Below are positions 1 to 64,000 of a stretch of DNA of 64,000 bases, piece by piece. The position numbers were made by a program, and so were the translations under genes. Every line of letters starts with the position of its first letter. Positions within the stretch are counted from its first letter, which is position 1. Under the pieces are notes generated by a model. The model was not told where the DNA came from and did not search any database. It worked only from the letters and a program-made list of their open reading frames with translations. The stretch spans positions 1-64,000 of the forward strand of contig SHMX01000009.1 in the NCBI GenBank assembly GCA_008080745.1, given 5' to 3'. This DNA comes from Candidatus Thorarchaeota archaeon (GTDB lineage Archaea > Asgardarchaeota > Thorarchaeia > Thorarchaeales > Thorarchaeaceae).

Positions 1-2
1 TT

Positions 3-674
3 CAAGATGCGGCTAAGATATTCTTCGAAGGAATCTTGCCTGCTGAAGCTAAGACCTTCAAGGATGGACTGGAACTCATCACCTATGCAAAGGAACAGGC
101 TCAGGGTCTTATCGATGCTGGCGTATCCACTCAGATAATCTCTGAACTGGTTCTGAAACAGGCTGCTGGCCATATACAGTTTGATGCAATTATAGAGGTA
201 GTAGCTCCCGGATATGGTACTATCATCTACACTCATGGTCCTAATGGTATAACTCGGTGGAACTCACAAGGTAAAATGATTCGAAACACCGATGCAACTG
301 GTATCATTCCTATGGATCAACAAGCATGGTCAAATGGAGCCCCTCAGGGGTTGACGCGTGTCAATGTGTATGATGTACAACCTGATGGTACGTTTCTTGC
401 ATCTCATCATATCCTTGACTCTGCACTAGGGTCTGCAATTCTATCGTCTGTTAGTTCATCCGACCTAAAGGTAAATCTCAATGATTATTGTAGAAGGAAC
501 TCTATTGGGGGCGCAGAAAAAGAAAGACTCGTTAGTATCCGAGAACTAATAGATGCTACATTCGTAGAAGGCTCTTCAAAATTCTGCTATGATATCCTAG
601 TTGCCGCAGTTCTCAACTCACCAGTGGAACACCACCATCTCGGACCAACCCAGTGTTCAGGGGACATCAAGTGA
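3..674 (+). CDS. 3' part of an unrecognised gene (cut by window edge)
   Basis: The reading frame is open from the first complete codon to the TGA at 672-674, so the true start lies outside the window. A TTG at 36 could be read as a start but nothing supports it over the continuing frame. The visible ~224 residues show no transmembrane segment and no motif I recognise. A histidine run sits near the C-terminus. Its reading direction matches the next two plus-strand genes. I assign no function. Confidence 0.6.
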   Translation, partial: QDAAKIFFEGILPAEAKTFKDGLELITYAKEQAQGLIDAGVSTQIISELVLKQAAGHIQFDAIIEVVAPGYGTIIYTHGPNGITRWNSQGKMIRNTDATGIIPMDQQAWSNGAPQGLTRVNVYDVQPDGTFLASHHILDSALGSAILSSVSSSDLKVNLNDYCRRNSIGGAEKERLVSIRELIDATFVEGSSKFCYDILVAAVLNSPVEHHHLGPTQCSGDIK

Positions 675-744
675 AACGGACCTATTAGTTCAGCAATCAT
701 AATTTATAGAGGTGGTCTGCTAATCATTGTAACGTGGTGGAGTA

Positions 745-1540
745 ATGTCAAAGAAACCGAAATACTGGGACTCGTGGAAAGGTCGTATTCTTCGTGCTAT
801 TATTCTTGACAAGTTAGAAACATGGACTGAAGTAAGAGAGAGGGCAGGACTGGAACAACGGCAGATGTTTAAAGTTGTCCGCGAATTGCAGCGATTGGGC
901 ATACTAGAATACTTGGATGACAAAAGATTTCGAATGTAGATGCAGCTATTCAGAGTGCATATGAGAGCACTCAAGAAGAAGTCCCCGTTAAAGAGGTCCC
1001 AAGAACAACTCAAGAGCATGTCAAATGGATTGCATCATGGATTGAACATGAGAAGATTGATGCATCTCTTGAGAAGAATCACTTCTTTCTAAGTGGGAAG
1101 GAATTGACAGAAATCACAAGTAAACTAATGGATAAGGCAAAACACACTCTCTATGTAGCTAATCCATTTGTGGAGGGTGCAACCCTAGGCAAATGTCTTC
1201 GAAACGCTGCTAAGCGAGGAGTCAAGGTACTTCTAATCTCAAGACGTCCTGTTGATGATCCGAAGAAATGGGAGTTTCACAAAACACTTACAGCTGAGAA
1301 AGTATTGATGTACTATTCAGGCGGTTATGGCGGTGCTGGTGGTATCCATTCTAAACTCGTCATTATTGATGAAGAAGTAGCTATTATCTCGTCCATGAAC
1401 TTTACTGCAAATTCTGAGGCTTTAACTTGGAAACTGGCATTGTCACAGTGGATAAAGATGTGGTAGTAACGGCTCTTCAATCAATTCTTGACATTATAGA
1501 TGAGAATGAAACCACACTTGCCCAAGATGTTCATCGATAA
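745..1540 (+). pseudogene. HTH-phospholipase D-like protein, broken by two frameshifts
   Basis: Three consecutive frames together give one protein. Positions 745-939 encode a ~64-residue winged-helix segment. From about 921 the frame at 939-1433 continues into a phospholipase D-like domain with the HKD-type signature (IHSKLVIID, followed by SSMNFT). From about 1425 a further frame shift gives a sensible C-terminus ending at the TAA at 1538-1540. The second break fits loss of one G (TGGGAAACT read as TGGAAACT). Such HTH-PLD proteins bind DNA and carry one half of a dimeric phosphodiesterase site (family knowledge). Either the gene has decayed or the assembly holds two indels. Confidence 0.6.
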
Positions 1541-1643
1541 TGTGCAATACTGTTATAATCCCTCGATAGCAATTTTCCATCCAAGCTAGCTAGACTACAA
1601 AAAAGCGGCAAATTTCATCCAAAAATCAGCGTTCGTAACCGAC

Positions 1644-1652
1644 ACTATATAT
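1644..1652 (+). promoter_or_regulatory. TATA-like box upstream of the OB-fold gene
   Basis: The stretch ACTATATAT lies about 33-41 nt upstream of the ATG at 1685, in a non-coding gap, and fits an archaeal TATA box. Confidence 0.4.
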
Positions 1653-1684
1653 TGTGACTTTTCGAGTTTCTTCGCGATGCCCGA

Positions 1685-2161
1685 ATGCCGTTTGGACGAC
1701 AGCGATACACAGCCTTTCGAGTCACAGTGGCTGACCTGAAGAGAGGAATCTACAACAAGGACCACATCGGCCACCTAGTCACTTCACCGGAGGGATTGAT
1801 TCTAAGAAGGGTGATGGTGGCTGGCCTAGTCATAGATAGATTTGCCACCGATAACAGGTCTTACGCCTACATCATGGTGGACGATACCACAGGCTACATT
1901 CGACTGCGGGGGTGAGGCAGGGAGGCTGTGATGCTGTCTGAGGTTCCGGTGAACGTATTCGTGCTGGCAATGGGACGAGTGCGTCGGCGGGAGGAAGAGA
2001 TATACCTGCATCCAGACTTTGTGAGGGTGTTTGATGATCCGGAGTTGTTCATGCTGCATTTGCTTATGCGTGAGAGGAGTATCAAACTCAATCTTAGGGA
2101 AAACGAATCAAGAGAGTCTAGAATAGGAATGAGACAGGACGTTTCTCTCTCAATACAATGA
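1685..2161 (+). pseudogene. RPA-associated OB-fold protein interrupted by an in-frame TGA
   Basis: The frame from ATG 1685 reads an OB-fold resembling archaeal RPA-associated proteins: RRVMVAGLVIDRF, then DDTTGYIRLRG, then VFVLAMGRVRRREEEIYLHP. It is interrupted by one TGA at 1913-1915 and resumes in the same frame to 2161. Homologous OB folds usually have a tryptophan just after the strand that reads IRLRG, so TGG to TGA is the simplest explanation. Both halves are needed for the fold. The family binds single-stranded DNA with replication protein A. TGA is a normal stop elsewhere in this window, so this is probably a nonsense-mutated gene. A repeat copy follows at 2295. Confidence 0.55.
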
Positions 2162-2294
2162 AGAAATGGTTCGAATCTCTGGATAGTTTTTAATGATGAT
2201 TTTATCCAAATTATTCTCTTCTCACTCTTAACAGGTCATATAGTATCAAATTGTAGAATCTCAACTGAGATCGTTCTTGATGCATCTGTGTGAT

Positions 2295-2459
2295 TACGCA
2301 TTTTTGCAAATTATGATAAATTTGCGATATGCAGATTCTCATGGAATCTGCAACACAGACGAGCGGGGGAAGGACAAAAGTTACTTACCTCTTCGTCCAC
2401 TGTTGAGCACCCTATTTTCATTTTGCATTGATTATTTGGTTGAGTGGATACTAGGTTTC
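2295..2459 (+). repeat. Cassette repeat, copy A
   Basis: This copy begins at TACGCATTTTT and lacks the 16S-like leader. It contains two small hairpins (TTTGCAAATT with its partner, then GCAGATTC with GAATCTGC). Next comes the conserved hairpin GACGAGCGGGGG ... CCTCTTCGTC. GTTGAGC follows at 2402, then a T-rich stretch, then GTTGAGT at 2439. It lies downstream of the plus-strand OB-fold gene. Confidence 0.9.
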
Positions 2460-2496
2460 AGATATCCAATCAATAGTGCTAACCCGGCAAAATGGA

Positions 2497-4539
2497 TCAA
2501 TTCTGTTTTTCTTCCTTCATCTCATCCAGAACCTGTTGAGTTTCTGCTAGTTCCCGCAACCTCTCATACTTCTCTCTACGAAGATGTCTGATTGTTACAA
2601 GTACAATCACAGTCGCAACTGAAAGTGATGTCAAGGTTATCGGGAAACTATGATATTGTATGACTTCAAGGAGTGGAACCTGGGGGTCTAAGGGGTTCCA
2701 TCCGTTATAGACCTCCCATCTATCAGAAATATCGTCTCCATCTGTGTCCCAGAGATTGGGGTCTGTTCCGTGAAGGTACTCGTCAAGATTCATTAGTCCA
2801 TCCTCGTCCAAGTCAAAGAATGCATCATCAATTAAGGGATTCAGACCATTAGTGATCTCCCAGTGGTCCGCCATTTGATCACCGTCTGAGTCAGAACTAG
2901 TCGGGTCTGTATTGTATATATTATACTCTTCTGCATCACTTAGAAGGTCTCCATCTGTATCATTGTCGAAACGGTCAGTTCCAATCTCGTTCTCTAGATA
3001 GTCTGGTAATGTATCCCCATCTGAGTCTCCGCAGTCTCCCAACTTGAAGAGAAACCCATTGTCAAATCCGCTGGTTTGGGAGAAGTTCTTGGAGTTAATC
3101 ACTGGAAAGTCCTCCGAAATGGTTTCCCCTACTCCAATGATACATCCATCCTCCGATAGATGTATTGCTCTTGGAGTATCTCCCTTTGACCCCCCTACAA
3201 GTACAGAGTATTGCAACGTGTTGCTGAACTTCACTACAAAACAGTCATCTAATCCTGAGTACATTGAGATATACTGTCCATATATCCGAAAATCTGTTGA
3301 TCTAGTAAATCCCCCGAGATATATTTGGCCTTTAGTATCTACACACACCTCCGATGCTTCATCCATGTTCATCCCTCCTATTAGAGTTGACCATATCAAA
3401 TTATTTTGACTACTATCGAGTCGTAAGATGAACGCATCATTCGTTCCATTCAGAGTTCCATCATACGGGTTGTCTGTCAGAGGGAAATCTTCTGAATAGG
3501 TAGTTCCACAGATGATGATCTCCTCACCTGTGGGAACGATGTTTCTTGGAAAGTCGTCATCACTTCCCCCAATTCTTAGAACGTCTGCGACATCAAATGA
3601 TCTATCCAGAGATACGATGAGGCAGTCAAATTGACCCAGTGACCCCTTAGTTTCAAAGGTCTGTAGTGGATATACTACTTCTGTTGAGTCTGTGTATCCG
3701 TATAATCTGAATATCGCCTGTGTATCGATACAGCAATCTGTACACCTATCCTCTCCATCACCTCCAATCATTCTGGAGACAACTATCGTGTCGGAGGTCA
3801 AATTCCTGATTGTGAAAAACATATCCGATACACCTCCTTTGAATCCTCCTTGGGTGCAGTTGTAGACGGGAAAATCATAACTAAAGGTAGTACCCACTAT
3901 GTATATTTCCCCTTCTTGTAACAGCCCGATTTTTGATGGAAATTCATACGAGTCTCCTCCTATCAGTGATGAATACACAATCGTTCCATTAGCGTCTACC
4001 ACTGTGATGAAGCAGTCTGAATTTTCAATCGAAGGAATTCTATTATATGTCGAGTTTACAATTGGATAATCAGTTGAATATGTGTATCCTGTAACGATGA
4101 TATTCCCGTTTGCATCAAGTGCAATGCTTGTGGGAAAATCGTCTCCGGTCCCTCCAAACCTACTCAAAGCTACGATACTGTCTTCTTCCATATCACCTTG
4201 TATGATTACACAATCATAGTCACTATTATTGCTGATTTTTTTCGCTCCTAGGAAGTCATCAGAATTGGTCCGGCACAATGCATAAATCTCCCCATTTGTA
4301 TCTTCGACGATATCTACAATTCGATCTCGGTAGTCTCCCCCAATGATAGTTGAGTAGTAAAATGGATTAGTTGGTATATTTGATTGAGATTTACAGGTAA
4401 ATATCCCTTCTAACTCTCGATCTTGCCTCTCTATTAGCGAAATGGAAACGTATACCTCTGATACCCCGATACTAACAAATAGAAAAAAAAGAAGAATGAA
4501 ATGAAACTTCTTGAATGTCATATGATATTTCTCAAACAT
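2497..4539 (-). CDS. Secreted beta-propeller protein with Ca-binding-type repeats and C-terminal membrane anchor
   Basis: The 680-residue protein starts with a hydrophobic signal or anchor segment (residues ~12-28). Residues ~60-480 hold repeated propeller units of the SBBP type, with motifs such as GGDGDD, IALDANGNIIVTGY and STDYP recurring about every 60 residues. Residues ~500-620 contain aspartate-rich, thrombospondin type 3-like units (DSDGDTLPDY, DTDGDLLSDAEEY, DLDEDGLMNLDEY, DTDGDDISDRWE) that should bind calcium. One transmembrane helix (~635-655) and a charged tail follow. It is probably an extracellular binding or adhesion protein on the archaeal surface. The next gene on the same strand encodes another secreted protein 41 bp upstream, so the two may be co-transcribed. 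Confidence 0.8.
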   Translation of the reverse strand: MFEKYHMTFKKFHFILLFFLFVSIGVSEVYVSISLIERQDRELEGIFTCKSQSNIPTNPFYYSTIIGGDYRDRIVDIVEDTNGEIYALCRTNSDDFLGAKKISNNSDYDCVIIQGDMEEDSIVALSRFGGTGDDFPTSIALDANGNIIVTGYTYSTDYPIVNSTYNRIPSIENSDCFITVVDANGTIVYSSLIGGDSYEFPSKIGLLQEGEIYIVGTTFSYDFPVYNCTQGGFKGGVSDMFFTIRNLTSDTIVVSRMIGGDGEDRCTDCCIDTQAIFRLYGYTDSTEVVYPLQTFETKGSLGQFDCLIVSLDRSFDVADVLRIGGSDDDFPRNIVPTGEEIIICGTTYSEDFPLTDNPYDGTLNGTNDAFILRLDSSQNNLIWSTLIGGMNMDEASEVCVDTKGQIYLGGFTRSTDFRIYGQYISMYSGLDDCFVVKFSNTLQYSVLVGGSKGDTPRAIHLSEDGCIIGVGETISEDFPVINSKNFSQTSGFDNGFLFKLGDCGDSDGDTLPDYLENEIGTDRFDNDTDGDLLSDAEEYNIYNTDPTSSDSDGDQMADHWEITNGLNPLIDDAFFDLDEDGLMNLDEYLHGTDPNLWDTDGDDISDRWEVYNGWNPLDPQVPLLEVIQYHSFPITLTSLSVATVIVLVTIRHLRREKYERLRELAETQQVLDEMKEEKQN

Positions 4540-4580
4540 TTCCGAAACCTCATTTCATATCTGCTTTATCATGGCTAACT

Positions 4581-6035
4581 TTACAATGTCACTCCTTGAT
4601 TGCCTAAAATGACTGTTATATCTCCAATGTCTGGTTCTTGTGTGTCTGCACAAGCAAACGCTTGAGATACGGTGTCACCATCATCGAGGGCGTCCCAGAA
4701 TGCTTCTGTAAACGATACTCCATCTGCTTGATCAACCGCATCATCAAATGTAACTACTGCATTTTGGTATATAGTAAGGTCCCCAAAGGTTGTCTGTTTT
4801 GAGTGCCAAAGCATTTGATATGGAATACAATCCTCTTCATTTCCTAGTGATGACCACCCTGAGTAACAGTGGAGAAGATACACAAGATATCGATTTGGAA
4901 CGTTTGATGTGATATCTGACGCGTACACATAGGAGATTGGTTGTCCATCATCTATTTGAATACGATTGCATGTGCCAGTATATCCACCATGTCCGACTGA
5001 GAAGAAAACATAGCTTGACGATCTTGTTAGCCACTGACTTTTGGAAGGCTGATTAATATAGACTGCACTATTCAAATTTGAATCCAAAATGTCGTAAACA
5101 TATTCCATAATGTCATATGCCGGATCTCCTGATTCATCTCCACTATAATCTGTATTTACGCTACTTCCTTCGTACTGAATGAGATATCTTCCATCTTTGA
5201 GAAAATCACCTGTCATGGCTGAGATTCCGATCCGACCAAGTTCATTCTCAATAACCCATGTCAGTTTGGCCTCGCTAGGATTTTCAAATTGTGTTATCCA
5301 CTCAAGACTCGTTTTACAGGTTGCGGTATAGCTTGCTGGAAACAATCCAAGATTCACGGCTTTTTGTATTGCTTCACTGGATGTCACACGGCAGGATGGA
5401 TCTGCAAAGTTTTCTGTCCACTTGATAGTGAATGCTGAAACCTCTCCACTGAATGGATTCACTTTTATCCGAATATAATCATCACGACACGGAAATCCTG
5501 ATTCACATCTCTCGATCTCTACGAACCAACCATCACTCCTCTCTCTTGCTGTTGCTCCATCAATTCCACCTAGATGGTTATATTGAGTAGAGAGAAATCT
5601 GAATGCACTGCTTCGTGCTTCCTCCTCCTCTACTAGCCAACAATATGACTCTGAATTTGATACAAGCTTCGACGTATCAATGAATGAAATTAGATTATGT
5701 GAATCACATTCAATTTGGATTTTTCTCATCTGAGCTCCTCTATCCCAGATGATCGTCCAGACCTTTTTGTATGTGGTAGGATCGAAATCTTTCGCAATTC
5801 GTCTTAGAGTCCACTGGTTATCAATTCTCGCAACATAATATGCTTTCTCTATTGCTTCGACGCACTCTTGATCTAGGCCTTCAATTTGCTGCTGAAGTTT
5901 GTTGAGCATATTCCTCTCTAGTGTTGTATTCAGTATTACTTGATTAGGTTGGAAGAATCCAATCCCTACTCCTAGTACAGGCGTACAGATAATCACAACT
6001 ATCAGAATAAAAGTTCCATTCCTATGAAACTCCAT
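4581..6035 (-). CDS. Secreted PepSY-domain protein with clan CD (caspase/gingipain-like) peptidase domain
   Basis: The 484-residue protein has an N-terminal hydrophobic segment (~8-28). The middle region (residues ~140-270) has PepSY-like features: a conserved Gly-Trp-Phe-Val-Glu strand, then VNPFSGEV. The C-terminal domain carries VGHGG (His349) followed by LLHCYSG (Cys390). This His-Gly then Cys-x-Gly dyad is typical of clan CD cysteine peptidases such as gingipain, caspase and C25. PepSY domains often act as intramolecular inhibitors (family knowledge), so an autoinhibited extracellular protease is plausible. No second membrane helix is seen, so the protein could be released or anchored by its N-terminus. 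A TATA-rich promoter lies just upstream, and the propeller gene follows on the same strand. Confidence 0.7.
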   Translation of the reverse strand: MEFHRNGTFILIVVIICTPVLGVGIGFFQPNQVILNTTLERNMLNKLQQQIEGLDQECVEAIEKAYYVARIDNQWTLRRIAKDFDPTTYKKVWTIIWDRGAQMRKIQIECDSHNLISFIDTSKLVSNSESYCWLVEEEEARSSAFRFLSTQYNHLGGIDGATARERSDGWFVEIERCESGFPCRDDYIRIKVNPFSGEVSAFTIKWTENFADPSCRVTSSEAIQKAVNLGLFPASYTATCKTSLEWITQFENPSEAKLTWVIENELGRIGISAMTGDFLKDGRYLIQYEGSSVNTDYSGDESGDPAYDIMEYVYDILDSNLNSAVYINQPSKSQWLTRSSSYVFFSVGHGGYTGTCNRIQIDDGQPISYVYASDITSNVPNRYLVYLLHCYSGWSSLGNEEDCIPYQMLWHSKQTTFGDLTIYQNAVVTFDDAVDQADGVSFTEAFWDALDDGDTVSQAFACADTQEPDIGDITVILGNQGVTL

Positions 6036-6420
6036 ATTATCCTTCCTCCGAAATTATGTTTTACCCCTTTACAAATTAATATATATATATCTATATATCT
6101 TTCATAATCTCCGTCATTTAAAACAGTTTGCTCGTTGTGATTGATGTAAGGGGGTTGAACCAATTTATTTCAGTAGTGGCTAAGCCTGTTGTCCTTGGTT
6201 TCAGTCATACTATCTATGGATTTGAAACATGAATTAATAAAATCAGTCTATGAAATGGCCATTGTCTTTAGTCCGACTGGATCTAGGTCTAGAACTCTAG
6301 GGAATTCTATATGTTATTGAATTATGACTATACTGAAAAAACAAAATGAAATAACCCAAAGACTGATTTAGATAATCTAGATTGTAGTACTTGAAATTAG
6401 TTTGAATTGTAACTAGAGAA
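6036..6420. other. AT-rich divergent intergenic region
   Basis: These 385 bases separate the minus-strand protease gene from the plus-strand gene at 6421. An alternating AT stretch at 6078-6102 is the likely TATA region for the minus-strand gene. The rest is AT-rich, and I see no gene, repeat copy or strong hairpin in it. Confidence 0.5.
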
Positions 6421-7188
6421 TTGATTGTGATGATGACAATTGCACCAAGGATGGTAGGAGATTATCCATTCAACACTGACGATGCCACTGCCTTAGTTTC
6501 ACTGCTGGATGGGAAAATTGGGGAGAATTTGAAACGGATGATGTTGGATTTCTATCCTGAAACTATTTCCCAATTATTTTCAGATCCTGAAAAATCCCGT
6601 TTGGAAGCTCTTGCAGGATATGCAAATCTTCAGAGAGCACTTCGACAGATTCAATTAGATGAATCAATTTTCTCAACTGTCCAAAACAAATATGGTTCTG
6701 TTATCTATGCGAATTTATCTTTTTCCTTGAAATCATTAGAAACTCTGATAACCCCTCTCCTGATGTCTGTTACTCAGCCCACCTCGATCGAATATGAGCT
6801 TTCTGATGAGCAATTAGATGAATTAACGGAGCAGTTGAGGTCATTTGTACTCAATTCTCAAGACTTTCCCGATGCTACTCGATTGAAGGAAACAGGAAAC
6901 CAGGACCTATTGTCCGAACTGGTAATGGCGTTCAATATTGGATTATTCATTGTCCTCGTCTTTCTGGTGATCAATTTAGCCAAATCCAAACATGAATTAT
7001 CTGACGTGCAGATATCCGAAATTGAAACTCTCCTTCGTGATTGGTCTCAAGAAGTCCTAGCTCAACTCACTCTCTTCGGACCTGTGAAACCTCAAGATGT
7101 ACACACTATTAGCTTGGTTGGAATTGATGCTGATGAAGAGGATGTAGAGCTTGCTGATTCATTCTCTGGATATGTAGATGAGGAGTAG
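6421..7188 (+). CDS. Membrane-anchored protein upstream of mazF, possible antitoxin
   Basis: The 255-residue protein is mainly helical, with one clear transmembrane helix at about 168-188 (MAFNIGLFIVLVFLVINLAK). An ~165-residue part precedes it and an acidic tail follows. I recognise no family. The stop overlaps the start of the mazF-like gene by 11 bp, so the two are translationally coupled, as in toxin-antitoxin operons. By position it is the candidate antitoxin. However, MazF antitoxins are normally small soluble DNA-binding proteins, so it could be an unrelated first gene. The second codon region has several ATGs and the exact start is uncertain. Confidence 0.6.
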   Translation: MIVMMTIAPRMVGDYPFNTDDATALVSLLDGKIGENLKRMMLDFYPETISQLFSDPEKSRLEALAGYANLQRALRQIQLDESIFSTVQNKYGSVIYANLSFSLKSLETLITPLLMSVTQPTSIEYELSDEQLDELTEQLRSFVLNSQDFPDATRLKETGNQDLLSELVMAFNIGLFIVLVFLVINLAKSKHELSDVQISEIETLLRDWSQEVLAQLTLFGPVKPQDVHTISLVGIDADEEDVELADSFSGYVDEE

Positions 7189-7555
7189 ATTGATAGTGTC
7201 CTCTCCATCATCTTTCAATGTTGGAGATATTGTATTTGTAGATTTAGAACCTGTAAAGGGGCATGAACAGGGCAGAAATCGTCCTTGTGTAGTTGTTGCA
7301 ATTCCCACCAAGCAATCCTCTGGCCGAGGGCATTTTAATCTCCTTATAGTGGTCCCTCTAACATCACGTGAGCGGAGATGGTGGACTGTGGTCAAAATCC
7401 CTAATCAATCTGGACTTATTTCAGTATCTTATGCACTCTGTCATCAGATTCGGTCTATTTCCACAAAACGTGTTTTGAATACCACAGGTGCGATTCGGAA
7501 TAAAGATCTTATGAAGATTCGAATTGTCTTGGGTGGTGTACTCTCGATTCCCTAA
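7178..7555 (+). CDS. mazF: MazF/PemK-family endoribonuclease toxin
   Basis: The 125-residue protein has the MazF hallmark near its start: GDIVFVDLEPVKGHEQ, then RPCVVV. A conserved central strand (VVPLTS) and a C-terminal helix (IRIVLGGVL) follow. Its length matches the family's 110-130 residues. MazF toxins are mRNA and rRNA endoribonucleases that cut at short motifs and stall translation. The start overlaps the preceding gene by 11 bp. The stop codon abuts the ATCACCTCCT end of repeat copy B. The family call is firm. The cleavage motif cannot be read from sequence. Confidence 0.88.
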   Translation: MRSRLIVSSPSSFNVGDIVFVDLEPVKGHEQGRNRPCVVVAIPTKQSSGRGHFNLLIVVPLTSRERRWWTVVKIPNQSGLISVSYALCHQIRSISTKRVLNTTGAIRNKDLMKIRIVLGGVLSIP

Positions 7556-7680
7556 ATCACCTCCTACGCATTTCATGCAAATTTCCAAGAAATTTGCGAT
7601 AACATACAGACGAGCGGGGGTCGGACAAACAGTTACTTGCCTCTTCGTCCACTGTTGAGCACCCTTTCATTTTCTTTATT
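7556..7680 (+). repeat. Cassette repeat, copy B
   Basis: The copy starts directly after the mazF stop with ATCACCTCCT, the last 10 nt of a 16S rRNA 3' end. Next is a hairpin (GCAAATTT / AAATTTGC), then GACGAGCGGGGG ... CCTCTTCGTC, then GTTGAGC at about 7654. The downstream GTTGAGT half is not recognisable here. Confidence 0.9.
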
Positions 7681-7787
7681 CTTGTCAGGATGAGTGAAGG
7701 TCAAAATTTTATCAATTCTGATTCTATCTCCCTAAAACTTTTTTAATAACTCTCATCATTATTGTTATACATTCTGGTGGGATTTGA

Positions 7788-9158
7788 TTGCAAATAGAAG
7801 TATACTTTGCTCAACTACGTAAGAGAGTGGACTGGATAGGACCCAAGTGCCTTATTGCAATGATCGGTCTATCCTTGGTACTGCTAATTGCTACCGTTGA
7901 AACGTCTCTCATTGAGGAGCCATTTGATTTCTCCACAACCCTTTCAAGCATCGGTGTTGTAGCATCTGTCTTCACCTTCGGAATCCCCTTTTCAATTGGA
8001 GCTGTGGTGATGTGGACTACACCAAAAGCTCACCAATCCATGTTGCGCACAGAACCAACCTCCTCATACATAAGAAGAACCTATCTCTCTCGGTTGATTC
8101 TCTCAACAGGACTGTCTTTCTCTGTTCTCTTCATCGGTGCCCTCGTCGGATTTGTGATCTATGGTGGAGATTTCACCTATTTCCCCTCGGTTCTTGTAGC
8201 CTCTCTTCTGGTTGGCATGATGCTTACTCTCTTGGTCTTTTCCCTTGCTCTATACTTGGACTCGCCAAAGTACACTCTTGTGATATCCACCTTGTTGTTC
8301 CTGTTTCTATCCTTTGAATTTGGTTGGTCTCCTCGGTCTGCAGATGACATATTCTCTCTCTGTACTCCGTATCATCTTTTCAGATATCTTGCTGTAATCC
8401 TGTCTGGATACCAATTTCCTCATGAGCAGGCAATGGAGCACTACATGGGAGTATATGCTGACTTCACCGTTCTACTAGGTCCTCTTCTGCTGTGGAGCAT
8501 AGCATCTGTGTTCTCAATCCTCGGATCATTATATCTGTTGAAGGGGAATATGATGCAATGGAGGAAGGAGTCATCTACGTGGGATGATGGAGCCCTTGGT
8601 TCAATGGAATCTCAACCTTCAGGTATGGTCGTTCATACTCATAAAAGAATCAAGATCATGGCAATGTTGATCGTGATACTCTTTTCGGCAGCTACCATAT
8701 TCAATACAGTCCTAATTCCTGCTGGTAGACAGATTCCAGAGGAGTTCTATCTCTATCAGAGTCCGGAAACGGGGGAACCAATCACTCTTGGCTCATGGAT
8801 GTACGATTCAGTCTACATCTCAGACACCCTTCTCTCACAGACAGATGGTTTCACATTGATGGTCACTATTCTGGAATGGGGTGGATATAGTGGGGATGAT
8901 GGCCTCCAAGTCAAGTATGATATGGTTTCTCTCTCAGTATCACAATTCGAAGCGATGAACGAAACTGAACGTGAAGATGCTATTTATCCCACTTCTCGAG
9001 GTCTAACTCCCGATAGACCCGCAACAGGTCCTGGCGTGCAACATTCGATAGATGATGCTGGCACCTATCTATGGGCTTTTCGATTTACGGATACATCTAA
9101 CGAAACTGCTGCCTATACCATAGTAGTGTTCATTGAAATATACTTCAATCCTGTCTAA
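7788..9158 (+). CDS. Multi-spanning membrane protein, ABC-2 permease-like
   Basis: The 456-residue protein starts at TTG. It has about seven hydrophobic segments: six in residues ~20-260 and one at ~285-305. A ~150-residue domain predicted to be extracellular follows, ending in a beta-rich tail. The layout resembles ABC-2 type permeases, but no ATPase gene is adjacent and I see no diagnostic motif, so the transport role is only an inference. It lies between repeat copies B and C and is not a toxin-antitoxin gene. Confidence 0.6.
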   Translation: MQIEVYFAQLRKRVDWIGPKCLIAMIGLSLVLLIATVETSLIEEPFDFSTTLSSIGVVASVFTFGIPFSIGAVVMWTTPKAHQSMLRTEPTSSYIRRTYLSRLILSTGLSFSVLFIGALVGFVIYGGDFTYFPSVLVASLLVGMMLTLLVFSLALYLDSPKYTLVISTLLFLFLSFEFGWSPRSADDIFSLCTPYHLFRYLAVILSGYQFPHEQAMEHYMGVYADFTVLLGPLLLWSIASVFSILGSLYLLKGNMMQWRKESSTWDDGALGSMESQPSGMVVHTHKRIKIMAMLIVILFSAATIFNTVLIPAGRQIPEEFYLYQSPETGEPITLGSWMYDSVYISDTLLSQTDGFTLMVTILEWGGYSGDDGLQVKYDMVSLSVSQFEAMNETEREDAIYPTSRGLTPDRPATGPGVQHSIDDAGTYLWAFRFTDTSNETAAYTIVVFIEIYFNPV

Positions 9159-9288
9159 TCATCTGAATTAGTAATCGATAAATGCAGGAGTTTTCCCGTT
9201 ACTAATAATATTTATTAGATAGATAATAATATTCTGTTAGTGTGGTTGGAATTGAAATGTTTCGTAGATACGAGATGTTATTCTTATC

Positions 9289-9960
9289 ATGGGAAATGAG
9301 ATTATGAAATTAGGAAGAATACCTACTCGTGTAGGTGCTATGCTATTTGTAGTTCTTTTTGTGATATATGCTAATCCGACTCTAGTTGCAGCTACATTTG
9401 GTGGAAGTGACACTCCAAGTTATGATGTATCTTCTGGAAGTGGAGGAGAATATGATATTGTTCGTGCGAATTCTGCCAATGGTGTTTGTGAAATTCGTGT
9501 TAAAGAAAAGAGTTGGCCTGCATCCTACCCGGATGACTACGTAGGATATGCATACGTTGGTGTGGAATTTGTTCCTACCGAGGATATCGGTAACAACTGG
9601 AAGCTTATGGCCAGTTGGGATTTGGAATATGAACTGAAAGCAAATTGGTGGAGTTGCATTCGAATTGATGTGGTACATTCTGTTCGTGATGAGAATTACA
9701 ACAGACTCTGGCCTTCCCAATCCAAATATAGTGTTGAACTAGCATCAACTGGTATATTCTATGAATCTACAGGTGCTGATTACTCGGGTTCCACAACTGC
9801 ACAGTGGGGTATTGATTTGGATGAAGGCGAAACATACTATTTCTGCATAGAGTTGCTGATTACTGTAGTAAATGGTGGTGCAGTATTTGCTACTAGCTAC
9901 TATGATTCCGACGATCCTGTGTCTTTGACAGTTAATTCCATTTCGTGGAGCTATCTCTAG
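9289..9960 (+). CDS. Secreted beta-rich protein of unknown function
   Basis: The 223-residue protein has a clear N-terminal signal segment (hydrophobic residues ~17-35, ending VAATF). The mature part is rich in aromatic residues, Ser, Gly and beta-strands, with no second membrane helix, and should be exported. ATG 9289 and ATG 9304 are both possible starts. No family was recognised. A strong hairpin terminator and repeat copy C follow. Confidence 0.6.
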   Translation: MGNEIMKLGRIPTRVGAMLFVVLFVIYANPTLVAATFGGSDTPSYDVSSGSGGEYDIVRANSANGVCEIRVKEKSWPASYPDDYVGYAYVGVEFVPTEDIGNNWKLMASWDLEYELKANWWSCIRIDVVHSVRDENYNRLWPSQSKYSVELASTGIFYESTGADYSGSTTAQWGIDLDEGETYYFCIELLITVVNGGAVFATSYYDSDDPVSLTVNSISWSYL

Positions 9961-9980
9961 GAATCCAAACTTTTTCTTGG

Positions 9981-10015
9981 AATCAAGATAATGATATCTT
10001 GATTCTTTTTTTGGG
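9981..10015 (+). terminator. Hairpin terminator
   Basis: A perfect 10-bp stem AATCAAGATA / TATCTTGATT with an ATGA loop is followed by CTTTTTTT. It lies 21 nt after the stop of the secreted protein gene. An outer GGAATCC / GGATTCC pairing encloses it. Confidence 0.75.
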
Positions 10016-10053
10016 ATTCCGACTTGATCCATCTGGTTTCAATGTCCTATCTC

Positions 10054-10275
10054 TAACAAGGTATCCGTAGCGGAAGCTGCGGATGGATCATCTCCTACGC
10101 ATTTTTCGCAGATTTTACAAAATCTGCAATAACAGACGAGCGGGGAAGGACAAACAGTTACTTACCCCTTCGTCCACTGTTGAGCACCTTTTTCATTTTT
10201 GCAATGATTATCCTGTTGAGTGGCAACTAAGTTTCCAGACTCTGGAGATAGTCCCAGATGGCGATGATGGTTTTT
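10054..10275 (+). repeat. Cassette repeat, copy C, with 16S rRNA 3'-end-like leader
   Basis: Positions 10054-10096 read as a 16S rRNA 3' end: TAACAAGG, then helix 45 CCGTAGCGGAAGCTGCGG, then GGATCATCTCCT with one change in the anti-SD. Next are a hairpin GCAGATTTT / AAAATCTGC and a hairpin GACGAGCGGGG ... CCCCTTCGTC. GTTGAGC is at 10179 and GTTGAGT at 10215. The copy extends to a segment around AGTCCCAGATGG that is shared with copy I. Confidence 0.92.
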
Positions 10276-10424
10276 TCTTTAATCGCAGGTGTTACTGAGA
10301 GTCTTATCGCACTTGGGTTGCAACGGGTCACGGACGGTTCCGCCAATGCAATGTCTGTGTTTCCACACAATCAACTCCAAGTTTATTAGATACCAACTAA
10401 ATCATCATCTGTACAGATTGTTCT

Positions 10425-10808
10425 ATGAGGTCGATTCTCATGCCTGAAGATGAAAAAAGAGAACTGGTACGATTCACATATCAATACAGCCCTGATTTTA
10501 GAGAAGAATATGTTACAGGGGCTCGTGGTGGCATCCAAAACATATACCACCTTAGACTTGATTTCTATAATGAACGATCCAAATTACGTTCTCTTGAGGA
10601 TTCACTTGTTGAAGATACTGATGGCTCACGAAGAATCGAACCCACGGAATCATCAAATGAGCCAGATATCATTGAGCGTACATTCAAAGTGGGATTGGTG
10701 TTATCCTTCAATGCTGTTCGTGAACTTTCTCGATTTCTCGCAGAAAAAGTGAAAGAGATAGATGAGATTGAGAGAAAACTCGCTAAGCAAATTACTGGTG
10801 GTGAATAA
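10425..10808 (+). CDS. Small protein, possibly DUF3467-like, heading a VapC operon
   Basis: The 127-residue soluble protein has a middle part (GGIQNIYHLRLDFYNER) and a C-terminal part (FKVGLVLSFNAVRELSRFLAEKV). Together they loosely resemble DUF3467 proteins, where a beta-strand unit is followed by a helix after a conserved S/T-x-x-x-A/V-x-x-L. It overlaps the following antitoxin candidate by a few bases, and VapC follows. The three genes look like one transcript bounded by repeat copies C and D. It may be an accessory to the module, which is inference. Confidence 0.55.
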   Translation: MRSILMPEDEKRELVRFTYQYSPDFREEYVTGARGGIQNIYHLRLDFYNERSKLRSLEDSLVEDTDGSRRIEPTESSNEPDIIERTFKVGLVLSFNAVRELSRFLAEKVKEIDEIERKLAKQITGGE

Positions 10809-11130
10809 AGAGATGATTGATGATGAACACTATGCAAAGGGTCATTCAGATACGGGTACAACTAATCCTGATTGGTACAAGCTAGGTTCGATATCGGATA
10901 TGATATCTAGTTCCAGTATTACCCATATTCATATGGATTCAACTGCATCCACTTCAGCTGATAGTACTCGTTCTACTAAATCATCATCTATTGACAGTCT
11001 GATGAAACTGTTTGGAATATTGGATGAAGAAACTGCAGATGCTATTGAGGATGCCATTGAAGAGTATCGTAAACGTCATGACAAAGCAATGACTAGAAGA
11101 ATCCAGGAGCGATATCATGATCCTTCTTGA
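10801..11130 (+). CDS. Putative VapB-type antitoxin
   Basis: I place the start at GTG 10801 (ATG 10813 is an alternative) because the frame upstream overlaps the preceding gene. The ~109-residue protein is acidic. Its first part has a low-complexity Ser/Thr stretch (residues ~40-65), and its helical end (SLMKLFGILDEETADAIEDA) looks like the toxin-wrapping tail of VapB antitoxins. No clear ribbon-helix-helix or AbrB domain is visible at its N-terminus. Its stop overlaps the VapC start by 14 bp, which supports the assignment. Confidence 0.6.
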   Translation: MNKEMIDDEHYAKGHSDTGTTNPDWYKLGSISDMISSSSITHIHMDSTASTSADSTRSTKSSSIDSLMKLFGILDEETADAIEDAIEEYRKRHDKAMTRRIQERYHDPS

Positions 11131-11512
11131 TACTAGTTTCGTGATAGATCTCATGAGAGGAAATACTGATTGTATGAAGTTGCTTCAAGATACTGAAGCC
11201 AGAGAGGAGGATGTTTTTCTGTCTACCATATCTGTCTACGAATTACTCGTAGGTGTTGCTCATGCAGATAATAAAATAGATGAAGAGCAGAAAATACGGG
11301 AATCTCTATCAGCAATTACCACCATCGATTTCGATAAGTATTCATCCTACGAATCGGGTACCATCTATTCAGAACTGAAGTCGCAAGGTTCTATGATCAA
11401 CTCTTTTGATATTCTCATTGCTGGTATTGCACGAAGACATAACTATTCTGTCATGACTCGAAATGGATCTGATTTCAATCGAATAAATGGTCTTCAAGTT
11501 ATTGAATACTAG
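11117..11512 (+). CDS. vapC: VapC-family PIN-domain ribonuclease toxin
   Basis: The 131-residue PIN protein has the expected acidic residues: Asp5 in LLDTSFVIDL, Glu42 in SVYELLVG, Asp98 in SFDILIAG and Asp119 in TRNGSDFNRI. These bind Mg/Mn for RNA cleavage, typically of tRNA or rRNA (family knowledge). All acidic positions are intact, so the toxin is probably active. It overlaps the upstream antitoxin candidate and is followed by repeat copy D. Confidence 0.9.
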   Translation: MILLDTSFVIDLMRGNTDCMKLLQDTEAREEDVFLSTISVYELLVGVAHADNKIDEEQKIRESLSAITTIDFDKYSSYESGTIYSELKSQGSMINSFDILIAGIARRHNYSVMTRNGSDFNRINGLQVIEY

Positions 11513-11547
11513 TTTCTGTTTTTCATTTCGTAATCATTGTTTATCTC

Positions 11548-11731
11548 TAACAAGGTATCCGTAGCGGAAGCTGCGGATGGATCACCTCCTACGCATTTTA
11601 TCGCGAATTCTCATGGAATTCGCAAAACAGACGAGCGGGGGAAGGACAAACAGTTACTTACCCCTTCGTTCACTGTTGAGCACCCTTTTCATTTTTGCAA
11701 TGATTATCCTGTTGAGTGGCAACTAGGTTTC
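11548..11731 (+). repeat. Cassette repeat, copy D, best 16S rRNA 3'-end match
   Basis: Positions 11548-11590 (43 nt) read TAACAAGG, then helix 45 CCGTAGCGGAAGCTGCGG, then GGATCACCTCCT with an intact anti-SD. The hairpin CGCGAATTC / GAATTCGC and the hairpin ACGAGCGGGG ... CCCCTTCGT follow. GTTGAGC is at 11675 and GTTGAGT at 11711. The leader is identical to copy C apart from one base in the anti-SD. Confidence 0.93.
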
Positions 11732-11784
11732 ACGTGTATCCTTATATCCGTCAAAATCTAACTACTCTTAGAGGTCTGATTCCC

Positions 11785-11982
11785 TTGGCTACAAAGACTA
11801 TCACCATTTCAGAAGAGGTCTATAACCTATTGGAGAAGATGCTCCTTCCGGGTGAGAAGATAGAGGATGCGATACTCCGCCTGTGTGGTATCAAGAGTAG
11901 TCTTCATGATTCTGATTTTGAAAAGGGTCTCGAAAAGATCATCACTGAAGATGCAGAGCTTCTCAAACGACTTGCAAAATAG
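11785..11982 (+). CDS. VapB-like antitoxin of the Doc module
   Basis: The protein starts at TTG 11785, giving MATKTITISEEVYNLLEK, a typical VapB/ribbon-helix-helix antitoxin start. A GAGGT motif 10 nt upstream supports it. The upstream in-frame ATG at 11716 lies in repeat copy D and is unlikely. The ~65-residue protein has a DNA-binding strand-helix and then an acidic helical tail (FEKGLEKIITEDAELLKRL). Its stop touches the GTG start of the Doc gene, so the two are coupled. Confidence 0.75.
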   Translation: MATKTITISEEVYNLLEKMLLPGEKIEDAILRLCGIKSSLHDSDFEKGLEKIITEDAELLKRLAK

Positions 11983-12383
11983 TGCGTGGTGCATACTTCG
12001 TGAGATATTTGACCTATGATGAGATCCTGTCTATCCATGACCGTTTGATAGAATTCTTTGGTGGCGAGAGTGGTGTTTTTTCGGTCAATGCATTGGAGAA
12101 CTGCGTATCCCTCCCTATGATGTCAGTATTTGGAACTGAGACCAATCCCACAATCTGGTCAAAAGCTGCAGCACTTCTTTATTGTATACTCATTCGTCAT
12201 CCCTTTGTTGATGGAAATAAGAGGACTGCTTGGACCGCTGCGAAGCTCTTTCTCTATCTCAATGGATATGACCTACAAGTTGACGTGGATGATGCCTAGG
12301 CAAAGATTCTCAGGATACTGAAGGAAGCGTCATCAAATGATTCGATTGCAGAATGGCTTGAACAGTGTTCTACGAAAATATAG
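11982..12383 (+). pseudogene. doc: Doc (Fic-fold) toxin with premature in-frame TAG
   Basis: The frame from GTG 11982 has the Doc motif HPFVDGNKRTAW (His73 to Arg81), which in Doc phosphorylates elongation factor Tu (family knowledge). It meets TAG at 12297-12299 after 105 codons and continues in the same frame for 27 more codons to TAG at 12381. The extension (AKILRILKEASSNDSIAEWL) is a normal Doc C-terminal helix, and the total of ~132 residues fits the family. A single GAG to TAG change would explain it. The truncated form keeps the catalytic motif but loses a core helix, so it is probably inactive. Confidence 0.7.
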
Positions 12384-12398
12384 TTTCTTCATTGCTTT

Positions 12399-12540
12399 CT
12401 ATGCATTTTTCGCAAATTCCATGAGAATTTGCAAAACAGACGAGCGGGGGAAGGACAAAAGGTACTTGCCTCTTCGTCCACTGTTGAGCACCCTTTCTTC
12501 TTTTGCAATGATTGTCTGGTTGAGTGGATCATAGATTTCG
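12399..12540 (+). repeat. Cassette repeat, copy E, without the 16S-like leader
   Basis: It starts 16 nt after the original Doc stop at CTATGCATTTTT. The hairpin GCAAATTC / GAATTTGC is followed by GACGAGCGGGGG ... CCTCTTCGTC. GTTGAGC is at 12483 and GTTGAGT at 12519. Confidence 0.9.
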
Positions 12541-12803
12541 CATTCTTATTGTGACCGTTCATTGTTTATTGGACAATCTTGGACATCAGAGCGTTGGCCT
12601 CCCAGGTAACGGCACTGGGTGAGACTCTGTCCTGGTCAGGGATACTATGTCTTTCAACCATATCTTTCCTCCGTATCAAGCTATATAAACCCCTATCGGA
12701 ATCGGTCCAGCAATATCCAAGTTTTAAGAAGATGTTCGCAACCCCTTACTTGTTGAAATTGTTGATTTTATATGTATATGTACTCATATGTATGGTGATC
12801 GAA

Positions 12804-13046
12804 ATGGCAAAGAACATCGCTTTGGCAGAAGATGTCTACAGAGACCTCAAACGTATGAAAAGAGAGGGTGAAAGTTTTAGCGACCTGATTCGAAGACTGT
12901 TGAAGACAAGAGGGGCGATTTCCGACCTTGCAGAATCTGCGACACTCAGTACTGAAGAATGGTTGGAGATGAAAAGACTGAAGGAAGAACAAGCGGCTCT
13001 TGATGAGAGCCGAACAGATATTCTTCTCTCAAAACAAGAAGGGTGA
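12804..13046 (+). CDS. vapB: VapB-family (DUF217-like) antitoxin
   Basis: The protein starts at ATG 12804 (ATG 12792 is an alternative): MAKNIALAEDVYRDLKRM, then GESFSDLIRRLL, the classic archaeal VapB/DUF217 ribbon-helix-helix pattern. The rest is a charged helical toxin-binding region. In-frame sequence upstream to 12579 lacks this character and contains a TATA-like stretch at about 12767-12780, so I exclude it. VapC follows after 6 bp. Confidence 0.8.
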   Translation: MAKNIALAEDVYRDLKRMKREGESFSDLIRRLLKTRGAISDLAESATLSTEEWLEMKRLKEEQAALDESRTDILLSKQEG

Positions 13047-13052
13047 TTTTTC

Positions 13053-13457
13053 GTGCCACTCTTTGATACGAGCTTTCTCATAGATCTCACTAGAGGTGAC
13101 GTTGGTGCTATATCCGCCGCAAAACAGGTCGATGGAACCGCTGACATTAAAGCGGTATCTGTGGTGACGGTCCACGAGTATTTACGAGGGGTCTATTATC
13201 ACCACATCGGGAAGAAAACGCTGGATGGTAAGCTCCGTAAAGCTCTCACAGATCTTGCGCATTTTGAACAACTGGAATTCACTCCCTCCATTGCACGAGA
13301 AGCTGCATATACCGATGCTCTGTTACTCAAGCATGGAACTACGATTCCCTATGCTGATGTTGTAATTGCAGCAACCGCAAAGCATCACAATATCCCTTTG
13401 GTCACACGTGATGCTCATTTCAGAGCTATTGATGATATTGTATTGATAGACTACTAG
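13053..13457 (+). CDS. vapC: VapC-family PIN-domain ribonuclease toxin
   Basis: The 134-residue PIN protein starts at GTG. Its acidic active-site residues are in place: Asp5 (LFDTSFLIDL), Glu42 (TVHEYLRG), Asp102 (PYADVVIAATA) and Asp120 (TRDAHFRAI). It is the toxin of the upstream VapB. Eight bases separate its stop from repeat copy F. Confidence 0.9.
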   Translation: MPLFDTSFLIDLTRGDVGAISAAKQVDGTADIKAVSVVTVHEYLRGVYYHHIGKKTLDGKLRKALTDLAHFEQLEFTPSIAREAAYTDALLLKHGTTIPYADVVIAATAKHHNIPLVTRDAHFRAIDDIVLIDY

Positions 13458-13465
13458 ATGCCCTA

Positions 13466-13640
13466 GTATCCGTGGCGGAAGCTGCGGATGGATCACCTCC
13501 TACGCATTTTGCAGATTCATGATAATCTGCAGTATAGACGAGCGGGGGAAGGACAAAAGTTACTTGCCTCTTCGTCCACTGTTGAGCACCCTTTCATTTT
13601 TGCAATGATTGTCTGAATGAGTGTGAACTAGACTCTTGTG
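13466..13640 (+). repeat. Cassette repeat, copy F, with 16S rRNA 3'-end-like leader
   Basis: Positions 13466-13501 read GTATCCGTGGCGGAAGCTGC and then the anti-SD GGATCACCTCCT. One A-to-G change in the helix 45 stem still pairs (G-U). The hairpin GCAGATT / AATCTGC and GACGAGCGGGGG ... CCTCTTCGTC follow. GTTGAGC is at about 13580. The second motif is degenerate (GAATGAGTGTGAACTAG). Confidence 0.92.
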
Positions 13641-13698
13641 TTTCTCTATTGATCTGGAATAGTATCATTTCTATTTCCGATTATTCCATGAATCCCGC

Positions 13699-13998
13699 TT
13701 AGTCCGATTGTTGACTTATATTTCTGTATTGCCATAGTAGGTCCACTACTAATCCCATAAGAATTGCTGAGTCAAAGAATATTGCATTTGGATTTACGAG
13801 CATGAAATGCCCTACCGTAAATACACACCATCCAATCATGCACATGAGAAGGAAATAGACTGTCCTTTTTTGCTGCTTAAGTTTTTCATCCTCTTCATAT
13901 TCGTTCACCAGTTTCCAGAGTGTACCTCTTCCAATGATACAGATGAAAAAAAGCAGTGTAAACGCGGTTCCGTGAATTGCTGCTACTAGTGTTTGCAT
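13699..13998 (-). CDS. Small three-helix membrane protein
   Basis: The 99-residue protein has three hydrophobic segments at about residues 6-24, 46-66 and 70-88, with a charged loop (YEEDEKLKQQK) between the first two. No family recognised. It is the only intact minus-strand gene in the cassette region. It lies between repeat F and fragment G and directly downstream of a minus-strand gene remnant, so the two probably came in together. Confidence 0.55.
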   Translation of the reverse strand: MQTLVAAIHGTAFTLLFFICIIGRGTLWKLVNEYEEDEKLKQQKRTVYFLLMCMIGWCVFTVGHFMLVNPNAIFFDSAILMGLVVDLLWQYRNISQQSD

Positions 13999-14026
13999 AT
14001 CTTTCTCTCCATATCTCCGAATATTC

Positions 14027-14199
14027 TCAGATTGGTGGACTCAACCAAACTCGATCATCATGATATCCACCATAAGGTGCTGCATCACATTGATGTTGGT
14101 AGTCATAGATTGCGGAAAACGGATATAACAGTCCCCATTCGTAGTCCATGACATCGAAATGAACGAATGATGTATCCCCATCCCTTCTATTGCACAGTC
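14027..14199 (-). pseudogene. C-terminal remnant of a minus-strand gene, truncated at repeat fragment G
   Basis: On the minus strand an open frame of about 55 codons ends at the TGA at 14027-14029. It reads as real protein (NRRDGDTSFVHFDVMDYEWG, later YDYQHQCDAAPYGG) with no start codon. The frame is lost at about 14200, where the repeat-derived GGTTGAG sequence begins. It looks like the end of a gene whose 5' part was removed at the repeat. I do not recognise the family. Confidence 0.45.
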
Positions 14200-14230
14200 A
14201 ATTTGGTTGAGTATGAACTAGGTCTCCAGA
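14191..14230 (+). repeat. Cassette repeat, fragment G (3' end only)
   Basis: Only the terminal portion remains: TTTGGTTGAGTATGAACTAG and then GTCTCC. This matches the second-motif end of copies A, C, D and I. It runs directly into the promoter of the next vapB, and that run-in sequence is duplicated after copy I. Confidence 0.75.
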
Positions 14231-14281
14231 GTTCGCAGGTAGTTTCAGGCGGTGATAGATTCGCCTCTTGAAAGAACAGTG

Positions 14282-14291
14282 ATTTTATAAT
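14282..14291 (+). promoter_or_regulatory. TATA box for vapBC
   Basis: TTTTATAATC lies 25-33 nt upstream of the vapB start, the spacing expected for a leaderless archaeal transcript. It lies in a block that is partly copied upstream of the vapB remnant at 16151. Confidence 0.5.
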
Positions 14292-14314
14292 CTCTCATAC
14301 ACATACATACACGA

Positions 14315-14566
14315 GTGAACAATATGGGGTACAAGACAATCTCACTCTCTGAGGAAGCCTATGCTATTTTGAAAAAAGCAAAACGCGAGAATGAGAGTTT
14401 TAGTCAAGTTGTTATCAGGCTCGCACAAAGACGAACATTGAGTGATTTCATAGGATGCATCTCAGAAGAATCAGTAAGTAAACTGACTTATGCACTAGCT
14501 GACTTCAGACAAGAACGGTCCAAGGTCTGGTCAAAAAGCATGGAAGAGTTGGTGAAGGACCAATGA
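14315..14566 (+). CDS. vapB: VapB-family antitoxin
   Basis: The 83-residue protein begins at GTG 14315 or ATG 14324. Its ribbon-helix-helix start (YKTISLSEEAYAILKKAK, then ESFSQVVIRLA) matches archaeal VapB/DUF217 antitoxins, and the C-terminal helical tail would bind VapC. The stop overlaps the VapC start by 4 bp (ATGA). Its first 16 codons have a near copy at 16151. Confidence 0.82.
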   Translation: MNNMGYKTISLSEEAYAILKKAKRENESFSQVVIRLAQRRTLSDFIGCISEESVSKLTYALADFRQERSKVWSKSMEELVKDQ

Positions 14567-14955
14567 TTGCGGACTCGAGTTTTGTTATTGATATTATGCG
14601 AAATGATGAATCGGCACTACAGAAACTTGAACTGATAAAAACGAGTCAGAGTCCTCAATATCTAACATCTCCAACAGTAATGGAACTTGCGGCAGGTATA
14701 TCTCTGGCAAGACTACCAAATAGAGAACAGAATCGAATCGATATTATCATGGAAGAATTCCAAATACTTCCCCTTGACACGGCATCTGCATGGTGGGCAG
14801 GTCTGGAGCTTGGCCGGTTGAAGAGAGAGGGGATGATTGTTGATCCAATCGATGCACAGATTGCTGGCATTGCAGTCAAACATCAGGAAATTGTTGTGAC
14901 CCGAAATATCCGACATTTTGAACGATTCAAAGACTTGAGTGTAGAGTCATACTAA
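14563..14955 (+). CDS. vapC: VapC-family PIN-domain ribonuclease toxin
   Basis: The 130-residue PIN protein has Asp4 (IADSSFVIDI), Glu41 (VMELAAGI) and Asp97 (DPIDAQIAG). The fourth position, in TRNIRHFERF, has His where many VapCs have Asp, a common variant. It forms an overlapping pair with the upstream VapB and is followed by repeat copy H. Confidence 0.9.
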   Translation: MIADSSFVIDIMRNDESALQKLELIKTSQSPQYLTSPTVMELAAGISLARLPNREQNRIDIIMEEFQILPLDTASAWWAGLELGRLKREGMIVDPIDAQIAGIAVKHQEIVVTRNIRHFERFKDLSVESY

Positions 14956-14984
14956 TTCTGATTTCAGATTGAATTAGTCCTTTC

Positions 14985-15115
14985 AACTCGCAGATCTAGA
15001 AAATCTACAAAACAGATGAGCGAGGGAAGGTTGATGTTTCTATCCCTCACATCACTGTTGAACACTCTATTTTCATTTTTGTTATTATCTGACCGAGTGT
15101 AGCTTAGAGTTTAGG
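14985..15115 (+). repeat. Cassette repeat, copy H, diverged but structure-preserving
   Basis: This copy keeps AACAG / CTGTT, but the inner stem has changed on both sides: ATGAGCGAGGG pairs with CCCTCACAT, where other copies have ACGAGCGGGG with CCCCTTCGT. GTTGAAC replaces GTTGAGC at 15057. The second motif is degraded (CCGAGTGTAGCTTAG). The upstream hairpin GCAGAT / ATCTAC is also diverged. Confidence 0.8.
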
Positions 15116-15140
15116 TCTATCTCTAGATACTACATAAGAG

Positions 15141-15150
15141 TCATATACAC
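15141..15150 (+). promoter_or_regulatory. TATA-like box for the UPF0175/DUF3368 pair
   Basis: TCATATACAC lies about 18-27 nt upstream of the ATG at 15168, and a further TATATAGTAT stretch lies closer to the start. Either could serve a leaderless transcript. Confidence 0.4.
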
Positions 15151-15167
15151 TGTCATATATAGTATAC

Positions 15168-15479
15168 ATGATTACAATGGCACATGTGTTGTCAGTTCGC
15201 TTGGATGAAGACTTGGAGAAACGTCTTGCATTCCTGATGGAGAAACGTAAGATAGTAGACAAGTCAGCCTATGTTCGTCGTTTGATTGATCGTTCACTTA
15301 GAGAAGACCTTCTTGACTTCCTCTCTGGGGAGATTGCTGCAAAACGTATTAGTATGTGGAAGGCTTCTTCAATAGCAGGAATCTCGTTGAGAGCAATGAT
15401 GATTGAGTTAGCAAAACGCGAAATCTCCATCTATGATGAACAATCACTGAAGGAAGATCTGCTCTTTGCAGAGGGATAA
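15168..15479 (+). CDS. UPF0175-family antitoxin
   Basis: The 103-residue protein has a DNA-binding N-terminal half (LSVRLDEDLEKRLAFLME). The C-terminal UPF0175 signature is present: KRISMWKASSIAGISLRAMM, then an AKREISIY strand. UPF0175 proteins pair with DUF3368 PIN-like toxins, as here, with a 3-bp gap between the genes. It probably represses its own promoter, whose TATA-like sequences lie within 30 nt of the start. Confidence 0.85.
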   Translation: MITMAHVLSVRLDEDLEKRLAFLMEKRKIVDKSAYVRRLIDRSLREDLLDFLSGEIAAKRISMWKASSIAGISLRAMMIELAKREISIYDEQSLKEDLLFAEG

Positions 15480-15482
15480 TTC

Positions 15483-15980
15483 ATGATAGGAGTTGTGAAT
15501 TCCTCACCTCTCATTTACTTGGGGAAGCTTGGTCTTGTTAATCTATTGAATGAACTCTTCGATGGCGTATTCACAACGCGTTCTGTGATGAATGAAGTGC
15601 TTGATGATACATCACCCGAGTTTGCTATTCTCACAGATGCCTTTGCATCATGGTTGAATCTGTCTGATGTCATAATATCTCCTCTCTCTACAAAACTCTG
15701 TGAAATGGGGTTACATCAAGGCGAAGTAGATGTAATCACTCTTGCATTCGATATGAGAGAGAAAGGGCCAGTTGTGATTATTGATGATCTTGCGGCACGG
15801 GATATTGGAAGAACTCTTGGATTGTATATAACTGGAACAATTGGAATCATATTGCGTGCTGTGAAAAACAATATGCTCTCCAAAACAGATGCTGTTGTCA
15901 AGCTAAACTATCTCGTACAAGAAACTCCGTTCCGTATCTCTACTAAACTGTACTTGCAAATCTTAGAACAGCTGAGATAA
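15483..15980 (+). CDS. DUF3368-family PIN-like toxin
   Basis: The 165-residue protein has the DUF3368 start (GVVNSSPLIYLGKLGL), a following VMNEVLDD segment, the EVDVITLA region and a conserved IIDDLAARDIGRTLGL. These correspond to the PIN acidic cluster, but the first Asp is Asn, as in some members of this family. It is the expected toxin partner of UPF0175. A partial repeat copy I follows. Confidence 0.85.
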   Translation: MIGVVNSSPLIYLGKLGLVNLLNELFDGVFTTRSVMNEVLDDTSPEFAILTDAFASWLNLSDVIISPLSTKLCEMGLHQGEVDVITLAFDMREKGPVVIIDDLAARDIGRTLGLYITGTIGIILRAVKNNMLSKTDAVVKLNYLVQETPFRISTKLYLQILEQLR

Positions 15981-15984
15981 TCAT

Positions 15985-16100
15985 GCTTCCCCTCGCGTTC
16001 ACTATTGAGCACCCTATTTTTATTTTTGCAATAGTTACTCGGTTGAGTGTTCACTAGGTTTCTAGACTCTGCAGGAAGTCCCAAATGGAAATAGATTCTC
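15985..16100 (+). repeat. Cassette repeat, copy I (3' half)
   Basis: The copy begins inside the second half of the conserved hairpin (TTCCCCTCGCGTTCACT). It has ATTGAGC at 16004 and GTTGAGT at 16042, then GTTTCTAGACTCTGCAGG and AGTCCCAAATGG, as in copy C. The 5' half is missing. It continues into a duplicate of the vapB promoter region. Confidence 0.85.
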
Positions 16101-16270
16101 CTCCGGAAAGAACAGTGATCTCATTTTCGCTTATACACCTACATACATGAGTGAACAATATGGGAAACAATATAATCTCACTCTCTGAGGAGGCCTATGC
16201 ACTTCTGCTCCATCCTCAATGGTGTTACTCATGCTCGCGAGGAGTCGGAAATTTCTGGTATTGGAAATGA
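16101..16270 (+). pseudogene. Duplicate of a vapB promoter and 5' end, truncated
   Basis: From about 16101 the sequence parallels 14265-14365: GAAAGAACAGTGAT, then CACATACATACA-like, then GTGAACAATATGGG. At 16151-16204 it encodes VNNM followed by a near copy of ISLSEEAYALL. After that the similarity stops and the frame ends at TGA 16268-16270. It is the 5' remnant of a vapB like the one at 14315. The rest of the gap to 16408 shows no gene I can support. Confidence 0.7.
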
Positions 16271-16408
16271 GTCTTTCACTCCAATCATCTGTAGGTCTAT
16301 CTCTCTGAGCGAATTATCGTAGCGGTTCAACCTCAAAAACACGAAACGCGAAACATAGAAATGTGTTTACTCATATTATTTTTCGAATCTGCTTGGGATG
16401 GAGATACC

Positions 16409-19400
16409 ATGGCCCGAAACGCCACCGAAAGGATAGAAGCACGCCAACTAAGAAATTATGAACGTGATGCAATCAGATTAATTCTTTATTCAATTGTAAT
16501 ATGCATTGCTATTCTCCCGTTGATGTCTGGAGATGTACAACAAGTTAGTTTACCTGTGCACGAGCCTGTTAATAACGTCAGTTTATCAGATAATGATCTT
16601 CTGTTGACCATTAGATTGACACATAGCCCTGATTGCATAGCACCCGGTGTTGTGGATAGTTATAGAGGGTTTGCATATGCCGATCAATATGCTGATGTGG
16701 TTCGATTTATAGATCCTATTAATGATGTAACTCTTAATCAAACTATAGAATCTGGAACTGTAGAAGAAACGATTCTTACGGGTGCCGATATTGATAATGA
16801 TGGTAGTACTGAGTTTCTACTAGTTAATGATAATGGCACAGTCAACAATTTACTGGTAGTTGATTTCAATGATGCAACTACAACCATATACAATACCTCT
16901 ATTGAATATCCCACGGATATTGCAACGGGATATTTCAACGATGATACGTTTCTTGATGTTGCTATCTTTGATATATACGGTGTTGAAACACTGGACATTC
17001 ACTCGGACCAGCGTCTTGGAATTTTCATGCATTCGGGTTTTGATACTGATTGCTATTCTATCGGGCGTTTCATTGACCCAACAGAGGACTCTATTGCCTT
17101 GGGCATATACGATGCTGCAAAAAATGGAAATTTCACTATTATTGCTGGTAATGGTACTATTCTGAGAACCACTATGATGCATGTCCCCATAATGGGTATG
17201 GCGAATTTTGATTACGGGCCTGGACTTGATGACCTTGCAATCATGATGTTTGATGGGAATCTTACTACATTATCTCCTTCGACCATGACAGTATTATACA
17301 ACATCACAGGACTTCCTGAAAGGAGCTTGGTGACAACTGGGGTTTTGAATTTTGATGGTCAGACTGACTTGTTAGTTGCTCCTATGCAAGATAATTATAC
17401 TGTGTTCATTGATGGTGCAAATGGAGATATAATTCGGTATTCAGTCAAAATAGCTGGTGTCTTTGAAGGAGCTATTGCCGGAGATCCCCCCTCACCGCTT
17501 ATCGATGGTGGGTTCATTGATGACGATAATCTTACAGATTTTGCTATCCTTGAAGGTACAGCGCGCAGTGCGGCATTTCTCAGAGGGTCCGATGGAAACA
17601 TCGGTTATGAAGAACCAAGTATCTCCAGTAAGCCGACAAACATTAGAGTCTTCGATATCAACAATAACACCCGAGATGATATCCTCGTTCTGGAAGGGAG
17701 CAATGTCTATGTGATGTTCAGTGATGTGACAGCTCCGATACTATATCCAGAAACACTCTCACCGCCTCACCCCACTATTCGAGACCCCTATATCGAAATC
17801 GAGGTGGGTATTGATGATGATACTTCTATCATTCTTGCTGACATTTATTTGCGATTTGAAGACGGGAATTGGTCTCAACCTGTTGATGAGCTTCAAAATG
17901 CAGGAACACAGTATTTTGCATTCTTAGTCGGATTACCCGAAGGTTACTATGAGTACTATCTTGTCTTTCAAGATACTTACTTGAATATCGGAACACTTGG
18001 GAATGAGACTCACCCTGTGAATTTCACTATAGCTGGTAATCTTGCTTGGACTGATACAAAGTATCAATCTACCGCTCTAGGTCATCAGCTGATGGATATA
18101 GGTAACACCTCCACTGGCGAGGAGGTTATCTATACGTTGGATTCGAGCAGTGATGTCATCTATTTGGATCGTTACACGCCTAGGGGTGAAAAACAATCAT
18201 TAGGTGTCGTTGCAAATAGAACTTTCAGCGATTTTTGGATTTACACGGGAATGATGGATGGGGATCATCTTCTAGACCCAATTATTCTACTTTATAATGC
18301 AACCGCTGAGATAGTAAACGTGACTATCTATCACGGAAATACTGGCACACTTTGGTATTCAACTCAGTATCCGTATAATCACATGAGAGATGTCCAATCT
18401 GCTCAAGCTTATGATTGTGATAGAGATGGCATAGATGAGTTCTTCTTTGTATTCGAGAACTCAAGCAATAGCCATGATGTATATCTTGCTCGTTTGAAAG
18501 CAGATGGTTTTTGGTCCAATGTATCTGTCACCGGTGGTAGCTCTGAAACTCATTCACTAAGCTTAGCATATACTTTGAATGATAACACAGCAGAAGCGGC
18601 TTTATCCTCGTCGGGAACAGGTCATGTTGATATCTTCAATGCATCCAGTATGACACTAATCTCAACCCACAATGTGACCCGTATAGAATTCGACATCACA
18701 ATACCAATCTATCTTAGAAATTATCATAATGCGTCAGAATCGCGAACCAAGTTTCTATTGTACATGTACTTCATGGACCCCTCCGGAATAAGTTATGGGT
18801 TCCATGTATTCGATGGTTCCACACCTAGGATTAATGAAACTGTCTTTTTCGAAGGTCACAACGAGCTCTATCTTGATTTGAATATTGTTGACTTGGAGGG
18901 TGATGGAACAGACGAACTGGTGGGTGTCAGCTATATTACTGGAGATATCGCACTTCTAAGGTTAGACACTCCGATTACTGTAGAGTGGTCTGTGCCATTA
19001 AGCACTGCGGATTTCTTGAGTTCTGTTATTGTCGATTTTGATGGTGATGGGCAAGATGAGATTGGAGTCTTTACTAAACAGGATACAATACTGTGGATTG
19101 TCTCTTTGAATGGGAAAATAGAACGTGAATTGAATGTTGGAGAAGGTCATGGTTGTAAGAAATTAAGCAATATCGATCTTGGATATGGTGAAGAGATTGT
19201 ATCTTATCCGCTTGTCCAGGATGGTGTGACAAAGATTGGTGTGATTCGTGATATCGTACTTATCAGACGTCTGAATGCTTCACTCACTTATTCTACAGAA
19301 GAGCTACTTCAAAGTGAATCATTGGACATCTACGTGGATGTAAGCAATATCTATTCGGAAGAAATCCCGGATGCAGAGGTATTTTTCACAGTACACTACA

Positions 19401-21910
19401 AATCAGGAGGTTCCATTATCACTCAAACGAGCTCTCTGATTTATGACATATCCAATTATTCTACAACATTGGCAGCAACGTGGCCAATTGGTGTTGTGAA
19501 TTTCAGTCTGACCATCAGTCATGATCTATATGATGTCTACGAGGAGTATTATCCCAATACTTTGGTTGTGAAGAGTGACCTGAGTGTTGAGGTCTATACA
19601 AAGAGTCTCTTGATGCAAAATCAGACCTTGACCGCAGATGTGGCTGTCACAGATAGTCTTGGTACACGAGTTTCCGATGCTTCCGTCGATATTGAGTTGG
19701 ATGGCACTCATTATGCAGTTGCCTATTCCGTCAATCTATATCGTCTATTAATTCCAAATATAGGTCTCAAACCTGGAGAATATACGATAAATGCATCCGC
19801 GAGTCATGAATATTCCGACACTGTTTCCTACGCTACAATATCATTCAGTTTGGTGGCTAATGAGATTAATATCTCCCGATTTATGCCTAATGGCCTTGAA
19901 CAAAACAATGAGTTTGTAGGCTGGTTGAATCTCACAGATATCTTTGATCATCCGATTGAGAACGCACAGGTGACAATTGTTGGTGCGGGTTTGGAACTCT
20001 TTCTGTCTGAATTAGAACCTGGATGTTATTATCTTAATTCAACTGCTGCAATGGGGCTAGGTAATCATACCTTTGAGATTCAAGTAGTACATGACTATAT
20101 TCAGGGCTCAACCTTTGGGGACTTCTATGTTGCAACCGTTGGCTCTATCACCCCCAATGTACCCGATATTTCTGCTGTTTCTGGTGGAGATCTATTCAAT
20201 GTGACAGTGTTCATCTCAGATGAGTACGGAACAACCCCTGATGATACATGGGTATGTGTTGAGATTGATGGTACGAACTATACCGCGTCAAAGATTTCTG
20301 GAAACTCGTTTAGAGTACAATTGAATGCGACCTATTCGATTGGAAAGCGAGAACTCACAATATATTATCGGTCCGCTTTCATTCATGATGGCAAGATATA
20401 CACTGATCTCAATGTTCATTCAAATCCAATTCTATCCCTTTCACCATCAAGTTATTGGACTGTTAGCCAATCTGATACGACCTTGATTGAGGTTGCTGTC
20501 AAAGACTGGTTGGGAGTATCTATCGGGGATGCATCTGTGAGTCTTAGAATCAGAGGTGTCCCCTATACCCTGACTCATGTAGTTAATGGGCTCTATAGCA
20601 CAAATATCTCAACGGTTGGATGGCCATATGGATCACATCCTTACCAACTTACAGTAGAACACGAGTATCTCTACATATTTTCGATAAGTGGAGAACTCTC
20701 AGTCATTGCAGAACCCACCATCACCATCATCCCGTCAACTGAGGTGCCTGAACAATTTACCCATCTCACTGTTACGGTTGAAGTTACAGATATCTATGAG
20801 AATCCCATCACAAATCTTGAGGTTGTGGTAGAGTTTGCTGGTATGAGATCAATTGCAGAAGAAAGTAATCTACCTGGGACATACTTTACAATCTTCGATG
20901 TTGGAAACACCTATTTTGGTACATACAACATCTCTGTACAAGTGAATGGGACACTCGCGAGTTCTGGACGCATGAGCAAATCCATTTTTGTTGAAGTTTC
21001 TACACCTGATAATGAATCTCTCAGTGCCGAAACGGTGTCTGTTGCTGGAGGATTATCACTATTACTCAGCTTGATTGGTATGATTTTATTTGTGAAGGTT
21101 TCCTCGTCTGTGTCGACAACTCCTAGAAAAAAGGATGATATTACAAAAAGCATCAGACAGATTGATAGGATTTATCTAGTCATCGTAGCAATATCTGGAT
21201 TACTATTCCTTCATTCTTGGTCACTTTTCTCAGCAGGGGAGGTTGCACTAGCTTTACTAGAGAGCATCCTTTTACTTGGATCTTCAGTCTTACTTTATGG
21301 TATTTGGCTCTACAGGGATGCTTATTCATCAATCCTGTTACAAGGTCGACTAAGTAAAAGAAGAATAGCTCTAGGTATCTGGCATCTAACTCTCGTTCCC
21401 TTTATTGTGTTACTCATATTTTACTATGGTCCGAGCTTTCAGTTCTTTGACAGGTATGTTATGAGTGTGGAATGGATAACTGTAGGTGGTTTCAGCTTTC
21501 CACCAATACTGGCGACAATCCTTGCAACATATATGAGCAGTATCGTGGTAGTGGTTATCAGCTTCTATCGTGAGATACGAAAGGGATTGAAGAGGATAGA
21601 TGATATGATTGTGTCGGGTACACCAAAGAATGTGGTTGACGAGGAACAGGTACTTCTCATAGGTCGTACGGGTGCTTCAATCAGAATCAAGTTCCTGATG
21701 TTCTTACTAATTCTGGGTGCAACAACAGTAGTCCAGCTAGACTTCATCCTGAAGAACTACTCAATGGCGGCAATTGTGCTGGTACCCATTCTATTCCTAG
21801 TATTGATTCCATTCATATCTTCAAGACTAGTAAGAGGGCTTCCAAAGATGATGAAACGACTAAGAGGGCGCTCCTCTAGAGAAGATCTTGAAATACCACT
21901 GGTTGAGTAG
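16409..21910 (+). CDS. Giant surface protein: FG-GAP repeats, Ig/macroglobulin-like repeats and C-terminal membrane bundle
   Basis: I start at ATG 16409, preceded by a GGAG motif, rather than at 16361. The ~1,833-residue protein has one hydrophobic segment near residues 28-50. FG-GAP/VCBS-type units with Asp-rich loops (DIDNDGSTEF, DCDRDGIDEF, DLEGDGTDEL, DFDGDGQDEIG) recur through roughly residues 120-960. About five beta-sandwich repeats of ~95 residues follow (for example VTDSLGTRVSDASVDIELDG). At the C-terminus about six or seven transmembrane segments (from ~1545 on) alternate with basic loops and end in a cytoplasmic tail. It is probably a long cell-surface receptor or adhesin. The membrane bundle is more than a simple anchor, so transport or signalling is possible. 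Confidence 0.75.
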   Translation: MARNATERIEARQLRNYERDAIRLILYSIVICIAILPLMSGDVQQVSLPVHEPVNNVSLSDNDLLLTIRLTHSPDCIAPGVVDSYRGFAYADQYADVVRFIDPINDVTLNQTIESGTVEETILTGADIDNDGSTEFLLVNDNGTVNNLLVVDFNDATTTIYNTSIEYPTDIATGYFNDDTFLDVAIFDIYGVETLDIHSDQRLGIFMHSGFDTDCYSIGRFIDPTEDSIALGIYDAAKNGNFTIIAGNGTILRTTMMHVPIMGMANFDYGPGLDDLAIMMFDGNLTTLSPSTMTVLYNITGLPERSLVTTGVLNFDGQTDLLVAPMQDNYTVFIDGANGDIIRYSVKIAGVFEGAIAGDPPSPLIDGGFIDDDNLTDFAILEGTARSAAFLRGSDGNIGYEEPSISSKPTNIRVFDINNNTRDDILVLEGSNVYVMFSDVTAPILYPETLSPPHPTIRDPYIEIEVGIDDDTSIILADIYLRFEDGNWSQPVDELQNAGTQYFAFLVGLPEGYYEYYLVFQDTYLNIGTLGNETHPVNFTIAGNLAWTDTKYQSTALGHQLMDIGNTSTGEEVIYTLDSSSDVIYLDRYTPRGEKQSLGVVANRTFSDFWIYTGMMDGDHLLDPIILLYNATAEIVNVTIYHGNTGTLWYSTQYPYNHMRDVQSAQAYDCDRDGIDEFFFVFENSSNSHDVYLARLKADGFWSNVSVTGGSSETHSLSLAYTLNDNTAEAALSSSGTGHVDIFNASSMTLISTHNVTRIEFDITIPIYLRNYHNASESRTKFLLYMYFMDPSGISYGFHVFDGSTPRINETVFFEGHNELYLDLNIVDLEGDGTDELVGVSYITGDIALLRLDTPITVEWSVPLSTADFLSSVIVDFDGDGQDEIGVFTKQDTILWIVSLNGKIERELNVGEGHGCKKLSNIDLGYGEEIVSYPLVQDGVTKIGVIRDIVLIRRLNASLTYSTEELLQSESLDIYVDVSNIYSEEIPDAEVFFTVHYKSGGSIITQTSSLIYDISNYSTTLAATWPIGVVNFSLTISHDLYDVYEEYYPNTLVVKSDLSVEVYTKSLLMQNQTLTADVAVTDSLGTRVSDASVDIELDGTHYAVAYSVNLYRLLIPNIGLKPGEYTINASASHEYSDTVSYATISFSLVANEINISRFMPNGLEQNNEFVGWLNLTDIFDHPIENAQVTIVGAGLELFLSELEPGCYYLNSTAAMGLGNHTFEIQVVHDYIQGSTFGDFYVATVGSITPNVPDISAVSGGDLFNVTVFISDEYGTTPDDTWVCVEIDGTNYTASKISGNSFRVQLNATYSIGKRELTIYYRSAFIHDGKIYTDLNVHSNPILSLSPSSYWTVSQSDTTLIEVAVKDWLGVSIGDASVSLRIRGVPYTLTHVVNGLYSTNISTVGWPYGSHPYQLTVEHEYLYIFSISGELSVIAEPTITIIPSTEVPEQFTHLTVTVEVTDIYENPITNLEVVVEFAGMRSIAEESNLPGTYFTIFDVGNTYFGTYNISVQVNGTLASSGRMSKSIFVEVSTPDNESLSAETVSVAGGLSLLLSLIGMILFVKVSSSVSTTPRKKDDITKSIRQIDRIYLVIVAISGLLFLHSWSLFSAGEVALALLESILLLGSSVLLYGIWLYRDAYSSILLQGRLSKRRIALGIWHLTLVPFIVLLIFYYGPSFQFFDRYVMSVEWITVGGFSFPPILATILATYMSSIVVVVISFYREIRKGLKRIDDMIVSGTPKNVVDEEQVLLIGRTGASIRIKFLMFLLILGATTVVQLDFILKNYSMAAIVLVPILFLVLIPFISSRLVRGLPKMMKRLRGRSSREDLEIPLVE

Positions 21911-22053
21911 ATACAATTCGTAATGTCTAGAGAACAGGCGCTGCTCTCAACAGAGAAACAACGTCCGAGCCATCTGGAATCAGTATTGTCCCAAAATTGG
22001 AGGCAAAATCTGCAAAGAAGCCTATTAGTACAATCTAATTCCTAGATCATAAC

Positions 22054-22959
22054 ATGATATATCATTCCCTGAACCAACTCATTGGTCATACACCTTTAGT
22101 CAAAATCCAACGACTCGATAATTTCACAAATCTCTCCATCTACGGGAAATTGGAATATCTCAATCCTGCAGGCAGTGTGAAAGATCGTGTTGCATCTTTC
22201 TTGATAGCAGATGGCGAAAAGCATGGTTTGCTTTCGAAGGACAAGAAGGTGATAGAAGCTAGTAGTGGGAATACGGGAATTGGTCTTGCAATGTTGTGTG
22301 CAGTAAAGGGCTACGATTGCATTATTGTGATGCCCGAGAGTGTGTCTGAAGAGCGAAAGCGAATTCTATGGAGTTATGGTGCGAAAGTGATTTTGACCTC
22401 TGCTGAGAAAGGGACTGATGGATCACTTGAATATGTGATTAGAACTGCTAACAAAAACCCAGAACAATACTATCATCCTAATCAGTATGATAACCCAGTC
22501 AATTGGCGGGCCCATTATGAAACCACAGCGAGTGAGATATTAGATGATACTGGTGGTGATATCACACATTTCGTTGCCGGACTTGGAACATCTGGGACCC
22601 TGATGGGAGTCGCTAAGAAACTAAAAGAGGAGTTAGATGAGGTGTCTATTGTGTCTGTTGAACCTTCTCCTGAGACCTCTATTCCTGGTCTGAAGAATAT
22701 TCAGTATTGCCGCCGACCAGCTATTCTGAATGACTGTTTGATTGATAGGAAGGTCTTTGTCAATCATCAAGACGCAATTGCTACTGCTGAAAGACTTGCT
22801 CAGACTGAGGGGCTGTTCGTTGGTCATAGTTCAGGTGCTGCAATGTATGGTGCTATTGAAATAGCTAAAGAATTGAATAATACTGATAAATCTGGAACAA
22901 TTGTGGTTCTTTTCCCCGATTCTGGAACAAAATACCTTTCGTCTAGCTCAGTATGGTGA
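22054..22959 (+). CDS. cysK: Cysteine synthase / PLP-dependent O-acetylserine (or O-phosphoserine) sulfhydrylase
   Basis: The 301-residue protein has the CysK/CysM landmarks: LNPAGSVKDRVA with the PLP Schiff-base Lys (~residue 44), the substrate loop EASSGNTGIGLA, the phosphate loop GLGTSGTLMG, and the late segment FVGHSSGAAM. Length is normal for the family. It makes L-cysteine from an activated serine and sulfide. The activated serine cannot be read with certainty, and a cystathionine beta-synthase role is also possible. It stands alone, with the methyltransferase gene 62 bp downstream. Confidence 0.88.
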   Translation: MIYHSLNQLIGHTPLVKIQRLDNFTNLSIYGKLEYLNPAGSVKDRVASFLIADGEKHGLLSKDKKVIEASSGNTGIGLAMLCAVKGYDCIIVMPESVSEERKRILWSYGAKVILTSAEKGTDGSLEYVIRTANKNPEQYYHPNQYDNPVNWRAHYETTASEILDDTGGDITHFVAGLGTSGTLMGVAKKLKEELDEVSIVSVEPSPETSIPGLKNIQYCRRPAILNDCLIDRKVFVNHQDAIATAERLAQTEGLFVGHSSGAAMYGAIEIAKELNNTDKSGTIVVLFPDSGTKYLSSSSVW

Positions 22960-23021
22960 TTATCAGTTTTTCTATTTGGTTTACAATTGACCGGAAACTT
23001 GAAGCCTGATTATAGTTTCAC

Positions 23022-23720
23022 ATGTTTACTATGGGCGATGATCGATACTACTCTGAGAAACTCTCCGCTGATAGGCTCAAGAGATGCTATGATATTGCAC
23101 CACCTCGAACTCGACAATATCTTGAGGCCGAACTAGATTATGCGACCTCCCTGCTAAATGAAAATGATATTGTTTTGGAGCTAGGCTGTGGTTATGGAAG
23201 AATTCTCCCTCGTCTAGCAGAGTCTGGCCAATCCGTTGTTGGTATTGACACGTCTTATAATAGCCTCTTAATGGCTAAGAATGACTACATAGGGGGAAAA
23301 CGGATAAATCTCTTAGAAGCCAATGCAAATTTACTTCCTTTCAGAAACGCATCTTTTGACGCTGTATTGGTTTTGCAAAATGGAATATCTGCTTTCAAAG
23401 TTAACCCCTTACAGCTGATGACGGAAACTATTCGTGTAACAAGAGCAGGAGGTCTATCCATTTTCTCCAGTTATTCTCCAAATTTCTGGGACGACAGAAT
23501 GGAATGGTTTAGGTTACAGTCTGAAGAGGGTCTTCTTGGTGAGATTGACTGGAATCTAACCAAGGATGGCGAGATTGTCTGTAAAGATGGATTTCGTGCG
23601 ACAACTTTTACCAAAGAGGATTTCCTTGCACTCACAAACTCATTAGAAACGGGGAATATTGAGGTGACCATTTCAGAAGTAGACAAATCAAGTATTTTTT
23701 GTATCATTCTCGTTCTCTGA
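23022..23720 (+). CDS. Class I SAM-dependent methyltransferase
   Basis: The 232-residue protein has motif I (VLELGCGYGRILPRLA) at ~residues 51-66, motif II (VVGIDTSYNSL), motif III (FDAVLVLQNG) and a post-motif segment (IRVTRAGGLSIFSS). These define a class I methyltransferase. The substrate cannot be read from sequence. ATG 23031 is an alternative start. It is probably transcribed with the upstream cysteine synthase or from its own promoter. Confidence 0.8.
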   Translation: MFTMGDDRYYSEKLSADRLKRCYDIAPPRTRQYLEAELDYATSLLNENDIVLELGCGYGRILPRLAESGQSVVGIDTSYNSLLMAKNDYIGGKRINLLEANANLLPFRNASFDAVLVLQNGISAFKVNPLQLMTETIRVTRAGGLSIFSSYSPNFWDDRMEWFRLQSEEGLLGEIDWNLTKDGEIVCKDGFRATTFTKEDFLALTNSLETGNIEVTISEVDKSSIFCIILVL

Positions 23721-23828
23721 TTCCTTTTTGTTATCAGATCTGCCTAGATATGATATAGAAGCAATTAATAAGTACCTTTAACCATTGTTAATTAAACAAA
23801 TAGTACACTTAAATGAGGTTGTAAGAAT

Positions 23829-24374
23829 TTGGTTCAACCTATTGGCCCTCTAATGATCGAACATCGTTTGATTGAGAGAATGATTGCAGTAATGGAAAAG
23901 GAGATTGAACGTATCGAGGCAGACAATACAGCTAACCCCAATTTCATTGAGATAGCTGTAGACTTCATTCGAACATATGCTGATAGATGCCATCATGGAA
24001 AGGAAGAGGATATACTCTTTCGCGATTTGAAGAAGAAAGATTTGACTGACGAAGATCAAGCATTGATGGATGAACTGATTCAGGAACATATCCTTGGTCG
24101 AAAACTTACCCAAGAGTTAGTGGATGCAAAAGAGAGGTATGTATCTGGAACGGATGAGGCTATCATCTCCATTGTTGATGTGATGCGTCAATTGGTGGAA
24201 TTCTATCCCCAACATATCGAAAAGGAAGACAAAGTATTCTTTAAAGCGGCAATGAAATATTTCTCTCGTGAAGAGATGGACTTGATGCTGGAAGAGGAAT
24301 ACAAATTCGACAGGGAACTTATCCACTACGTATTTGAAGACAAAGTGGAAGAGGTTGAATCTTCTCACGAATAG
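23829..24374 (+). CDS. Hemerythrin-like HHE-domain protein
   Basis: The 181-residue, all-helical protein starts at TTG. It has the HHE pattern: EHRLIERM, CHHGKEEDILF, QEHILGRK and HIEKEDKVFF, which supply the His/Glu ligands of a non-haem di-iron site. HHE proteins bind oxygen or NO or act in iron and redox sensing. Its length is typical. A small gene follows 73 bp downstream. Confidence 0.85.
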   Translation: MVQPIGPLMIEHRLIERMIAVMEKEIERIEADNTANPNFIEIAVDFIRTYADRCHHGKEEDILFRDLKKKDLTDEDQALMDELIQEHILGRKLTQELVDAKERYVSGTDEAIISIVDVMRQLVEFYPQHIEKEDKVFFKAAMKYFSREEMDLMLEEEYKFDRELIHYVFEDKVEEVESSHE

Positions 24375-24447
24375 ATGTTCTCTACTTGTATGGTATCCCT
24401 ATTCTTATATTGTATTGTAACAATAGTTAATTACATGGCTGATATCA

Positions 24448-24684
24448 ATGAAACGTGAGATTGAAGGTACCATTGTTTCCTCTCAGATAGAACATTATGG
24501 CGATAATGATATTCCGACAGGAATCGTTACTATTCGTGCTCCAGACAAGGAGTACTATAAATTCGAGATTAACGTCAATACCGAATATGAAACTGTTGAA
24601 GAGGATGCAAAGGTACATGTGACCTATGAACCTATTTTGGACAGTAAGACACTCAGGGCTCTCAAGATTAAGAAAGCTGACTAA
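24448..24684 (+). CDS. Small beta-rich protein (OB-like), unknown
   Basis: The 78-residue protein has alternating charged and hydrophobic strands (REIEGTIVSS, GIVTIRAPD, AKVHVTYEPI), suggesting a small beta-barrel. A shorter, similar protein lies at 43881. I assign no function. Confidence 0.5.
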   Translation: MKREIEGTIVSSQIEHYGDNDIPTGIVTIRAPDKEYYKFEINVNTEYETVEEDAKVHVTYEPILDSKTLRALKIKKAD

Positions 24685-24687
24685 TTA

Positions 24688-25524
24688 CTATCTCGAATTC
24701 TGAATCTTTTGGATGATATGAATTGATTCTTTTCGGCTGAGATAAAGAAACCAGACAATCATGAATATCACAAGAATGAGGGCTCCAAGAATTGCAACTA
24801 TAGTCACATCTGGTGCTGGAGTACTAGTAGGACTAAGCCTGTCCCCAACAACTCCAATAATTGCCCAGAGTCCTACTCCTGCAAATACAAAGTCGTTTTT
24901 GGTGACGAGTACCATAATGTAGATTATCAAAGTCATGAGTAGCACAAGGACAGTCCATCCGCTCTCGCCTAGAGGGCCGGGATCAAAACCAATTGACACC
25001 AGACCTGTTGTTGTGTTAACAATAGCAGCGACCGTCACCCAAGCTGTAAGCATACTCCACGCAACAGTAACAAAAAGATGTTCTTTGATTGGCCTGTTTC
25101 GTTTATTAATGCCTAATCTCAGATAAGCTCCTAACGAGGTTATCAGATAGGCGTACATTGCACCTATTGCAGGCCAGATATACCCCATGCCCCAGAGTGC
25201 GTACCAGGCTGTTGTTGATGCCCAAGAGAGGAAAAAGAACACGCTAACCTCGTGGACGTAGGGCATCTCAATTCTTTCTTCAGGCGGTTTTAGGATGTCT
25301 CGTGCTTGGTAGAAATAGAATAATGCTTGAAAGATGAATATTGGTCCCCATATCGCAAAAGTGAATGGTGCAGGACTAAGTAGTTTTGAATAGGTGTCAG
25401 CTGTAATCGACGACACAAAATCTAGGTCCAGTAGGGCAATGAAACCTCCACAAAGTATGGGAGTTAGCAAGTTAAGTATTTGGAGCATTCTCTTCTCTTT
25501 CTCTTTTTCCATTACAAGCACCAA
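24688..25524 (-). CDS. TspO/MBR-like tryptophan-rich membrane protein
   Basis: The 278-residue protein has about eight hydrophobic helices, longer than the 160-residue TspO core. The segment PAPFTFAIWGPIFIFQ resembles the conserved PAPF-x-x-WxP-x-F stretch of TspO/tryptophan-rich sensory proteins. TspO binds porphyrins and related compounds. The extended form is known in bacteria and archaea (family knowledge), but its ligand is uncertain. It is convergent with the small gene upstream. Confidence 0.65.
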   Translation of the reverse strand: MVLVMEKEKEKRMLQILNLLTPILCGGFIALLDLDFVSSITADTYSKLLSPAPFTFAIWGPIFIFQALFYFYQARDILKPPEERIEMPYVHEVSVFFFLSWASTTAWYALWGMGYIWPAIGAMYAYLITSLGAYLRLGINKRNRPIKEHLFVTVAWSMLTAWVTVAAIVNTTTGLVSIGFDPGPLGESGWTVLVLLMTLIIYIMVLVTKNDFVFAGVGLWAIIGVVGDRLSPTSTPAPDVTIVAILGALILVIFMIVWFLYLSRKESIHIIQKIQNSR

Positions 25525-25643
25525 CTATGATACAACAATGTTCTTTCTAATATAGGATTGGTTTTTTCGATTATTCTTTCTTATATTGAACAATTTGATA
25601 TCCCGTAACAATCCTAATGTTATAACAAGTTGATTAGAGATTC

Positions 25644-26168
25644 ATGCCCTCTGAGTATATTCAGATCATTCGGACACAAGTCCTCACTGGTGAACTGAGT
25701 CCATACAAGTTCTTTGATGAACTGAAAGATGCTGAATCAGCTGATGTAATAGCAATTTGTGAATGGATAACATCCAATCTCTCCATCAAAGAACATCCTT
25801 CTATGGTTAAATTGGCCTTTACTAAACTTGCAAAACGAAGGCATCTTCCATCCTATGATAAATTTCTCTCTCTCAAGAAGGATTGGATCAATTCATACTA
25901 CAACGAATATCAGTTTGTAGAGGCACTTTTTGAGAATGCTAGAAAGGGCGCTCAGTGTAACTGTTCAGTTTATCAAGTTAGCAGATTCAATGTCCCTCCC
26001 TATCAAGAAGATTTAGAAAGAGTCGATGAAAAACACTTGGATGATGTTGATTTCGGAGTCACTCATTTGGTCTATGTGAGATGTAAGGATTGTGGCGGCA
26101 TTTGGGAGGTCGGAATAGATTACATGTACCATTACCCTCATAGTCACTGGAGCAAAATGCGTGATTGA
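25644..26168 (+). CDS. Helical protein with a C-terminal zinc-binding-like pair
   Basis: The 174-residue protein has a helical first part and then Cys-rich elements: a CNC pair around residue 106 and CKDCGG near 151. These could bind one metal ion. Nothing in the neighbourhood identifies a role. Confidence 0.5.
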   Translation: MPSEYIQIIRTQVLTGELSPYKFFDELKDAESADVIAICEWITSNLSIKEHPSMVKLAFTKLAKRRHLPSYDKFLSLKKDWINSYYNEYQFVEALFENARKGAQCNCSVYQVSRFNVPPYQEDLERVDEKHLDDVDFGVTHLVYVRCKDCGGIWEVGIDYMYHYPHSHWSKMRD

Positions 26169-26208
26169 AATCGTGGGATCTCAGTGGTCTGTTAAGATGG
26201 GACCAAAT

Positions 26209-26595
26209 TCATCTTTGCCCATTGGAGGTATAATCAGAGATATACTCGATGATGGGTATGACTTTTCCATTCTCAAGTTTTGGATAAACATCAACAGCAT
26301 ATCCCTTTGAGTCGTCATATACAATTAATGATGGAATCTCTTTGGCAAATTTGATCGCTCGTTGCTGAGCAGTACCATAAATTCTGCGAATTGCTGTCTT
26401 ATTCATGATTGCAACTTTCATTACGGTTTCGTAGGCTTCAGAGAGTTTGTCTTCAGGCCATCCTTTTGTATCAAAAATATCGATGCGGATGATTTTAGCC
26501 ATCTCTTTTAGTTTTTCAATTGCGTCTTGGATTCCTTTATTGATTGGATTTTCGGCAGGATCGATTGTTGAATCATAATAGAACTTCAAATACAT
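26209..26595 (-). CDS. Small alpha/beta protein, unknown
   Basis: The 128-residue protein has a beta strand at its start (MYLKFYYDSTID), alternating helices, and a second strand near residue 92 (PSLIVYDDSKGYA). The pattern is loosely thioredoxin- or YbaK-like, but there is no active-site motif. No function assigned. Confidence 0.45.
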   Translation of the reverse strand: MYLKFYYDSTIDPAENPINKGIQDAIEKLKEMAKIIRIDIFDTKGWPEDKLSEAYETVMKVAIMNKTAIRRIYGTAQQRAIKFAKEIPSLIVYDDSKGYAVDVYPKLENGKVIPIIEYISDYTSNGQR

Positions 26596-26703
26596 GTTTA
26601 ACCAACAAACGCATAGACTTGCTTGGCAATTAAGCTTACTCCTCCCGCATGCCTATTGAAACGTAAATGTACACGAAAACGATTTGAGTTTTAATAAATT
26701 GGA

Positions 26704-26723
26704 GAGGTGGAAATGTCCACCTC
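26704..26723 (-). terminator. Hairpin at the end of the secreted-protein gene
   Basis: A 7-bp inverted repeat GAGGTGG / CCACCTC with a 6-nt loop overlaps the stop of the minus-strand gene at 26722. It is followed on that strand by an AATTTATT-rich stretch. Confidence 0.5.
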
Positions 26724-27528
26724 AAGTTCTTCTCTTTCTAACTATGAATAATATTCCAATAGACACCACAGCTGCTATGGCAATAGTGCTGAGGAGCAAA
26801 ACGGTGGGTAGCTTTGGTAGGAACCATGAATCCCATGGATCATTTTCCAAGTCTACACCATAGCTAACAAGCACATCCGTTCGATTCTCCTGATCGGGAT
26901 AGAAGTACTTGACTGCACCTACATTTGGAGCATACCAGACCCAGAAACTGATTTCGCCATCTGGTGTGATTTCCTCCTCGTGAATTCTTATACATTCATC
27001 AAATGTACCCGCAGGAACGGTAACAGACTCGATTGCTTCTATGGTATAGTTTGCCTTGAACTCCACACCAGGGATTACTTGACTAGTTCCCTTGATTATC
27101 AAATCTCCCGTGGATGCTCCGCCAAGCATAGTTCCCTCTACCACTGGCTCACGAACATAAGGAAGTCCCTGTGCTACAGTTATTTTCGCATTTGTATCCT
27201 CGAATCCCCACCAAATCAAAGTGTCATCTGTCTTTGAGAGCCACATTTGATTGACCCAAGAATAGTCATCATCGTCTTCATACATGTGTGCCTCACACCA
27301 GTATACCGTGAAAGTTCCAAAGGGACCTCCTAAGAATTCCCATTCTTCAGCCACGTAGCGTTTGGTCATCCATGTTGTGCTATCTGTAGTGGTGTTAAAT
27401 TCATTAAAATTCCCTGGAGCGAGAGGGAAGTATTCCATTTTTAATGCTGAAACTGGTGTAATATGAGGTGACATTACTACCAGTGAAAGAATACAGCTAG
27501 TTAGAACTAATAATGATGCTCGCTTCAA
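26722..27528 (-). CDS. Exported, C-terminally anchored DUF3108/TapB-like protein
   Basis: The 268-residue protein has a signal peptide (residues ~3-28), a beta-rich body, and a C-terminal membrane helix (~242-262) with a basic tail, so it sits on the outside. The segment VPAGTFDECIRIHEEE, followed by WYAPNVGAVKYF, resembles the DUF3108/TapB fold. Its ligand is unknown. Confidence 0.6.
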   Translation of the reverse strand: MKRASLLVLTSCILSLVVMSPHITPVSALKMEYFPLAPGNFNEFNTTTDSTTWMTKRYVAEEWEFLGGPFGTFTVYWCEAHMYEDDDDYSWVNQMWLSKTDDTLIWWGFEDTNAKITVAQGLPYVREPVVEGTMLGGASTGDLIIKGTSQVIPGVEFKANYTIEAIESVTVPAGTFDECIRIHEEEITPDGEISFWVWYAPNVGAVKYFYPDQENRTDVLVSYGVDLENDPWDSWFLPKLPTVLLLSTIAIAAVVSIGILFIVRKRRT

Positions 27529-27625
27529 AGTAATCAGACTTGTGAATTATAATTTATAAAAAAGCATATCTTCTATGTAATCATTATCAAAATCTTAAAC
27601 TACTGGTACTACTCTTGAAGATGAT

Positions 27626-27841
27626 ATGCCTGAACAGAGTGAGTTTGAGTGGTCTTCGTGTTTTGATATGAGCCCTAAGGTATTCGGAGTCAATTGTTTG
27701 ACTGTTCTACTCATCATATTGATCGTCATATTCCTTGCACAATTGGCTTTGATAGTTGTAGGAGTTCTCTTCGTATTCCTTTGCCTTGTGATTGCTTTTC
27801 GATTTGTGTCTTCAAAGATAGAACCGCACAGAACAGAATGA
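27626..27841 (+). CDS. Small membrane protein
   Basis: The 71-residue protein has one long hydrophobic stretch (residues ~24-60) that may form two short helices. No motif. A small gene with no recognised relatives. Confidence 0.4.
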   Translation: MPEQSEFEWSSCFDMSPKVFGVNCLTVLLIILIVIFLAQLALIVVGVLFVFLCLVIAFRFVSSKIEPHRTE

Positions 27842-27861
27842 ATCCTTGCAACTCGCTTATT

Positions 27862-28263
27862 CTAGCCTGACCGAACAAATTTAACCAAAGGTTTGAGAAC
27901 TGTTTCCACTCTTAGCTCAATTTGCTTAACGAGATTGGCAAGCTCTCTTCTTCCCTCCTCAGTTATTTCATAGCTTTTCCTTCGTCTGCTTCCTTTGGCC
28001 TTGCCAGGAATCACGTATCCCATCTTCTCCAATCTCCTAAGTTCGGTATACACCGTTCCAGAACTTATCTCTACTCTGCCTTCAGTAAAGTCATTTGTTA
28101 GTTTTATCAAGTCATATCCAGCAGTGTCTGGATATTTGGATATGAATGCTAGAAATAGAACACGGACTAATGGAACAGGCTCAAGAGTTTCAAGAGTGTG
28201 TTCAGGTTTACTTTTATTGAATTCATCTCTCGTATCATTCATATCCAATTTCTCCAAGTACAC
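27862..28263 (-). CDS. PadR-family winged-helix regulator
   Basis: The 133-residue protein has the PadR features: GYDLIKLTNDF, then SSGTVYTELRRLEKMGYV, then KSYEITEEGRREL. These form the winged helix that binds DNA as a dimer. A flexible ~40-residue start precedes it. The divergent or adjacent membrane genes are candidate targets, in particular the CopD-like gene 23 bp upstream on the same strand. Confidence 0.8.
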   Translation of the reverse strand: MYLEKLDMNDTRDEFNKSKPEHTLETLEPVPLVRVLFLAFISKYPDTAGYDLIKLTNDFTEGRVEISSGTVYTELRRLEKMGYVIPGKAKGSRRRKSYEITEEGRRELANLVKQIELRVETVLKPLVKFVRSG

Positions 28264-28286
28264 AGAATCTATCGAACACCTTGCTA

Positions 28287-28787
28287 TTAAGGTGTGTTTG
28301 ACATTAGTCCTGCTGCTGCAGTTAGTCCACTGAGAAACAATACTAGAATACCTAGAATGATATTGATAATGATGAGAAGAATATTCAATTTATTCTTTTT
28401 TGATTGTTCAATCTGCCTAATTCTATCAATCAATTGGCTTCTTACTAATGAAATCAATACCATTCCCGCAATCAAAATGTGTTTCAGAGTGAGAAATAAC
28501 GAGTATTCATTGCTGATTGAGAAATATCCCATAAACAATGGTGACCTATTACTCAATAGAACTCCTGTGATGAAGAGACCAATCATACACAGATATACAA
28601 CTTTGCTCAGTCGGATCTTAATCCTACTTGTAAGTTTCTTTGTTTGTTCGTTCATTCCAATGACATCTCTAATGGATGGAAGCAATACTGCTCCCATCAC
28701 AATCAGACCACCAATCCAGATTGCAGTACAAAGGTCGTGAATGAATTTGATGGTTCCAAGAATCCATATATTCGCCATAGAGTTCAC
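28287..28787 (-). CDS. Four-helix membrane protein, CopD-like
   Basis: The 166-residue protein has four transmembrane segments. The first carries a conserved-looking FIHDLCTAIWIGGLIVMG, similar to the CopD/DUF4149 family linked to copper uptake or haem-type electron transport. The match is partial. It is followed by the PadR regulator on the same strand, so the two may form an operon. Confidence 0.5.
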   Translation of the reverse strand: MNSMANIWILGTIKFIHDLCTAIWIGGLIVMGAVLLPSIRDVIGMNEQTKKLTSRIKIRLSKVVYLCMIGLFITGVLLSNRSPLFMGYFSISNEYSLFLTLKHILIAGMVLISLVRSQLIDRIRQIEQSKKNKLNILLIIINIILGILVLFLSGLTAAAGLMSNTP

Positions 28788-28865
28788 CGTAATATGTATT
28801 AATGCTACATATATCCTCGCTACATATATCTTCCTATTGATACTTTCTATGCGGTAACTGCGCAG

Positions 28866-28876
28866 ATTATATACAT
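28866..28876 (+). promoter_or_regulatory. TATA box for the DoxX-like gene
   Basis: ATTATATAC ends about 26 nt upstream of the ATG at 28901, consistent with a leaderless archaeal transcript. Confidence 0.5.
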
Positions 28877-28900
28877 TATTATCTATAGTTAATCATTGAT

Positions 28901-29605
28901 GTGATAAATATGGAGTTGAATCAGAATAAGATTCTTGCAATTCTATTGACGATAATAGTCAACATTCTATTAGTTGTGCTTCTTGTCCTTTCATATGGGC
29001 CAATATGGCTAGAACCTAATGAAGAGATATTGATTCCCCAACTTGACCTTATTATGTCCCCCTTAGTAATTCTCACAGTAGTATTAGTTCCTACTCTGTT
29101 CTTTCTTAGATGGGCTTGGCCTGAGAGAATAGAGGAAAAATCGTTTTTACTTCCACTCCGGCTGGCTTTAGCCTATGAGTTTCTTCATGGTGGTATTGAG
29201 AAGCTTGCTGATCCGACATACCTGACAAATCCTGGTCTGATTGGTTATGGTGCATCAGCCGCTCCGAGTCCTTGGATTCAAGCGGTATTGACATTGCTTC
29301 TTGGGAACTATCAGGCATTTCTTTTGTTGATAGCTGTAGGTGAATTGCTTATTGGTTTGTCAATGCTTTTTGGTGGTTTTACTCGACTAGGTGCTATTGG
29401 TGGAGTATTGATGCAATGGACATTTCTTATTCTTCTCGGTTGGTTAAGCATCTCGACCTTTGGAGTGAACTTTATTGGATCTGTTGCGTTCCTAATAATT
29501 GGAATGTATCAGGCAGGTAGATTCATTGGTATTGATAGGATTATTGGTCCTCGTTTAGAAGAATCAGAAAATAAGATTCTCAAATATCTAGGTCTGTTGA
29601 CTTAA
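28901..29605 (+). CDS. DoxX/DoxD-like integral membrane protein
   Basis: The 234-residue protein has about six hydrophobic segments. The core starts with LRLALAYEFLHGGIEKL and continues with GELLIGLSMLFGGFTRLGA, the typical DoxX-type layout seen in thiosulfate:quinone oxidoreductase small subunits and stress-related membrane proteins. Electron-transfer partners are absent nearby, so the exact role is open. A strong terminator follows. Confidence 0.7.
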   Translation: MINMELNQNKILAILLTIIVNILLVVLLVLSYGPIWLEPNEEILIPQLDLIMSPLVILTVVLVPTLFFLRWAWPERIEEKSFLLPLRLALAYEFLHGGIEKLADPTYLTNPGLIGYGASAAPSPWIQAVLTLLLGNYQAFLLLIAVGELLIGLSMLFGGFTRLGAIGGVLMQWTFLILLGWLSISTFGVNFIGSVAFLIIGMYQAGRFIGIDRIIGPRLEESENKILKYLGLLT

Positions 29606-29621
29606 TTCGATAGGAATGTTG

Positions 29622-29655
29622 GAGAAGCGGTACCATTCAATACGCTTCTCTTTTT
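29622..29655 (+). terminator. Hairpin terminator after the DoxX-like gene
   Basis: An 8-bp stem GAGAAGCG / CGCTTCTC with a 13-nt loop is followed by TTTTT. Confidence 0.7.
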
Positions 29656-29723
29656 CCTTTCGTGTGAGTAATAATGAGTTCAATATTTCCGTGAGCATGG
29701 TATTTTACATCGGTTTCTCACAC

Positions 29724-30056
29724 TCACTGATTTAGAGATGGCCAACAAGTCACTGTGTTGTCTTCCGCCATGACAGCCCTCACAGCATGCTTAGCTTCAA
29801 ACAAACCTCGCTCAATAATCTCTCCCCAGAGGTCAATAGCTCCAAATGCTTCTGTGGGAATGAGATAGCTCTCCAGTCTGTGTTTTACAAAAATGAAAAT
29901 CTCATCTGACTCAAGAAAACAGCCGGTTTTGTAACAGACTCTAATGATCTCTTTCCATAATATTTCAGTCTTTGATGGCGTTCCTGGTTCAATTATCTTA
30001 ACCAGAATTTTTTCATCATCACATTCCACAATGAACCAATCAGACAGTGAACTCAT
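29724..30056 (-). CDS. Small alpha/beta protein, unknown
   Basis: The 110-residue protein has alternating strands and helices, including WFIVECDDEKILVKII and WKEIIRVCYKTGC. No motif. It lies 31 bp after the aldolase stop on the same strand and may be co-transcribed. Confidence 0.45.
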   Translation of the reverse strand: MSSLSDWFIVECDDEKILVKIIEPGTPSKTEILWKEIIRVCYKTGCFLESDEIFIFVKHRLESYLIPTEAFGAIDLWGEIIERGLFEAKHAVRAVMAEDNTVTCWPSLNQ

Positions 30057-30087
30057 TGACTTATTCTCCCGAATAGGTCATCATATC

Positions 30088-30972
30088 CTATGCCTTCATC
30101 AATTCGTGCAGTTTTTTGGTCATAGATATGGCATCATCCCATTCTCTCTGCCACATGTTCCTGCCAAAAATCAGACCTGCTGCTCCTTCTTCAAGACATA
30201 CTTGTGCTCGATGTATTACATCATCATCGCTGATCTTACTCCCTCCTGAGAATAACACTAATGTCTTTCCAGCACTCTTTATGACATGTTTGACTCTTTC
30301 TCGATAGTCATAATCAAGCGAATGATAGGGCGCAGGTTGGTCTTTCTTTCGTTCATCAATCTCTGGAACATTTAGTTTGACAACATCCGCCCCAAGCTCA
30401 GCTGCTACTCTAGCTGCGTAATCCACTGCATACAAAGAGTCGCGACCTCCCTTCTTTTCAATCGCTTCTCCTCTTGGGTATGCCCACATAATGACCGGCA
30501 TTCCGTATCTGTCAGCATCATGCTTCACTTGACGAAATTGGTTCATGTCATCATATTGGGCAGGACTTCCTACGTACAAGGTATAGCCAATTGCGTCCGC
30601 ACCGATACGGACTGCATCTTCAACCGAGGCGGTCATTGGTGATATCGCATGACTATCGGGTGGGATACTTGTCTTCCCATTGATTTTGAGCACGATAGGT
30701 ACTTTTCCAGCGTATTGCCCCGCATATTTCTCTACTAATCCCAGATGTAATGCAATTCCTGAATATTTGCCCTCCAGAGCTAATTTGAATTGAAAGTCTG
30801 GATCTGCAGAAACTGGATTGGGAAAGAAATCACGTGGTCCATGTTCCATTCCCTGATCTATTGGGAGAATAAGCAATCGTCCATTCCCTGGTCCGTGTTC
30901 ATACATGAGTCTATGTAGTCGGACTCTTTTACCAAAACTGAGATGATTCAATACATCAAGTGTTATTGTCAT
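30088..30972 (-). CDS. Archaeal class I fructose-bisphosphate aldolase
   Basis: The 294-residue protein follows the archaeal FbaB/DeoC-type (beta/alpha)8 pattern: LILPIDQGMEHG at ~35-46, KINGKTSI, MWAYPRGEA, and ADVVKLNVP, with Lys199 as the likely Schiff-base residue. The late LFSGGSKI and AGLIFGRNMWQRE are the phosphate-binding turns. It cleaves or forms fructose 1,6-bisphosphate from triose phosphates, in gluconeogenesis or glycolysis. Length is normal. Transketolase lies 2.7 kb away on the other strand. Confidence 0.88.
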   Translation of the reverse strand: MTITLDVLNHLSFGKRVRLHRLMYEHGPGNGRLLILPIDQGMEHGPRDFFPNPVSADPDFQFKLALEGKYSGIALHLGLVEKYAGQYAGKVPIVLKINGKTSIPPDSHAISPMTASVEDAVRIGADAIGYTLYVGSPAQYDDMNQFRQVKHDADRYGMPVIMWAYPRGEAIEKKGGRDSLYAVDYAARVAAELGADVVKLNVPEIDERKKDQPAPYHSLDYDYRERVKHVIKSAGKTLVLFSGGSKISDDDVIHRAQVCLEEGAAGLIFGRNMWQREWDDAISMTKKLHELMKA

Positions 30973-31102
30973 TGTAATTACCTGCCTCTGATACCTCTAG
31001 ACACTGTACTTTTTCTATTTCCATCTTCCGCTACCTTATGAAACACCATAGCCGCCGAAAGAGATATGTCCTCTTTTCATTGCCAAATCATGAGGGTCAT
31101 TA

Positions 31103-31708
31103 TTGCAAATGGAAATTCTTGTAGAGATTTTGCTAATCGTGGTTTTTGCCCTGATTGGTGGTGCATTAGCCAGCTATCTAATGATTGTTCGTTATGAGGG
31201 GAATCTAGTCGATTTTCCTCATGAGATTGTTGCTGAGGATAATTTCATATCCACCAAAGAATTAGAAGAGCTTCTTCAATCAGAAGAAGTAGATTCTGAG
31301 AAAGTGCAAAAGATAATCGATTATACAAGCCAACAATCCGAATTGCAAGACTTTCACAAGTATCTCCGGACATATTTCTTGCCAGTTGAACTTGCAATAT
31401 TTCGAACCCTTGCAGAAGCAATGATTGAAGATGGGCCTATCACCATGGGGCCGGATCCTTATCTCGTAGGTGGATGGAGGAACAAGAATCAGATAATGGA
31501 GCGGGCTAAAGTTCCCAAAAAAGCCCTATATGGCAGGAATAATGTCATCAAAAGGTTTCTCACACTTGGGATTATTAAACGTAGGGCCTCTCGAAGTAAA
31601 TGGGGCCGTCAAAAATATCAGTATAGTCTCAACAAAGGCTTGGATATCGTTAAACGGTATGTTAGAACTTTGTGGGAAACCAAAGAAAAACACAATACCG
31701 ATAAGTAA
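31103..31708 (+). CDS. Membrane-anchored winged-helix-like protein
   Basis: The 201-residue protein has one N-terminal transmembrane helix (residues ~5-27), an acidic linker and coiled stretch (~45-85), and a helical C-terminal part. The ending KKALYGRNNVIKRFLTLGII, then SKWGRQKYQYSL, looks like a winged helix. This is an uncommon arrangement for a DNA-binding protein. ATG 31109 is an alternative start. The phosphoribosyltransferase gene lies 60 bp downstream. Confidence 0.5.
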   Translation: MQMEILVEILLIVVFALIGGALASYLMIVRYEGNLVDFPHEIVAEDNFISTKELEELLQSEEVDSEKVQKIIDYTSQQSELQDFHKYLRTYFLPVELAIFRTLAEAMIEDGPITMGPDPYLVGGWRNKNQIMERAKVPKKALYGRNNVIKRFLTLGIIKRRASRSKWGRQKYQYSLNKGLDIVKRYVRTLWETKEKHNTDK

Positions 31709-31768
31709 CCAGTCTACTGACCTTATGGCTGATGTGTCATTACTACTTCAGCTATCTGGAGAATTACA

Positions 31769-32695
31769 ATGTGTTCGTATTATCGTACTGTTTTGGAAGA
31801 TGTAAAAATCCCATCTATCAGCTTGAAGGTGTGTAGAGTAGACGATGATAGGTTTCTCGCTAATACATATCTGATCGAGTCTTCCAGTGGTCTTGAGATT
31901 CTTCTTAAACCATGGATTGTAGGAGCTGAGCTTGCCAATCTAGCAAGAGAGTGCAGTATGGATTTTCTAAGAACCATGTATTATCTAGTTGACGAAATCA
32001 AAGTAGCAAGTTACGCAAATATAACAGAGGTTGTCCCTCTCGCTGGTGCACTATACTACAGCATTGCAGAGGCATTTGAAGAGGTCTACGGTGAAACGAT
32101 AAATCGATGTTTTGTGGGGGCTAAGAGGGTTTCTACGGAGGATGGATGGGAAACTAATCTGGCCTATGAGAATTTTGAAGCATTAACTCCCGAATCCATA
32201 ATTATTGTGGGGGACACCATCGCCACCGGAGGTACCATTATCAAGATCCTAGAAACAACAATTAGACAGCGTGACGATATTCAAGCATTAGTTGTCTTTT
32301 CTATTGCGGGTGGGGTTGATGGAGCCGTTCGTCTGAAAGAATTTGCCGATACAATCGACATCCCTCTATATGTCTTCTTTAGCAATGCCATCTTTGGAGT
32401 GGAACCCAACGGAACTGATATGCCTTGGCTTAGCCCACATACTATCAGTCCAGCAACTAACCTTAATTTGGCGAAAGAAGTATACGGTGAATGGCTTGGT
32501 CGTAATTGGTGTAGTGTCTGGGATTGGGGTGAGAGAGCCAAACAGCCCACCAAGCATCTTGAAGACTTAATTGAGAGATGTGACGCGGTCTTGTCAGAGT
32601 CAACAGATCCCAAAACGATTCAAGTACTTACCACGGTCAAAAAGGAAGCAAGTAATACATTAAATGACTTGCATTCCACACTCGTTTTAAAGTAA
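31769..32695 (+). CDS. Phosphoribosyltransferase-like protein
   Basis: The 308-residue protein has the PRPP-binding loop IIIVGDTIATGGTIIKILE (residues ~150-168), with the two acidic residues usually found just before TGxT represented by VGDTIATGGT. The preceding core resembles type I phosphoribosyltransferases. The N-terminal ~60 and C-terminal ~100 residues are not familiar. Base or regulatory role unknown. Confidence 0.6.
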   Translation: MCSYYRTVLEDVKIPSISLKVCRVDDDRFLANTYLIESSSGLEILLKPWIVGAELANLARECSMDFLRTMYYLVDEIKVASYANITEVVPLAGALYYSIAEAFEEVYGETINRCFVGAKRVSTEDGWETNLAYENFEALTPESIIIVGDTIATGGTIIKILETTIRQRDDIQALVVFSIAGGVDGAVRLKEFADTIDIPLYVFFSNAIFGVEPNGTDMPWLSPHTISPATNLNLAKEVYGEWLGRNWCSVWDWGERAKQPTKHLEDLIERCDAVLSESTDPKTIQVLTTVKKEASNTLNDLHSTLVLK

Positions 32696-32758
32696 TTAGG
32701 AAATATTATCCTTTTTCACCATTGTATAAATCTGCATCAATAAATAGGAAATACCTCC

Positions 32759-33634
32759 ATGATTCAAGCAGTATTTGTCTATGATGCAAAAGGTAACTTG
32801 TTGGCATCTCAGAAGACTGGTCGTGTCTTATCTGATTGCGATATAGGTAGATTTTCCAATGTGATATTCCGAATGGTTCAGTTTGCCCCGTCTGAGATTG
32901 AATGTTCAGCACTTGGCGATTTCATGATCTGCTATCTAGTGTCCAATGACGTATCTCTGATAATTGTTGCAGAACGTTCAGATAGTGAAATCAATCTTAC
33001 TCGAACCTGCCAAAAATTGAGTGAGAGAATCGAACTTCTAATCCATCAAAACAGAGTTCATGATATCTCACAAGCTATCATTGAGAATGTCTATGAGATG
33101 TCTATCAAAATATCTCTTTTTGGACTACCTGCTGTTGGAAAGACTACAATCAGCTGTCTAATAATGAAAGATCGAATTCCTCTCATTCACAATGCTACTA
33201 TAGGAGTTGAGGTGAAAATGGTGCCAGAAGGCATATTTGGTCCAAATCGTGGTCTTGTGCTCTGGGATATTGGTGGGCAGAGCAGATTTCGTAGTCTTTG
33301 GCCAAGATACCTTTCGGGTTCTAATCTAGTAATCAATGTTACAGATAGTAGTCTTTATAGCACACTCTGGTCGAAAAAGATGCTTTCACTTGTCCAAAAA
33401 GCAGCACCAGATGCATTATTATTGGGCATCGCAAACAAACAAGACCTTCCACAGGCACTTACTGGTCCTCGTGTCGAATCCATTCTTGGTATTCCAACTA
33501 CCGAGCTATGTGCAATCGATGCAATCCATTCTGATGAACGCGAATCATTGATTGATACTATTAGAAACATACTTGGTATTCCAACAGATGATGACAAATC
33601 TGATGAAGATTCAGCATCAGCCTGTGTGTTTTGA
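32759..33634 (+). CDS. Longin/roadblock-like domain fused to an Arf/Ras-type small GTPase
   Basis: The 291-residue protein has an N-terminal ~95-residue longin- or roadblock-like unit (IQAVFVYDAKGNLLASQ, then GDFMICYLVSNDVSLIIVA). A complete G domain follows: G1 FGLPAVGKTT (122-130), a switch I Thr near 147, G3 WDIGGQ (169-174), G4 NKQD (226-229) and G5 CAIDA. The Gln in switch II is present, so GTP hydrolysis is possible. Longin and roadblock folds regulate trafficking GTPases in eukaryotes, and this is a eukaryote-signature gene of Asgard genomes. The C-terminus ends in an acidic stretch and a Cys two residues before the end, which is not a true CAAX box. Confidence 0.85.
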   Translation: MIQAVFVYDAKGNLLASQKTGRVLSDCDIGRFSNVIFRMVQFAPSEIECSALGDFMICYLVSNDVSLIIVAERSDSEINLTRTCQKLSERIELLIHQNRVHDISQAIIENVYEMSIKISLFGLPAVGKTTISCLIMKDRIPLIHNATIGVEVKMVPEGIFGPNRGLVLWDIGGQSRFRSLWPRYLSGSNLVINVTDSSLYSTLWSKKMLSLVQKAAPDALLLGIANKQDLPQALTGPRVESILGIPTTELCAIDAIHSDERESLIDTIRNILGIPTDDDKSDEDSASACVF

Positions 33635-33717
33635 ATTGCACTCGTTAAAAATAATATATTGGTACGTGAAGGCTTACCTTTTTCAAGGACCGTTATACAG
33701 CAAAGAATGACCTACCA

Positions 33718-35724
33718 ATGTCAGTTTCAAAGGACCTTCTCAATCGTGCATTATACACAATCCGATTTTTATCGGCTGATGCAGTTCAGGCTGCTAACTC
33801 AGGACATCCTGGGATGCCAATGGGTGCCGCCTCCATGGCATACGCATTATGGATGAAGCAGCTACGTCACAATCCTGCCAATCCATCATGGCCGGATAGG
33901 GATCGCTTCATTCTGTCTGCTGGACATGGTTCGATGCTACTTTACTCATTGTTGCATCTTACTGGATATAATCTCTCACTTGATGACATCAAAGAGTTCA
34001 GGCAATGGGAGAGTAAGACACCTGGCCATCCAGAGTGTTGTCGCACTCCGGGTGTCGAGGTCACCACTGGACCTCTAGGACAAGGTGTGAGCAATGCTGT
34101 CGGAATGGCAATCGCTGAAAAGCATCTTGCGGCTGTGTTTAATATGCCAAATCATGATATAATAGACCACTATACCTATGCTATTGTTTCTGATGGTGAC
34201 CTTATGGAGGGTATTTCTTACGAGGCAACATCTATTGCAGGTCATTTAGGACTGGGCAAGCTAATCTTTCTCTATGATGATAACAGAATATCAATTGATG
34301 GAAGCACAGACCTGACTTTCAGTGATGACCATAAGGGTCGTTTTGAGAGTCTTGGTTGGCACTTCCAAGATGTCAAGGACGGGGATGATATTGAAGCAAT
34401 TACGAAAGCTATTATTGCCGCAAAGAAAGACCCACGTCCATCTCTAATTGATTGCCACACTCATATTGGTCTTGGACTTCCGACCTTACAGGACTCTGCT
34501 GAATCTCATGGTGCACCTCCTGGCGATGAAGAGCTGGATGCGGCAAAAGAAAAAGCAGGTTGGCCTGTTCAACCCCGTTTTCTCATACCTGATGATGTGA
34601 AAGAGCATTTTCGAGAATCCGTTACACGAGGTAAGAATTGGGAAGCTGAATGGGTAGAACGAATGGAAGCTTATGCGAAAGATCATCCTGACCTTGCCAA
34701 AGAACTCAAACGGAGAATAGCTGGTGAGTTACCTGACGGTTGGGAAACACACTTACCAAAATATGATGCTGATTCAAAAGGTGTTGCAACCCGAAATCCC
34801 TCTGGTGATGTGATTAATGCTCTTGCTTCAATCCTCCCTGAACTAATGGGTGGCTCTGCCGATCTTACCCCCTCTAATAAGACTTGGATAAAAGGTAGTG
34901 TTTCATTCCAGCGTGATAATCCTGAGGGCCGTAACATTCACTTTGGAGTTCGTGAACATGCCATGGGCGGGATTGTAAATGGTTTGGCAGCTCATGGTGG
35001 AATAATGCCTTATGCTGCTACGTTTATGATGTTCTCTGACTATATGCGGCCTGCTGTTCGAATATCTGCTCTCTCAGGCCATTCAAGCATATGGTTGTTT
35101 ACACATGATAGCATTGGATTGGGAGAAGATGGCCCGACTCATCAGCCAATAGAACATTTAGCAAGTCTTAGAGCCATACCTGAACTTGTAGTGATAAGAC
35201 CAAATGATGCCAATGAGGTTGTTGAGGCATGGAAGGCTGCAATACTCCGACGAGATGGCCCCACTTTGATATCGATGACTAGACAAAAAGTACCAATTAT
35301 TGACCGATCCAAATTCACCTCGGCGGATGAACTGCACAAGGGTGCATACGTTCTTGCTGATTTGGGCGACAACGATCCTGATATCATCCTGATGGCAACT
35401 GGTTCCGAGGTTCATCTTATCACAGAGGCTGGCCAGAAATTGGCGGATGAAGGAGTTGCTGTTCGTTTGGTATCGTTTCCAAGTTGGGAACTATTCAAAA
35501 AACAGAGCTCAGAGTACCGCGATTCGGTCTTGCCTCCCTCGGTCAGGAAGCGACTTGCTGTTGAGGCGGGTAGAAGTCTTGGATGGCATCAGTGGGTTGG
35601 TGACCAAGGCGATATTATCTCTATTGATGAGTTTGGAGTGTCTGCTCCATCTGATGTAGCATTCCGTGGTTTTGGTTTCACTACAGAGAATGTGCTTGAA
35701 CGGGCACGTAAGCTTCTAGAGTAG
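33718..35724 (+). CDS. tkt: Transketolase
   Basis: The 668-residue, full-length transketolase begins at ATG 33718. It shows [10 protein letters not shown] (active-site His), [10 protein letters not shown], the TPP motif [14 protein letters not shown] (~residue 159), [18 protein letters not shown] and RPNDANE. It transfers two-carbon ketol units between sugars in the non-oxidative pentose phosphate pathway. Many archaea carry transketolase as split genes, but this one is single-chain, like bacterial and eukaryotic enzymes. Confidence 0.93.
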
Positions 35725-35733
35725 AGAATTCCT

Positions 35734-36408
35734 CTACTCCCCCTCTTTTTCTCTTAGTCTTAGAACATCTAATGCAAATATGTTCATGACCTGTTTCTCT
35801 ACTCTTCGCAGTCTTTCCTGCATGGCCACTCGCTTGATGCCTATCTCGCGTGCCAGATCTGAGATTGTCACCTTTCTTGGTATCTCGTAATATCCTGAAA
35901 AGTAGGCTAACTCAAAAGCTTCTTTCTGTTTCTTTGTGAGGTTGGAATAGAAAGGATATTGTGGCAATGGGAATCTCCGATATATTTTGACAGTATCGTA
36001 TCTATCTCTCAAGACATGTATGAGATTTCTAAGGGCGTTTTGTGATGGAGCAAGGACAACATGATATTGTATACCATTCTCAATTAGAATGGGCAGTTTT
36101 GACATACAACCATTGGATAATATTCGTTCGTAGATTGATTCTTCGTTGAGTCGATGAACGACTCTCGTCCAATAGACCTCTTTTGACCTGTGTGAAACCC
36201 GGACACTGACAATGCTGGATGATTGACTGAGTTCTTCCACATATTGAATCAAAACATCTTCTCCATGGTCTGACTCTAATATTCCAAATCCGGTATCACC
36301 ATTGATTGTAAGAATTGATACCTTGACTGGAATTCTTTTAGTGAGCTCACAGGAATAGTATTCCGTGGAGCTAATTGCTATGGTACTCTGAACAATCAAA
36401 TCAATCAC
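35734..36408 (-). CDS. Bat/HTH_10-family transcription regulator
   Basis: The 224-residue protein ends in a bacterio-opsin-activator type HTH: LTKKQKEAFELAYFSGYY, then TISDLAREIGIKRVAMQERLRR. The N-terminal ~150 residues form a beta-rich sensing part of unknown ligand. These regulators commonly respond to redox, light or metabolites in archaea. The gene is convergent with transketolase and divergent from the EamA transporter, so the transporter promoter is a candidate target. Confidence 0.75.
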   Translation of the reverse strand: MIDLIVQSTIAISSTEYYSCELTKRIPVKVSILTINGDTGFGILESDHGEDVLIQYVEELSQSSSIVSVRVSHRSKEVYWTRVVHRLNEESIYERILSNGCMSKLPILIENGIQYHVVLAPSQNALRNLIHVLRDRYDTVKIYRRFPLPQYPFYSNLTKKQKEAFELAYFSGYYEIPRKVTISDLAREIGIKRVAMQERLRRVEKQVMNIFALDVLRLREKEGE

Positions 36409-36448
36409 CCGTCATATGACGGCACTATACTGATTGGTAAAAAAATTC

Positions 36449-37402
36449 ATGCATTTTACTGCGATTGATATGATTTCACAAATACAGGACAAAGAAAGGC
36501 AACATTACATCGCTGTGGGGCTGGCTATATTTGTCACCATTTTATGGTCCTCTTCTTGGGTTATCATCAAATATGGGCTTCAAGAGATACCTCCCCTAGC
36601 TTTTTCAGGTCTCAGATATGCTTTGGCTTCTCTCATCTTATTGTGTGTCATTTTAGTCCGCCCAGAGATGCGAGCACATACTCGGTTTCAAGGGCGAAAA
36701 TGGTGGGGCCGGCTTTTTCTATATGGGACTATATTTGTAACAATAACACAAGGTGCTCAATTTTTGGGTCTTGCATTATTGCCTGCAGTAACTGTTTCTA
36801 TGTTACTCAATCTCACTCCTATTGTTGTACTAATAATGGGTGTTTTTCTTCTTCACGAGATACCAAATAAGAAGCAAGTTGGTTGGATATTGATTGGAGT
36901 GTCTGGAGCTCTCCTATACTTTTGGCCTGTTATTCTTCCAGCAACTCAAACTATTGGTGTGCTTATTGTCATCTGCGGTGTTATTGCCAACGCTCTCTCC
37001 TCAATACTAGGTAGATCTATTAATCGAGAAATGACCACTCCTCCCGTTGTTGTGACAGGCATAAGCATGGCTTTTGGTTCAACTCTTTTGCTCATCTCCA
37101 GTATCATATTGGAAGGGTATGTTCAACTCAGCCCATTTTCTTGGTTCTTGATTATCTGGCTTAGTGTAGTGAATACAGCAATTGCATTCACTATATGGAA
37201 TAAAGCGATGCAGTTTCTTCGTGCTATTGATATCTCCATAATAAATGGCACAATGCTACCTCAAATTGTAGTGTTATCTATGATCTTTCTAGACGAAATA
37301 CCCGATTTTACAGACTGGGTCGCTTTGGTCATGGTTGTGTTTAGTGTCTTATTTCTGCAATTAAATCAGGCAAAACAAAAGAAGTCTGTTACTATGGAAT
37401 AG
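36449..37402 (+). CDS. EamA/DMT-family transporter
   Basis: The protein has about ten transmembrane helices in two EamA halves (residues ~20-160 and ~170-310) and patterns such as ILWSSSWVIIKYGLQ, PPLAFSGLRYALAS and LLNLTPIVVLIMGVFLLHE. DMT transporters export or exchange metabolites, amino acids or nucleotide sugars (family knowledge). I use ATG 36449, with TTG 36434 and ATG 36470 as alternatives. Confidence 0.85.
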   Translation: MHFTAIDMISQIQDKERQHYIAVGLAIFVTILWSSSWVIIKYGLQEIPPLAFSGLRYALASLILLCVILVRPEMRAHTRFQGRKWWGRLFLYGTIFVTITQGAQFLGLALLPAVTVSMLLNLTPIVVLIMGVFLLHEIPNKKQVGWILIGVSGALLYFWPVILPATQTIGVLIVICGVIANALSSILGRSINREMTTPPVVVTGISMAFGSTLLLISSIILEGYVQLSPFSWFLIIWLSVVNTAIAFTIWNKAMQFLRAIDISIINGTMLPQIVVLSMIFLDEIPDFTDWVALVMVVFSVLFLQLNQAKQKKSVTME

Positions 37403-37727
37403 TAAGAGTCCTCACAAGAGGTGGCACTTTTCCTTTATGTCGAATTGAGAATCCTATACTTTTGCGTTTCCTCTTGGGAATAATCTTGGCTAAATAATAT
37501 CGTAGTGATTCATTTCCCGCGTCTTCAATGCCACAGTCACCATTCTGCAAAGCTTCTGCAATTGTTTGATTTACAGTCCTACCTAGACAAATTGATTCTG
37601 AATCAAATGGTGGTTTACCATCGATTATCGCATATATTTTTTCAGAGGAGTCATACCCTTCTTTTCCTACAACTTCATGGTATGTGAATGGGCCACGCCA
37701 ATAGATTTCGTATTGTGTCATCAGCAT
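37392..37727 (-). CDS. Small protein of unknown function
   Basis: The 111-residue protein begins YEIYWRGPFTYHEVVG and continues KIYAIIDGKPP and SICLGRTV. The layout loosely recalls the start of GIY-YIG-like proteins, but the catalytic Arg/Glu cannot be placed, so I make no call. Its last bases overlap the EamA gene end. Confidence 0.4.
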   Translation of the reverse strand: MLMTQYEIYWRGPFTYHEVVGKEGYDSSEKIYAIIDGKPPFDSESICLGRTVNQTIAEALQNGDCGIEDAGNESLRYYLAKIIPKRKRKSIGFSIRHKGKVPPLVRTLTIP

Positions 37728-38237
37728 CCAACATTCTCTTTCTCTTGAAGTGCAATAAGAAGTTCACTCGAAAAGTCCGAGTTATGATGTTTATATTTCT
37801 ATCAACTCATCTCTTTATTGAACTAGAAAAGCAAATAGTTCATGAATAATACAATTATGCGTATGCTATTCCCGTTTCTAATAATAGCTTTCTGAGGATT
37901 TTGACTTAATAATTAACTAATTTCTATATTGTATTTGCCATAATATTGGTGGTTTCCCACTACCAATACTCTCTATTTTGCATTATGGGGTTGCGGACGG
38001 TTCTCTTTCGGAATCCTATAATGCTTTTATCGCTCGCAATCCTGTAGAGGTTGTTCCTTTTGTGATGAAACTTTTTCAATTTCTATTTTCTCACATTGAG
38101 TTATCCCATTTCTACTATAACCATTTCTACGAATAGCTAATCGTGGACTTTCGCTTAAAATCTTCTATACGTATCCTGTAGTGGGTTATTCTACTAACCT
38201 GGTGGCGATTTCGACTCGGCCGCATGGTGATATAGAA
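37728..38237. other. AT-rich intergenic region ahead of the binding-protein gene
   Basis: These ~510 bases contain no gene I can support. A 9-bp inverted repeat (ATTGGTGGT / ACTACCAAT, one G-U) lies near 37945. The sequence CCTTTTGTGATGA at about 38057 recurs at about 41058. It probably carries the binding protein's promoter and leader. Confidence 0.4.
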
Positions 38238-40073
38238 TTGAAAAATATAACAAAAAAGCGAGCACTTAGTGTAATCTTCATCTTCGCTTTTATGTTGATG
38301 GCAGTTTCTCCCGGTCTCATTGCTGCACAGGGTACACTTCCTGGTCATGCAAAGAGCGGGCCATATATAGACAAACTGGTATTCAACGTAATTACAGGTG
38401 ACGATGCTCAAGTTCTTGCTTTACTGGATGATGACATCGACTTAATAGGTGAACAAGTCGATCCCAGCTTCCTTCCACAGTTGGAAGAAGCTGACGATGT
38501 CGAGATTGTCAATGTACTCAGGAATGGATATGGATACGTCACGATCAACTGTGATAAATACCCATTCAATATTACTGCATTCCGAAGAGCCCTTGCCTTT
38601 GCATTAGATAAGCAAGCAATCTCTGACGAGGCTTGGGATGGCCTCTCACAACCACAGGACTCCTGTGTGCCAGTGGTCAATCCATTCTCTATTGAAGGCA
38701 AATTACCTTACACATACTACGAAGCTAATATTGCAAAGGGTCACGCATTACTTGCTCAGGCAGGTTTTGAAAACGTTGATGATGACGACTGGCTAGAGGC
38801 TCCCGATGGTTCGAACTTTGATGTTCTTATTGAATGTGCTCAGTCCTCAAACATTGCTATTGAGGTCGGTCAGGAAGTTGCAGAAGCTCTCGTAGCATTG
38901 AACATCGATGCAACATCCGTCGCAACGGACTTCTATGAATACCTGAACAGGTTATACTTCCATGAGGACTACGATATCGTATTCCTGGGTTCAAGCTTCA
39001 ATAACTTCGACGTTGACTGGCTCGCTTATGAGTACTGGTCCGAATATGCTGATGAGCCATACTGGAACTTCCCCAACTTCAGGAATGCATCATACGACAG
39101 CTGGAGAGATCAACTTCTCTATGGTGTCCAATACGAGGATGTATACGAAGCTGCTATTGAGATGCAGAAAATCTGGGTCTATGAATGTCCCATGATCATC
39201 TGCTATGAGAATATTCTTCTGTCAGCCTATCGAACCGATGTGTTTGAGGGTTATGTGAACGATGTAAGTGATGGTGTACCTGGCTGGTGGACTAATTACA
39301 AGATTCACAGAAAGGACTCGGCTGGAGGCCCATTCGGTGGTACGTTCCGCTGGAGCAACCCACTTGACATTGACACCTTCAACTTCATGGCAAGCACATC
39401 TGCTTACACTGCGAACGTCAACAATCAGCTCTGGGACAGTCTTATCACTCAGAATCCGAACGGTGAGGATGTCAATTGGCTCTGTGAGTCATACATTGGA
39501 GAAACTCACGATGATAATCCCGCAGTGCCGGACGGTAATACTCGCTTTACCTTTAGTATGATTCAGAACGCAACCTGGACCGACGGTGAACCAATCACTG
39601 CCTACGATGCTGCCTTCTCATTGAACTATTATCGCAATGCTCCAGGCAACCCCTATGGTGTTGACCTGACTGACCTTGCTGCAGCTTATGCGCAGGATCC
39701 CTATACACTCATTGTTGAGTTCGACTCTGAGTCATTCTGGCATCTGCACACTGTTTCATACAAGCCTATCATACCCAAGCATATCTTTACCAATCCTGAA
39801 TTCCCAGCTTGGAACGAGTGGAACCCTGACCCAACCGATCCAGACGAACCATTCTTTGTGACCTCTGGTCCATTCACAATCAGCGAATATGTTGCTGGTG
39901 AGTTCACTGAACTGACCTATAACCCTGATTACTTCTTTGGAATCGAGCATCCAGAAGCAACACCAACTACATCTCCATTCGCTGGTGATCTGGTACTGGC
40001 TGTTGTTGCTGGTGCAGTCGGTGCAGCAGTGGTTATTCTCGTCGGTGGATATATTCTGTTAAGGCAGAATTAG
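38238..40073 (+). CDS. Oligopeptide-type (SBP_bac_5) solute-binding protein with permuted halves
   Basis: I start at TTG 38238, which gives a signal peptide (MKNITKKRALSVIFIF). The first half (residues ~30-350) reads like the second half of a normal DppA/OppA protein: KLVFNVITGDDAQVLALLDD, then FRRALAFALDKQAI. The second half (~360-570) reads like its first half: WTDGEPITAYDAAFSLNYY, IIPKHIF, SGPFTISEYVAGE and YNPDYFFG. A short linker leads to a C-terminal membrane anchor (~590-610). It should bind peptides or other solutes on the outer face. No permease genes are adjacent. A hairpin terminator follows. Confidence 0.8.
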   Translation: MKNITKKRALSVIFIFAFMLMAVSPGLIAAQGTLPGHAKSGPYIDKLVFNVITGDDAQVLALLDDDIDLIGEQVDPSFLPQLEEADDVEIVNVLRNGYGYVTINCDKYPFNITAFRRALAFALDKQAISDEAWDGLSQPQDSCVPVVNPFSIEGKLPYTYYEANIAKGHALLAQAGFENVDDDDWLEAPDGSNFDVLIECAQSSNIAIEVGQEVAEALVALNIDATSVATDFYEYLNRLYFHEDYDIVFLGSSFNNFDVDWLAYEYWSEYADEPYWNFPNFRNASYDSWRDQLLYGVQYEDVYEAAIEMQKIWVYECPMIICYENILLSAYRTDVFEGYVNDVSDGVPGWWTNYKIHRKDSAGGPFGGTFRWSNPLDIDTFNFMASTSAYTANVNNQLWDSLITQNPNGEDVNWLCESYIGETHDDNPAVPDGNTRFTFSMIQNATWTDGEPITAYDAAFSLNYYRNAPGNPYGVDLTDLAAAYAQDPYTLIVEFDSESFWHLHTVSYKPIIPKHIFTNPEFPAWNEWNPDPTDPDEPFFVTSGPFTISEYVAGEFTELTYNPDYFFGIEHPEATPTTSPFAGDLVLAVVAGAVGAAVVILVGGYILLRQN

Positions 40074-40085
40074 AACCAATAGAAA

Positions 40086-40117
40086 AAAGGGACTTCTGTC
40101 CCTTTCTTATTTTTATT
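40086..40117. terminator. Bidirectional hairpin terminator
   Basis: AAAGGGAC / GTCCCTTT with a TTCT loop is followed by TTATTTTTA. It sits between convergent genes (binding protein and PadR-fusion). Confidence 0.7.
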
Positions 40118-40123
40118 ATCTTT

Positions 40124-40975
40124 CTAGGTGTTTTCAGCCCAAAATAATACTAGACCTGGGAAAACCTCAGAAACTCCATATCTTTTGAAATGTGCTTGGA
40201 TTAGTTTTGAGAGTTTCGAGCCCTCAATAACCCCCAGTTCTGGAAAGAGTTGAACTGAGGTTACACGGATGAATTCGCTCAAAGTTGGCTCTGTTGGCTC
40301 GTTAAAGAACACAAAGGGTGCAATAATTCGTAATATACCTTCAGAGGCTAAAACCCGTTTACACTCGAATATTATCCGTGGCAGCTGCTTCTGGTCCGGT
40401 ATTCCAGTAAGCCAAATCTCTTTGTATCTTCCTGTAGATATTGGCATATCTTGAGGTTCACCTTTGACGGATCGATGTTTGATATCATATTTTCTTAGTA
40501 TTGAAGTATCACCCATGGTTTCAATGATGCCTCCATTATTTCGCTCTACGAGATATTGTACAATATGCATATCCTGTTCTTTTAGTCTGGGTATTGCGAT
40601 GATCAGTGTTCTACCAATGGGGGAATCAAATGTCCTTTTACTAAGGTGTTCTTGGATGTTTTTAGTCAGTGTGCCTCTGTATGCATCATAAAAATGTAAG
40701 ACCACTTCGATTGCATCCTTCAGTATTCCCCGTAATCTGGCTTCACCTCGTGGCCCAATGGAATACACACGACGCTTCGGACCTGTGAGCCCCGGCTCCA
40801 TACTACTCTCAACTAGTCCCTCTGATTCCATCTCGTGAAGCCATCTGTATAATGTGGTTAGACGTATATTCTTGTCATATTCGCTAAGAGAATGAAGGAG
40901 GTCATATCCATGACATGGCATTTGGTCTAGAATCAGTAATATCTTATCTTTAAGAATCGCTCTAGAGGAACCCAT
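40124..40975 (-). CDS. PadR winged helix fused to a methyltransferase-like domain
   Basis: The 283-residue protein starts with a PadR-type winged helix (KDKILLILDQMPCHGYDLL, then TTLYRWLHEMESEGLV, residues ~9-90). The C-terminal half (about 115-283) resembles the Rossmann-like end of a SAM methyltransferase (EIWLTGIPDQKQLPRII, then RVLASEGILRIIAPF). The glycine-rich motif I is absent, so I expect ligand sensing rather than catalysis. It is convergent with the binding-protein gene. Confidence 0.6.
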   Translation of the reverse strand: MGSSRAILKDKILLILDQMPCHGYDLLHSLSEYDKNIRLTTLYRWLHEMESEGLVESSMEPGLTGPKRRVYSIGPRGEARLRGILKDAIEVVLHFYDAYRGTLTKNIQEHLSKRTFDSPIGRTLIIAIPRLKEQDMHIVQYLVERNNGGIIETMGDTSILRKYDIKHRSVKGEPQDMPISTGRYKEIWLTGIPDQKQLPRIIFECKRVLASEGILRIIAPFVFFNEPTEPTLSEFIRVTSVQLFPELGVIEGSKLSKLIQAHFKRYGVSEVFPGLVLFWAENT

Positions 40976-41343
40976 GAATATCGTCCAATATTATTACTCG
41001 CGTCCTGAATATAATATGCATCTTTAACGCTGTAAAACACTGTCTGAAAGATTGTACCTTTTGTGATGATGTATTTTGCTCCACGCTGTTATATTATGTT
41101 TTGACGATTTTCAAAGATTCAACCTGTTTTTCGTGTTGCTAGACGGGTGTGACTAATGTGTCAGTATATACACTTTGAAGCTCTCTTAAGCATTATTTCA
41201 CATTGTAGTTTATTTTGAACGCTCTTTATCGCCATATATCGTTTTAGAATTTCCATTTTGCCGAAAACCCCTCTTATACCATTGCGTTAATCGTTTGTAC
41301 TTTATATTTTTGATACCATATATTACTCAGGTGAGAAAGAAAA
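40976..41343. other. AT-rich intergenic region
   Basis: These 368 bases separate the PadR-fusion gene from the zinc-ribbon gene. A TATA-like ACTTTATATTT near 41302 and a purine-rich GGTGAGAAAG just before 41344 suit the downstream gene. No further gene is visible. Confidence 0.4.
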
Positions 41344-41544
41344 ATGGAATGTTATGTCTGTGGAATGACCATGACAAAACCGGATGATTTTGCTAATGGC
41401 GATACTCACAGTAATTATTGTGTATACTGTGCCTCTGAACAAAAAATCAAGTCAGGTGGTACTGTTAGGGAAAGCATTATTCAATTTTGGCTCTCTCGAT
41501 ATGAGTCTGTTTCAAATCATGAATCTGAACCGATCTCTACTTGA
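41344..41544 (+). CDS. Small zinc-ribbon protein
   Basis: The 66-residue protein has CYVCGMTM near the start and NYCVYCAS later. The two Cys pairs form a probable zinc ribbon of the zf-ribbon_2 type. Function unknown. Confidence 0.6.
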   Translation: MECYVCGMTMTKPDDFANGDTHSNYCVYCASEQKIKSGGTVRESIIQFWLSRYESVSNHESEPIST

Positions 41545-41954
41545 TTATTTCATCCATCAGTGTTCTTGGAAACTTATCCGTTATCTCTTAAGAGTGAATA
41601 TCCGTAACAAAATGATTAGTGAATGGTCCTCGTTAGATACATCTTCTATAAACCAGCTATTCTTTCGGAAGCCCGTCTTCCCATATACTCATTGACCTAT
41701 TATTATGCACCGCCCGTAACCCAGAGTGTAGAGATTGACTCTATGCTGTCTCAAAACATGAAATGCAATACGCTGCATAACATTGTCTGTATCAGTTCCA
41801 TCCCGTCCGAATCTTCCATCACCAGAGTCCGAAGACATACTTTCTCTCTACAATACACGAAATATCCTCCCATTGTACTATCCTGACTGGAATTCGCTAA
41901 CCTTTTATCTTTGATTAAACTCTGAAACCATACTAAACTTTGGAGTTTGGAGAT
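41545..41954. other. Intergenic region without a supported gene
   Basis: The ~410 bases contain short open frames on both strands, but none shows protein-like composition or a start with a ribosome binding site. No repeat copy is present. Confidence 0.35.
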
Positions 41955-42353
41955 ATGCAATTTGAATGGATAATCGCCGCGCTTGGTATTATTGGAACAA
42001 TAGCAATCATTGCTTTTGTAGTAGCCTTCCTTATCTATGGTTTCTGCCTTGGTCTAGCATTAGGACCAGTTAATGGACGAAATAGAGGTCTGGGATCAAC
42101 TTTTGTCACTGCGTTCTTTATCTCTCTAACCTATCTGATTCTACTGATACCTTTCTTTGGAGCATTATTGTTTTGTATAGCAATTATACTCCAATGGTAC
42201 ATCATCAAGAGTCGTCATGATGTCGGTTGGGGTGGTGCAATTGTTGCTTGGATAATTACCATCATCATTGTTGCTATTGTAGTAATTCTACTGGTACTTG
42301 TGATATTCGGTGGTCTTGGTGTTATCTTCAATCTGATACCAGTTGGTCCATGA
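41955..42353 (+). CDS. Four-helix membrane protein
   Basis: The ~132-residue protein starts at ATG 41955 after a GGAG motif. It has four hydrophobic helices and a central polar loop (PVNGRNRGLGST). No family recognised. It is followed by two more genes in the same orientation (42378 and 43164), which may form a loose cluster of membrane proteins with Cys motifs. Confidence 0.5.
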   Translation: MQFEWIIAALGIIGTIAIIAFVVAFLIYGFCLGLALGPVNGRNRGLGSTFVTAFFISLTYLILLIPFFGALLFCIAIILQWYIIKSRHDVGWGGAIVAWIITIIIVAIVVILLVLVIFGGLGVIFNLIPVGP

Positions 42354-42377
42354 ATCAATATAATTCTGTGACACACC

Positions 42378-43070
42378 ATGTCCTGGTCTAAAGATTCTCA
42401 AACCATTGAGTGTGATGAAGTAATATACAACGATTCTCGAGGTCGGTTGGAGTTCGACATCATGTCGATTCTTCGCCGCCCTCGCAATTTTCTTTCCCTC
42501 ATGGGGCCACTTCTACTCTCTCATCATCCTTTCTGTTCCGAATTTGAAGAACACAGTCTGTGTATTAGAAATCGTTCTTGGTGCATGGGATGCTTCCTGA
42601 ATACAATCTTCTTCATTATCTGTTTTGGGGCTCTATTCATTTTCTGGATATTACAACCTGTTCTCTTTGACAGATTTTGGATGTTTTATGGTGGAATTGC
42701 AGGTATGATTTTATACATACTAATCGGGATATCCAGAATTGATGAAAAACGACGAGTTCGTATCGGTAAAAAATTCCTCTTGGGGTTCTCGTTTGCCTGT
42801 GTTAGTATATCAATTTTGATCGCAGGTGGATCTATTGAGTACCTTCTTACTGAAAAAATGACCTTGATTTACATTTTATATCTCGGCTTCATAGTTTTTC
42901 TAAGTATAAAACGTGCTTTAGAGATATCAAATACTTGTGAAGCATGCGAGTTTAAAATGAGATGGAGTAGATGTCCGGGTTTTCATGACATTATATGTTC
43001 GTTAATCACTCATGGGTATATTCAGCCAAGACCAGCTAATGTATCCGTAGTTTCAAAAGAGGGAATGTAA
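42378..43070 (+). CDS. Membrane protein with Cys clusters, unknown
   Basis: The 230-residue protein has about four transmembrane helices. Cys-containing soluble segments flank them: CSEFEEHSLCIRNRSWCMGC in the first third and SNTCEACEF near residue 188. The Cys spacing hints at metal binding. No family recognised. Confidence 0.45.
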   Translation: MSWSKDSQTIECDEVIYNDSRGRLEFDIMSILRRPRNFLSLMGPLLLSHHPFCSEFEEHSLCIRNRSWCMGCFLNTIFFIICFGALFIFWILQPVLFDRFWMFYGGIAGMILYILIGISRIDEKRRVRIGKKFLLGFSFACVSISILIAGGSIEYLLTEKMTLIYILYLGFIVFLSIKRALEISNTCEACEFKMRWSRCPGFHDIICSLITHGYIQPRPANVSVVSKEGM

Positions 43071-43163
43071 ACCAAGACGTTTTTTGGTACATCTATCCTT
43101 TACTCCTTTCGACAAACTCATTTACCTTTCTGTATTTTATTTGAATATCTTGGTGATCGCAGG

Positions 43164-43766
43164 TTGAGTAAAATTGTCTTTGAGACCCCGGTTATCCGAA
43201 TTAGGGCAGAGAAGATTCGTTTTCCGAGGGTATGTCCTGTTTGCACTGCACCCGCAAGAAGCACAACTCGAGTTACAGCCACTCCAGGAAGAAAAGAATA
43301 CATCTCACCATCATATCGATTAGGATTTACTCCCTCTGCAAAAAAGAGGCTAGGTATACAACCTCCCGAAAGTCGTACTTTTCTCGTTCCGGTCTGTTCA
43401 GACCATCAATATGAAGGTGGGAATGATTGGCGATTCCGTAGCCTTTGTATGTGTTTCAATGGTATACTGTTTTCAATAGTCTTCTTCTCAACGTTAATTT
43501 TTGGAAGTGACCTATCTATTGGACGTGGAATAAATTTGTGGTATTTCGGATTACTTGGTCTTTTTATCATCTCTCTTATTGGAAGTGTACTTGCTTTTCG
43601 TCCCCAACCTATTCAGGATGCAGTCCGGATTATGGGTTTTGATAGAGGCGCTCGATATGTATGGTTCCAATTCAAAAACCCCGAGTATCGTGAGAGATTC
43701 ATTCAAGAAAATGCGATGGATGTCGAATTAGTAAAATGGATTGTAAAGGCACCTCCAAAGAGTTGA
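43164..43766 (+). CDS. Two-helix membrane protein with CxxC motif
   Basis: The 200-residue protein starts at TTG. It has a CPVCTAPA motif near residue 24, two transmembrane helices (~98-145) and a soluble end. No family recognised. It is likely related in type to the preceding Cys-containing membrane protein. Confidence 0.45.
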   Translation: MSKIVFETPVIRIRAEKIRFPRVCPVCTAPARSTTRVTATPGRKEYISPSYRLGFTPSAKKRLGIQPPESRTFLVPVCSDHQYEGGNDWRFRSLCMCFNGILFSIVFFSTLIFGSDLSIGRGINLWYFGLLGLFIISLIGSVLAFRPQPIQDAVRIMGFDRGARYVWFQFKNPEYRERFIQENAMDVELVKWIVKAPPKS

Positions 43767-43880
43767 ACAATCCGCGCGATACCCGCATTTTTTCATAAAA
43801 GATAATACTACAAACGAGGATATATTCTCCTGCCACCACTATCAAATGAGAGAATTGTATGATTTATGGAGTGACTCTGA

Positions 43881-44126
43881 ATGTTGAATAGTGGTCTAGA
43901 AGAAATCGAAGTTGTTGGCTTAGTATCTAAGATTAGGAACCAGTATGTTATAACAACTGATGAGGGGATTCAATACGAACTTGCTGCAATTAAACCACAA
44001 GAGGCAGTAGCTCGTGATTATGATTTGGGTAGCTTTGCCCATTCTCTTGGAAAAAGAATGCTCGTCATTGGTATGACTGACGGTGAAACTATCTGGGGTG
44101 CTAAATTAGAAGAACAGGCCAGCTAA
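43881..44126 (+). CDS. Small beta-rich protein, unknown
   Basis: The 81-residue protein starts at ATG 43881 or slightly downstream. Its strands (VVGLVSKIRNQYVITT, MLVIGMTDG) suggest an OB-like barrel. No function assigned. Confidence 0.45.
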   Translation: MLNSGLEEIEVVGLVSKIRNQYVITTDEGIQYELAAIKPQEAVARDYDLGSFAHSLGKRMLVIGMTDGETIWGAKLEEQAS

Positions 44127-44139
44127 AAAAATAGTGGAG

Positions 44140-44164
44140 TCTGATCTAGTACGCCCAGATCAGA
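44140..44164. terminator. Inverted repeat between convergent genes
   Basis: TCTGATCT / AGATCAGA with a 9-nt loop lies between the stops of the small plus-strand gene and superoxide reductase. It has no long T run. Confidence 0.5.
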
Positions 44165-44178
44165 TTCGACAATCTATT

Positions 44179-44553
44179 TTATAGTTCAAGCTTAGCTTCG
44201 TTCTTCCATAGGCCGTGAATATTACAGTATGATGTTGCCATAATGGTACCTGGTTTTTCAGTCTTGAATACAAATACTGCATATGGCTCAGAATACATCT
44301 TGCTGGTGTCTGCACCTTGTGTTGACTCACCATGATGGTCAAAGGTGTGGTAGCCTATCTCAACAGGAAACTTCTCTCCCTCGGGTAGGAAGAATGCATC
44401 AGCCCATTTAATATGATGTGCGGTTGTATTGGGGTGTGGTATTTCTTTTCCTACTGAAATAGTAATGTGAAACAAATTATCTCCTTTCTTCTCGATTTCA
44501 ATAACGGGTACGTGTTTTTCATTTTTCCAATCATCTGTTTGAATCCAGCTCAT
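44179..44553 (-). CDS. Superoxide reductase (neelaredoxin type)
   Basis: The 124-residue protein has the EKHVP start (Glu12, Lys13, His14), HPNTTAHHIKW (His40, His46) and CNIHG (Cys110, His113). These are the four His and one Cys that bind the catalytic iron, plus the proton-donating Lys. It lacks the N-terminal desulforedoxin domain. It reduces superoxide to peroxide in anaerobes. All ligands are intact. Confidence 0.92.
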   Translation of the reverse strand: MSWIQTDDWKNEKHVPVIEIEKKGDNLFHITISVGKEIPHPNTTAHHIKWADAFFLPEGEKFPVEIGYHTFDHHGESTQGADTSKMYSEPYAVFVFKTEKPGTIMATSYCNIHGLWKNEAKLEL

Positions 44554-44645
44554 CTCTCTTTCCTCTTTATTTCGACGATGGGCAAGTAATTAACTGCCCA
44601 TCAAGAAATACTCAGCGTATGTTAAAATTCTTCGCTTGTCTGACT

Positions 44646-46151
44646 TTATTTTGATATTTCTTCTAAGTGTGAGAGAGTCCATCTTCCTCTATCAGTCAAA
44701 TCATAGTACTTTCGAACTCTCTTTTCATGAGATCTCATTTCTTTTGTTTCTACTATTAGTCCCCCTCTGGCTAACTCACTAAGATGCTGATATACACTAG
44801 GAATTCTAACTTGTATTCCATATTTCTCATCCAACTGCTTCCATATTTCGTATCCGTAATTCTCATTCTTGGTGAGAATTCGTAATATGCAAACCTTTGT
44901 TCTTCCCAATTTTGTTGTGTATTTTCGCCCCTCTAATCTACTCAGAAGATGTACCAAATCTTTCCGTCCCTTCACAAAAGATTCTGCAATCTCTGGAGAC
45001 TTAAGACCACTGCCTGTTATTATGCAGATTACCGTATCAGTAGGGTCAATAATACCCTGGTCTACAAGTTTTTTGAGGGCAGCTATAGTGGTTGCAGATG
45101 CAGGCTCAGCAAAAACGCCTTCAAGTTTAGCCAACCGCCTTACACTATCTAATATCTCACTGTCCATAACAGTGATTCCCCTCCCTTTGGATTCTCTAAG
45201 TGCACGTAATGCTTTACTGCCACATACCGGATTGGCAACACCAATATCCATTGCCAATTTTGGTTTGCCTGTCGAGGGCTTGACCTCCGTATCTCCCCTT
45301 CGATATGCGTCTACTATTGGTGAAATCCCTTTGACCTGCGTTCCGATGAGTCGAGGAAGATTCCCCTCAATAAGACCCAATTCTTGGAACTCTATGAGGC
45401 CTTTCCATATCATTGAAAGATTTCCTCCACTTCCCATAGGTGTGAGTATCCAGTCTGGTAGTTTCCATTCCATTTGTTCACAGATATCAAATATCATGGT
45501 CTTTGTTCCTTCTAGGAAGGGAGGATTGTTGGAAGTTATGGGATGATATGTTGGTTCTCGTTGCATGGCGAGTGAGATAGCTTCTTCTCTAGTCCTTACA
45601 ATCTCAACATCTGCACCATAAGCAAGTATTTGGTAGAATTTACCTATGTCAACTCGTCCTCTTTGTGCCATGAATACCTTTGCATCAATTGCTGCTTTCG
45701 CTGCGTATGCTACTACAGAAGCTGCAAGATTTCCCGTTGAACCACAACAAATCTTGGTTCTATTGTTCTCTAAGGACACGGATACCTCAACACTACTTCC
45801 TCTATCCAAAAATGAACCTGTGGGATTTGTGGTTTCATTTTTCAAAAGAAGATTTCGAACACCTATTTCAGATGAGAGCAAATTGGCTGGATGCAGATAG
45901 GTATTGCCTTCTCCTAATGAGATGATATGTTTCTGATCCATTATGGGTAACAGCTCAGCATATTTCCAGACCCCACTAACTCTTTTCTTCAATGCCTTTT
46001 TGTCAAGTTTCCCCTTTAGAATCTCAAGATCATATTCTATTTCGAGAATCTCTCCACATTTATTGCAGGTTCTTAGAGATGATGTGCTTGGGTGTGTTCT
46101 TCCACACTTTGAACATGCAAGACCTCTTACAAAAGATGCCATCGTTCTCAC
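44646..46151 (-). CDS. Threonine-synthase-like protein lacking the PLP lysine, fused to a winged helix
   Basis: The 501-residue protein begins with a zinc-ribbon pair (CSKCG, CNKCG) and a threonine-synthase core up to ~residue 400, as in ThrC, with CGSTGNLAA and the phosphate loop GSGGNL. In the PLP motif NPTGSF-x-DRG the usual Lys is Leu115 (codon TTG at 45807-45809, two changes from AAG/AAA), so no internal aldimine can form. Residues ~415-501 are a PadR-like winged helix (VCILRILTKNENYGYEIWKQ, then SVYQHLSELARGGLIV). I read it as a metabolite-responsive DNA-binding protein, possibly sensing an amino acid or PLP. The divergent ECF S-component gene is its natural target. Confidence 0.75.
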   Translation of the reverse strand: MRTMASFVRGLACSKCGRTHPSTSSLRTCNKCGEILEIEYDLEILKGKLDKKALKKRVSGVWKYAELLPIMDQKHIISLGEGNTYLHPANLLSSEIGVRNLLLKNETTNPTGSFLDRGSSVEVSVSLENNRTKICCGSTGNLAASVVAYAAKAAIDAKVFMAQRGRVDIGKFYQILAYGADVEIVRTREEAISLAMQREPTYHPITSNNPPFLEGTKTMIFDICEQMEWKLPDWILTPMGSGGNLSMIWKGLIEFQELGLIEGNLPRLIGTQVKGISPIVDAYRRGDTEVKPSTGKPKLAMDIGVANPVCGSKALRALRESKGRGITVMDSEILDSVRRLAKLEGVFAEPASATTIAALKKLVDQGIIDPTDTVICIITGSGLKSPEIAESFVKGRKDLVHLLSRLEGRKYTTKLGRTKVCILRILTKNENYGYEIWKQLDEKYGIQVRIPSVYQHLSELARGGLIVETKEMRSHEKRVRKYYDLTDRGRWTLSHLEEISK

Positions 46152-46220
46152 CTATATATAGGCCTAGGGTTATATATTCCTAATCAATCGCAAGCTCGTC
46201 CAGTATTGGTGGTATTTCCT

Positions 46221-46808
46221 ATGGAAAAAATAAGTTCGAGCACAAAGAATTCAACAGTCTACATTGCCTTATTAGCAATATTTACTGCCCTTACTGCGGT
46301 CATAACTGCAGTAGTTGCAATCCCTTTTCCTACAACATCCGGATATCTTAATATTGGAGATATGATGGTCATGTTGAGTGGAATGCTTCTCGGTCCTGTT
46401 GGTGGATTGATTGCTGGAGGAGTGGGTTCAGGCATGGCTGATGTTGCTTTGGGATATTTGCCCTTTGCCCCAATTACGCTGATAGTAAAGGGGTTTGAGG
46501 GTTTCATTGTTGGATTGTTTAGTCTAAAATCGAAAAAGGCACAAAACCTCACAAGAATGGATGCAATTGGAATCGTCCTAGCCGCAATAGCAATGCTCCT
46601 AGGATACTTTGTATTTGAGAGTATATTATTCGGGCCAGTTGCAGCTTGGGAGGAGTTAGTTAGTATCAACTGGATTCAAGTTACTGTTGGCGGAATATTT
46701 ACAGGATTATTTGGTCCGAAGATTCGTTCATATTTGCATAATGCCTCAGTAACATTGGCAGAACCAGGCGAATATGAAGAGCTAGAACTTTCAGAAATCG
46801 ACGCTTGA
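46221..46808 (+). CDS. ECF transporter S component
   Basis: The ~195-residue protein has about five or six helices and the S-component pattern: GYLNIGDMMVMLSGML, then GGLIAGGVGSGMADV, and PITLIVKGFEGFIVGLF. S components bind vitamins or related compounds and work with an EcfT-EcfA module encoded elsewhere. Which vitamin is not clear. The start is ATG 46221 rather than GTG 46206. The gene is divergent, 69 bp away, from the threonine-synthase-like regulator. Confidence 0.8.
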   Translation: MEKISSSTKNSTVYIALLAIFTALTAVITAVVAIPFPTTSGYLNIGDMMVMLSGMLLGPVGGLIAGGVGSGMADVALGYLPFAPITLIVKGFEGFIVGLFSLKSKKAQNLTRMDAIGIVLAAIAMLLGYFVFESILFGPVAAWEELVSINWIQVTVGGIFTGLFGPKIRSYLHNASVTLAEPGEYEELELSEIDA

Positions 46809-46965
46809 AAACTGAATCGTTTTAGATATCGGAATTTGCAGTTTTCAAGATACTTCTGGAATGAAGATAGAAAACGAATATGTTCTTTCAGAATCGTTTT
46901 TTAATAATCAAGTATTGGACTATCTTGGCTTACTATCAGAGTCGAATTGATTGGAAGGTCTTGAA

Positions 46966-48243
46966 ATGGACAGAGAAAAGTTACGAATTGATGCCAAACA
47001 ACTCGAAGCCATAAACGATTTTCTCCTGAATGAAGATAATCCTTTGATTACTGATTTATTGGAGGTAATTGAAAAGTATGGTGGTGTTGATGAAATTAAT
47101 GGAAAAGCCGAGAAAGCAAGAAAGTTAGAGAATCTCCTAGCTATGTTAGAAGAGAAGGATTCTCCCTATTTAGAGGATCTTAGATGGCTTCAAGAACAAC
47201 GTGACAATGGTGCTTTCATTAGTATTTCCGATTATAGACGAAATGTTCTGGGCGATAAAGCTGACTCGGTGGAATTTGATGAAAGTTTTGCAGTCACCCT
47301 TGAGATTAGCGCCTGTCAATATTTCCCATGGCTCATTGAACAAGCTAAACAGGCAATTGAAAATCAAGAACTTATGCCTGCCCGCTTTATCCGCGTTAGA
47401 AAGATGAAGGAACAAACAGAAGATGATGATATTATTGCTTTTGCTGCTGCTATGCAGATTTTAGGAGCTTCATATGTCGAAACTTTGGATACAAAAGGTA
47501 CGGCCCCTGGACCTGATGGGGCACCTGTGAACATTCACCTCGGTGGTCCTGAGACCATCACTGGTTATTTTGGTGGAGTTGGTATGCCAAATGATTTTGT
47601 CATCAGGTGGGCAGATGAATTCCTTCACTACTATACCACTTATGGTGTAAAACAGGTTTTGAATATCAACCCTGGTAGTGTCCTTATCGGGTATATGATG
47701 CACAAAATGGGCATCGATATAGAGTTCAAAATATCGGTCTATATGGGAAATGATAATCCTTATGCATGTCTGTGGACTCTACTAACTGCCAAGTTATTCA
47801 GTCGTCCTGATGGAACCACATCTCTGATTGGTTTCAACCTATCTAACAGTGTTGACAATACCACTATTGAACTTGCATCCTTCATTCGGGGTGAGTTTGG
47901 TTTTGAAGATGTAGTACGACTAGAACATCATATCACTGAAACCTACAAGTCCATTGTCAGACAGCCATATGATAGGACCGAAGAACTCGTGGAGCTTGCG
48001 GATCATGTTAAGAACATAAGTGCCAAACACGAGGGTGGCATTCCTGAAATTGATGTCACACGTGAGCATCCAAGTGATATTCTCGATTACTTCCGTGATA
48101 AGAGTGAAATTGTAGAGTCTGGTGATATGCCTAAGATGCTGCGAAACTATCTTGACAAGCATCATGCTCTCAATCGCACTGCAGAAGAGTTGACAAAGAA
48201 AGGTCTTACCTTTATCGCAGCTCCAAAGCTGCACAAGAAATAG
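46966..48243 (+). CDS. Conserved-looking soluble protein, possible TIM-barrel, unknown
   Basis: The ~425-residue protein starts at ATG 46966 after GGAAGGT. A helical N-terminal ~110 residues is followed by an alpha/beta body. Motif-like stretches include GGPETITGYFGG, NINPGSVLIGYMM and GFNLSNSVDNTTIE. These look like ligand-binding turns of a barrel enzyme, but I cannot match a family. A perfect hairpin terminator lies just after the stop. Confidence 0.55.
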   Translation: MDREKLRIDAKQLEAINDFLLNEDNPLITDLLEVIEKYGGVDEINGKAEKARKLENLLAMLEEKDSPYLEDLRWLQEQRDNGAFISISDYRRNVLGDKADSVEFDESFAVTLEISACQYFPWLIEQAKQAIENQELMPARFIRVRKMKEQTEDDDIIAFAAAMQILGASYVETLDTKGTAPGPDGAPVNIHLGGPETITGYFGGVGMPNDFVIRWADEFLHYYTTYGVKQVLNINPGSVLIGYMMHKMGIDIEFKISVYMGNDNPYACLWTLLTAKLFSRPDGTTSLIGFNLSNSVDNTTIELASFIRGEFGFEDVVRLEHHITETYKSIVRQPYDRTEELVELADHVKNISAKHEGGIPEIDVTREHPSDILDYFRDKSEIVESGDMPKMLRNYLDKHHALNRTAEELTKKGLTFIAAPKLHKK

Positions 48244-48253
48244 TATTGGTTAG

Positions 48254-48277
48254 AAGTAAGGGCAAACGCCCTTACTT
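48254..48277. terminator. Perfect 10-bp hairpin between convergent genes
   Basis: AAGTAAGGGC / GCCCTTACTT with an AAAC loop lies between the unknown barrel gene and the ferritin-like gene. Confidence 0.7.
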
Positions 48278-48747
48278 TACATATCTGGTTGGAATATATC
48301 ATCATACATTTGTTGTAGACGATCTTTGTGTTTTTGTTCTTCCTCTGCCAATGTTTCAAAGATAGTTCTGTGTTCTGCTACACTGGTCAATTCGGATAAT
48401 GCTTTGTAGAAGTTATATGCTCCTTCTTCACGTTTGATTGCTACTACAAGGATATCTTGGGGCGAAGAGTCTGGTTTCAGTGGGACATCAACCAGATATT
48501 TTCCTAAATCCAATTTATCCAGCTCTTCTTCCGTCTTACACTCAAAGGTATCACAGACCCCCTCACTTAGGGCCTTCTCAAGCTTTTCTTTGTGAGTTAC
48601 TTCTTGATGTGCTAAATCTTCAAGTAGTTTTGCAGATGAGGAGAGAGTCGCCTCTTCTGCGGCGTTTTTGTAGAATTCGTAAGCCTCTTCCTCCCTCTGA
48701 ATTGCAAGGGAGATTAACCTCTCAAATGATTTCTGAACTTCTGTCAA
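48277..48747 (-). CDS. Ferritin-like / rubrerythrin-type protein
   Basis: The 156-residue, four-helix protein has two EExxxxFY-like segments (QREEEAYEFYK and KREEGAYNFYK) and two ExxH pairs (HQEVTHKEKL, EEEQKHKDRL), the ligands of a ferritin-like di-iron site. It lacks a rubredoxin domain. It probably protects from peroxide or stores iron. The call fits a redox set with superoxide reductase at 44179. Confidence 0.8.
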   Translation of the reverse strand: MTEVQKSFERLISLAIQREEEAYEFYKNAAEEATLSSSAKLLEDLAHQEVTHKEKLEKALSEGVCDTFECKTEEELDKLDLGKYLVDVPLKPDSSPQDILVVAIKREEGAYNFYKALSELTSVAEHRTIFETLAEEEQKHKDRLQQMYDDIFQPDM

Positions 48748-48798
48748 TGGCTATAACCCATTGGCTTTTCGGCTAAGTCTGTTTTAAGGATGATGTTT

Positions 48799-50013
48799 CT
48801 AGGAGCTTAACATCGATACTATCTCGTTATGACCATTAATTTCTGCATAATTAATTGCTTGTTTTTCAGAATTGTCATATAGTTCAGCTATTGCACCATT
48901 GTCCAGCAGAATTCTGACTATCTCAACATGACCTCTCTGTGCTGCAATCATAAGCGCTGTAGCTCCCGTATTCGATTGTCTGTTTACATCCACTCCTCGT
49001 TTGAGTAAAAAGATTACAAAATCTGTTAGCCCTCCTTCTGCAGCTGACATAAGAGTGGTGTATCCGTCGTTTCTTGTTATGTGAATATTTGCACCATTTT
49101 CTAACAATGTGTCAACAATCTCTTGGTTACCACTTGAAGCGGCTGTCATGAGATTGGTCTGGCCCGAATTTAATTGTATATTCACCTTTGCTCCATTCTC
49201 AATAAGAATTTGAACGATTTCTTTCTCTCCTTTTTGTGATGCTAGGGTGAGTGCTGTCCATCCTGTTCCATATTGTGTGTTAACTTCAGCTCCTGCTTCA
49301 ATGATGACTCGAACTATTTCAGGTTCCTTTTTCTCAACTGCAATTACCAAGAGGCTGTATCCATTCTGATCCTTCCAATTTGGGTCTGCATCGTATTCTA
49401 AGAGTGTTTTCACCACTTCGTTATTTCTGGATTCTACTGCATATCTCAGAGCATTCCAGCCATCTGGTTGTTCACGCTTAATTTCCACTTCATGTACTTC
49501 TACAAGCTCACGAACTAGCTCGACCACGCCTCCCTGTGCAGCTGCCATCAATACGGTGTACCCATCATTTCTCACATATTTTGGATCTGCACCCCTCTTA
49601 ATTAGAATCTGTGCAATTTCGAGGTTTCCTTTTGCTGCTGCAAGTTGGAGTATTGATTGGCCGTTGTTTGTTTGACCCGTAACATCTGCTCCCTCCTGAA
49701 TTAAAAATCTAGCAATATCTTGATGCCCCTCATGGATAGCAACCATCAGAGGACTCCAGCCGGTTTCATCCTTGTCATCTAAATTTGCTCCTGCAACTAT
49801 CAGTTTCTTGACAATTTGTAGCGATCCTTGTGTGGCAGCATAAAGAATAGCTGCCCGTCCCATATGGTCTCGAAAATTGGGATTTGCTCCATTGTTTAGC
49901 ATCTCTTGAACGTCGTCTTGGTTTCCAGCAATCACTGCATTGATGAGAAGTGTAGAGTCAATCATTCTGACCTCTCCTTTGTAAAGAATGGAATATTTTT
50001 GAGTAGAAGCCAA
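48799..50013 (-). CDS. Ankyrin-repeat protein
   Basis: The 404-residue protein consists almost wholly of about twelve 33-residue ankyrin repeats (for example GWSPLMVAIHEGHQDIARFL and NSGQTNLMTAASSGNQEIV). It has no signal peptide, so it is a cytosolic protein-binding scaffold. The repeats are intact and regular. The partner is unknown. Confidence 0.88.
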   Translation of the reverse strand: MASTQKYSILYKGEVRMIDSTLLINAVIAGNQDDVQEMLNNGANPNFRDHMGRAAILYAATQGSLQIVKKLIVAGANLDDKDETGWSPLMVAIHEGHQDIARFLIQEGADVTGQTNNGQSILQLAAAKGNLEIAQILIKRGADPKYVRNDGYTVLMAAAQGGVVELVRELVEVHEVEIKREQPDGWNALRYAVESRNNEVVKTLLEYDADPNWKDQNGYSLLVIAVEKKEPEIVRVIIEAGAEVNTQYGTGWTALTLASQKGEKEIVQILIENGAKVNIQLNSGQTNLMTAASSGNQEIVDTLLENGANIHITRNDGYTTLMSAAEGGLTDFVIFLLKRGVDVNRQSNTGATALMIAAQRGHVEIVRILLDNGAIAELYDNSEKQAINYAEINGHNEIVSMLSS

Positions 50014-50055
50014 CCTTTTTGATGTCTATGTTATGGACCTTGAAGTGGGATTAAC

Positions 50056-50511
50056 ATGGAAACGGCAAATGGGAACACATTGAACTGTGCTGAAAGTGTT
50101 ATTGTAAGAGTCGATAGGAATTATCCTCTATCGGCACTCAATGACTCTGTTATGCGAATCGCCTCAATGTGTGGAGGTGGAATATGTGGAAGTGGCCAAA
50201 TCTGTGGTGCTGCCAATGGGGCAACGATTTGTTTAGGTTTGGCTCTAGGCACCGATGGCACGGAGGAATCGGACTTGTTCAAAGAACGTAGGGCCTTTGC
50301 AAGAAATATCGGAAATCAGTTTCTTCAGGAGTTTGTCGAGGCATGGGGTACTACTGATTGTCGGCATCTCAAAGCTATGGATAGTGGGGCGATGAATCCT
50401 GCAGGAACATTACGGATACAACAAGAACCTGTCAGGGATCGGTGTGACGAGTACGTCCAATGGTCTGCGGAAAAGATAGTGGAAATTCTTTCCAAGATTA
50501 AAGAAGAATAA
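50056..50511 (+). CDS. C_GCAxxG_C_C-family redox-type protein
   Basis: The 151-residue protein has the family signature: NCAESVIV near the start, CGGGICGSGQICGAANGA and later CRHL and RCDEYV cysteines. The family is linked to membrane oxidoreductase-associated small proteins. Function is not settled. It is divergent from the ankyrin gene and 84 bp upstream of sufC. Confidence 0.75.
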   Translation: METANGNTLNCAESVIVRVDRNYPLSALNDSVMRIASMCGGGICGSGQICGAANGATICLGLALGTDGTEESDLFKERRAFARNIGNQFLQEFVEAWGTTDCRHLKAMDSGAMNPAGTLRIQQEPVRDRCDEYVQWSAEKIVEILSKIKEE

Positions 50512-50595
50512 AGACACAATTCTCCCTTAATAATCGAAGTTTGCCCCATTCAAAGTCTTTTATAATTAACAATAATTAATACGGGGTGGGGACAT

Positions 50596-51375
50596 ATGTA
50601 CATGACACCACTACTCGAAATCCAAGATCTCAAAGTTAGTATTGATGGGTCTCAAATTCTAAATGGGGTAAGCCTTCAATTCGAAGCTGGCAAGGTATAT
50701 GCTGTCCTTGGACCCAATGCCTCAGGAAAATCAACTTTGGCAAAGGCCATAATGGGACTTCCCGAGTTCAATATTACTAGTGGAGATATTCTTTACAATG
50801 GCGAGTCCATTCTTGACGATAATATTACTGAGCGAGCTAACATGGGTATTGCATACGCATTTCAAATCCCTCCTGCTATTCCCGGGGTAAGATTTGATGA
50901 CTTTATTTGTCGAATATGTCCAGAATACCAGTGCAAAGAACCCGAGGGGCATTTTATGGGGAAAGCGTGCTCTTGTAGAATGGAATTATACGATGATTTT
51001 GAACGATTGGGAATTTCTAATCTAGCATACCGTGATCTAAATGAAGGTTTTTCTGGAGGCGAACAAAAAAGATCTGAGTTGTTTCAGGTACTAGCTATGC
51101 AACCCCAAATCATGTTTCTGGATGAGCCCGACAGTGGGTTAGATTATGACTCACTGAAACTGGTTGGTCGTGAATTGAAATCCATTCGTGAAAAGGGAAC
51201 CACCACCATGGTTGTGATTAGCCATCACCGATACATACTTGAGTTCCTAGAAGTTGATGTAGTCTATATTTTGCAGGGTGGTAGATTGGTTTATACTGGT
51301 GACATGGAGGATATTCCCGTATTGGCTGAGAAGGGCTATGAACGATTTCTCTCCGAAATGAAGGAGGCTGCATAG
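50596..51375 (+). CDS. sufC: SufC ABC ATPase with a cysteine-rich insertion
   Basis: The 259-residue protein has Walker A GPNASGKST (39-47), the Q-loop region YAFQIPP, the signature FSGGEQKR (~152-159), Walker B MFLDEPDSGLD and an H-loop. SufC powers Fe-S cluster assembly with SufB. Between the Q-loop and signature it has five cysteines (105, 108, 113, 125, 127; spacing C-x2-C-x4-C-x11-C-x-C) that E. coli SufC lacks. They may bind zinc or an iron-sulfur cluster. sufB follows 3 bp downstream. Confidence 0.88.
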   Translation: MYMTPLLEIQDLKVSIDGSQILNGVSLQFEAGKVYAVLGPNASGKSTLAKAIMGLPEFNITSGDILYNGESILDDNITERANMGIAYAFQIPPAIPGVRFDDFICRICPEYQCKEPEGHFMGKACSCRMELYDDFERLGISNLAYRDLNEGFSGGEQKRSELFQVLAMQPQIMFLDEPDSGLDYDSLKLVGRELKSIREKGTTTMVVISHHRYILEFLEVDVVYILQGGRLVYTGDMEDIPVLAEKGYERFLSEMKEAA

Positions 51376-51378
51376 AGG

Positions 51379-52602
51379 ATGACATCATCAGAACGTAAAG
51401 AACAAGCAGAAGCAGCAAAAGATCGAAAAGCAACGTATGGGGCTGATATTGACCTTGATGAGTATCAATTCGGTGGTAATCCACAAAAAATGGCGGCTGA
51501 CCAGATATCTGAGGATGATAAAGATCTGGTGGAAGAGGTAGGATTCCGTACCGATCAGAAGGGTGTATCTGGCTCTTTTGCACAATTTGATAATGAAAGC
51601 ATTCTTGCCGATGTACTGATGAGCCAAGAAGGGCTAGAAGTTATGCCCATTTCTCAAGCTCTTACGAAATATGATTGGTTATCAGACTACTTATGGAACG
51701 CAGTTTCGGTAGATACAGACAAATATACTGCTAGGAGTGAACTTGAATCCTACGATGGCTACTTCATTAGGGCTTTGCCTGGTCAAAAGATTAGGATGCC
51801 CGTTCAAACTTGTCTTGTTATGAAGAAGAAGCAATTTGCACAAAACGTCCATAACATTCTCATTGCTGAAGAAGGTTCCGAATTACATATTGTGACTGGA
51901 TGTGCTACCCCCTCCACTGTAGAGCAGTCTCTTCATCTGGGAGTGTCAGAGTTTTATGTGAAAAAGGACGCCCGAATGACTTTTACCATGGTACACAAAT
52001 GGAATGAGGCTGTTGATGTCCGACCGCGTTCTGCTGCCATAGTTCAAGAAAATGGCGTGTTCGTTTCTAGTTATGCTATATTAAGTCCCATCAAATCCAT
52101 TCAGACCTATCCAAAAGTTAGATTGGTTGGAAAGAACGCTCGAGCTGAGCTATACTCAGTTGTTTACGGTACAAAGGATTCTGTTTATGATATTGGTGGT
52201 TCTCTTATGTTAGAGGCTGAGGGCAGTAGCGGAAAGGTGATTTCCAGAACTATTGCTACAGAAAACTCCGAGATTATCGCAAGAGGCGATTTACAGGGAC
52301 GGGTCGCAGGAGTGAAAGCTCGACTTGAATGTAATGGACTTTTGCTAAGCAAGTCTGCAAAAATTGTAGCTGTACCCGTTCTTGACGCATCTGCAGAAGG
52401 GGTAGAACTCAGTCATGAAGCCACCGTTGGAAAAGTAGGTGCTGATCAGCTGAATTATCTTATGAGTCGAGGTCTAACCGAAGATGAAGCAACTTCCCTA
52501 ATTGTCCGAGGCTTCATTAAATTACAGGCTCCTGATTTACCTCCCGCACTTCAAAGGACGATTGATGAAGCTGTACAACTAACATTGGAACAAGGTCTCT
52601 GA
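51379..52602 (+). CDS. sufB: SufB-type Fe-S cluster assembly scaffold
   Basis: The 407-residue protein has the SufB/SufD beta-helix core: ELHIVTGC, GVSEFYVKKDARMTF, a VKARLECNG stretch and ASAEGVELSHEATVGKVG, where the last His lies near the presumed active site. One protein replaces the SufB/SufD pair, giving the simple archaeal SufBC (SmsCB-type) system. It is co-transcribed with sufC. Confidence 0.88.
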   Translation: MTSSERKEQAEAAKDRKATYGADIDLDEYQFGGNPQKMAADQISEDDKDLVEEVGFRTDQKGVSGSFAQFDNESILADVLMSQEGLEVMPISQALTKYDWLSDYLWNAVSVDTDKYTARSELESYDGYFIRALPGQKIRMPVQTCLVMKKKQFAQNVHNILIAEEGSELHIVTGCATPSTVEQSLHLGVSEFYVKKDARMTFTMVHKWNEAVDVRPRSAAIVQENGVFVSSYAILSPIKSIQTYPKVRLVGKNARAELYSVVYGTKDSVYDIGGSLMLEAEGSSGKVISRTIATENSEIIARGDLQGRVAGVKARLECNGLLLSKSAKIVAVPVLDASAEGVELSHEATVGKVGADQLNYLMSRGLTEDEATSLIVRGFIKLQAPDLPPALQRTIDEAVQLTLEQGL

Positions 52603-52743
52603 TTCCCCTTGTTCTGTTGTTCAGTTATCACATTTGTCTACATACTCTCTATTCAGTACCTGTATTGATGGAGAAACTAGTGCAATCGTGTGAAGTATGT
52701 ATCAATCTGGTGTAAGCAAAAAGAAGACTGGAGTAAGAGGTTC

Positions 52744-54042
52744 TTACTCTTCTTCTTTGGGAACTATCTCTTTCATGCCTGCTGGAAGGAATTTATGGAG
52801 TGCTTTTGGAATCTCTATTGAACCATCTTCCCTCTGATAGTTCTCCATAATCGCCACAATAGTTCTGGGGTTCGCCATCATTGTATTATTTAGAGTATGA
52901 AGATAATCCTTTTCAGTTCCACCTTTTTCTATTCGATATTTTATGCCCAGTCGTACAGCTTGATATGATGTACAATTACTACAAGATCCTACCTCTCTAT
53001 ATCGTTCCTGCCCAGGGAACCACGCTTCCAAATCGTATTTCTTTGAAGCAACTATTCCAATATCGCCTGTACAAACATTCACTACCCGATATGGTATTTT
53101 TAGAGCTTGGAAAAACTCCTCCTCGTTTTTAAGCAGTTCTTCATGAATCTTCCAAGAATCATCCGGATGGCTAAACACGAATTGTTCAACCTTGTTGAAT
53201 TGATGTACTCGGAATATTCCTTTGGTGTCTTTGCCGTGACTTCCTGCTTCTTTTCTAAAACAAGCACTAACACCTGCTAGTTTGATTGGTAACTCGGTAG
53301 GTTCGAATATCTCTCCCATATACATTGCGGCCATCGGGTGCTCTGCTGTAGCAATTAGATATAGGTCCTCGTCTTCAATTTTATACATAACATCTCCAAA
53401 ATCTGCAAGGTCCGTCACCCCCTCATAGGGCTCTCTTCGCATCATAAATGGGGGGTAAATCGGTGTGTAGCCCTTTTTTACAAGTATCTGCAATGCCATT
53501 TGCTGCATAGCAAGATCCACCAGTACTAGTTCATTCTTTAGATAATAGAATCTTGAACCTGCAATTCTTGCAGCTCTTGGTATATCTGCAATGTCAAGTG
53601 GTTCTAAAAGATCAACATGACTCTGGATGTCGAAGTCAAAGGTTGGTCTTCCTCCCCATTCCCTAACCACTACATTGTCCTCTTCGTCCTCGCCATAAGG
53701 AACACTCTCATGGAGCAGATTTGGAATACTCATCTGAATCTCTAAGAGTTCGTTTTCCAGTTTCTCAGCTTCATCTTCTGTTAGTTTGATATCTTCATTT
53801 ACTTTGTTAACCCTGTCAATTATCGATGATGCATCTCCTCCTGACTTCTTGATCTTGCCAACCTCTCTTGAGAGTTTATTTCTCTGTGTTCTCAAATCTT
53901 GAATCTCTCTTTTTAGTGCCCTAACTCTTTCATCCAAGTCAAGTAGTCTTTCAAAGTCTTCAAGTTTGGCAAAATCTCTTCTTTTTCTCAGATCCTTTTT
54001 AATCATGTCTGGATATTCACGAATGAATTTGATGTGTATCAT
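52744..54042 (-). CDS. serS: Seryl-tRNA synthetase
   Basis: The 432-residue protein has the N-terminal long coiled-coil arm (residues ~28-110) and the class II core with motif 2 (CFRKEAGSHGKDTKG) and motif 3 near residue 390. The common (non-methanogenic) type charges tRNA-Ser with serine. Length and motifs are complete. Confidence 0.94.
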   Translation of the reverse strand: MIHIKFIREYPDMIKKDLRKRRDFAKLEDFERLLDLDERVRALKREIQDLRTQRNKLSREVGKIKKSGGDASSIIDRVNKVNEDIKLTEDEAEKLENELLEIQMSIPNLLHESVPYGEDEEDNVVVREWGGRPTFDFDIQSHVDLLEPLDIADIPRAARIAGSRFYYLKNELVLVDLAMQQMALQILVKKGYTPIYPPFMMRREPYEGVTDLADFGDVMYKIEDEDLYLIATAEHPMAAMYMGEIFEPTELPIKLAGVSACFRKEAGSHGKDTKGIFRVHQFNKVEQFVFSHPDDSWKIHEELLKNEEEFFQALKIPYRVVNVCTGDIGIVASKKYDLEAWFPGQERYREVGSCSNCTSYQAVRLGIKYRIEKGGTEKDYLHTLNNTMMANPRTIVAIMENYQREDGSIEIPKALHKFLPAGMKEIVPKEEE

Positions 54043-54126
54043 CAGATAATCTCCTTTGGATTATTCTATCAAGAGGTATGTATTGTGAGAAATCAAGTCC
54101 CTTTTCAGTTTCACGTCTTGACTATA

Positions 54127-54765
54127 TTATTGAATCTTTGCAGAGGGACAGAGATGATTTACAGTACAATTTTTACAGTCTGGAGACCGAGCATGACATG
54201 TCTGTCTACCATGGGCCCCCATTAGTCTAGCATATTCATACCATTGGTTTTTTGCTATCAGATCCATCAGATCTTGTTCTATTTTTTTTGGATATTTTTC
54301 TTGAGTGAAACCGAGTCTTTGAGATACTCTCTTGACATGTGTATCCACTACTATCCCCTCCTGGATATCAAATGCTACGGAGAGTACAACATTAGCAGTC
54401 TTTCTGGATACGCCTTTCAATTTCACCAAATCAGTCATATTACGTGGAATCTCTCCGTTGAATTCCTCCACGATGGTTTTTGCACTACTTATGATGTATT
54501 CGGATTTTCGATTGTATGTCCCACAAGGTCTAATCAGCTCGATAACATCATTTTTAGATGCATTCATGAGGTCTTTAGGTGTTGGATATCTCTCGAAAAG
54601 TTTTGGTGTTATTTTGTTAACACAGGCATCTGCAGTGTGAGCAGATAATATTGTAGCTATCGTTAACTGGTAAGGGTTATCCCATCTAAGATATGTTTTA
54701 GGCGCATCTGGATATGTGCTATCAAGAATTTGTATAACTTTTTGAACTCGCTTCTCATCATCCAT
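54127..54765 (-). CDS. nth: Endonuclease III-type DNA glycosylase
   Basis: The 212-residue protein has the HhH motif (LKGVSRKTANVVLS), the catalytic Lys in the HhH and Asp in VDTHVKRVSQRLG, and a 4Fe-4S loop (CHARSPDCKNCTVNHLC). It removes oxidised pyrimidines and nicks abasic sites. Start and length are normal. Confidence 0.92.
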   Translation of the reverse strand: MDDEKRVQKVIQILDSTYPDAPKTYLRWDNPYQLTIATILSAHTADACVNKITPKLFERYPTPKDLMNASKNDVIELIRPCGTYNRKSEYIISSAKTIVEEFNGEIPRNMTDLVKLKGVSRKTANVVLSVAFDIQEGIVVDTHVKRVSQRLGFTQEKYPKKIEQDLMDLIAKNQWYEYARLMGAHGRQTCHARSPDCKNCTVNHLCPSAKIQ

Positions 54766-54822
54766 TACAATCTCTCAGCCTACGTTTAGGTGATGTAACG
54801 GTTTATTGAATACCATGATAAA

Positions 54823-56208
54823 TCAGTCGTTTGTGCTTTGGTTATTTTCAAGAGGCACCTTACATATCACTGCAATTATTATTAGATTCAATCCAATCAC
54901 CACTAAAAATAACATAATGGGACTAAAGTATGTGAAGAGAAAACCTCCTATAGAAGGCGCGATAGCACTTGCGAGATAACCAACAATAGTCACCACTCCT
55001 AATGTTTTGGCTGTATCTTCTTTTGGTAGATTCTTTTGAATAATTGCAAAGATGATTACTCCCCATAAGATATCATTTAATGACTTGAGGGTAAGGGCCA
55101 AAAACGGTGTAGTGAAAATAACTTCGAGGCCAAATATTAGATTAAGAGATGAAATGCTGAAAAATGGTATCCATATTGGGATCACGGGTGCGATGATGAG
55201 TAACATAGCGCAAATAGGCATGATGACATAGACTCGCATAGCTGCCTTCTTGATGCCTTCTTTATCTGTGAATCTGCCTATTTTCAGAAGTAGAGGGATT
55301 GAAACAAAAAGAGGAAGCAATACCATTAGATTGATAGAATCTACGGATACACCCAGAAATTCGTTTGTGTAAATTAGGGCTGCAAAACGGAACAAGTTGT
55401 CACTTGTAGCATCAAGCGCCATAATGATGAGAACTCCTGGCATTACTTTCATAGCTAAAACTGCTGCGCGTTTATTCTCGCTGACAAAATCCCTCAAAAT
55501 AGACATCTTGTGCGAAATTTTTGGCTTCTCACCCCCTTCAAGGTATTTTGCTCTTATGCAACTACAAAGTAGAAGTAAGACTCCACCAGTTATGTAAATG
55601 AGTCTGAATCCGTCAACGAACCCTATGATTGGGATTAACATACCAAAAACAAGAAGTGTAACTATCCCAAGAGCACTACCTACCTTGAACATCGAAATTG
55701 CCAATCCACCATGATTCTTTGGAATGTTTTCCATTATGTATGCAGAGGATCCTCCTCGGGCAATATCTTGCATTGAGAATACCAATAATGCTCCAAATAC
55801 CATGAAAAACTCCGTGGATATTCCCATCATCACATAGTGAATCCCCATCATGACCATGGCCATAACAGATAGCATTCTTCTATCCATAGTGTCTCCTACA
55901 TATCCACTCAGAAACCGTGTTACTGTTATTGCAAGAATAGCTATAGAACTGACTATCCCTATGGTCATATAGTCCCAGCCAATATAACGTAGGTAGAGAT
56001 TCAGATAGACCTGCATGACGAAAAAGGCATTGAACACCCATGCCGTACCAACATAGATTCTATAATTCTTCCAGCCAAAAATATCTCGTAAAGCTTCACG
56101 AAAACTTGCATCTTCCTTTTCTCTTTCTGGAATGGACTCGCCCGGAATTGGTGCTTTTGAGTCATTCTTAATGGGTTTTTGTATTGTTTCTTGTGCAAGT
56201 TCTGTCAT
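54823..56208 (-). CDS. MFS transporter
   Basis: The 461-residue protein has about 12 transmembrane segments and an N-terminal cytoplasmic part rich in charged residues. A loop between helices 2 and 3 reads GYVGDTMDRR, matching the MFS motif G-x-x-x-D. Its substrate cannot be read. It is the gene downstream of a small-protein operon. Confidence 0.85.
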   Translation of the reverse strand: MTELAQETIQKPIKNDSKAPIPGESIPEREKEDASFREALRDIFGWKNYRIYVGTAWVFNAFFVMQVYLNLYLRYIGWDYMTIGIVSSIAILAITVTRFLSGYVGDTMDRRMLSVMAMVMMGIHYVMMGISTEFFMVFGALLVFSMQDIARGGSSAYIMENIPKNHGGLAISMFKVGSALGIVTLLVFGMLIPIIGFVDGFRLIYITGGVLLLLCSCIRAKYLEGGEKPKISHKMSILRDFVSENKRAAVLAMKVMPGVLIIMALDATSDNLFRFAALIYTNEFLGVSVDSINLMVLLPLFVSIPLLLKIGRFTDKEGIKKAAMRVYVIMPICAMLLIIAPVIPIWIPFFSISSLNLIFGLEVIFTTPFLALTLKSLNDILWGVIIFAIIQKNLPKEDTAKTLGVVTIVGYLASAIAPSIGGFLFTYFSPIMLFLVVIGLNLIIIAVICKVPLENNQSTND

Positions 56209-56330
56209 ATTGCTGTCAGTTCCAAAGTTGATGCTTACGGATGGTTAACTAGATTATCTGAAAGCTCATGATTGAGTCTGACTTGAACTATTTATGCTCC
56301 ACTCGCTAGATCAATCCAAAATTTGAGAAC

Positions 56331-56354
56331 CCCAGGAGAGATTCCTCTCCTGGG
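56331..56354. terminator. Perfect 10-bp hairpin after the small-protein operon
   Basis: CCCAGGAGAG / CTCTCCTGGG with an ATTC loop lies 16 nt beyond the stop of the 84-residue gene at 56370 on the minus strand. Confidence 0.7.
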
Positions 56355-56369
56355 TCTATCTAATTATGT

Positions 56370-56624
56370 TCAGTTGTCAAAAACTATTATCTGTACATCA
56401 CCATTCTTTTTTGGCATTGCTAGCAATCGATGAGTGCAAATATCTGCAGTCAGAATTAGGCATTCTGGTGAAGAATTCGATGCCATCAGATTCTTCACAG
56501 CAAGTTCTAGATTCAAAGCTACCAATCTAACAACTTCTGGGTCCTCATAGATATCGATTTCTCTTCCATTTTCTTGCATATCCGCACTAAGGATTGGATC
56601 CAATGCTAGGTCCGATCTTATCAT
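56370..56624 (-). CDS. Small soluble protein, third gene of a minus-strand operon
   Basis: The 84-residue protein has no recognised family. A GGAGTGA motif precedes its ATG. The helix DPEVVRLVALNLELAVKNLM is followed by strands CLILTADICTHRLLAM and VQIIVFDN. This alpha/beta layout resembles small roadblock-like proteins, which is only suggestive. Confidence 0.5.
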   Translation of the reverse strand: MIRSDLALDPILSADMQENGREIDIYEDPEVVRLVALNLELAVKNLMASNSSPECLILTADICTHRLLAMPKKNGDVQIIVFDN

Positions 56625-56686
56625 TTAATCACTCCATTTTTCTTCTTTTTCTCGTTTTCACTTCTTACCATGGCTCAGTTTCTGGA

Positions 56687-56941
56687 TCATCTTCTGGATA
56701 CATCTTCTTCTCTCCTCCATTCAAAATTTTGTACCCCGAACAGGTAATCGAACAGCAAACCCGCAGGTGTCATATACACATTAACACAATCTGATGATTT
56801 ACTTCAGAAGGGACAGGTTTCTTCACACGGGACTTGCACGATTCTTGCAATGCCCTTAACTATCCCAATAGAAATCAATCGTAGAAGAGCACGATTTTGT
56901 GTCATCTCTTCGTACGCGGATTTGATATGATCAATCGCTAT
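56687..56941 (-). pseudogene. 84-codon frame with ATA at the start position and one in-frame TGA
   Basis: On the minus strand GGAGGAGGTGA lies 6 nt before ATA at 56941. From there an 84-codon frame reads AIDHIKSAYEEMTQNRALLR and GIARIVQVPCEETCPF. TGA follows at 56804-56806, then SKSSDCVNVYMTPAGLLFDY to the stop at 56687. Its length matches its neighbours (85 and 84 residues) and it overlaps the upstream stop by 4 nt. ATG to ATA and TGG to TGA would explain both oddities, so I call it a decayed gene, not a recoded one. Confidence 0.45.
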
Positions 56942-57195
56942 TTCTGTTCACCTCCTCCGATTACCTCTCCGGAGCTACCGTATTCTTCTTGGCTAGGGTC
57001 TTTTATCCCTTCCAAGAATCGTGTTACACTAGAATAGAGGGTTTCTGATACTATAATGAGTCGATTATCACCACTCCTTGAAATAATGGGCAGAAACAGC
57101 CTCTCCATGATGTCTGTGAAGGCATTAAAATAAACGTGATCTTGAACATTAGCAATGGGACAATTTATATGAATGATGTCTAAACAAATGGCCAT
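56938..57195 (-). CDS. Small soluble protein, first gene of the minus-strand operon
   Basis: The 85-residue protein reads AICLDIIHINCPIANVQD, then RLIIVSETLYSSVTRFLEG, with an acidic, Gly-rich tail. No family recognised. It is divergent from the HTH gene at 57239, with 43 bp between starts, so both probably share a control region. Confidence 0.45.
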   Translation of the reverse strand: MAICLDIIHINCPIANVQDHVYFNAFTDIMERLFLPIISRSGDNRLIIVSETLYSSVTRFLEGIKDPSQEEYGSSGEVIGGGEQK

Positions 57196-57238
57196 CTAAG
57201 GTGGTTGTACCATTACTACATTTCTTTCCTCTGCAGAA

Positions 57239-58276
57239 TTGAAATTACTCAATCGTGTTGCATTGGACCCCGCTCAAAGGAAGAGTTCTCTCTCTAAACA
57301 GCTAGGAGTTACTCGTTCTGCTGTAAACCAGATATGGACACGACTAGAAGAGCGAAATAATCTCTCCGTACGGAGCATGATTGATTATGGAAAAATTGGT
57401 CTTATTCCAGTCATGGGGTTAGTATCAACACATGATGAACCACAAAAGCTCAAAGAACTTAGTGGGTGGTTTCAAAACAATCCCTTTGTTGTATCTCTTA
57501 ACGTGTCAACTGTTGCCGCATCTGTTGAGTCAGTTCTTCTATTTGAAGCTATTTTTCCTGTTGGTCCACAATTATCAAAATTCAAATCGTATATTGAAAC
57601 ATCGAAAGAATCTGAATCCACATCTGCATTCATATCCCCCATAACTCATCAGGACTATACTCTCAATATTGGAAACTTTAGTGGGTCTCAATGGGATCTT
57701 GCTGACCCCTTTCGACTTGAAGCTGTAATTAGTGCTACTAAAAAATTTGCAGATGTACTTCCAGAGGATTTACCAATGGCAATCAGCCCTCCTGTTTCAG
57801 GTGATGTGGAATCTGCAATTATTGTAGGGGCACTTGAGAATAGTTATTTTGCAACTACAAATGAGGTCTTGACCCTATTTCGAAAACTAAAGTTTCCACA
57901 CCCATCAGGTCGCACAATACGTCGCAGAATGAAGACACTCAGAAAGAGTATTGTACAACCCTACGTTGACATCGACGGATTGGGTCTGACACAAAAAGTA
58001 GCATTGGTGGTTAAAGCCTCGCCAACCTCGGACATAGTAAAAACCCTGATTGCGCAATCTACTAGTTTTCCGAAAACCTGGGTAGCATGTGGTACTTCCT
58101 TGACCCTAATCTATCTTGATTTACCTCCGTCCGTTGATTGGTTTGCTATTTCAACAACTCTTTCAATCCTTGACTCATCCGGCTCTATCATCTCTCCCTT
58201 CATAATTTCAGATGGCTTGATTAGAAAAGGCTTAGAAGGGGTATTGCCTTCTCTTATTCATAAAAATCATACTTAA
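57239..58276 (+). CDS. Lrp/AsnC-like multi-HTH regulator
   Basis: The 345-residue protein starts at TTG. It has one helix-turn-helix near the start (KSSLSKQLGVTRSAVNQIW) and a second around residues 215-240 (FRKLKFPHPSGRTIRRRM). A ligand-binding-like domain follows each. It resembles two fused Lrp/AsnC-type units. Ligand unknown. A second, larger protein of related type follows 19 bp downstream. Confidence 0.65.
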   Translation: MKLLNRVALDPAQRKSSLSKQLGVTRSAVNQIWTRLEERNNLSVRSMIDYGKIGLIPVMGLVSTHDEPQKLKELSGWFQNNPFVVSLNVSTVAASVESVLLFEAIFPVGPQLSKFKSYIETSKESESTSAFISPITHQDYTLNIGNFSGSQWDLADPFRLEAVISATKKFADVLPEDLPMAISPPVSGDVESAIIVGALENSYFATTNEVLTLFRKLKFPHPSGRTIRRRMKTLRKSIVQPYVDIDGLGLTQKVALVVKASPTSDIVKTLIAQSTSFPKTWVACGTSLTLIYLDLPPSVDWFAISTTLSILDSSGSIISPFIISDGLIRKGLEGVLPSLIHKNHT

Positions 58277-58295
58277 CATATAGTGAGACGAGGTT

Positions 58296-59744
58296 ATGCC
58301 CTTGTCAAAAAGAGGGAAAAAAGAATTGACAACTGATAGTCTTCCGGAAAACTACAGTACCCCCTATGACCATCTTATCCCCTCTGTTGAAGATCCCTCT
58401 GCAAATTTCTATCTTGATTTGATGAGAATCTATCTAGCAATATATTCTGGAACGCTCTCCCTAGAAGATGCCGTTAGGATTTTTGAAAAACAAAAATCAA
58501 ATCCCGAATCTGTAAAAGTGCTAATCGATCCTACAATCATCCCTCTTCGAGAAACATATATCAGAAAGATACTATCCAACCTCGAAACTTTACAGAAATA
58601 TGAATTGAAGTCTCTCGATGCAATTCGTTCAGCTTTCAATTTTGCTTTCTTAATGGAAGAATCACCTATTTCTCCTCTCGATCTTGACATGCTGAAATAC
58701 TTCCTGAAGAACCCTCTAAGTACTATATCAAAAGCTGCCTCCATGCTATCTGTAGCTTCAAGAACGGTTTCACGTGCACTAAAGAGGCTTAGAGAGAGGC
58801 ATTCTGTTCGCTTTCAATCCCTGCATGATCCAAGTGCATTTGGTGTCCAGTCAGCTTTATTCTTCTTTCGCCTCCAGAATACTGTGTCTTGGGATTTTGT
58901 TGAAGATGGATTAGCCAGATTTCCTCATACGAAATCCATGCTTAAGACCCCCATGTCTGATTATGGATATGCAACTTTCATGTTTCCATATAGTTCCTCT
59001 AACTTGTCACGTTTTCTTAGCAGTATAGAACAACTTCAGGATGAAACCTTTGAACATACAAGTGTACACCTCATGCGTGCTTCGGGCACCCATTTTAACA
59101 TGGATTTGTTCTCAAACGAGCAATGGAGATTTCCTGACCAAGCTACTGGTTTTCTACATCCGGGTGCTCCATTACCTACTGGAATCGAACCTTCACTTTT
59201 GTATTGTAAAGGGAGAAACCCAAAGGTAGCACCCTATGATTTTGAAATAATTTCCCAATATCGTCTTGATATTCGTGCATCTCCAAGTACTATCCAGAAA
59301 TTCCTCTCTCTTCGAAATATAGAATATGATGTACGTTACATATCCCGATCAATTAAGAGATGTAGACGCAACAATTTGCTATTACCTAATGTTTCCTGGG
59401 GTAGTCTCGGACTACCAAATAACTTCTGCTTCGAGATTCTTTGTAATGGTGAATGGGTACAACGAATAACTCATGCACTTGAATTATTCCCAAATAGCCT
59501 CTCATATATTTCAGACCGTGGTATTGTTATTTGGATTCAGGTACCTGGATACCATCAGGTGGATTATTATCAAATGATACGCAATCTGGAGCGTTATGAG
59601 AGCGTAGAATCTGTTGAATCGATTATGACCCTCAAGCAGAAGGGTTCACGTTCTACATTAGACTTGCTGAAAAACTGGAGAATAGAAAAAGGGGAATGGA
59701 CTACTAATCCCGATAGTTTAGATCTTGGAGAATACATTTGCTAA
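58296..59744 (+). CDS. Large HTH regulator, companion of the preceding gene
   Basis: The 482-residue protein has a ~110-residue helical start. Its HTH lies at about residues 140-170 (NPLSTISKAASMLSVASRTV) and a second HTH-like unit near 335-360 (FLSLRNIEYDVRYISRSIKR). Two beta-rich parts resemble those in the preceding protein. It is probably co-transcribed and paralogous in architecture. Targets unknown. Its stop overlaps the oxidoreductase gene on the other strand. Confidence 0.6.
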   Translation: MPLSKRGKKELTTDSLPENYSTPYDHLIPSVEDPSANFYLDLMRIYLAIYSGTLSLEDAVRIFEKQKSNPESVKVLIDPTIIPLRETYIRKILSNLETLQKYELKSLDAIRSAFNFAFLMEESPISPLDLDMLKYFLKNPLSTISKAASMLSVASRTVSRALKRLRERHSVRFQSLHDPSAFGVQSALFFFRLQNTVSWDFVEDGLARFPHTKSMLKTPMSDYGYATFMFPYSSSNLSRFLSSIEQLQDETFEHTSVHLMRASGTHFNMDLFSNEQWRFPDQATGFLHPGAPLPTGIEPSLLYCKGRNPKVAPYDFEIISQYRLDIRASPSTIQKFLSLRNIEYDVRYISRSIKRCRRNNLLLPNVSWGSLGLPNNFCFEILCNGEWVQRITHALELFPNSLSYISDRGIVIWIQVPGYHQVDYYQMIRNLERYESVESVESIMTLKQKGSRSTLDLLKNWRIEKGEWTTNPDSLDLGEYIC

Positions 59745-60739
59745 TCTTTGCTCTTCATTCGATATTCAAGTTCCTTAAACACCTCTGATGTAGCTTTCCG
59801 CCAATCGCCTACAAAAGGAGGTCCAAAAACAACTTCATTTACTCCCATTTTCCAAAGATCTTCGTATTGGTCTATCATATGGTCTGGTGTTCCACTGATA
59901 GCAAATGTATCAAGAATTTCCGCTGTTATTAGTGATACTCCTGCTTCAGCTCCATTCTTTTCTACAGCTTGCCTAATCTTTTCAATTCTGTCTCTATCAA
60001 TATCAAGCTTATCTGTCACACTCTCAGGTGTATCTGCAATTATCAAGGACACCACTCTTTTTGCTAGTTTGTTGTCCTCGGTTTGTGATGTTGGGATGGT
60101 AGCTAACCAGACCACTTTGTATGGTGGAGACCTATTATTCTTCTGCGCTGATTGATTAACGGATTTGATTGCATCTCTCAAATACCCTCTAGGGCCGGAT
60201 AGAATCACCCCGTCTGCATATTCCCCTGCTAATTTCAGCATCTGGGGTCCGCGCACTCCAAGAAAAATTGGCACTTCTTCAAGTTTTTTCATCCTTAGTT
60301 TAAACCCATCAAGATGAAAATATGCGTTTTTGATCGTTACAATTTCTCCTCTCCACAGAGACCGCAATGTTTCAATAGCGTCTTCTAAAGCAGAAACTGG
60401 TTTCTCCAAGGAGATTCCCTTTTTCTTAAGATCCTGAATTCCTCCAATACCAATTCCTAGAATGAACTTTCCTTCATTTAGTTCGTTAAGTGTGATTGCC
60501 GCTCTAGCAATTGTCGAGATGTTATGAATGGTAATTGGAACTATTGCGGTACCGACCTGGACATTCTCTGATTGTACTATTGATGCGCTTGTGAGAGAGT
60601 ATATTTCCTGTCCCAGATCGATATCCTCTCCTATCCATATTCTATGAGCTCCAAGATCCTGAGCATTCTTTGCAATCCATGATGTTGCGGATAGATGCAT
60701 ATTTGTTGTTATTCCCAAGCTTACTCCTTTCATTTTCAC
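59741..60739 (-). CDS. F420-type luciferase-like (LLM) oxidoreductase
   Basis: The 332-residue (beta/alpha)8 protein has the LLM start (SWIAKNAQDLGAHRIWIGED), then GKFILGIGIGG and VPIFLGVRGPQMLKLAGEYA. Archaeal members resemble methylenetetrahydromethanopterin reductase (Mer) and other F420-dependent enzymes. The exact substrate is not clear. It is convergent with the HTH genes and divergent from the flavoprotein gene 89 bp away. Confidence 0.82.
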   Translation of the reverse strand: MKMKGVSLGITTNMHLSATSWIAKNAQDLGAHRIWIGEDIDLGQEIYSLTSASIVQSENVQVGTAIVPITIHNISTIARAAITLNELNEGKFILGIGIGGIQDLKKKGISLEKPVSALEDAIETLRSLWRGEIVTIKNAYFHLDGFKLRMKKLEEVPIFLGVRGPQMLKLAGEYADGVILSGPRGYLRDAIKSVNQSAQKNNRSPPYKVVWLATIPTSQTEDNKLAKRVVSLIIADTPESVTDKLDIDRDRIEKIRQAVEKNGAEAGVSLITAEILDTFAISGTPDHMIDQYEDLWKMGVNEVVFGPPFVGDWRKATSEVFKELEYRMKSKD

Positions 60740-60828
60740 TCATACTATTCATACATACCAGTTAGATAATTCATTCCATCCAATACGTAGATATTTCTGT
60801 GTACGTTCCATCATCATTCTGATGAATA

Positions 60829-61383
60829 TTGAAGATTGCATGGGGTATCACTGGTTCAGGTGACAAAATCAATGAAACCATTGATAGTATGGTCAAATTG
60901 GTCGAGTCTTCTGGTTACCAGATTGATGTTTTTATCTCAAAAGCTGGTAAACAAGTTCTTGGTTGGTACAAATTATGGGATAGAATCAGAGGCTCGTTTG
61001 AAACTGTAAAAGTAGAGATTGATGCTAATGTCCCTTTTATTGCAGGTCCTCTCCAAATTGGAGCCTATGACTTGTTGGTTGTTGCTCCGCTTACTGCCAA
61101 TTCTGCTGCAAAAATAGCATATGGTATCGAAGACACGCTTCTAACTAATGCCGTTGCTCAAACGTTGAAAGGTAGCACTCCTGTCATCCTCTTCCCAGTC
61201 GATCAGTTCCCAGGAACCGTAGAAACTATAGCTCCAGATGGACGAGTGGTTTCAATACGAACTAGACAGATAGATTTAGACAATGTAGAACGATTACGAC
61301 AAATGAAAGGTGTGACAGTGGTCAGTTCAATCAGTGAGATCATTGCACTTGTTAAGGAATATCTCCCACACACCGATTTCTGA
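60829..61383 (+). CDS. Archaeal flavoprotein (AfpA/DmrB-like)
   Basis: The 184-residue protein starts at TTG. It has a flavodoxin-like start (IAWGITGSGDKINETIDSM) and the FMN-type loop VVAPLTANSAAKIAYGI. It resembles the flavoprotein family that includes archaeoflavoprotein and dihydromethanopterin reductase. It probably carries electrons to a pterin or other partner. A MutY-like gene follows 9 bp downstream. Confidence 0.8.
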   Translation: MKIAWGITGSGDKINETIDSMVKLVESSGYQIDVFISKAGKQVLGWYKLWDRIRGSFETVKVEIDANVPFIAGPLQIGAYDLLVVAPLTANSAAKIAYGIEDTLLTNAVAQTLKGSTPVILFPVDQFPGTVETIAPDGRVVSIRTRQIDLDNVERLRQMKGVTVVSSISEIIALVKEYLPHTDF

Positions 61384-61392
61384 GGTAACAAG

Positions 61393-62043
61393 ATGTGCAC
61401 GCATCGTCTATCCAAAGAGCGAATGAATGAAATCCAGAGCTTGATAATATTATGGTATAATTCCGCTGGTCGTTTCTTTGCATGGCGAAATTCTTCAAAT
61501 CCATTTCACATTCTCATAGCTGAGATGATGTTGCGTCGCACAACTGCAAAAGCAGTTGAAAAAGTCTATCCCGATTTTATTCGAAAATATGATACCTCTG
61601 CAAAATTATCGTCTGCCAATCTTGAATCCATCACCAAGCTAGTGTCATCTTTAGGACTCCAAAATACTCGTGCACAACATCTAAAGTCCACAGCACAAAT
61701 ACTCGAATCGGATTATGAAGGCATAGTTCCCTCTGAAAAGAAACAGCTACTAGCCCTGCCGGGAGTAGGCAGATATGTGGCATCTGCAGTACAAAACTTT
61801 GCATATCATCTACCTGTACCGTTAGTCGATGGAAATGTTCTTCACTTTCTGAAACGAGTTTTTTCTTTGACATTCACGGGCTCTGATGACCCCGATGCCT
61901 GGAACTTCATGGATTTGTTTGGCCCTCCTCATCCTCCTGAGTTCTATTTTGGTATAATTGACCTGGTAGCTAAAATCTGTCTTAGACTTAATCCCAGATG
62001 TGATGAGTGTCCCCTATTCCATTCATGTGATTATAATATATGA
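61393..62043 (+). CDS. MutY/MIG-type A/G or T/G mismatch DNA glycosylase
   Basis: The 216-residue protein has WYNSAGRFFAWR, LIAEMMLRRT with the MutY-type Glu, the HhH LPGVGRYVASAVQ, catalytic Asp in VDGNV, and a 4Fe-4S loop C-x6-C-x2-C-x5-C at the end. It lacks the MutY C-terminal domain, as in archaeal MIG enzymes. The Glu favours adenine removal opposite 8-oxoguanine, though T/G activity is possible. It is 9 bp downstream of the flavoprotein gene. Confidence 0.82.
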   Translation: MCTHRLSKERMNEIQSLIILWYNSAGRFFAWRNSSNPFHILIAEMMLRRTTAKAVEKVYPDFIRKYDTSAKLSSANLESITKLVSSLGLQNTRAQHLKSTAQILESDYEGIVPSEKKQLLALPGVGRYVASAVQNFAYHLPVPLVDGNVLHFLKRVFSLTFTGSDDPDAWNFMDLFGPPHPPEFYFGIIDLVAKICLRLNPRCDECPLFHSCDYNI

Positions 62044-62104
62044 TTGTTGAGAAAAAGAAAAGAAAAGTGGCTGTACCTATCTTACAGACCACTTGTTTTG
62101 TCAA

Positions 62105-62533
62105 TCAGTCCAAGTCAGGAATCTGGATGTCTATTGCGAATTTTGTGCCACAGGGACAAGCCGCATTTATGGGGAATCTATCAGGTGTATCGATACTTAT
62201 TCGTGCTCCCTGTTGAGCTGCTTTGTCTATCATTGCTTGCATATTGTGGACCATGTATTTCGCAAAGCCTTGGATTAGGTTCGGAATATGTAGATCGTCG
62301 ATCCAATAGACATACTGATTGGCGCAATTAGGGCAGTGACTAACAAGTACGCGTGTACCATCTCCGCAATTGCTACAGGTGAGATCCTGATGGTGATAAG
62401 CTGGAGCATTCGGTGCGGGGAGATTCAGCGTGTTTTTTCCTCCGCAACGGTAACAGTAGTATGTAAAATCCACACTCATTTTGGTCATCCTAACTGGAAT
62501 TCCAGTCGATAAAAAATCAGCCACTCTATACAA
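62105..62533 (-). CDS. Protein with three zinc-binding cysteine motifs
   Basis: The 142-residue protein has CYRCGG, CSNCGDG, CPNCANQ and CPCGTK pairs, enough for two zinc ribbons. The rest is helical. The start is uncertain because ATGs at codons 1, 16 and 19 all fit. It may be a nucleic-acid or protein-interaction adaptor, which is a guess. Confidence 0.55.
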   Translation of the reverse strand: MYRVADFLSTGIPVRMTKMSVDFTYYCYRCGGKNTLNLPAPNAPAYHHQDLTCSNCGDGTRVLVSHCPNCANQYVYWIDDLHIPNLIQGFAKYMVHNMQAMIDKAAQQGARISIDTPDRFPINAACPCGTKFAIDIQIPDLD

Positions 62534-62606
62534 AAGTATGTCGGGTATGTATCATTTTGTTGGGGCTAATAAGGCGTAGTAAGCACTATTCTTCGGATGT
62601 GATCAT

Positions 62607-62798
62607 ATGCAAATTGTCAACTCTCGAACAAAACTAGTATCGTTACTTCTCGTTTATCTCACAGAAAATTATGAGAGCCGATTCCATTCTTGTGACCGAT
62701 GCGGCGTAAGTTCCCCTCCTTTTGGTAGGACCTTTTTCGTCAATGGCAAATGGGTTTGTGTCCATTGTATCATCTCTAGAATTGAGAATTCTTCTTAG
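62607..62798 (+). CDS. Small CxxC protein
   Basis: The 63-residue protein has CDRCGVS and CVHC pairs, a probable single zinc ribbon. ATG 62607 is the start. No further role visible. Confidence 0.5.
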   Translation: MQIVNSRTKLVSLLLVYLTENYESRFHSCDRCGVSSPPFGRTFFVNGKWVCVHCIISRIENSS

Positions 62799-62859
62799 TG
62801 TTTGGAGTAAAATGATACGAGCCTAAAAGTCAAAAGCAGGTATTTCTATCAATTATGCT

Positions 62860-63639
62860 GTGGTACAGATGAAACGCAGAATACAACCTCATCTGAGAGT
62901 TGGTGAAGGTGATGTGGAGCAATTTGCTATTATCACCGGCAATCCTGATAGGGTCCCCAAGATAGCTGCTGAGATGAAAGACGCAAAAGAAATTGTACGC
63001 TACAGAGGATTTGTGACTTATCGTGCATACACTCCCAAAGGGAATCCTGTCACAATTTCTGGAACCGGCATAGGCACCCCCTCAACACACATCTGCATTG
63101 AAGAGTTGGCAAATCTAGGTGCGCAATATCTCATCCGTGTTGGGTCATGTGGTGGAATCGATCCCGATGTTAAGACTGGTGATGTCGTTGTTCCAACAGG
63201 ATGTATTCGCGATGAACGTACTAGTCTAAATTACGCTCCCATCGAGTTTCCAGCTGTTCCCTCACCCATGATTTTCAACTCGTTGTTTACTGAGCTCAAA
63301 AAAGTACTTCCTGAAGATCGTGTACATCAGGGGATATGTTGGACCAGCGATGTATATTATGCATCCAAACACTCAGATCAACTTGATCTCTGGACTCGTG
63401 CGAAGGTAAAATGTATTGAGATGGAGAGTTCTCTTTTGTACACTTTTGCATACACTAAGGGACTGTATGCAGGTTCAATTCTTGCTGTTGATGGAAATCT
63501 GCACTCCGATCCAAAGGTTGAGCAAGAGGATACATCTGAGAAGTCTGGTGAACAACATCCTCTATTGATTGAGGCTGTTAAGAAAGAGATAGAGGCAACT
63601 GTAAATGCAATCGATTATATTGTAGATACACGAAAATAA
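62860..63639 (+). CDS. Nucleoside phosphorylase (PNP/UDP family)
   Basis: The 259-residue protein has TGNPDRVPKIAAEM near the start, GTGIGTPSTHICIEEL and GSCGGIDPDVKTGDVVV (the phosphate and ribose regions) and the conserved IEMESSLLY. It cleaves nucleosides with phosphate. The uridine-type (Udp/MtnP) is likely, but specificity is not certain. Length is normal. Confidence 0.88.
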   Translation: MVQMKRRIQPHLRVGEGDVEQFAIITGNPDRVPKIAAEMKDAKEIVRYRGFVTYRAYTPKGNPVTISGTGIGTPSTHICIEELANLGAQYLIRVGSCGGIDPDVKTGDVVVPTGCIRDERTSLNYAPIEFPAVPSPMIFNSLFTELKKVLPEDRVHQGICWTSDVYYASKHSDQLDLWTRAKVKCIEMESSLLYTFAYTKGLYAGSILAVDGNLHSDPKVEQEDTSEKSGEQHPLLIEAVKKEIEATVNAIDYIVDTRK

Positions 63640-63688
63640 TCGGTAGATTGTTATCCAAAAACGTCTATTGTTCTATGGAGACTATCAT

Positions 63689-64000
63689 ATGCCGCCATCC
63701 GACCAGCAAGCTGTCACCCGCTCATATCTTATAATGAAGGCTGATGCAAAAGAAGCCCTAGAATTAGCTGAGGAGTGGTGGGACAACAAAACAATCCCCA
63801 ACTATATTCATGTAAGAAAACTCCTACGTGAGGACCTTGAGGAATTTGTTGACCTTTACAACAGATGCTTTCTCGCTTCTCCCGATCCCTTTTGTCCCAT
63901 CGATCTGGAACAGGCCAAAAAGCTTGATACCGAGGGTATTTTTGTAGCTGAACTATGGAACACACTCTCTGGTTTTATTGCATGTTTTGTTGAGAAGGAT
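63689..64000 (+). CDS. GNAT-family acetyltransferase, 5' part (cut by window edge)
   Basis: The frame from ATG 63689 is open to the last base of the window (104 codons). It reads VRKLLREDLEEFVDLYNRCF, then EGIFVAELWNTLSGFIACFV, the first strands and helix typical of a GNAT acetyltransferase. The acetyl-CoA loop should lie beyond the window. It follows the phosphorylase gene after 49 bp. Confidence 0.6.
   Translation, partial: MPPSDQQAVTRSYLIMKADAKEALELAEEWWDNKTIPNYIHVRKLLREDLEEFVDLYNRCFLASPDPFCPIDLEQAKKLDTEGIFVAELWNTLSGFIACFVEKD

Follow-up and report, generated by a model that had tools for sequence, protein, structure and literature searches.

The window analysed here, a stretch of 64,000 nt from a Thorarchaeota MAG, probably holds part of a gene-cassette array that uses the 3' trailer of the 16S rRNA for recombination and belongs behind the 16S gene of this Thorarchaeon. 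It contains eight copies (A to H) of the host pre-16S rRNA 3' trailer, all on a single strand between positions 2301 and 16062 (nhmmer E 3e-47 to 3e-17), and in relatives such copies lie in tandem directly 3' of the 16S gene, one for each cassette of one or two genes (median 1.3 kb). As these small mobile genes each end in a copy of the 16S 3' trailer and stand in a row behind 16S, the 16S gene seems to be their docking site.

Trailer copies and cassettes of the window

A first-pass annotation of this DNA had noticed repeats carrying the 16S 3' end and had proposed their alignment to the end of the host gene and its flank. The 43 nt at the 3' end of the host 16S gene (TAACAAGGTATCC...GGATCACCTCCT, G000:C2:592306-592348) are matched at 43/43 positions by copy D (11548-11590), at 42/43 by copy C (10054-10096) and, with one A-to-G change, over 35 nt by copy F (about 13467-13501), and copy B opens with the last 10 nt of the gene, ATCACCTCCT (7556-7565). 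The suspected derivation from the host 16S 3' end was shown, and the match continues beyond this end: copy D agrees at 77/77 positions with the final 77 nt of the host contig C2, made up of the 16S 3' end and 34 nt of flank. Contig C2 stops 34 nt past the gene, within this common stretch. The host 16S gene and the window array are found on separate contigs. The statement that no rRNA gene lies nearby holds for the window contig only: the host 16S contig ends inside the repeat and the arrays of relatives are directly behind 16S. Over the whole window, GGATCAYCTCCT was retrieved with at most one mismatch at 7 sites against 0.86 expected, a number reached by 0/100 shuffles.

The repeats described by the annotation are real but had been undercounted, since eight same-strand copies and a remnant near 14184-14225 are present. 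All lie on the plus strand. Copies A (2301-2459; nhmmer E 2.8e-42; core CACTGTTGAGCACC at 2398-2411) and E (12388-12539; core 12479-12492) are devoid of a 16S part, and the copies that include one extend over 7556-7708 (B; core 7650-7663), 10054-10235 (C; core 10175-10188), 11548-11731 (D; core 11671-11684) and 13467-13634 (F; core 13577-13590). The remnant (14184-14225; repeat families D4 and D7) derives from the right-hand end of a trailer copy (...GGTTGAGTATGAACTAGG) and is followed by two decayed copies, G (14986-15111; E 4e-24; core CACTGTTGAACACT at 15053-15066), whose flanks match copy k of the relative G001, and H (15979-16062; E 2.5e-17; core CACTATTGAGCACC at 16000-16013), the last one found in the window. 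Helix 45 and the anti-SD, which the first-pass annotation had pointed out in the repeats, are retained together with a stretch of the 16S 3' end in 3/8 copies (C, D and F, one of which reads GGATCAT), but they represent an occasional left extension only. A search of the window against Rfam gave no match, and tRNA genes were absent from the window and from 14 loci downstream of 16S.

The cassettes are likewise on the plus strand and, according to Pfam, frequently encode toxin-antitoxin pairs. Ahead of copy B, a 255-aa ORF is paired with a MazF/PemK-like toxin (6421-7555, the toxin at 7178-7555; PemK_toxin, E 3e-19). Cassette B-C (7788-9960) encodes a 456-aa membrane protein and a 223-aa protein and has a counterpart in G001 with 81% DNA identity. 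Cassette C-D (10425-11512), formed by a 127-aa ORF, a VapB-like gene (10762-11130) and a PIN/VapC toxin (11117-11512), has its homolog in the same relative at L064:1430-2484, where the order differs, and cassette D-E (11716-12299; VapB-like antitoxin and Fic/Doc toxin) is also found there with 84% DNA identity, flanked by other neighbours. VapB and PIN/VapC genes constitute both cassette E-F (12579-13457; VapB at 12579-13046, PIN/VapC at 13053-13457) and the cassette ahead of copy G (14315-14955), and cassette G-H (15168-15980) carries a UPF0175 antitoxin-like gene and a DUF3368/PIN gene.

Arrays behind the 16S gene in relatives and in a second family

The search of related Asgard genomes suggested by the first-pass annotation revealed copies of the own trailer in tandem behind 16S in G017, G059, G004, G011, G027, G148, G151, G032 and G020, the latter being a one-contig chromosome that matches CP070761.1. 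The occurrence of the same arrangement in many independent MAGs and in this chromosome argues against an assembly artefact, which had been considered as a refuting possibility. Copies of these arrays are 88-98% alike to the trailer of their own genome, and most copies outside the window lack any 16S sequence. The pattern of core plus T-tract was found at 79 distinct sites in 25/41 genomes of the family, against 4 for the reversed control, with the sites of each array on one strand; 69/174 cassette ORFs are antisense to the array. Toxin-antitoxin pairs are common among the cassettes, together with many non-toxin genes, and 106 cassette proteins were assigned to 70 Pfam families, with no integrase among the 25 most frequent. 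A second Asgard family, f17, displays the same layout with an unrelated trailer, whose core is also predicted to pair with its own 16S leader. No such arrays were present at 17 loci from nine other Asgard families.

The processing-stem core as probable crossover point

The core, TGYTGAGC(C)ACCC, marks the limits of the units. In the predicted 16S processing stem it supplies the 3' strand of the base, where structure prediction of leader and trailer pairs it with the 16S leader (TGCTCAACAGTG), and a T-rich tract comes next. Measured on 51 copies in 13 arrays, identity to the own trailer is 0.83 in the 60 nt left of the core and 0.54 in the 60 nt right of it, shuffled sequences giving 0.50. Homologous cassettes placed in different contexts align over a span that starts at -12..-22 and stops at +9..+18 nt relative to the core end, several junctions being limited to about 12-22 nt at the core and some units ending in little more than the core; in one cassette pair with different neighbours, positions -19 to -2 show 96% identity. 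In homologous cassettes the left part of the repeat thus stays with its cassette, and partners are swapped at the core. Cassette order differs between the window and G001 and between G004 and G023, the 16S-adjacent cassette of G032 occupies the third position in G004 (90.5% identity), that of G017 is internal in G061, and the sequence to the right of the 16S trailer in G143 reappears at an inner copy of G146 (96%). The arrays share with integrons tandem cassettes that have a common terminal repeat and are swapped at a fixed point. Against a crossover confined to the core, in the genus of the window the shared unit extends about 45 nt past the core, and some breakpoints seem to be located further right. 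Along the arrays, similarity of the copies to the own trailer was not correlated with distance from 16S, and growth at the 16S end is thus not shown by a decay of similarity. The earlier proposal of an integration site restoring the rRNA end was partly retained: trailer copies do bound the cassettes and recombination is located at the processing-stem base, but the shared unit is the pre-16S trailer with the stem core.

Cassettes would be gained, lost and reordered when the core of an incoming cassette recombines with the one in the 16S trailer or in another cassette. Placed between stem and terminator, such an insertion would keep 16S processing intact and restore the trailer, by analogy with the use of tRNA 3' ends by integrative elements. 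Plain homologous recombination seems less likely than a recombinase that acts in trans on the core, and this putative enzyme may belong to an unrecognised type or come from outside. PF00589 gave no match in the array genomes G000, G011, G017, G020, G059 and G061 (86-99% completeness) in a search positive for 14/14 control genomes, and such proteins are present in some other array genomes. PF00239 is absent from the array genomes G011, G017, G020, G022, G059 and G061, PF16795 from 16/17 genomes, and LAGLIDADG_3 (PF14528) from the array genomes G004, G020, G022, G059 and G061, others having it. Tyrosine, serine and SSV-type recombinases and LAGLIDADG endonucleases were rejected as a common factor, as they are not universal among array genomes. 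The core had no match in viral contigs (IMG/VR).

Alternative explanations and related systems

The main rival to a recombinase acting at the core is short-homology recombination, in which the trailer copies represent portable homology. DNA with a cassette and a trailer would engage in ordinary or short-homology events (RadA-type or end-joining) at the 16S trailer or at a further copy, and gene conversion would maintain the likeness to the host's own trailer. We regard this rival as a possible but distinctly weaker candidate. It accommodates the 88-98% similarity to the own trailer, the 77 nt shared by copy D and the 16S flank, the lack of tyrosine or serine recombinases in several array genomes and the unrelated cores of the two families, which are easier to reconcile with a shared position than with one conserved enzyme; the last two points weigh against the main reading. 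However, several junctions fall within about 12-22 nt between unrelated flanks, some units end in barely more than the core, and in most copies of the 13 arrays the homology stops on its right side at the core. An origin at the RNA level, with spliced or terminated transcripts ending at the trailer reverse-transcribed into the locus, would explain that in both families the junction is at the base of the processing stem, an RNA-processing substrate, beside the T-tract; the 69/174 antisense ORFs and the lack of a known RNA intermediate or partner enzyme render it very improbable. The slightest probability is given to expressed 16S 3'-end decoys or regulators of the adjacent toxins: the helix 45 and anti-SD of copies C, D and F and the MazF-like toxin would suit such a role, but the 16S part is missing from most copies in the window and in relatives, and many cassette genes are not toxins. 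The transcribed rRNA decoy considered by the first-pass annotation is, for this first reason, not supported as the main function.

Islands targeted to tRNA genes with tandem accretion insert at the 3' end of a stable RNA, restore this end and form tandem repeats in one direction. The arrays share these properties but target the 16S processing stem and trailer, with units of about 1.3 kb and no integrase seen among the 25 most frequent cassette Pfam families. R2-type retrotransposons and rRNA introns with homing endonucleases also use the rRNA gene as a safe harbour, but insert inside the mature rRNA, whereas the arrays leave the mature 16S intact and duplicate its trailer. Tandem accretion of autonomous integrative elements of virus or plasmid type, with the 16S 3' end as attB, would account for the 16S part of copies C, D and F, and has a precedent in HeimM2 and HeimV2, located between 16S and tRNA-Arg(TCT) of Ca. 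Heimdallarchaeum and for whose insertion the aid of a homing endonuclease was suggested (Wu et al. 2022, PMC8813620). These also are mobile DNA placed immediately 3' of the only 16S gene in an Asgard genome, but they are single large elements (8 and 44 kb) described without tandem trailer copies or a cassette array, and five array genomes are devoid of LAGLIDADG_3. Such accretion appears very unlikely here, given units of only one or two genes, 106 cassette proteins without integrase in their 25 most frequent families, array and tested loci without tRNA and a core unmatched in IMG/VR.

Integrons and CALINs have been reported in Asgard archaea (Ghaly et al. 2022, PMC9668308), and the arrays resemble them in their tandem cassettes of one or two genes, each closed by a repeat of recombination type in which the crossover lies close to the 3' end, in their cassette size, shuffled order and toxin-antitoxin content, and in repeats more alike inside one genome. 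The GTTGAGC of the core even fits GTTRRRY at 65/107 sites. A true integron or CALIN with attC is nevertheless highly unlikely: 32/107 cores read GCTGAGC, so that GTT is not conserved, the complementary R'' is not enriched (exact 0/104; with at most one mismatch 16 vs 11.4 expected), RYYYAAC occurs 6 times vs 10 expected, and several array genomes lack a PF00589 protein, and with it an IntI-type protein. The GTTRRRY and R'' box counts refute an attC structure for the trailer repeats. Unlike integrons, the arrays have as repeat the host pre-16S rRNA trailer, without R''/R' pairing, are anchored at the 16S gene instead of an attI beside intI, and carry cassette genes in both orientations.

The capture system seems integron-like, without the enzyme and sites of integrons, and no described case was found in the open-access literature on archaeal integrons, Asgard mobile elements and rRNA attachment sites. 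It is about as likely as not that the two Asgard families carry an undescribed class of gene capture having the base of the 16S processing stem as recombination site, with cassettes crossing genera via a putative recombinase, or an RNA-processing or termination site put to new use, and with 16S as anchor of a store of accessory genes. If this is true, integrons would have a second, apparently independent counterpart in gene-cassette capture, one found in archaea related to eukaryotes and docked at the most conserved gene of the cell, whose 3' end and stem, being conserved, could permit the movement of cassettes between genera. Searches would gain a concrete target in a recombinase acting on the core, and the arrays offer a reason for the frequent breaks of 16S contigs just 3' of the gene in these MAGs, as well as showing where Thorarchaeota store toxin-antitoxin and other accessory genes.

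Origin of the repeat

A first-pass annotation had described 16S rRNA 3'-end sequence ahead of repeats at 7556-13640, and it is indeed present. A repeat search, together with a profile built from the copies, revealed eight copies (A-H, 2301-16062) on the plus strand of the window, of which two are decayed, and a further remnant near 14184. The genes preceding copies B to H encode, in order, MazF-like, 223-aa, VapC, Fic/Doc, VapC, VapC and DUF3368/PIN proteins. A 1849-aa FG-GAP/invasin-like protein (16361-21910) is encoded immediately past the last copy.

The only 16S rRNA gene detected in the host genome (3.16 Mb, 19 contigs, the window being contig C9) is located at C2:589938-592348, and C2 ends 34 nt downstream. 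These last 34 nt and the preceding 43 nt are identical to copy D, so the common sequence continues across the end of the 16S gene into the flanking DNA, which makes the repeat the pre-16S rRNA trailer. The host 16S leader contains TGCTCAACAGTG, the complement of CACTGTTGAGCA in the repeat, and co-folding of leader and trailer predicts a long stem with the CACTGTTGAGCA segment at its base. The same trailer type lies 3' of the 16S gene in many members of the window's family, and nearly all named database matches are Candidatus Thorarchaeota. The identity at the contig end and the situation in relatives suggest that the window contig would be joined to the host 16S gene.

MAG contigs often break less than ~150 nt past the 16S 3' end (G001, G002, G018, G023 and the host, G000), which a repetitive flank would lead one to expect. 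An insert coding for a LAGLIDADG protein (C2, ~2350-3190 of locus L006; PF14528 match at C2:591390-591629) splits the host 16S gene. The genus-mate G001 (L136, WJMJ01000049.1, isolate RBin_111) carries the label Candidatus Lokiarchaeota, probably in error, since every other named match to the core is to Thorarchaeota.

Cassette arrays behind the 16S gene

Copies of the genome's own trailer occur in tandem immediately 3' of the 16S gene in the relatives G017, G059, G004, G011, G027, G148, G151, G032 and G020, the last array sitting in a one-contig genome matching CP070761.1. The pattern of a core (the base of the predicted processing stem) plus a T-tract was found in 25 of 41 family genomes, at 79 distinct sites versus 4 for the reversed pattern, with sites clustering on one strand per array. 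Once 30 loci were oriented by majority, all profile matches but one fell on the array strand. No decay of copies with growing distance from the 16S gene was observed.

The intervals between copies (median 1.3 kb, n=78) carry mainly one or two ORFs, 105 along the array and 69 opposite. Among 106 cassette proteins, Pfam identified toxin-antitoxin parts (PIN, VapB, Fic, ParE, UPF0175) as well as GNAT acetyltransferases, methyltransferases, alpha/beta hydrolases, an Na/H exchanger and an AlkZ-like glycosylase, to which PADLOC added one Cas12f/TnpB-like and one Csx1-like protein. A TnpB/Cas12f-like gene lies within an array unit of G061 (L097:2872-4095), and one cassette of G017 (L067:14952-15500) seemingly codes for an HNH-type endonuclease, according to a by-eye motif call only.

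Cassette boundaries in the window's family and beyond

Over 51 copies from 13 arrays, identity to the own 16S trailer averaged 0.83 across the 60 nt leading up to the core versus 0.54 for the 60 nt past it (shuffled, 0.50). The alignment of homologous cassettes that come from different genomes and have different neighbours starts 12-22 nt ahead of the core end and stops 9-18 nt after the next core. In the clearest case, G004.4 and G023.1 share 96% identity inside and have unrelated flanks, the trailer part of G004.4 being of a type foreign to the 16S trailer of G004. In some units the terminal repeat is scarcely more than the core itself, as at L091:4087 and at position 2692 of reversed L104. 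G001 also contains the window's 456-aa, VapBC and Fic cassettes, ordered differently, and cassette order is unlike between G004 and G023; the 16S-adjacent cassette of G032 is the third unit of G004, and that of G017 an internal unit of G061. The arrays consist of cassette units with own-trailer copies, bounded at the core and reordered among genomes.

In the window's genus, the common unit extends ~45 nt past the core and as far as a second GTTGAG motif (GGTTGAGTGG..ACTAGG), which is a possible further breakpoint. In the window, these post-core right halves lie at 10190-10235, 11686-11731, 12494-12539 and 13591-13634. Such halves are unlike across genomes of the genus and similar inside one genome, as if homogenised.

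Arrays are also present in a second Asgard family, f17 (G123, G146, G127, G141 and, more weakly, G113), where none was found within the stretch read of G083 and G143; none occurred in 17 loci of nine other families (f2, f3, f4, f11, f13, f16, f18, f21, f23). The f17 array trailer is unrelated to that of the window's family and ends in CTCGGGGTTCYTGTATTCTTTGGAGG and a T-tract. The f17 16S leader contains the complementary CCTCCAAGGAAAACAAGAACTCCGAGA, which places the breakpoint at the foot of the processing stem here as well. One G146 copy begins with GATGGATCACCTCCT. In a third family (f10), a single copy of the 16S flank (L165, 73 nt, 85%) lies 3 kb downstream of the 16S gene of G045. As the site recurs in position but not in sequence, what marks the target would seem to be the role it has where the 16S transcript ends; alternatively, the enzyme would have co-evolved with it.

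Mode of movement and relation to integrons

Cassettes would move through recombination at the core, and their insertion between processing stem and terminator would spare 16S maturation. The main rival, short-homology recombination, accounts for the resemblance of copies to their own genome's trailer and for the lack of an enzyme, but does not easily explain junctions limited to 12-22 nt. Neither tyrosine (PF00589, PF16795) nor serine (PF00239) recombinases were found in several array genomes, and LAGLIDADG endonucleases, the kind suggested for HeimM2, the element between the 16S gene and tRNA-Arg of Ca. Heimdallarchaeum, are absent from five, both negatives being limited by MAG completeness (77-99%).

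Asgard archaeal integrons have been reported, by an attC and IntI definition, in a text making no mention of rRNA (PMC9668308), and insertions behind the 16S gene are known in Heimdallarchaeum as single large elements (PMC8813620). No description of trailer-copy arrays was found in the open-access literature searched. Unlike attC sites, the repeats have no complementary R'' box and their cores do not conserve GTT, and an IntI-type protein is lacking in several array genomes; on these counts the arrays do not qualify as integrons. Recombination at the trailer core would work in a manner like that of integrons, with a distinct site, a distinct anchor and apparently a distinct enzyme.

Follow-up and report, generated by a model that had tools for sequence, protein, structure and literature searches.

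The window analysed here, a 64,000-nucleotide stretch of a Candidatus Thorarchaeota genome (GCA_008080745.1, contig SHMX01000009.1), carries on its reverse strand an open reading frame of 501 amino acids (44646-46151, counted from a GTG at 46151; stop codon 44646-44648). The frame joins a threonine-synthase fold that lacks the catalytic lysine to a PadR-type winged helix, and we predict that its product is a transcription regulator. Divergent from it, on the forward strand, lies the gene of an ECF S component (46206-46808, likely start ATG 46221), predicted to be a subunit of a vitamin B6 importer. The DNA between the two genes contains a predicted operator palindrome of 12 bp, CCTATATATAGG (46151-46162), and a TATA-box-like element, TTATATATT/AATATATAA (46170-46178), 28 to 36 nt from an ATG at 46142. 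This ATG is probably the true start of the regulator gene (coding sequence 44646-46142), because the GTG overlaps the edge of the palindrome and homologues have their first residue at the position of Met4 of the window protein. The initial annotation, made from the DNA letters alone, had described an S component 69 bp away; its identity and divergent orientation held, and the gap between the likelier ATG (46142) and that of the S component (46221) is 78 bp. Residues of the window protein are numbered below with the GTG as residue 1.

Two Pfam domains make up most of the protein. Residues 77-380 match PALP (PF00291, E=4.4e-59), and a winged helix that had been placed at about 415-501 was recovered as PadR (PF03551, E=2.6e-16; 59.8 bits against a gathering score of 27) at residues 422-493 (44673-44888, reverse strand), where the AlphaFold2 model has helices and a wing. 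The best matches by both sequence and fold are threonine synthases (ThrC: PRK08197, TIGR00260; PDB 2zsj, 1uim, 6cgq), with which the protein shares the fold type II domain, an N-terminal zinc ribbon and the PLP-phosphate loop (GSGG, residues 240-243, 45423-45434). The ribbon (Cys13/16/29/32, 46047-46121) has cysteines that are invariant in groups A1 and A2, with one member (L073) lacking them. Unlike ThrC, the window protein has no Schiff-base lysine, has a changed residue 212 (Phe212, 45516-45518; Arg or Gln in most unfused Lys-bearing homologues), carries the extra winged helix and is linked to B6 genes. The NPTGSFKDRG motif of the enzymes reads NPTGSFLDRG in the window protein, with Leu115 (TTG, 45807-45809) at the position of the PLP Schiff-base lysine. 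This motif, the zinc pairs (C13/C16 and C29/C32) and the phosphate loop are as first described, and STGN (138-141, 45729-45740) is retained as well. It had also been argued that a single error is unlikely to explain Leu115, and this is borne out because a same-genus relative has Leu too; that relatives share non-Lys residues at this position rules out a sequencing or assembly error.

We searched the window genome and 99 relatives for homologues and found dozens of fused (about 470 to 500 amino acids) and shorter, unfused matches. A further scan of genome contigs gave 80 more loci, from Thorarchaeota, Lokiarchaeota, Hermod- and Njordarchaeota, Bathyarchaeia, Thermoplasmata, Nitrososphaeria, Methanomethylicota, Brockarchaeota and others. 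After removal of duplicates the fused set comprised 109 distinct proteins, a count that, like those of the loci below, reflects simple gene calling on draft genomes from unequally sampled phyla. Lysine is absent from the Schiff-base position in 105 of the 109, its place being taken by Ile, Leu, Val, Met, Thr, Asn, Phe or Arg (mostly Ile/Leu or Arg), and it is kept in all 21 unfused homologues of our tree. Both the fusion and the loss of the lysine are thus conserved. The four fused proteins with Lys (L131, L136, L137 and L138; NPTNSFKDR) all belong to one family (f2), which appears to be Lokiarchaeal, and a strict one-to-one link between fusion and Lys loss was dropped on their account. Homologues with the lysine and no linkage to transporters had been named in advance as evidence against a regulator; these four do keep the lysine, yet they still adjoin the S gene, toward which they are convergent.

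Our tree of the enzyme domain (a quick tree, left unrooted, built with the trait column left out) separates the 21 unfused, Lys-bearing proteins from the rest by a branch with support 97 and sets off the fused hydrophobic-type proteins by another with support 98. The Arg-type fused proteins form a clade with support 100, inside which the four Lys proteins lie. The simplest reading is one fusion followed by an Arg-to-Lys reversion, possibly to a sensor that forms a PLP aldimine. These four proteins, together with a pocket in which most residues are intact, could also be taken to mean that the fused proteins are still active or altered PLP enzymes that use the winged helix for another purpose, or bifunctional enzyme-regulators, as the Lokiarchaeal Lys members may be. 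We regard this as highly improbable, given that the residue in place of Lys cannot form a Schiff base in 105 of 109 proteins, that the Lys members branch within the Arg clade, consistent with reversion, and that Lys-bearing threonine synthases are present separately. Such genes, whose presence in the genome the initial annotation had put forward as a check, were found.

The fused proteins have kept the residues expected to hold the cofactor. Asn141, Gly240, Gly242 and Thr379, which we take to line the PLP site in fold type II proteins, are conserved in nearly all of them, Gly240 and Gly242 in every fused protein of the tree; the Asn of STGN presumably faces O3' of PLP, as in fold type II enzymes. 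At position 212 the 21 unfused proteins mostly have Arg (15) or Gln (5), and the fused proteins mostly have Phe, Leu, Tyr or Ile in the hydrophobic clade and Val, Ala, Thr or Ser in the Arg clade. Presumably, given the role that we assign to residue 212, the substrate-phosphate site has been lost and the cofactor site kept. The AlphaFold2 model of the window protein, a confident one (mean pLDDT 89), finds its best PDB matches among threonine synthases, including 6cgq, which was solved with a PLP-alanine adduct. Lysine mutants of fold type II enzymes hold external aldimines stably, which makes PLP or a PLP-amino-acid adduct a plausible ligand of the fused protein.

The S component belongs to PF07155 (E=4.3e-34; 118.4 bits against a cut-off of 26.7), the Pfam family of PdxU and HmpT (PMC9997740). 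When a profile of 41 members of the S family was searched against the PDB, the best relative was 4hzu_S (HmpT/PdxU2; E=1.2e-24, the next match having E=0.33), and 4hzu_S was also the best fold match of the AlphaFold2 model of the window S component (pLDDT 89; E=1e-5, TM-score 0.83 by target length). HmpT, the nearest solved relative by sequence and by fold, was found bound to pyridoxamine by mass spectrometry (PMC4860826). Of six HmpT pocket residues, Y120, N140 and Q143 are identical in the S family, E41 occurs as E/D, and H84 and Q87 correspond to Lys90 and Glu93; S136 of HmpT corresponds to Glu145, these changes being present in nearly all members. Because H84 and Q87 are Lys and Glu here, the substrate of the S family may differ from that of HmpT. 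Two EcfT-type genes with ATPases are present in the window genome, and two ABC ATPases follow the S gene in three loci. Note that no PF08543-type pyridoxal kinase above cut-off was found in the window genome, which we counted against a B6 reading.

The S component also raises the question of a different vitamin, either the thiamine precursor HMP, to which HmpT was first assigned, or riboflavin, which appears in the Pfam name of PF07155 (ECF-ribofla_trS); in addition, ThiD-ThiN lies two genes upstream in one locus (L055). A regulator of either seems very unlikely to us. HMP salvage needs a ThiD-type kinase, and none over cut-off is encoded in the window genome, which speaks against an HMP role of the S component; its nearest solved relative is pyridoxamine-bound HmpT (PMC4860826), not RibU or ThiT; and the fused genes are linked to PdxS/PdxT, as follows. 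Next to the S component of the window, in most Thorarchaeial loci as well, lies the gene of a 430-amino-acid protein with no Pfam or NCBIfam match (46951-48243, forward strand), which could be a third B6-related gene or a case of local synteny.

Members of one S-component family lie within 1.5 kb of 69 of the 109 fused genes, a linkage that is conserved across archaeal phyla. Forty of these S genes are divergent, all in the hydrophobic clade; in the Arg/Lys clade, 25 run in the same direction as the fused gene and 4 are convergent with it. In six loci without an S gene, PdxS with PdxT adjoins the fused gene (five divergent, one apparent operon), mostly in the same place that the S gene takes elsewhere, and one Asgard genome has S, PdxS and PdxT in a row. 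For about one fused gene in three, neither S nor PdxS is close by. Neither the window genome, which is 98% complete, nor any of 46 searched genomes of the same genus or family has PdxS; the S component is present in most of those 46. The absence of PdxS lends indirect support to B6 uptake by the S component. Across the genomes behind the named loci, linkage to S and possession of PdxS are anticorrelated: PdxS is present in 1 of 29 S-linked genomes and in 7 of 20 others (Fisher p=0.005, calculated on draft genomes with kinship ignored).

The initial annotation had left the ligand as PLP, an amino acid or a phosphorylated substrate. The evidence now points to vitamin B6/PLP, because the fused genes have PdxS/PdxT as their alternative neighbour, the S component resembles HmpT/PdxU2 and almost all S-linked genomes are without PdxS. 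A case can be made that the protein senses threonine, phosphohomoserine or another amino acid and controls an amino-acid ECF transporter, the parental substrate having been kept as the signal: the enzyme domain descends from threonine synthase, its retained PLP-loop residues could hold a phosphorylated ligand, and some ECF S components carry amino acids. We consider such a sensor unlikely, since the alternative neighbours are PdxS/PdxT rather than threonine genes, the S family is closest to HmpT, and the Arg/Gln at position 212 of the unfused proteins has been lost in both fused clades.

Some neighbours fall outside the S and PdxS pattern. In two loci (L049 and L051) that have no S gene and carry an exact operator at the regulator, an EamA transporter lies close by on the divergent side and is a candidate for an alternative B6 transporter. 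In two others (L061 and L071), where S and PdxS are absent nearby, the regulator is transcribed divergently from a nitroreductase-family gene. Directly downstream of the window regulator is a gene for a desulfoferrodoxin-type protein (44179-44553, reverse strand), which is conserved in Thorarchaeial loci.

The palindrome at 46151-46162 sits between the TATA box of the regulator and its start codon, with the S gene on the far side of the TATA element, and CCTATATATAGG occupies this interval in most of the hydrophobic clade. No other site in the window matches when one mismatch is allowed (expected number 0.14). Of 67 promoters, those of PdxS-divergent loci included, 40 have a near-perfect site (0.67 expected), and in the variants CCCATATATGG, CCAATATATTG, CCGATATATCG and CTTATATATAAG the differences fall in both half-sites. 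A motif-free search for inverted repeats in hydrophobic-clade promoters returned gapless CCTATA/TATAGG in 23 of 65 (shuffled maximum 2); a TATATA-N10-TATATA pair with fixed spacing is found in 32 of the 65. Seven of 49 genomes contain the 14-mer GCCTATATATAGGC, each in a single copy that adjoins the start of the fused gene; the reversed 14-mer pattern, used as a control, gave three matches, in two other genomes. Against the operator reading we counted the AT-rich, TATA-box-like composition of the palindrome. The TATA-like element (46170-46178) is itself quasi-symmetric and may serve both divergent genes.

Conservation of the operator supports a regulatory role of the fused protein, and the position of the site between TATA box and start codon suggests that the regulator represses its own gene. 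Because the 14-mer is single-copy where present, a dedicated switch appears likelier than a wide regulon, which is disfavoured on the same ground. We rejected a common operator for both clades: none of the 42 Arg/Lys-clade promoters carries the one described here, and a search for a shared palindrome gave none. The window genome has a second exact CCTATATATAGG (L170, G000:C7:32394-32405) about 200 nt upstream of a gene for a TrpB-like PLP enzyme, which could be a second target or a chance match. Among unlinked PdxS promoters in genomes with the regulator, only one has an AT-rich stretch that bears a suggestive resemblance to the operator.

We therefore propose, with a probability of roughly three in four, that the fused gene encodes a PLP-sensing transcription regulator of vitamin B6 supply that acts through the palindrome at the shared promoter. 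A role of the fused family in B6 gene control is well supported; that PLP is the ligand, that the protein dimerizes and binds DNA, and the sign of regulation are what we infer. In this mechanism, the threonine-synthase (fold type II) domain without its catalytic lysine keeps most of the PLP pocket and would most likely bind PLP or a PLP-amino-acid aldimine non-covalently as the signal. A homodimer would double the PadR winged helix, which would bind CCTATATATAGG in the promoter shared by the regulator and the divergent S component, the predicted B6 importer. The genes of the PLP synthase, PdxS/PdxT, take the place of the S component opposite this regulator and operator in related genomes. With enough PLP in the cell, the promoter would probably be shut by the regulator. 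The original suggestion of an archaeal regulator built from a threonine-synthase fold and controlling uptake agrees with the conservation of the Lys-less fusion, the S linkage and the operator. Taking all lineages together, we find it reasonably probable that these proteins are an archaeal transcription-factor family (Asgard, Thermoproteota, Thermoplasmata) in which a dead threonine-synthase fold is the PLP sensor and a dedicated operator, single-copy in several genomes, controls B6 import or PLP synthesis, an independent counterpart of PdxR that comes with a so far unassigned archaeal B6 importer.

In bacteria, PdxR regulons include the genes pdxST, pdxK and pdxU; Archaea are reported to have no MocR factors (PMC5320631). 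The likeness to PdxR, of the MocR subfamily, lies in a DNA-binding domain joined to a PLP-enzyme fold and in PdxST and S-component neighbours. The construction is different: MocR/PdxR proteins join an N-terminal GntR winged helix to a fold type I aminotransferase, whereas here a fold type II domain precedes a C-terminal PadR helix, the Schiff-base lysine is lost and the host is archaeal. An origin independent of bacterial PdxR/MocR is the best reading. PadR-family regulators (PF03551) are alike in the winged helix, here C-terminal, and the palindromic operator, but here the sensor consists of an entire PLP-fold domain that precedes the helix. In a literature search, with most subscription journals outside its reach, we found no description of a threonine synthase-PadR fusion or of a fold type II transcription factor. 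The majority of prokaryotic B6 transporters have yet to be identified (PMC9997740). If our reading is correct, the family provides many archaea, close relatives of eukaryotes included, with both a B6 regulator and an importer of the vitamin, and explains how Asgard archaea without PdxS cope; the combination of PLP-enzyme fold and winged helix would then have been invented twice, from different folds.

The findings also bear on gene names. The NCBIfam model NF004170/PRK05638, called 'threonine synthase' (442 amino acids), spans the entire threonine-synthase and PadR architecture. It scores the window protein at 299.8 bits with Arg at residue 115, 297.6 with Lys and 295.3 with Ile; the other threonine-synthase models listed score Lys highest. 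An Arg-clade protein whose gene adjoins an S gene (L078) passes the PRK05638 cut-off (427 bits against 421). Because the model prefers Arg and accepts a protein encoded beside an S gene, it appears to describe regulators, and the name is probably wrong for Arg-type members. Judging from the model scoring, Sulfolobus members of PRK05638 would carry Arg at the Lys position. The database name is probably misleading, and Lys-less proteins that are counted as threonine synthases would distort metabolic reconstructions.

Two further genes of related architecture were noted. One genome has a fused-type homologue with nine in-frame stops (G095:C40:79448-80854), apparently a decayed second copy. Within the window, the protein encoded at 40124-40975 on the reverse strand is another PadR fusion, with an N-terminal PadR helix followed by about 200 residues of an apparently degenerate methyltransferase-type domain, and may be another case of a regulator derived from an enzyme fold.
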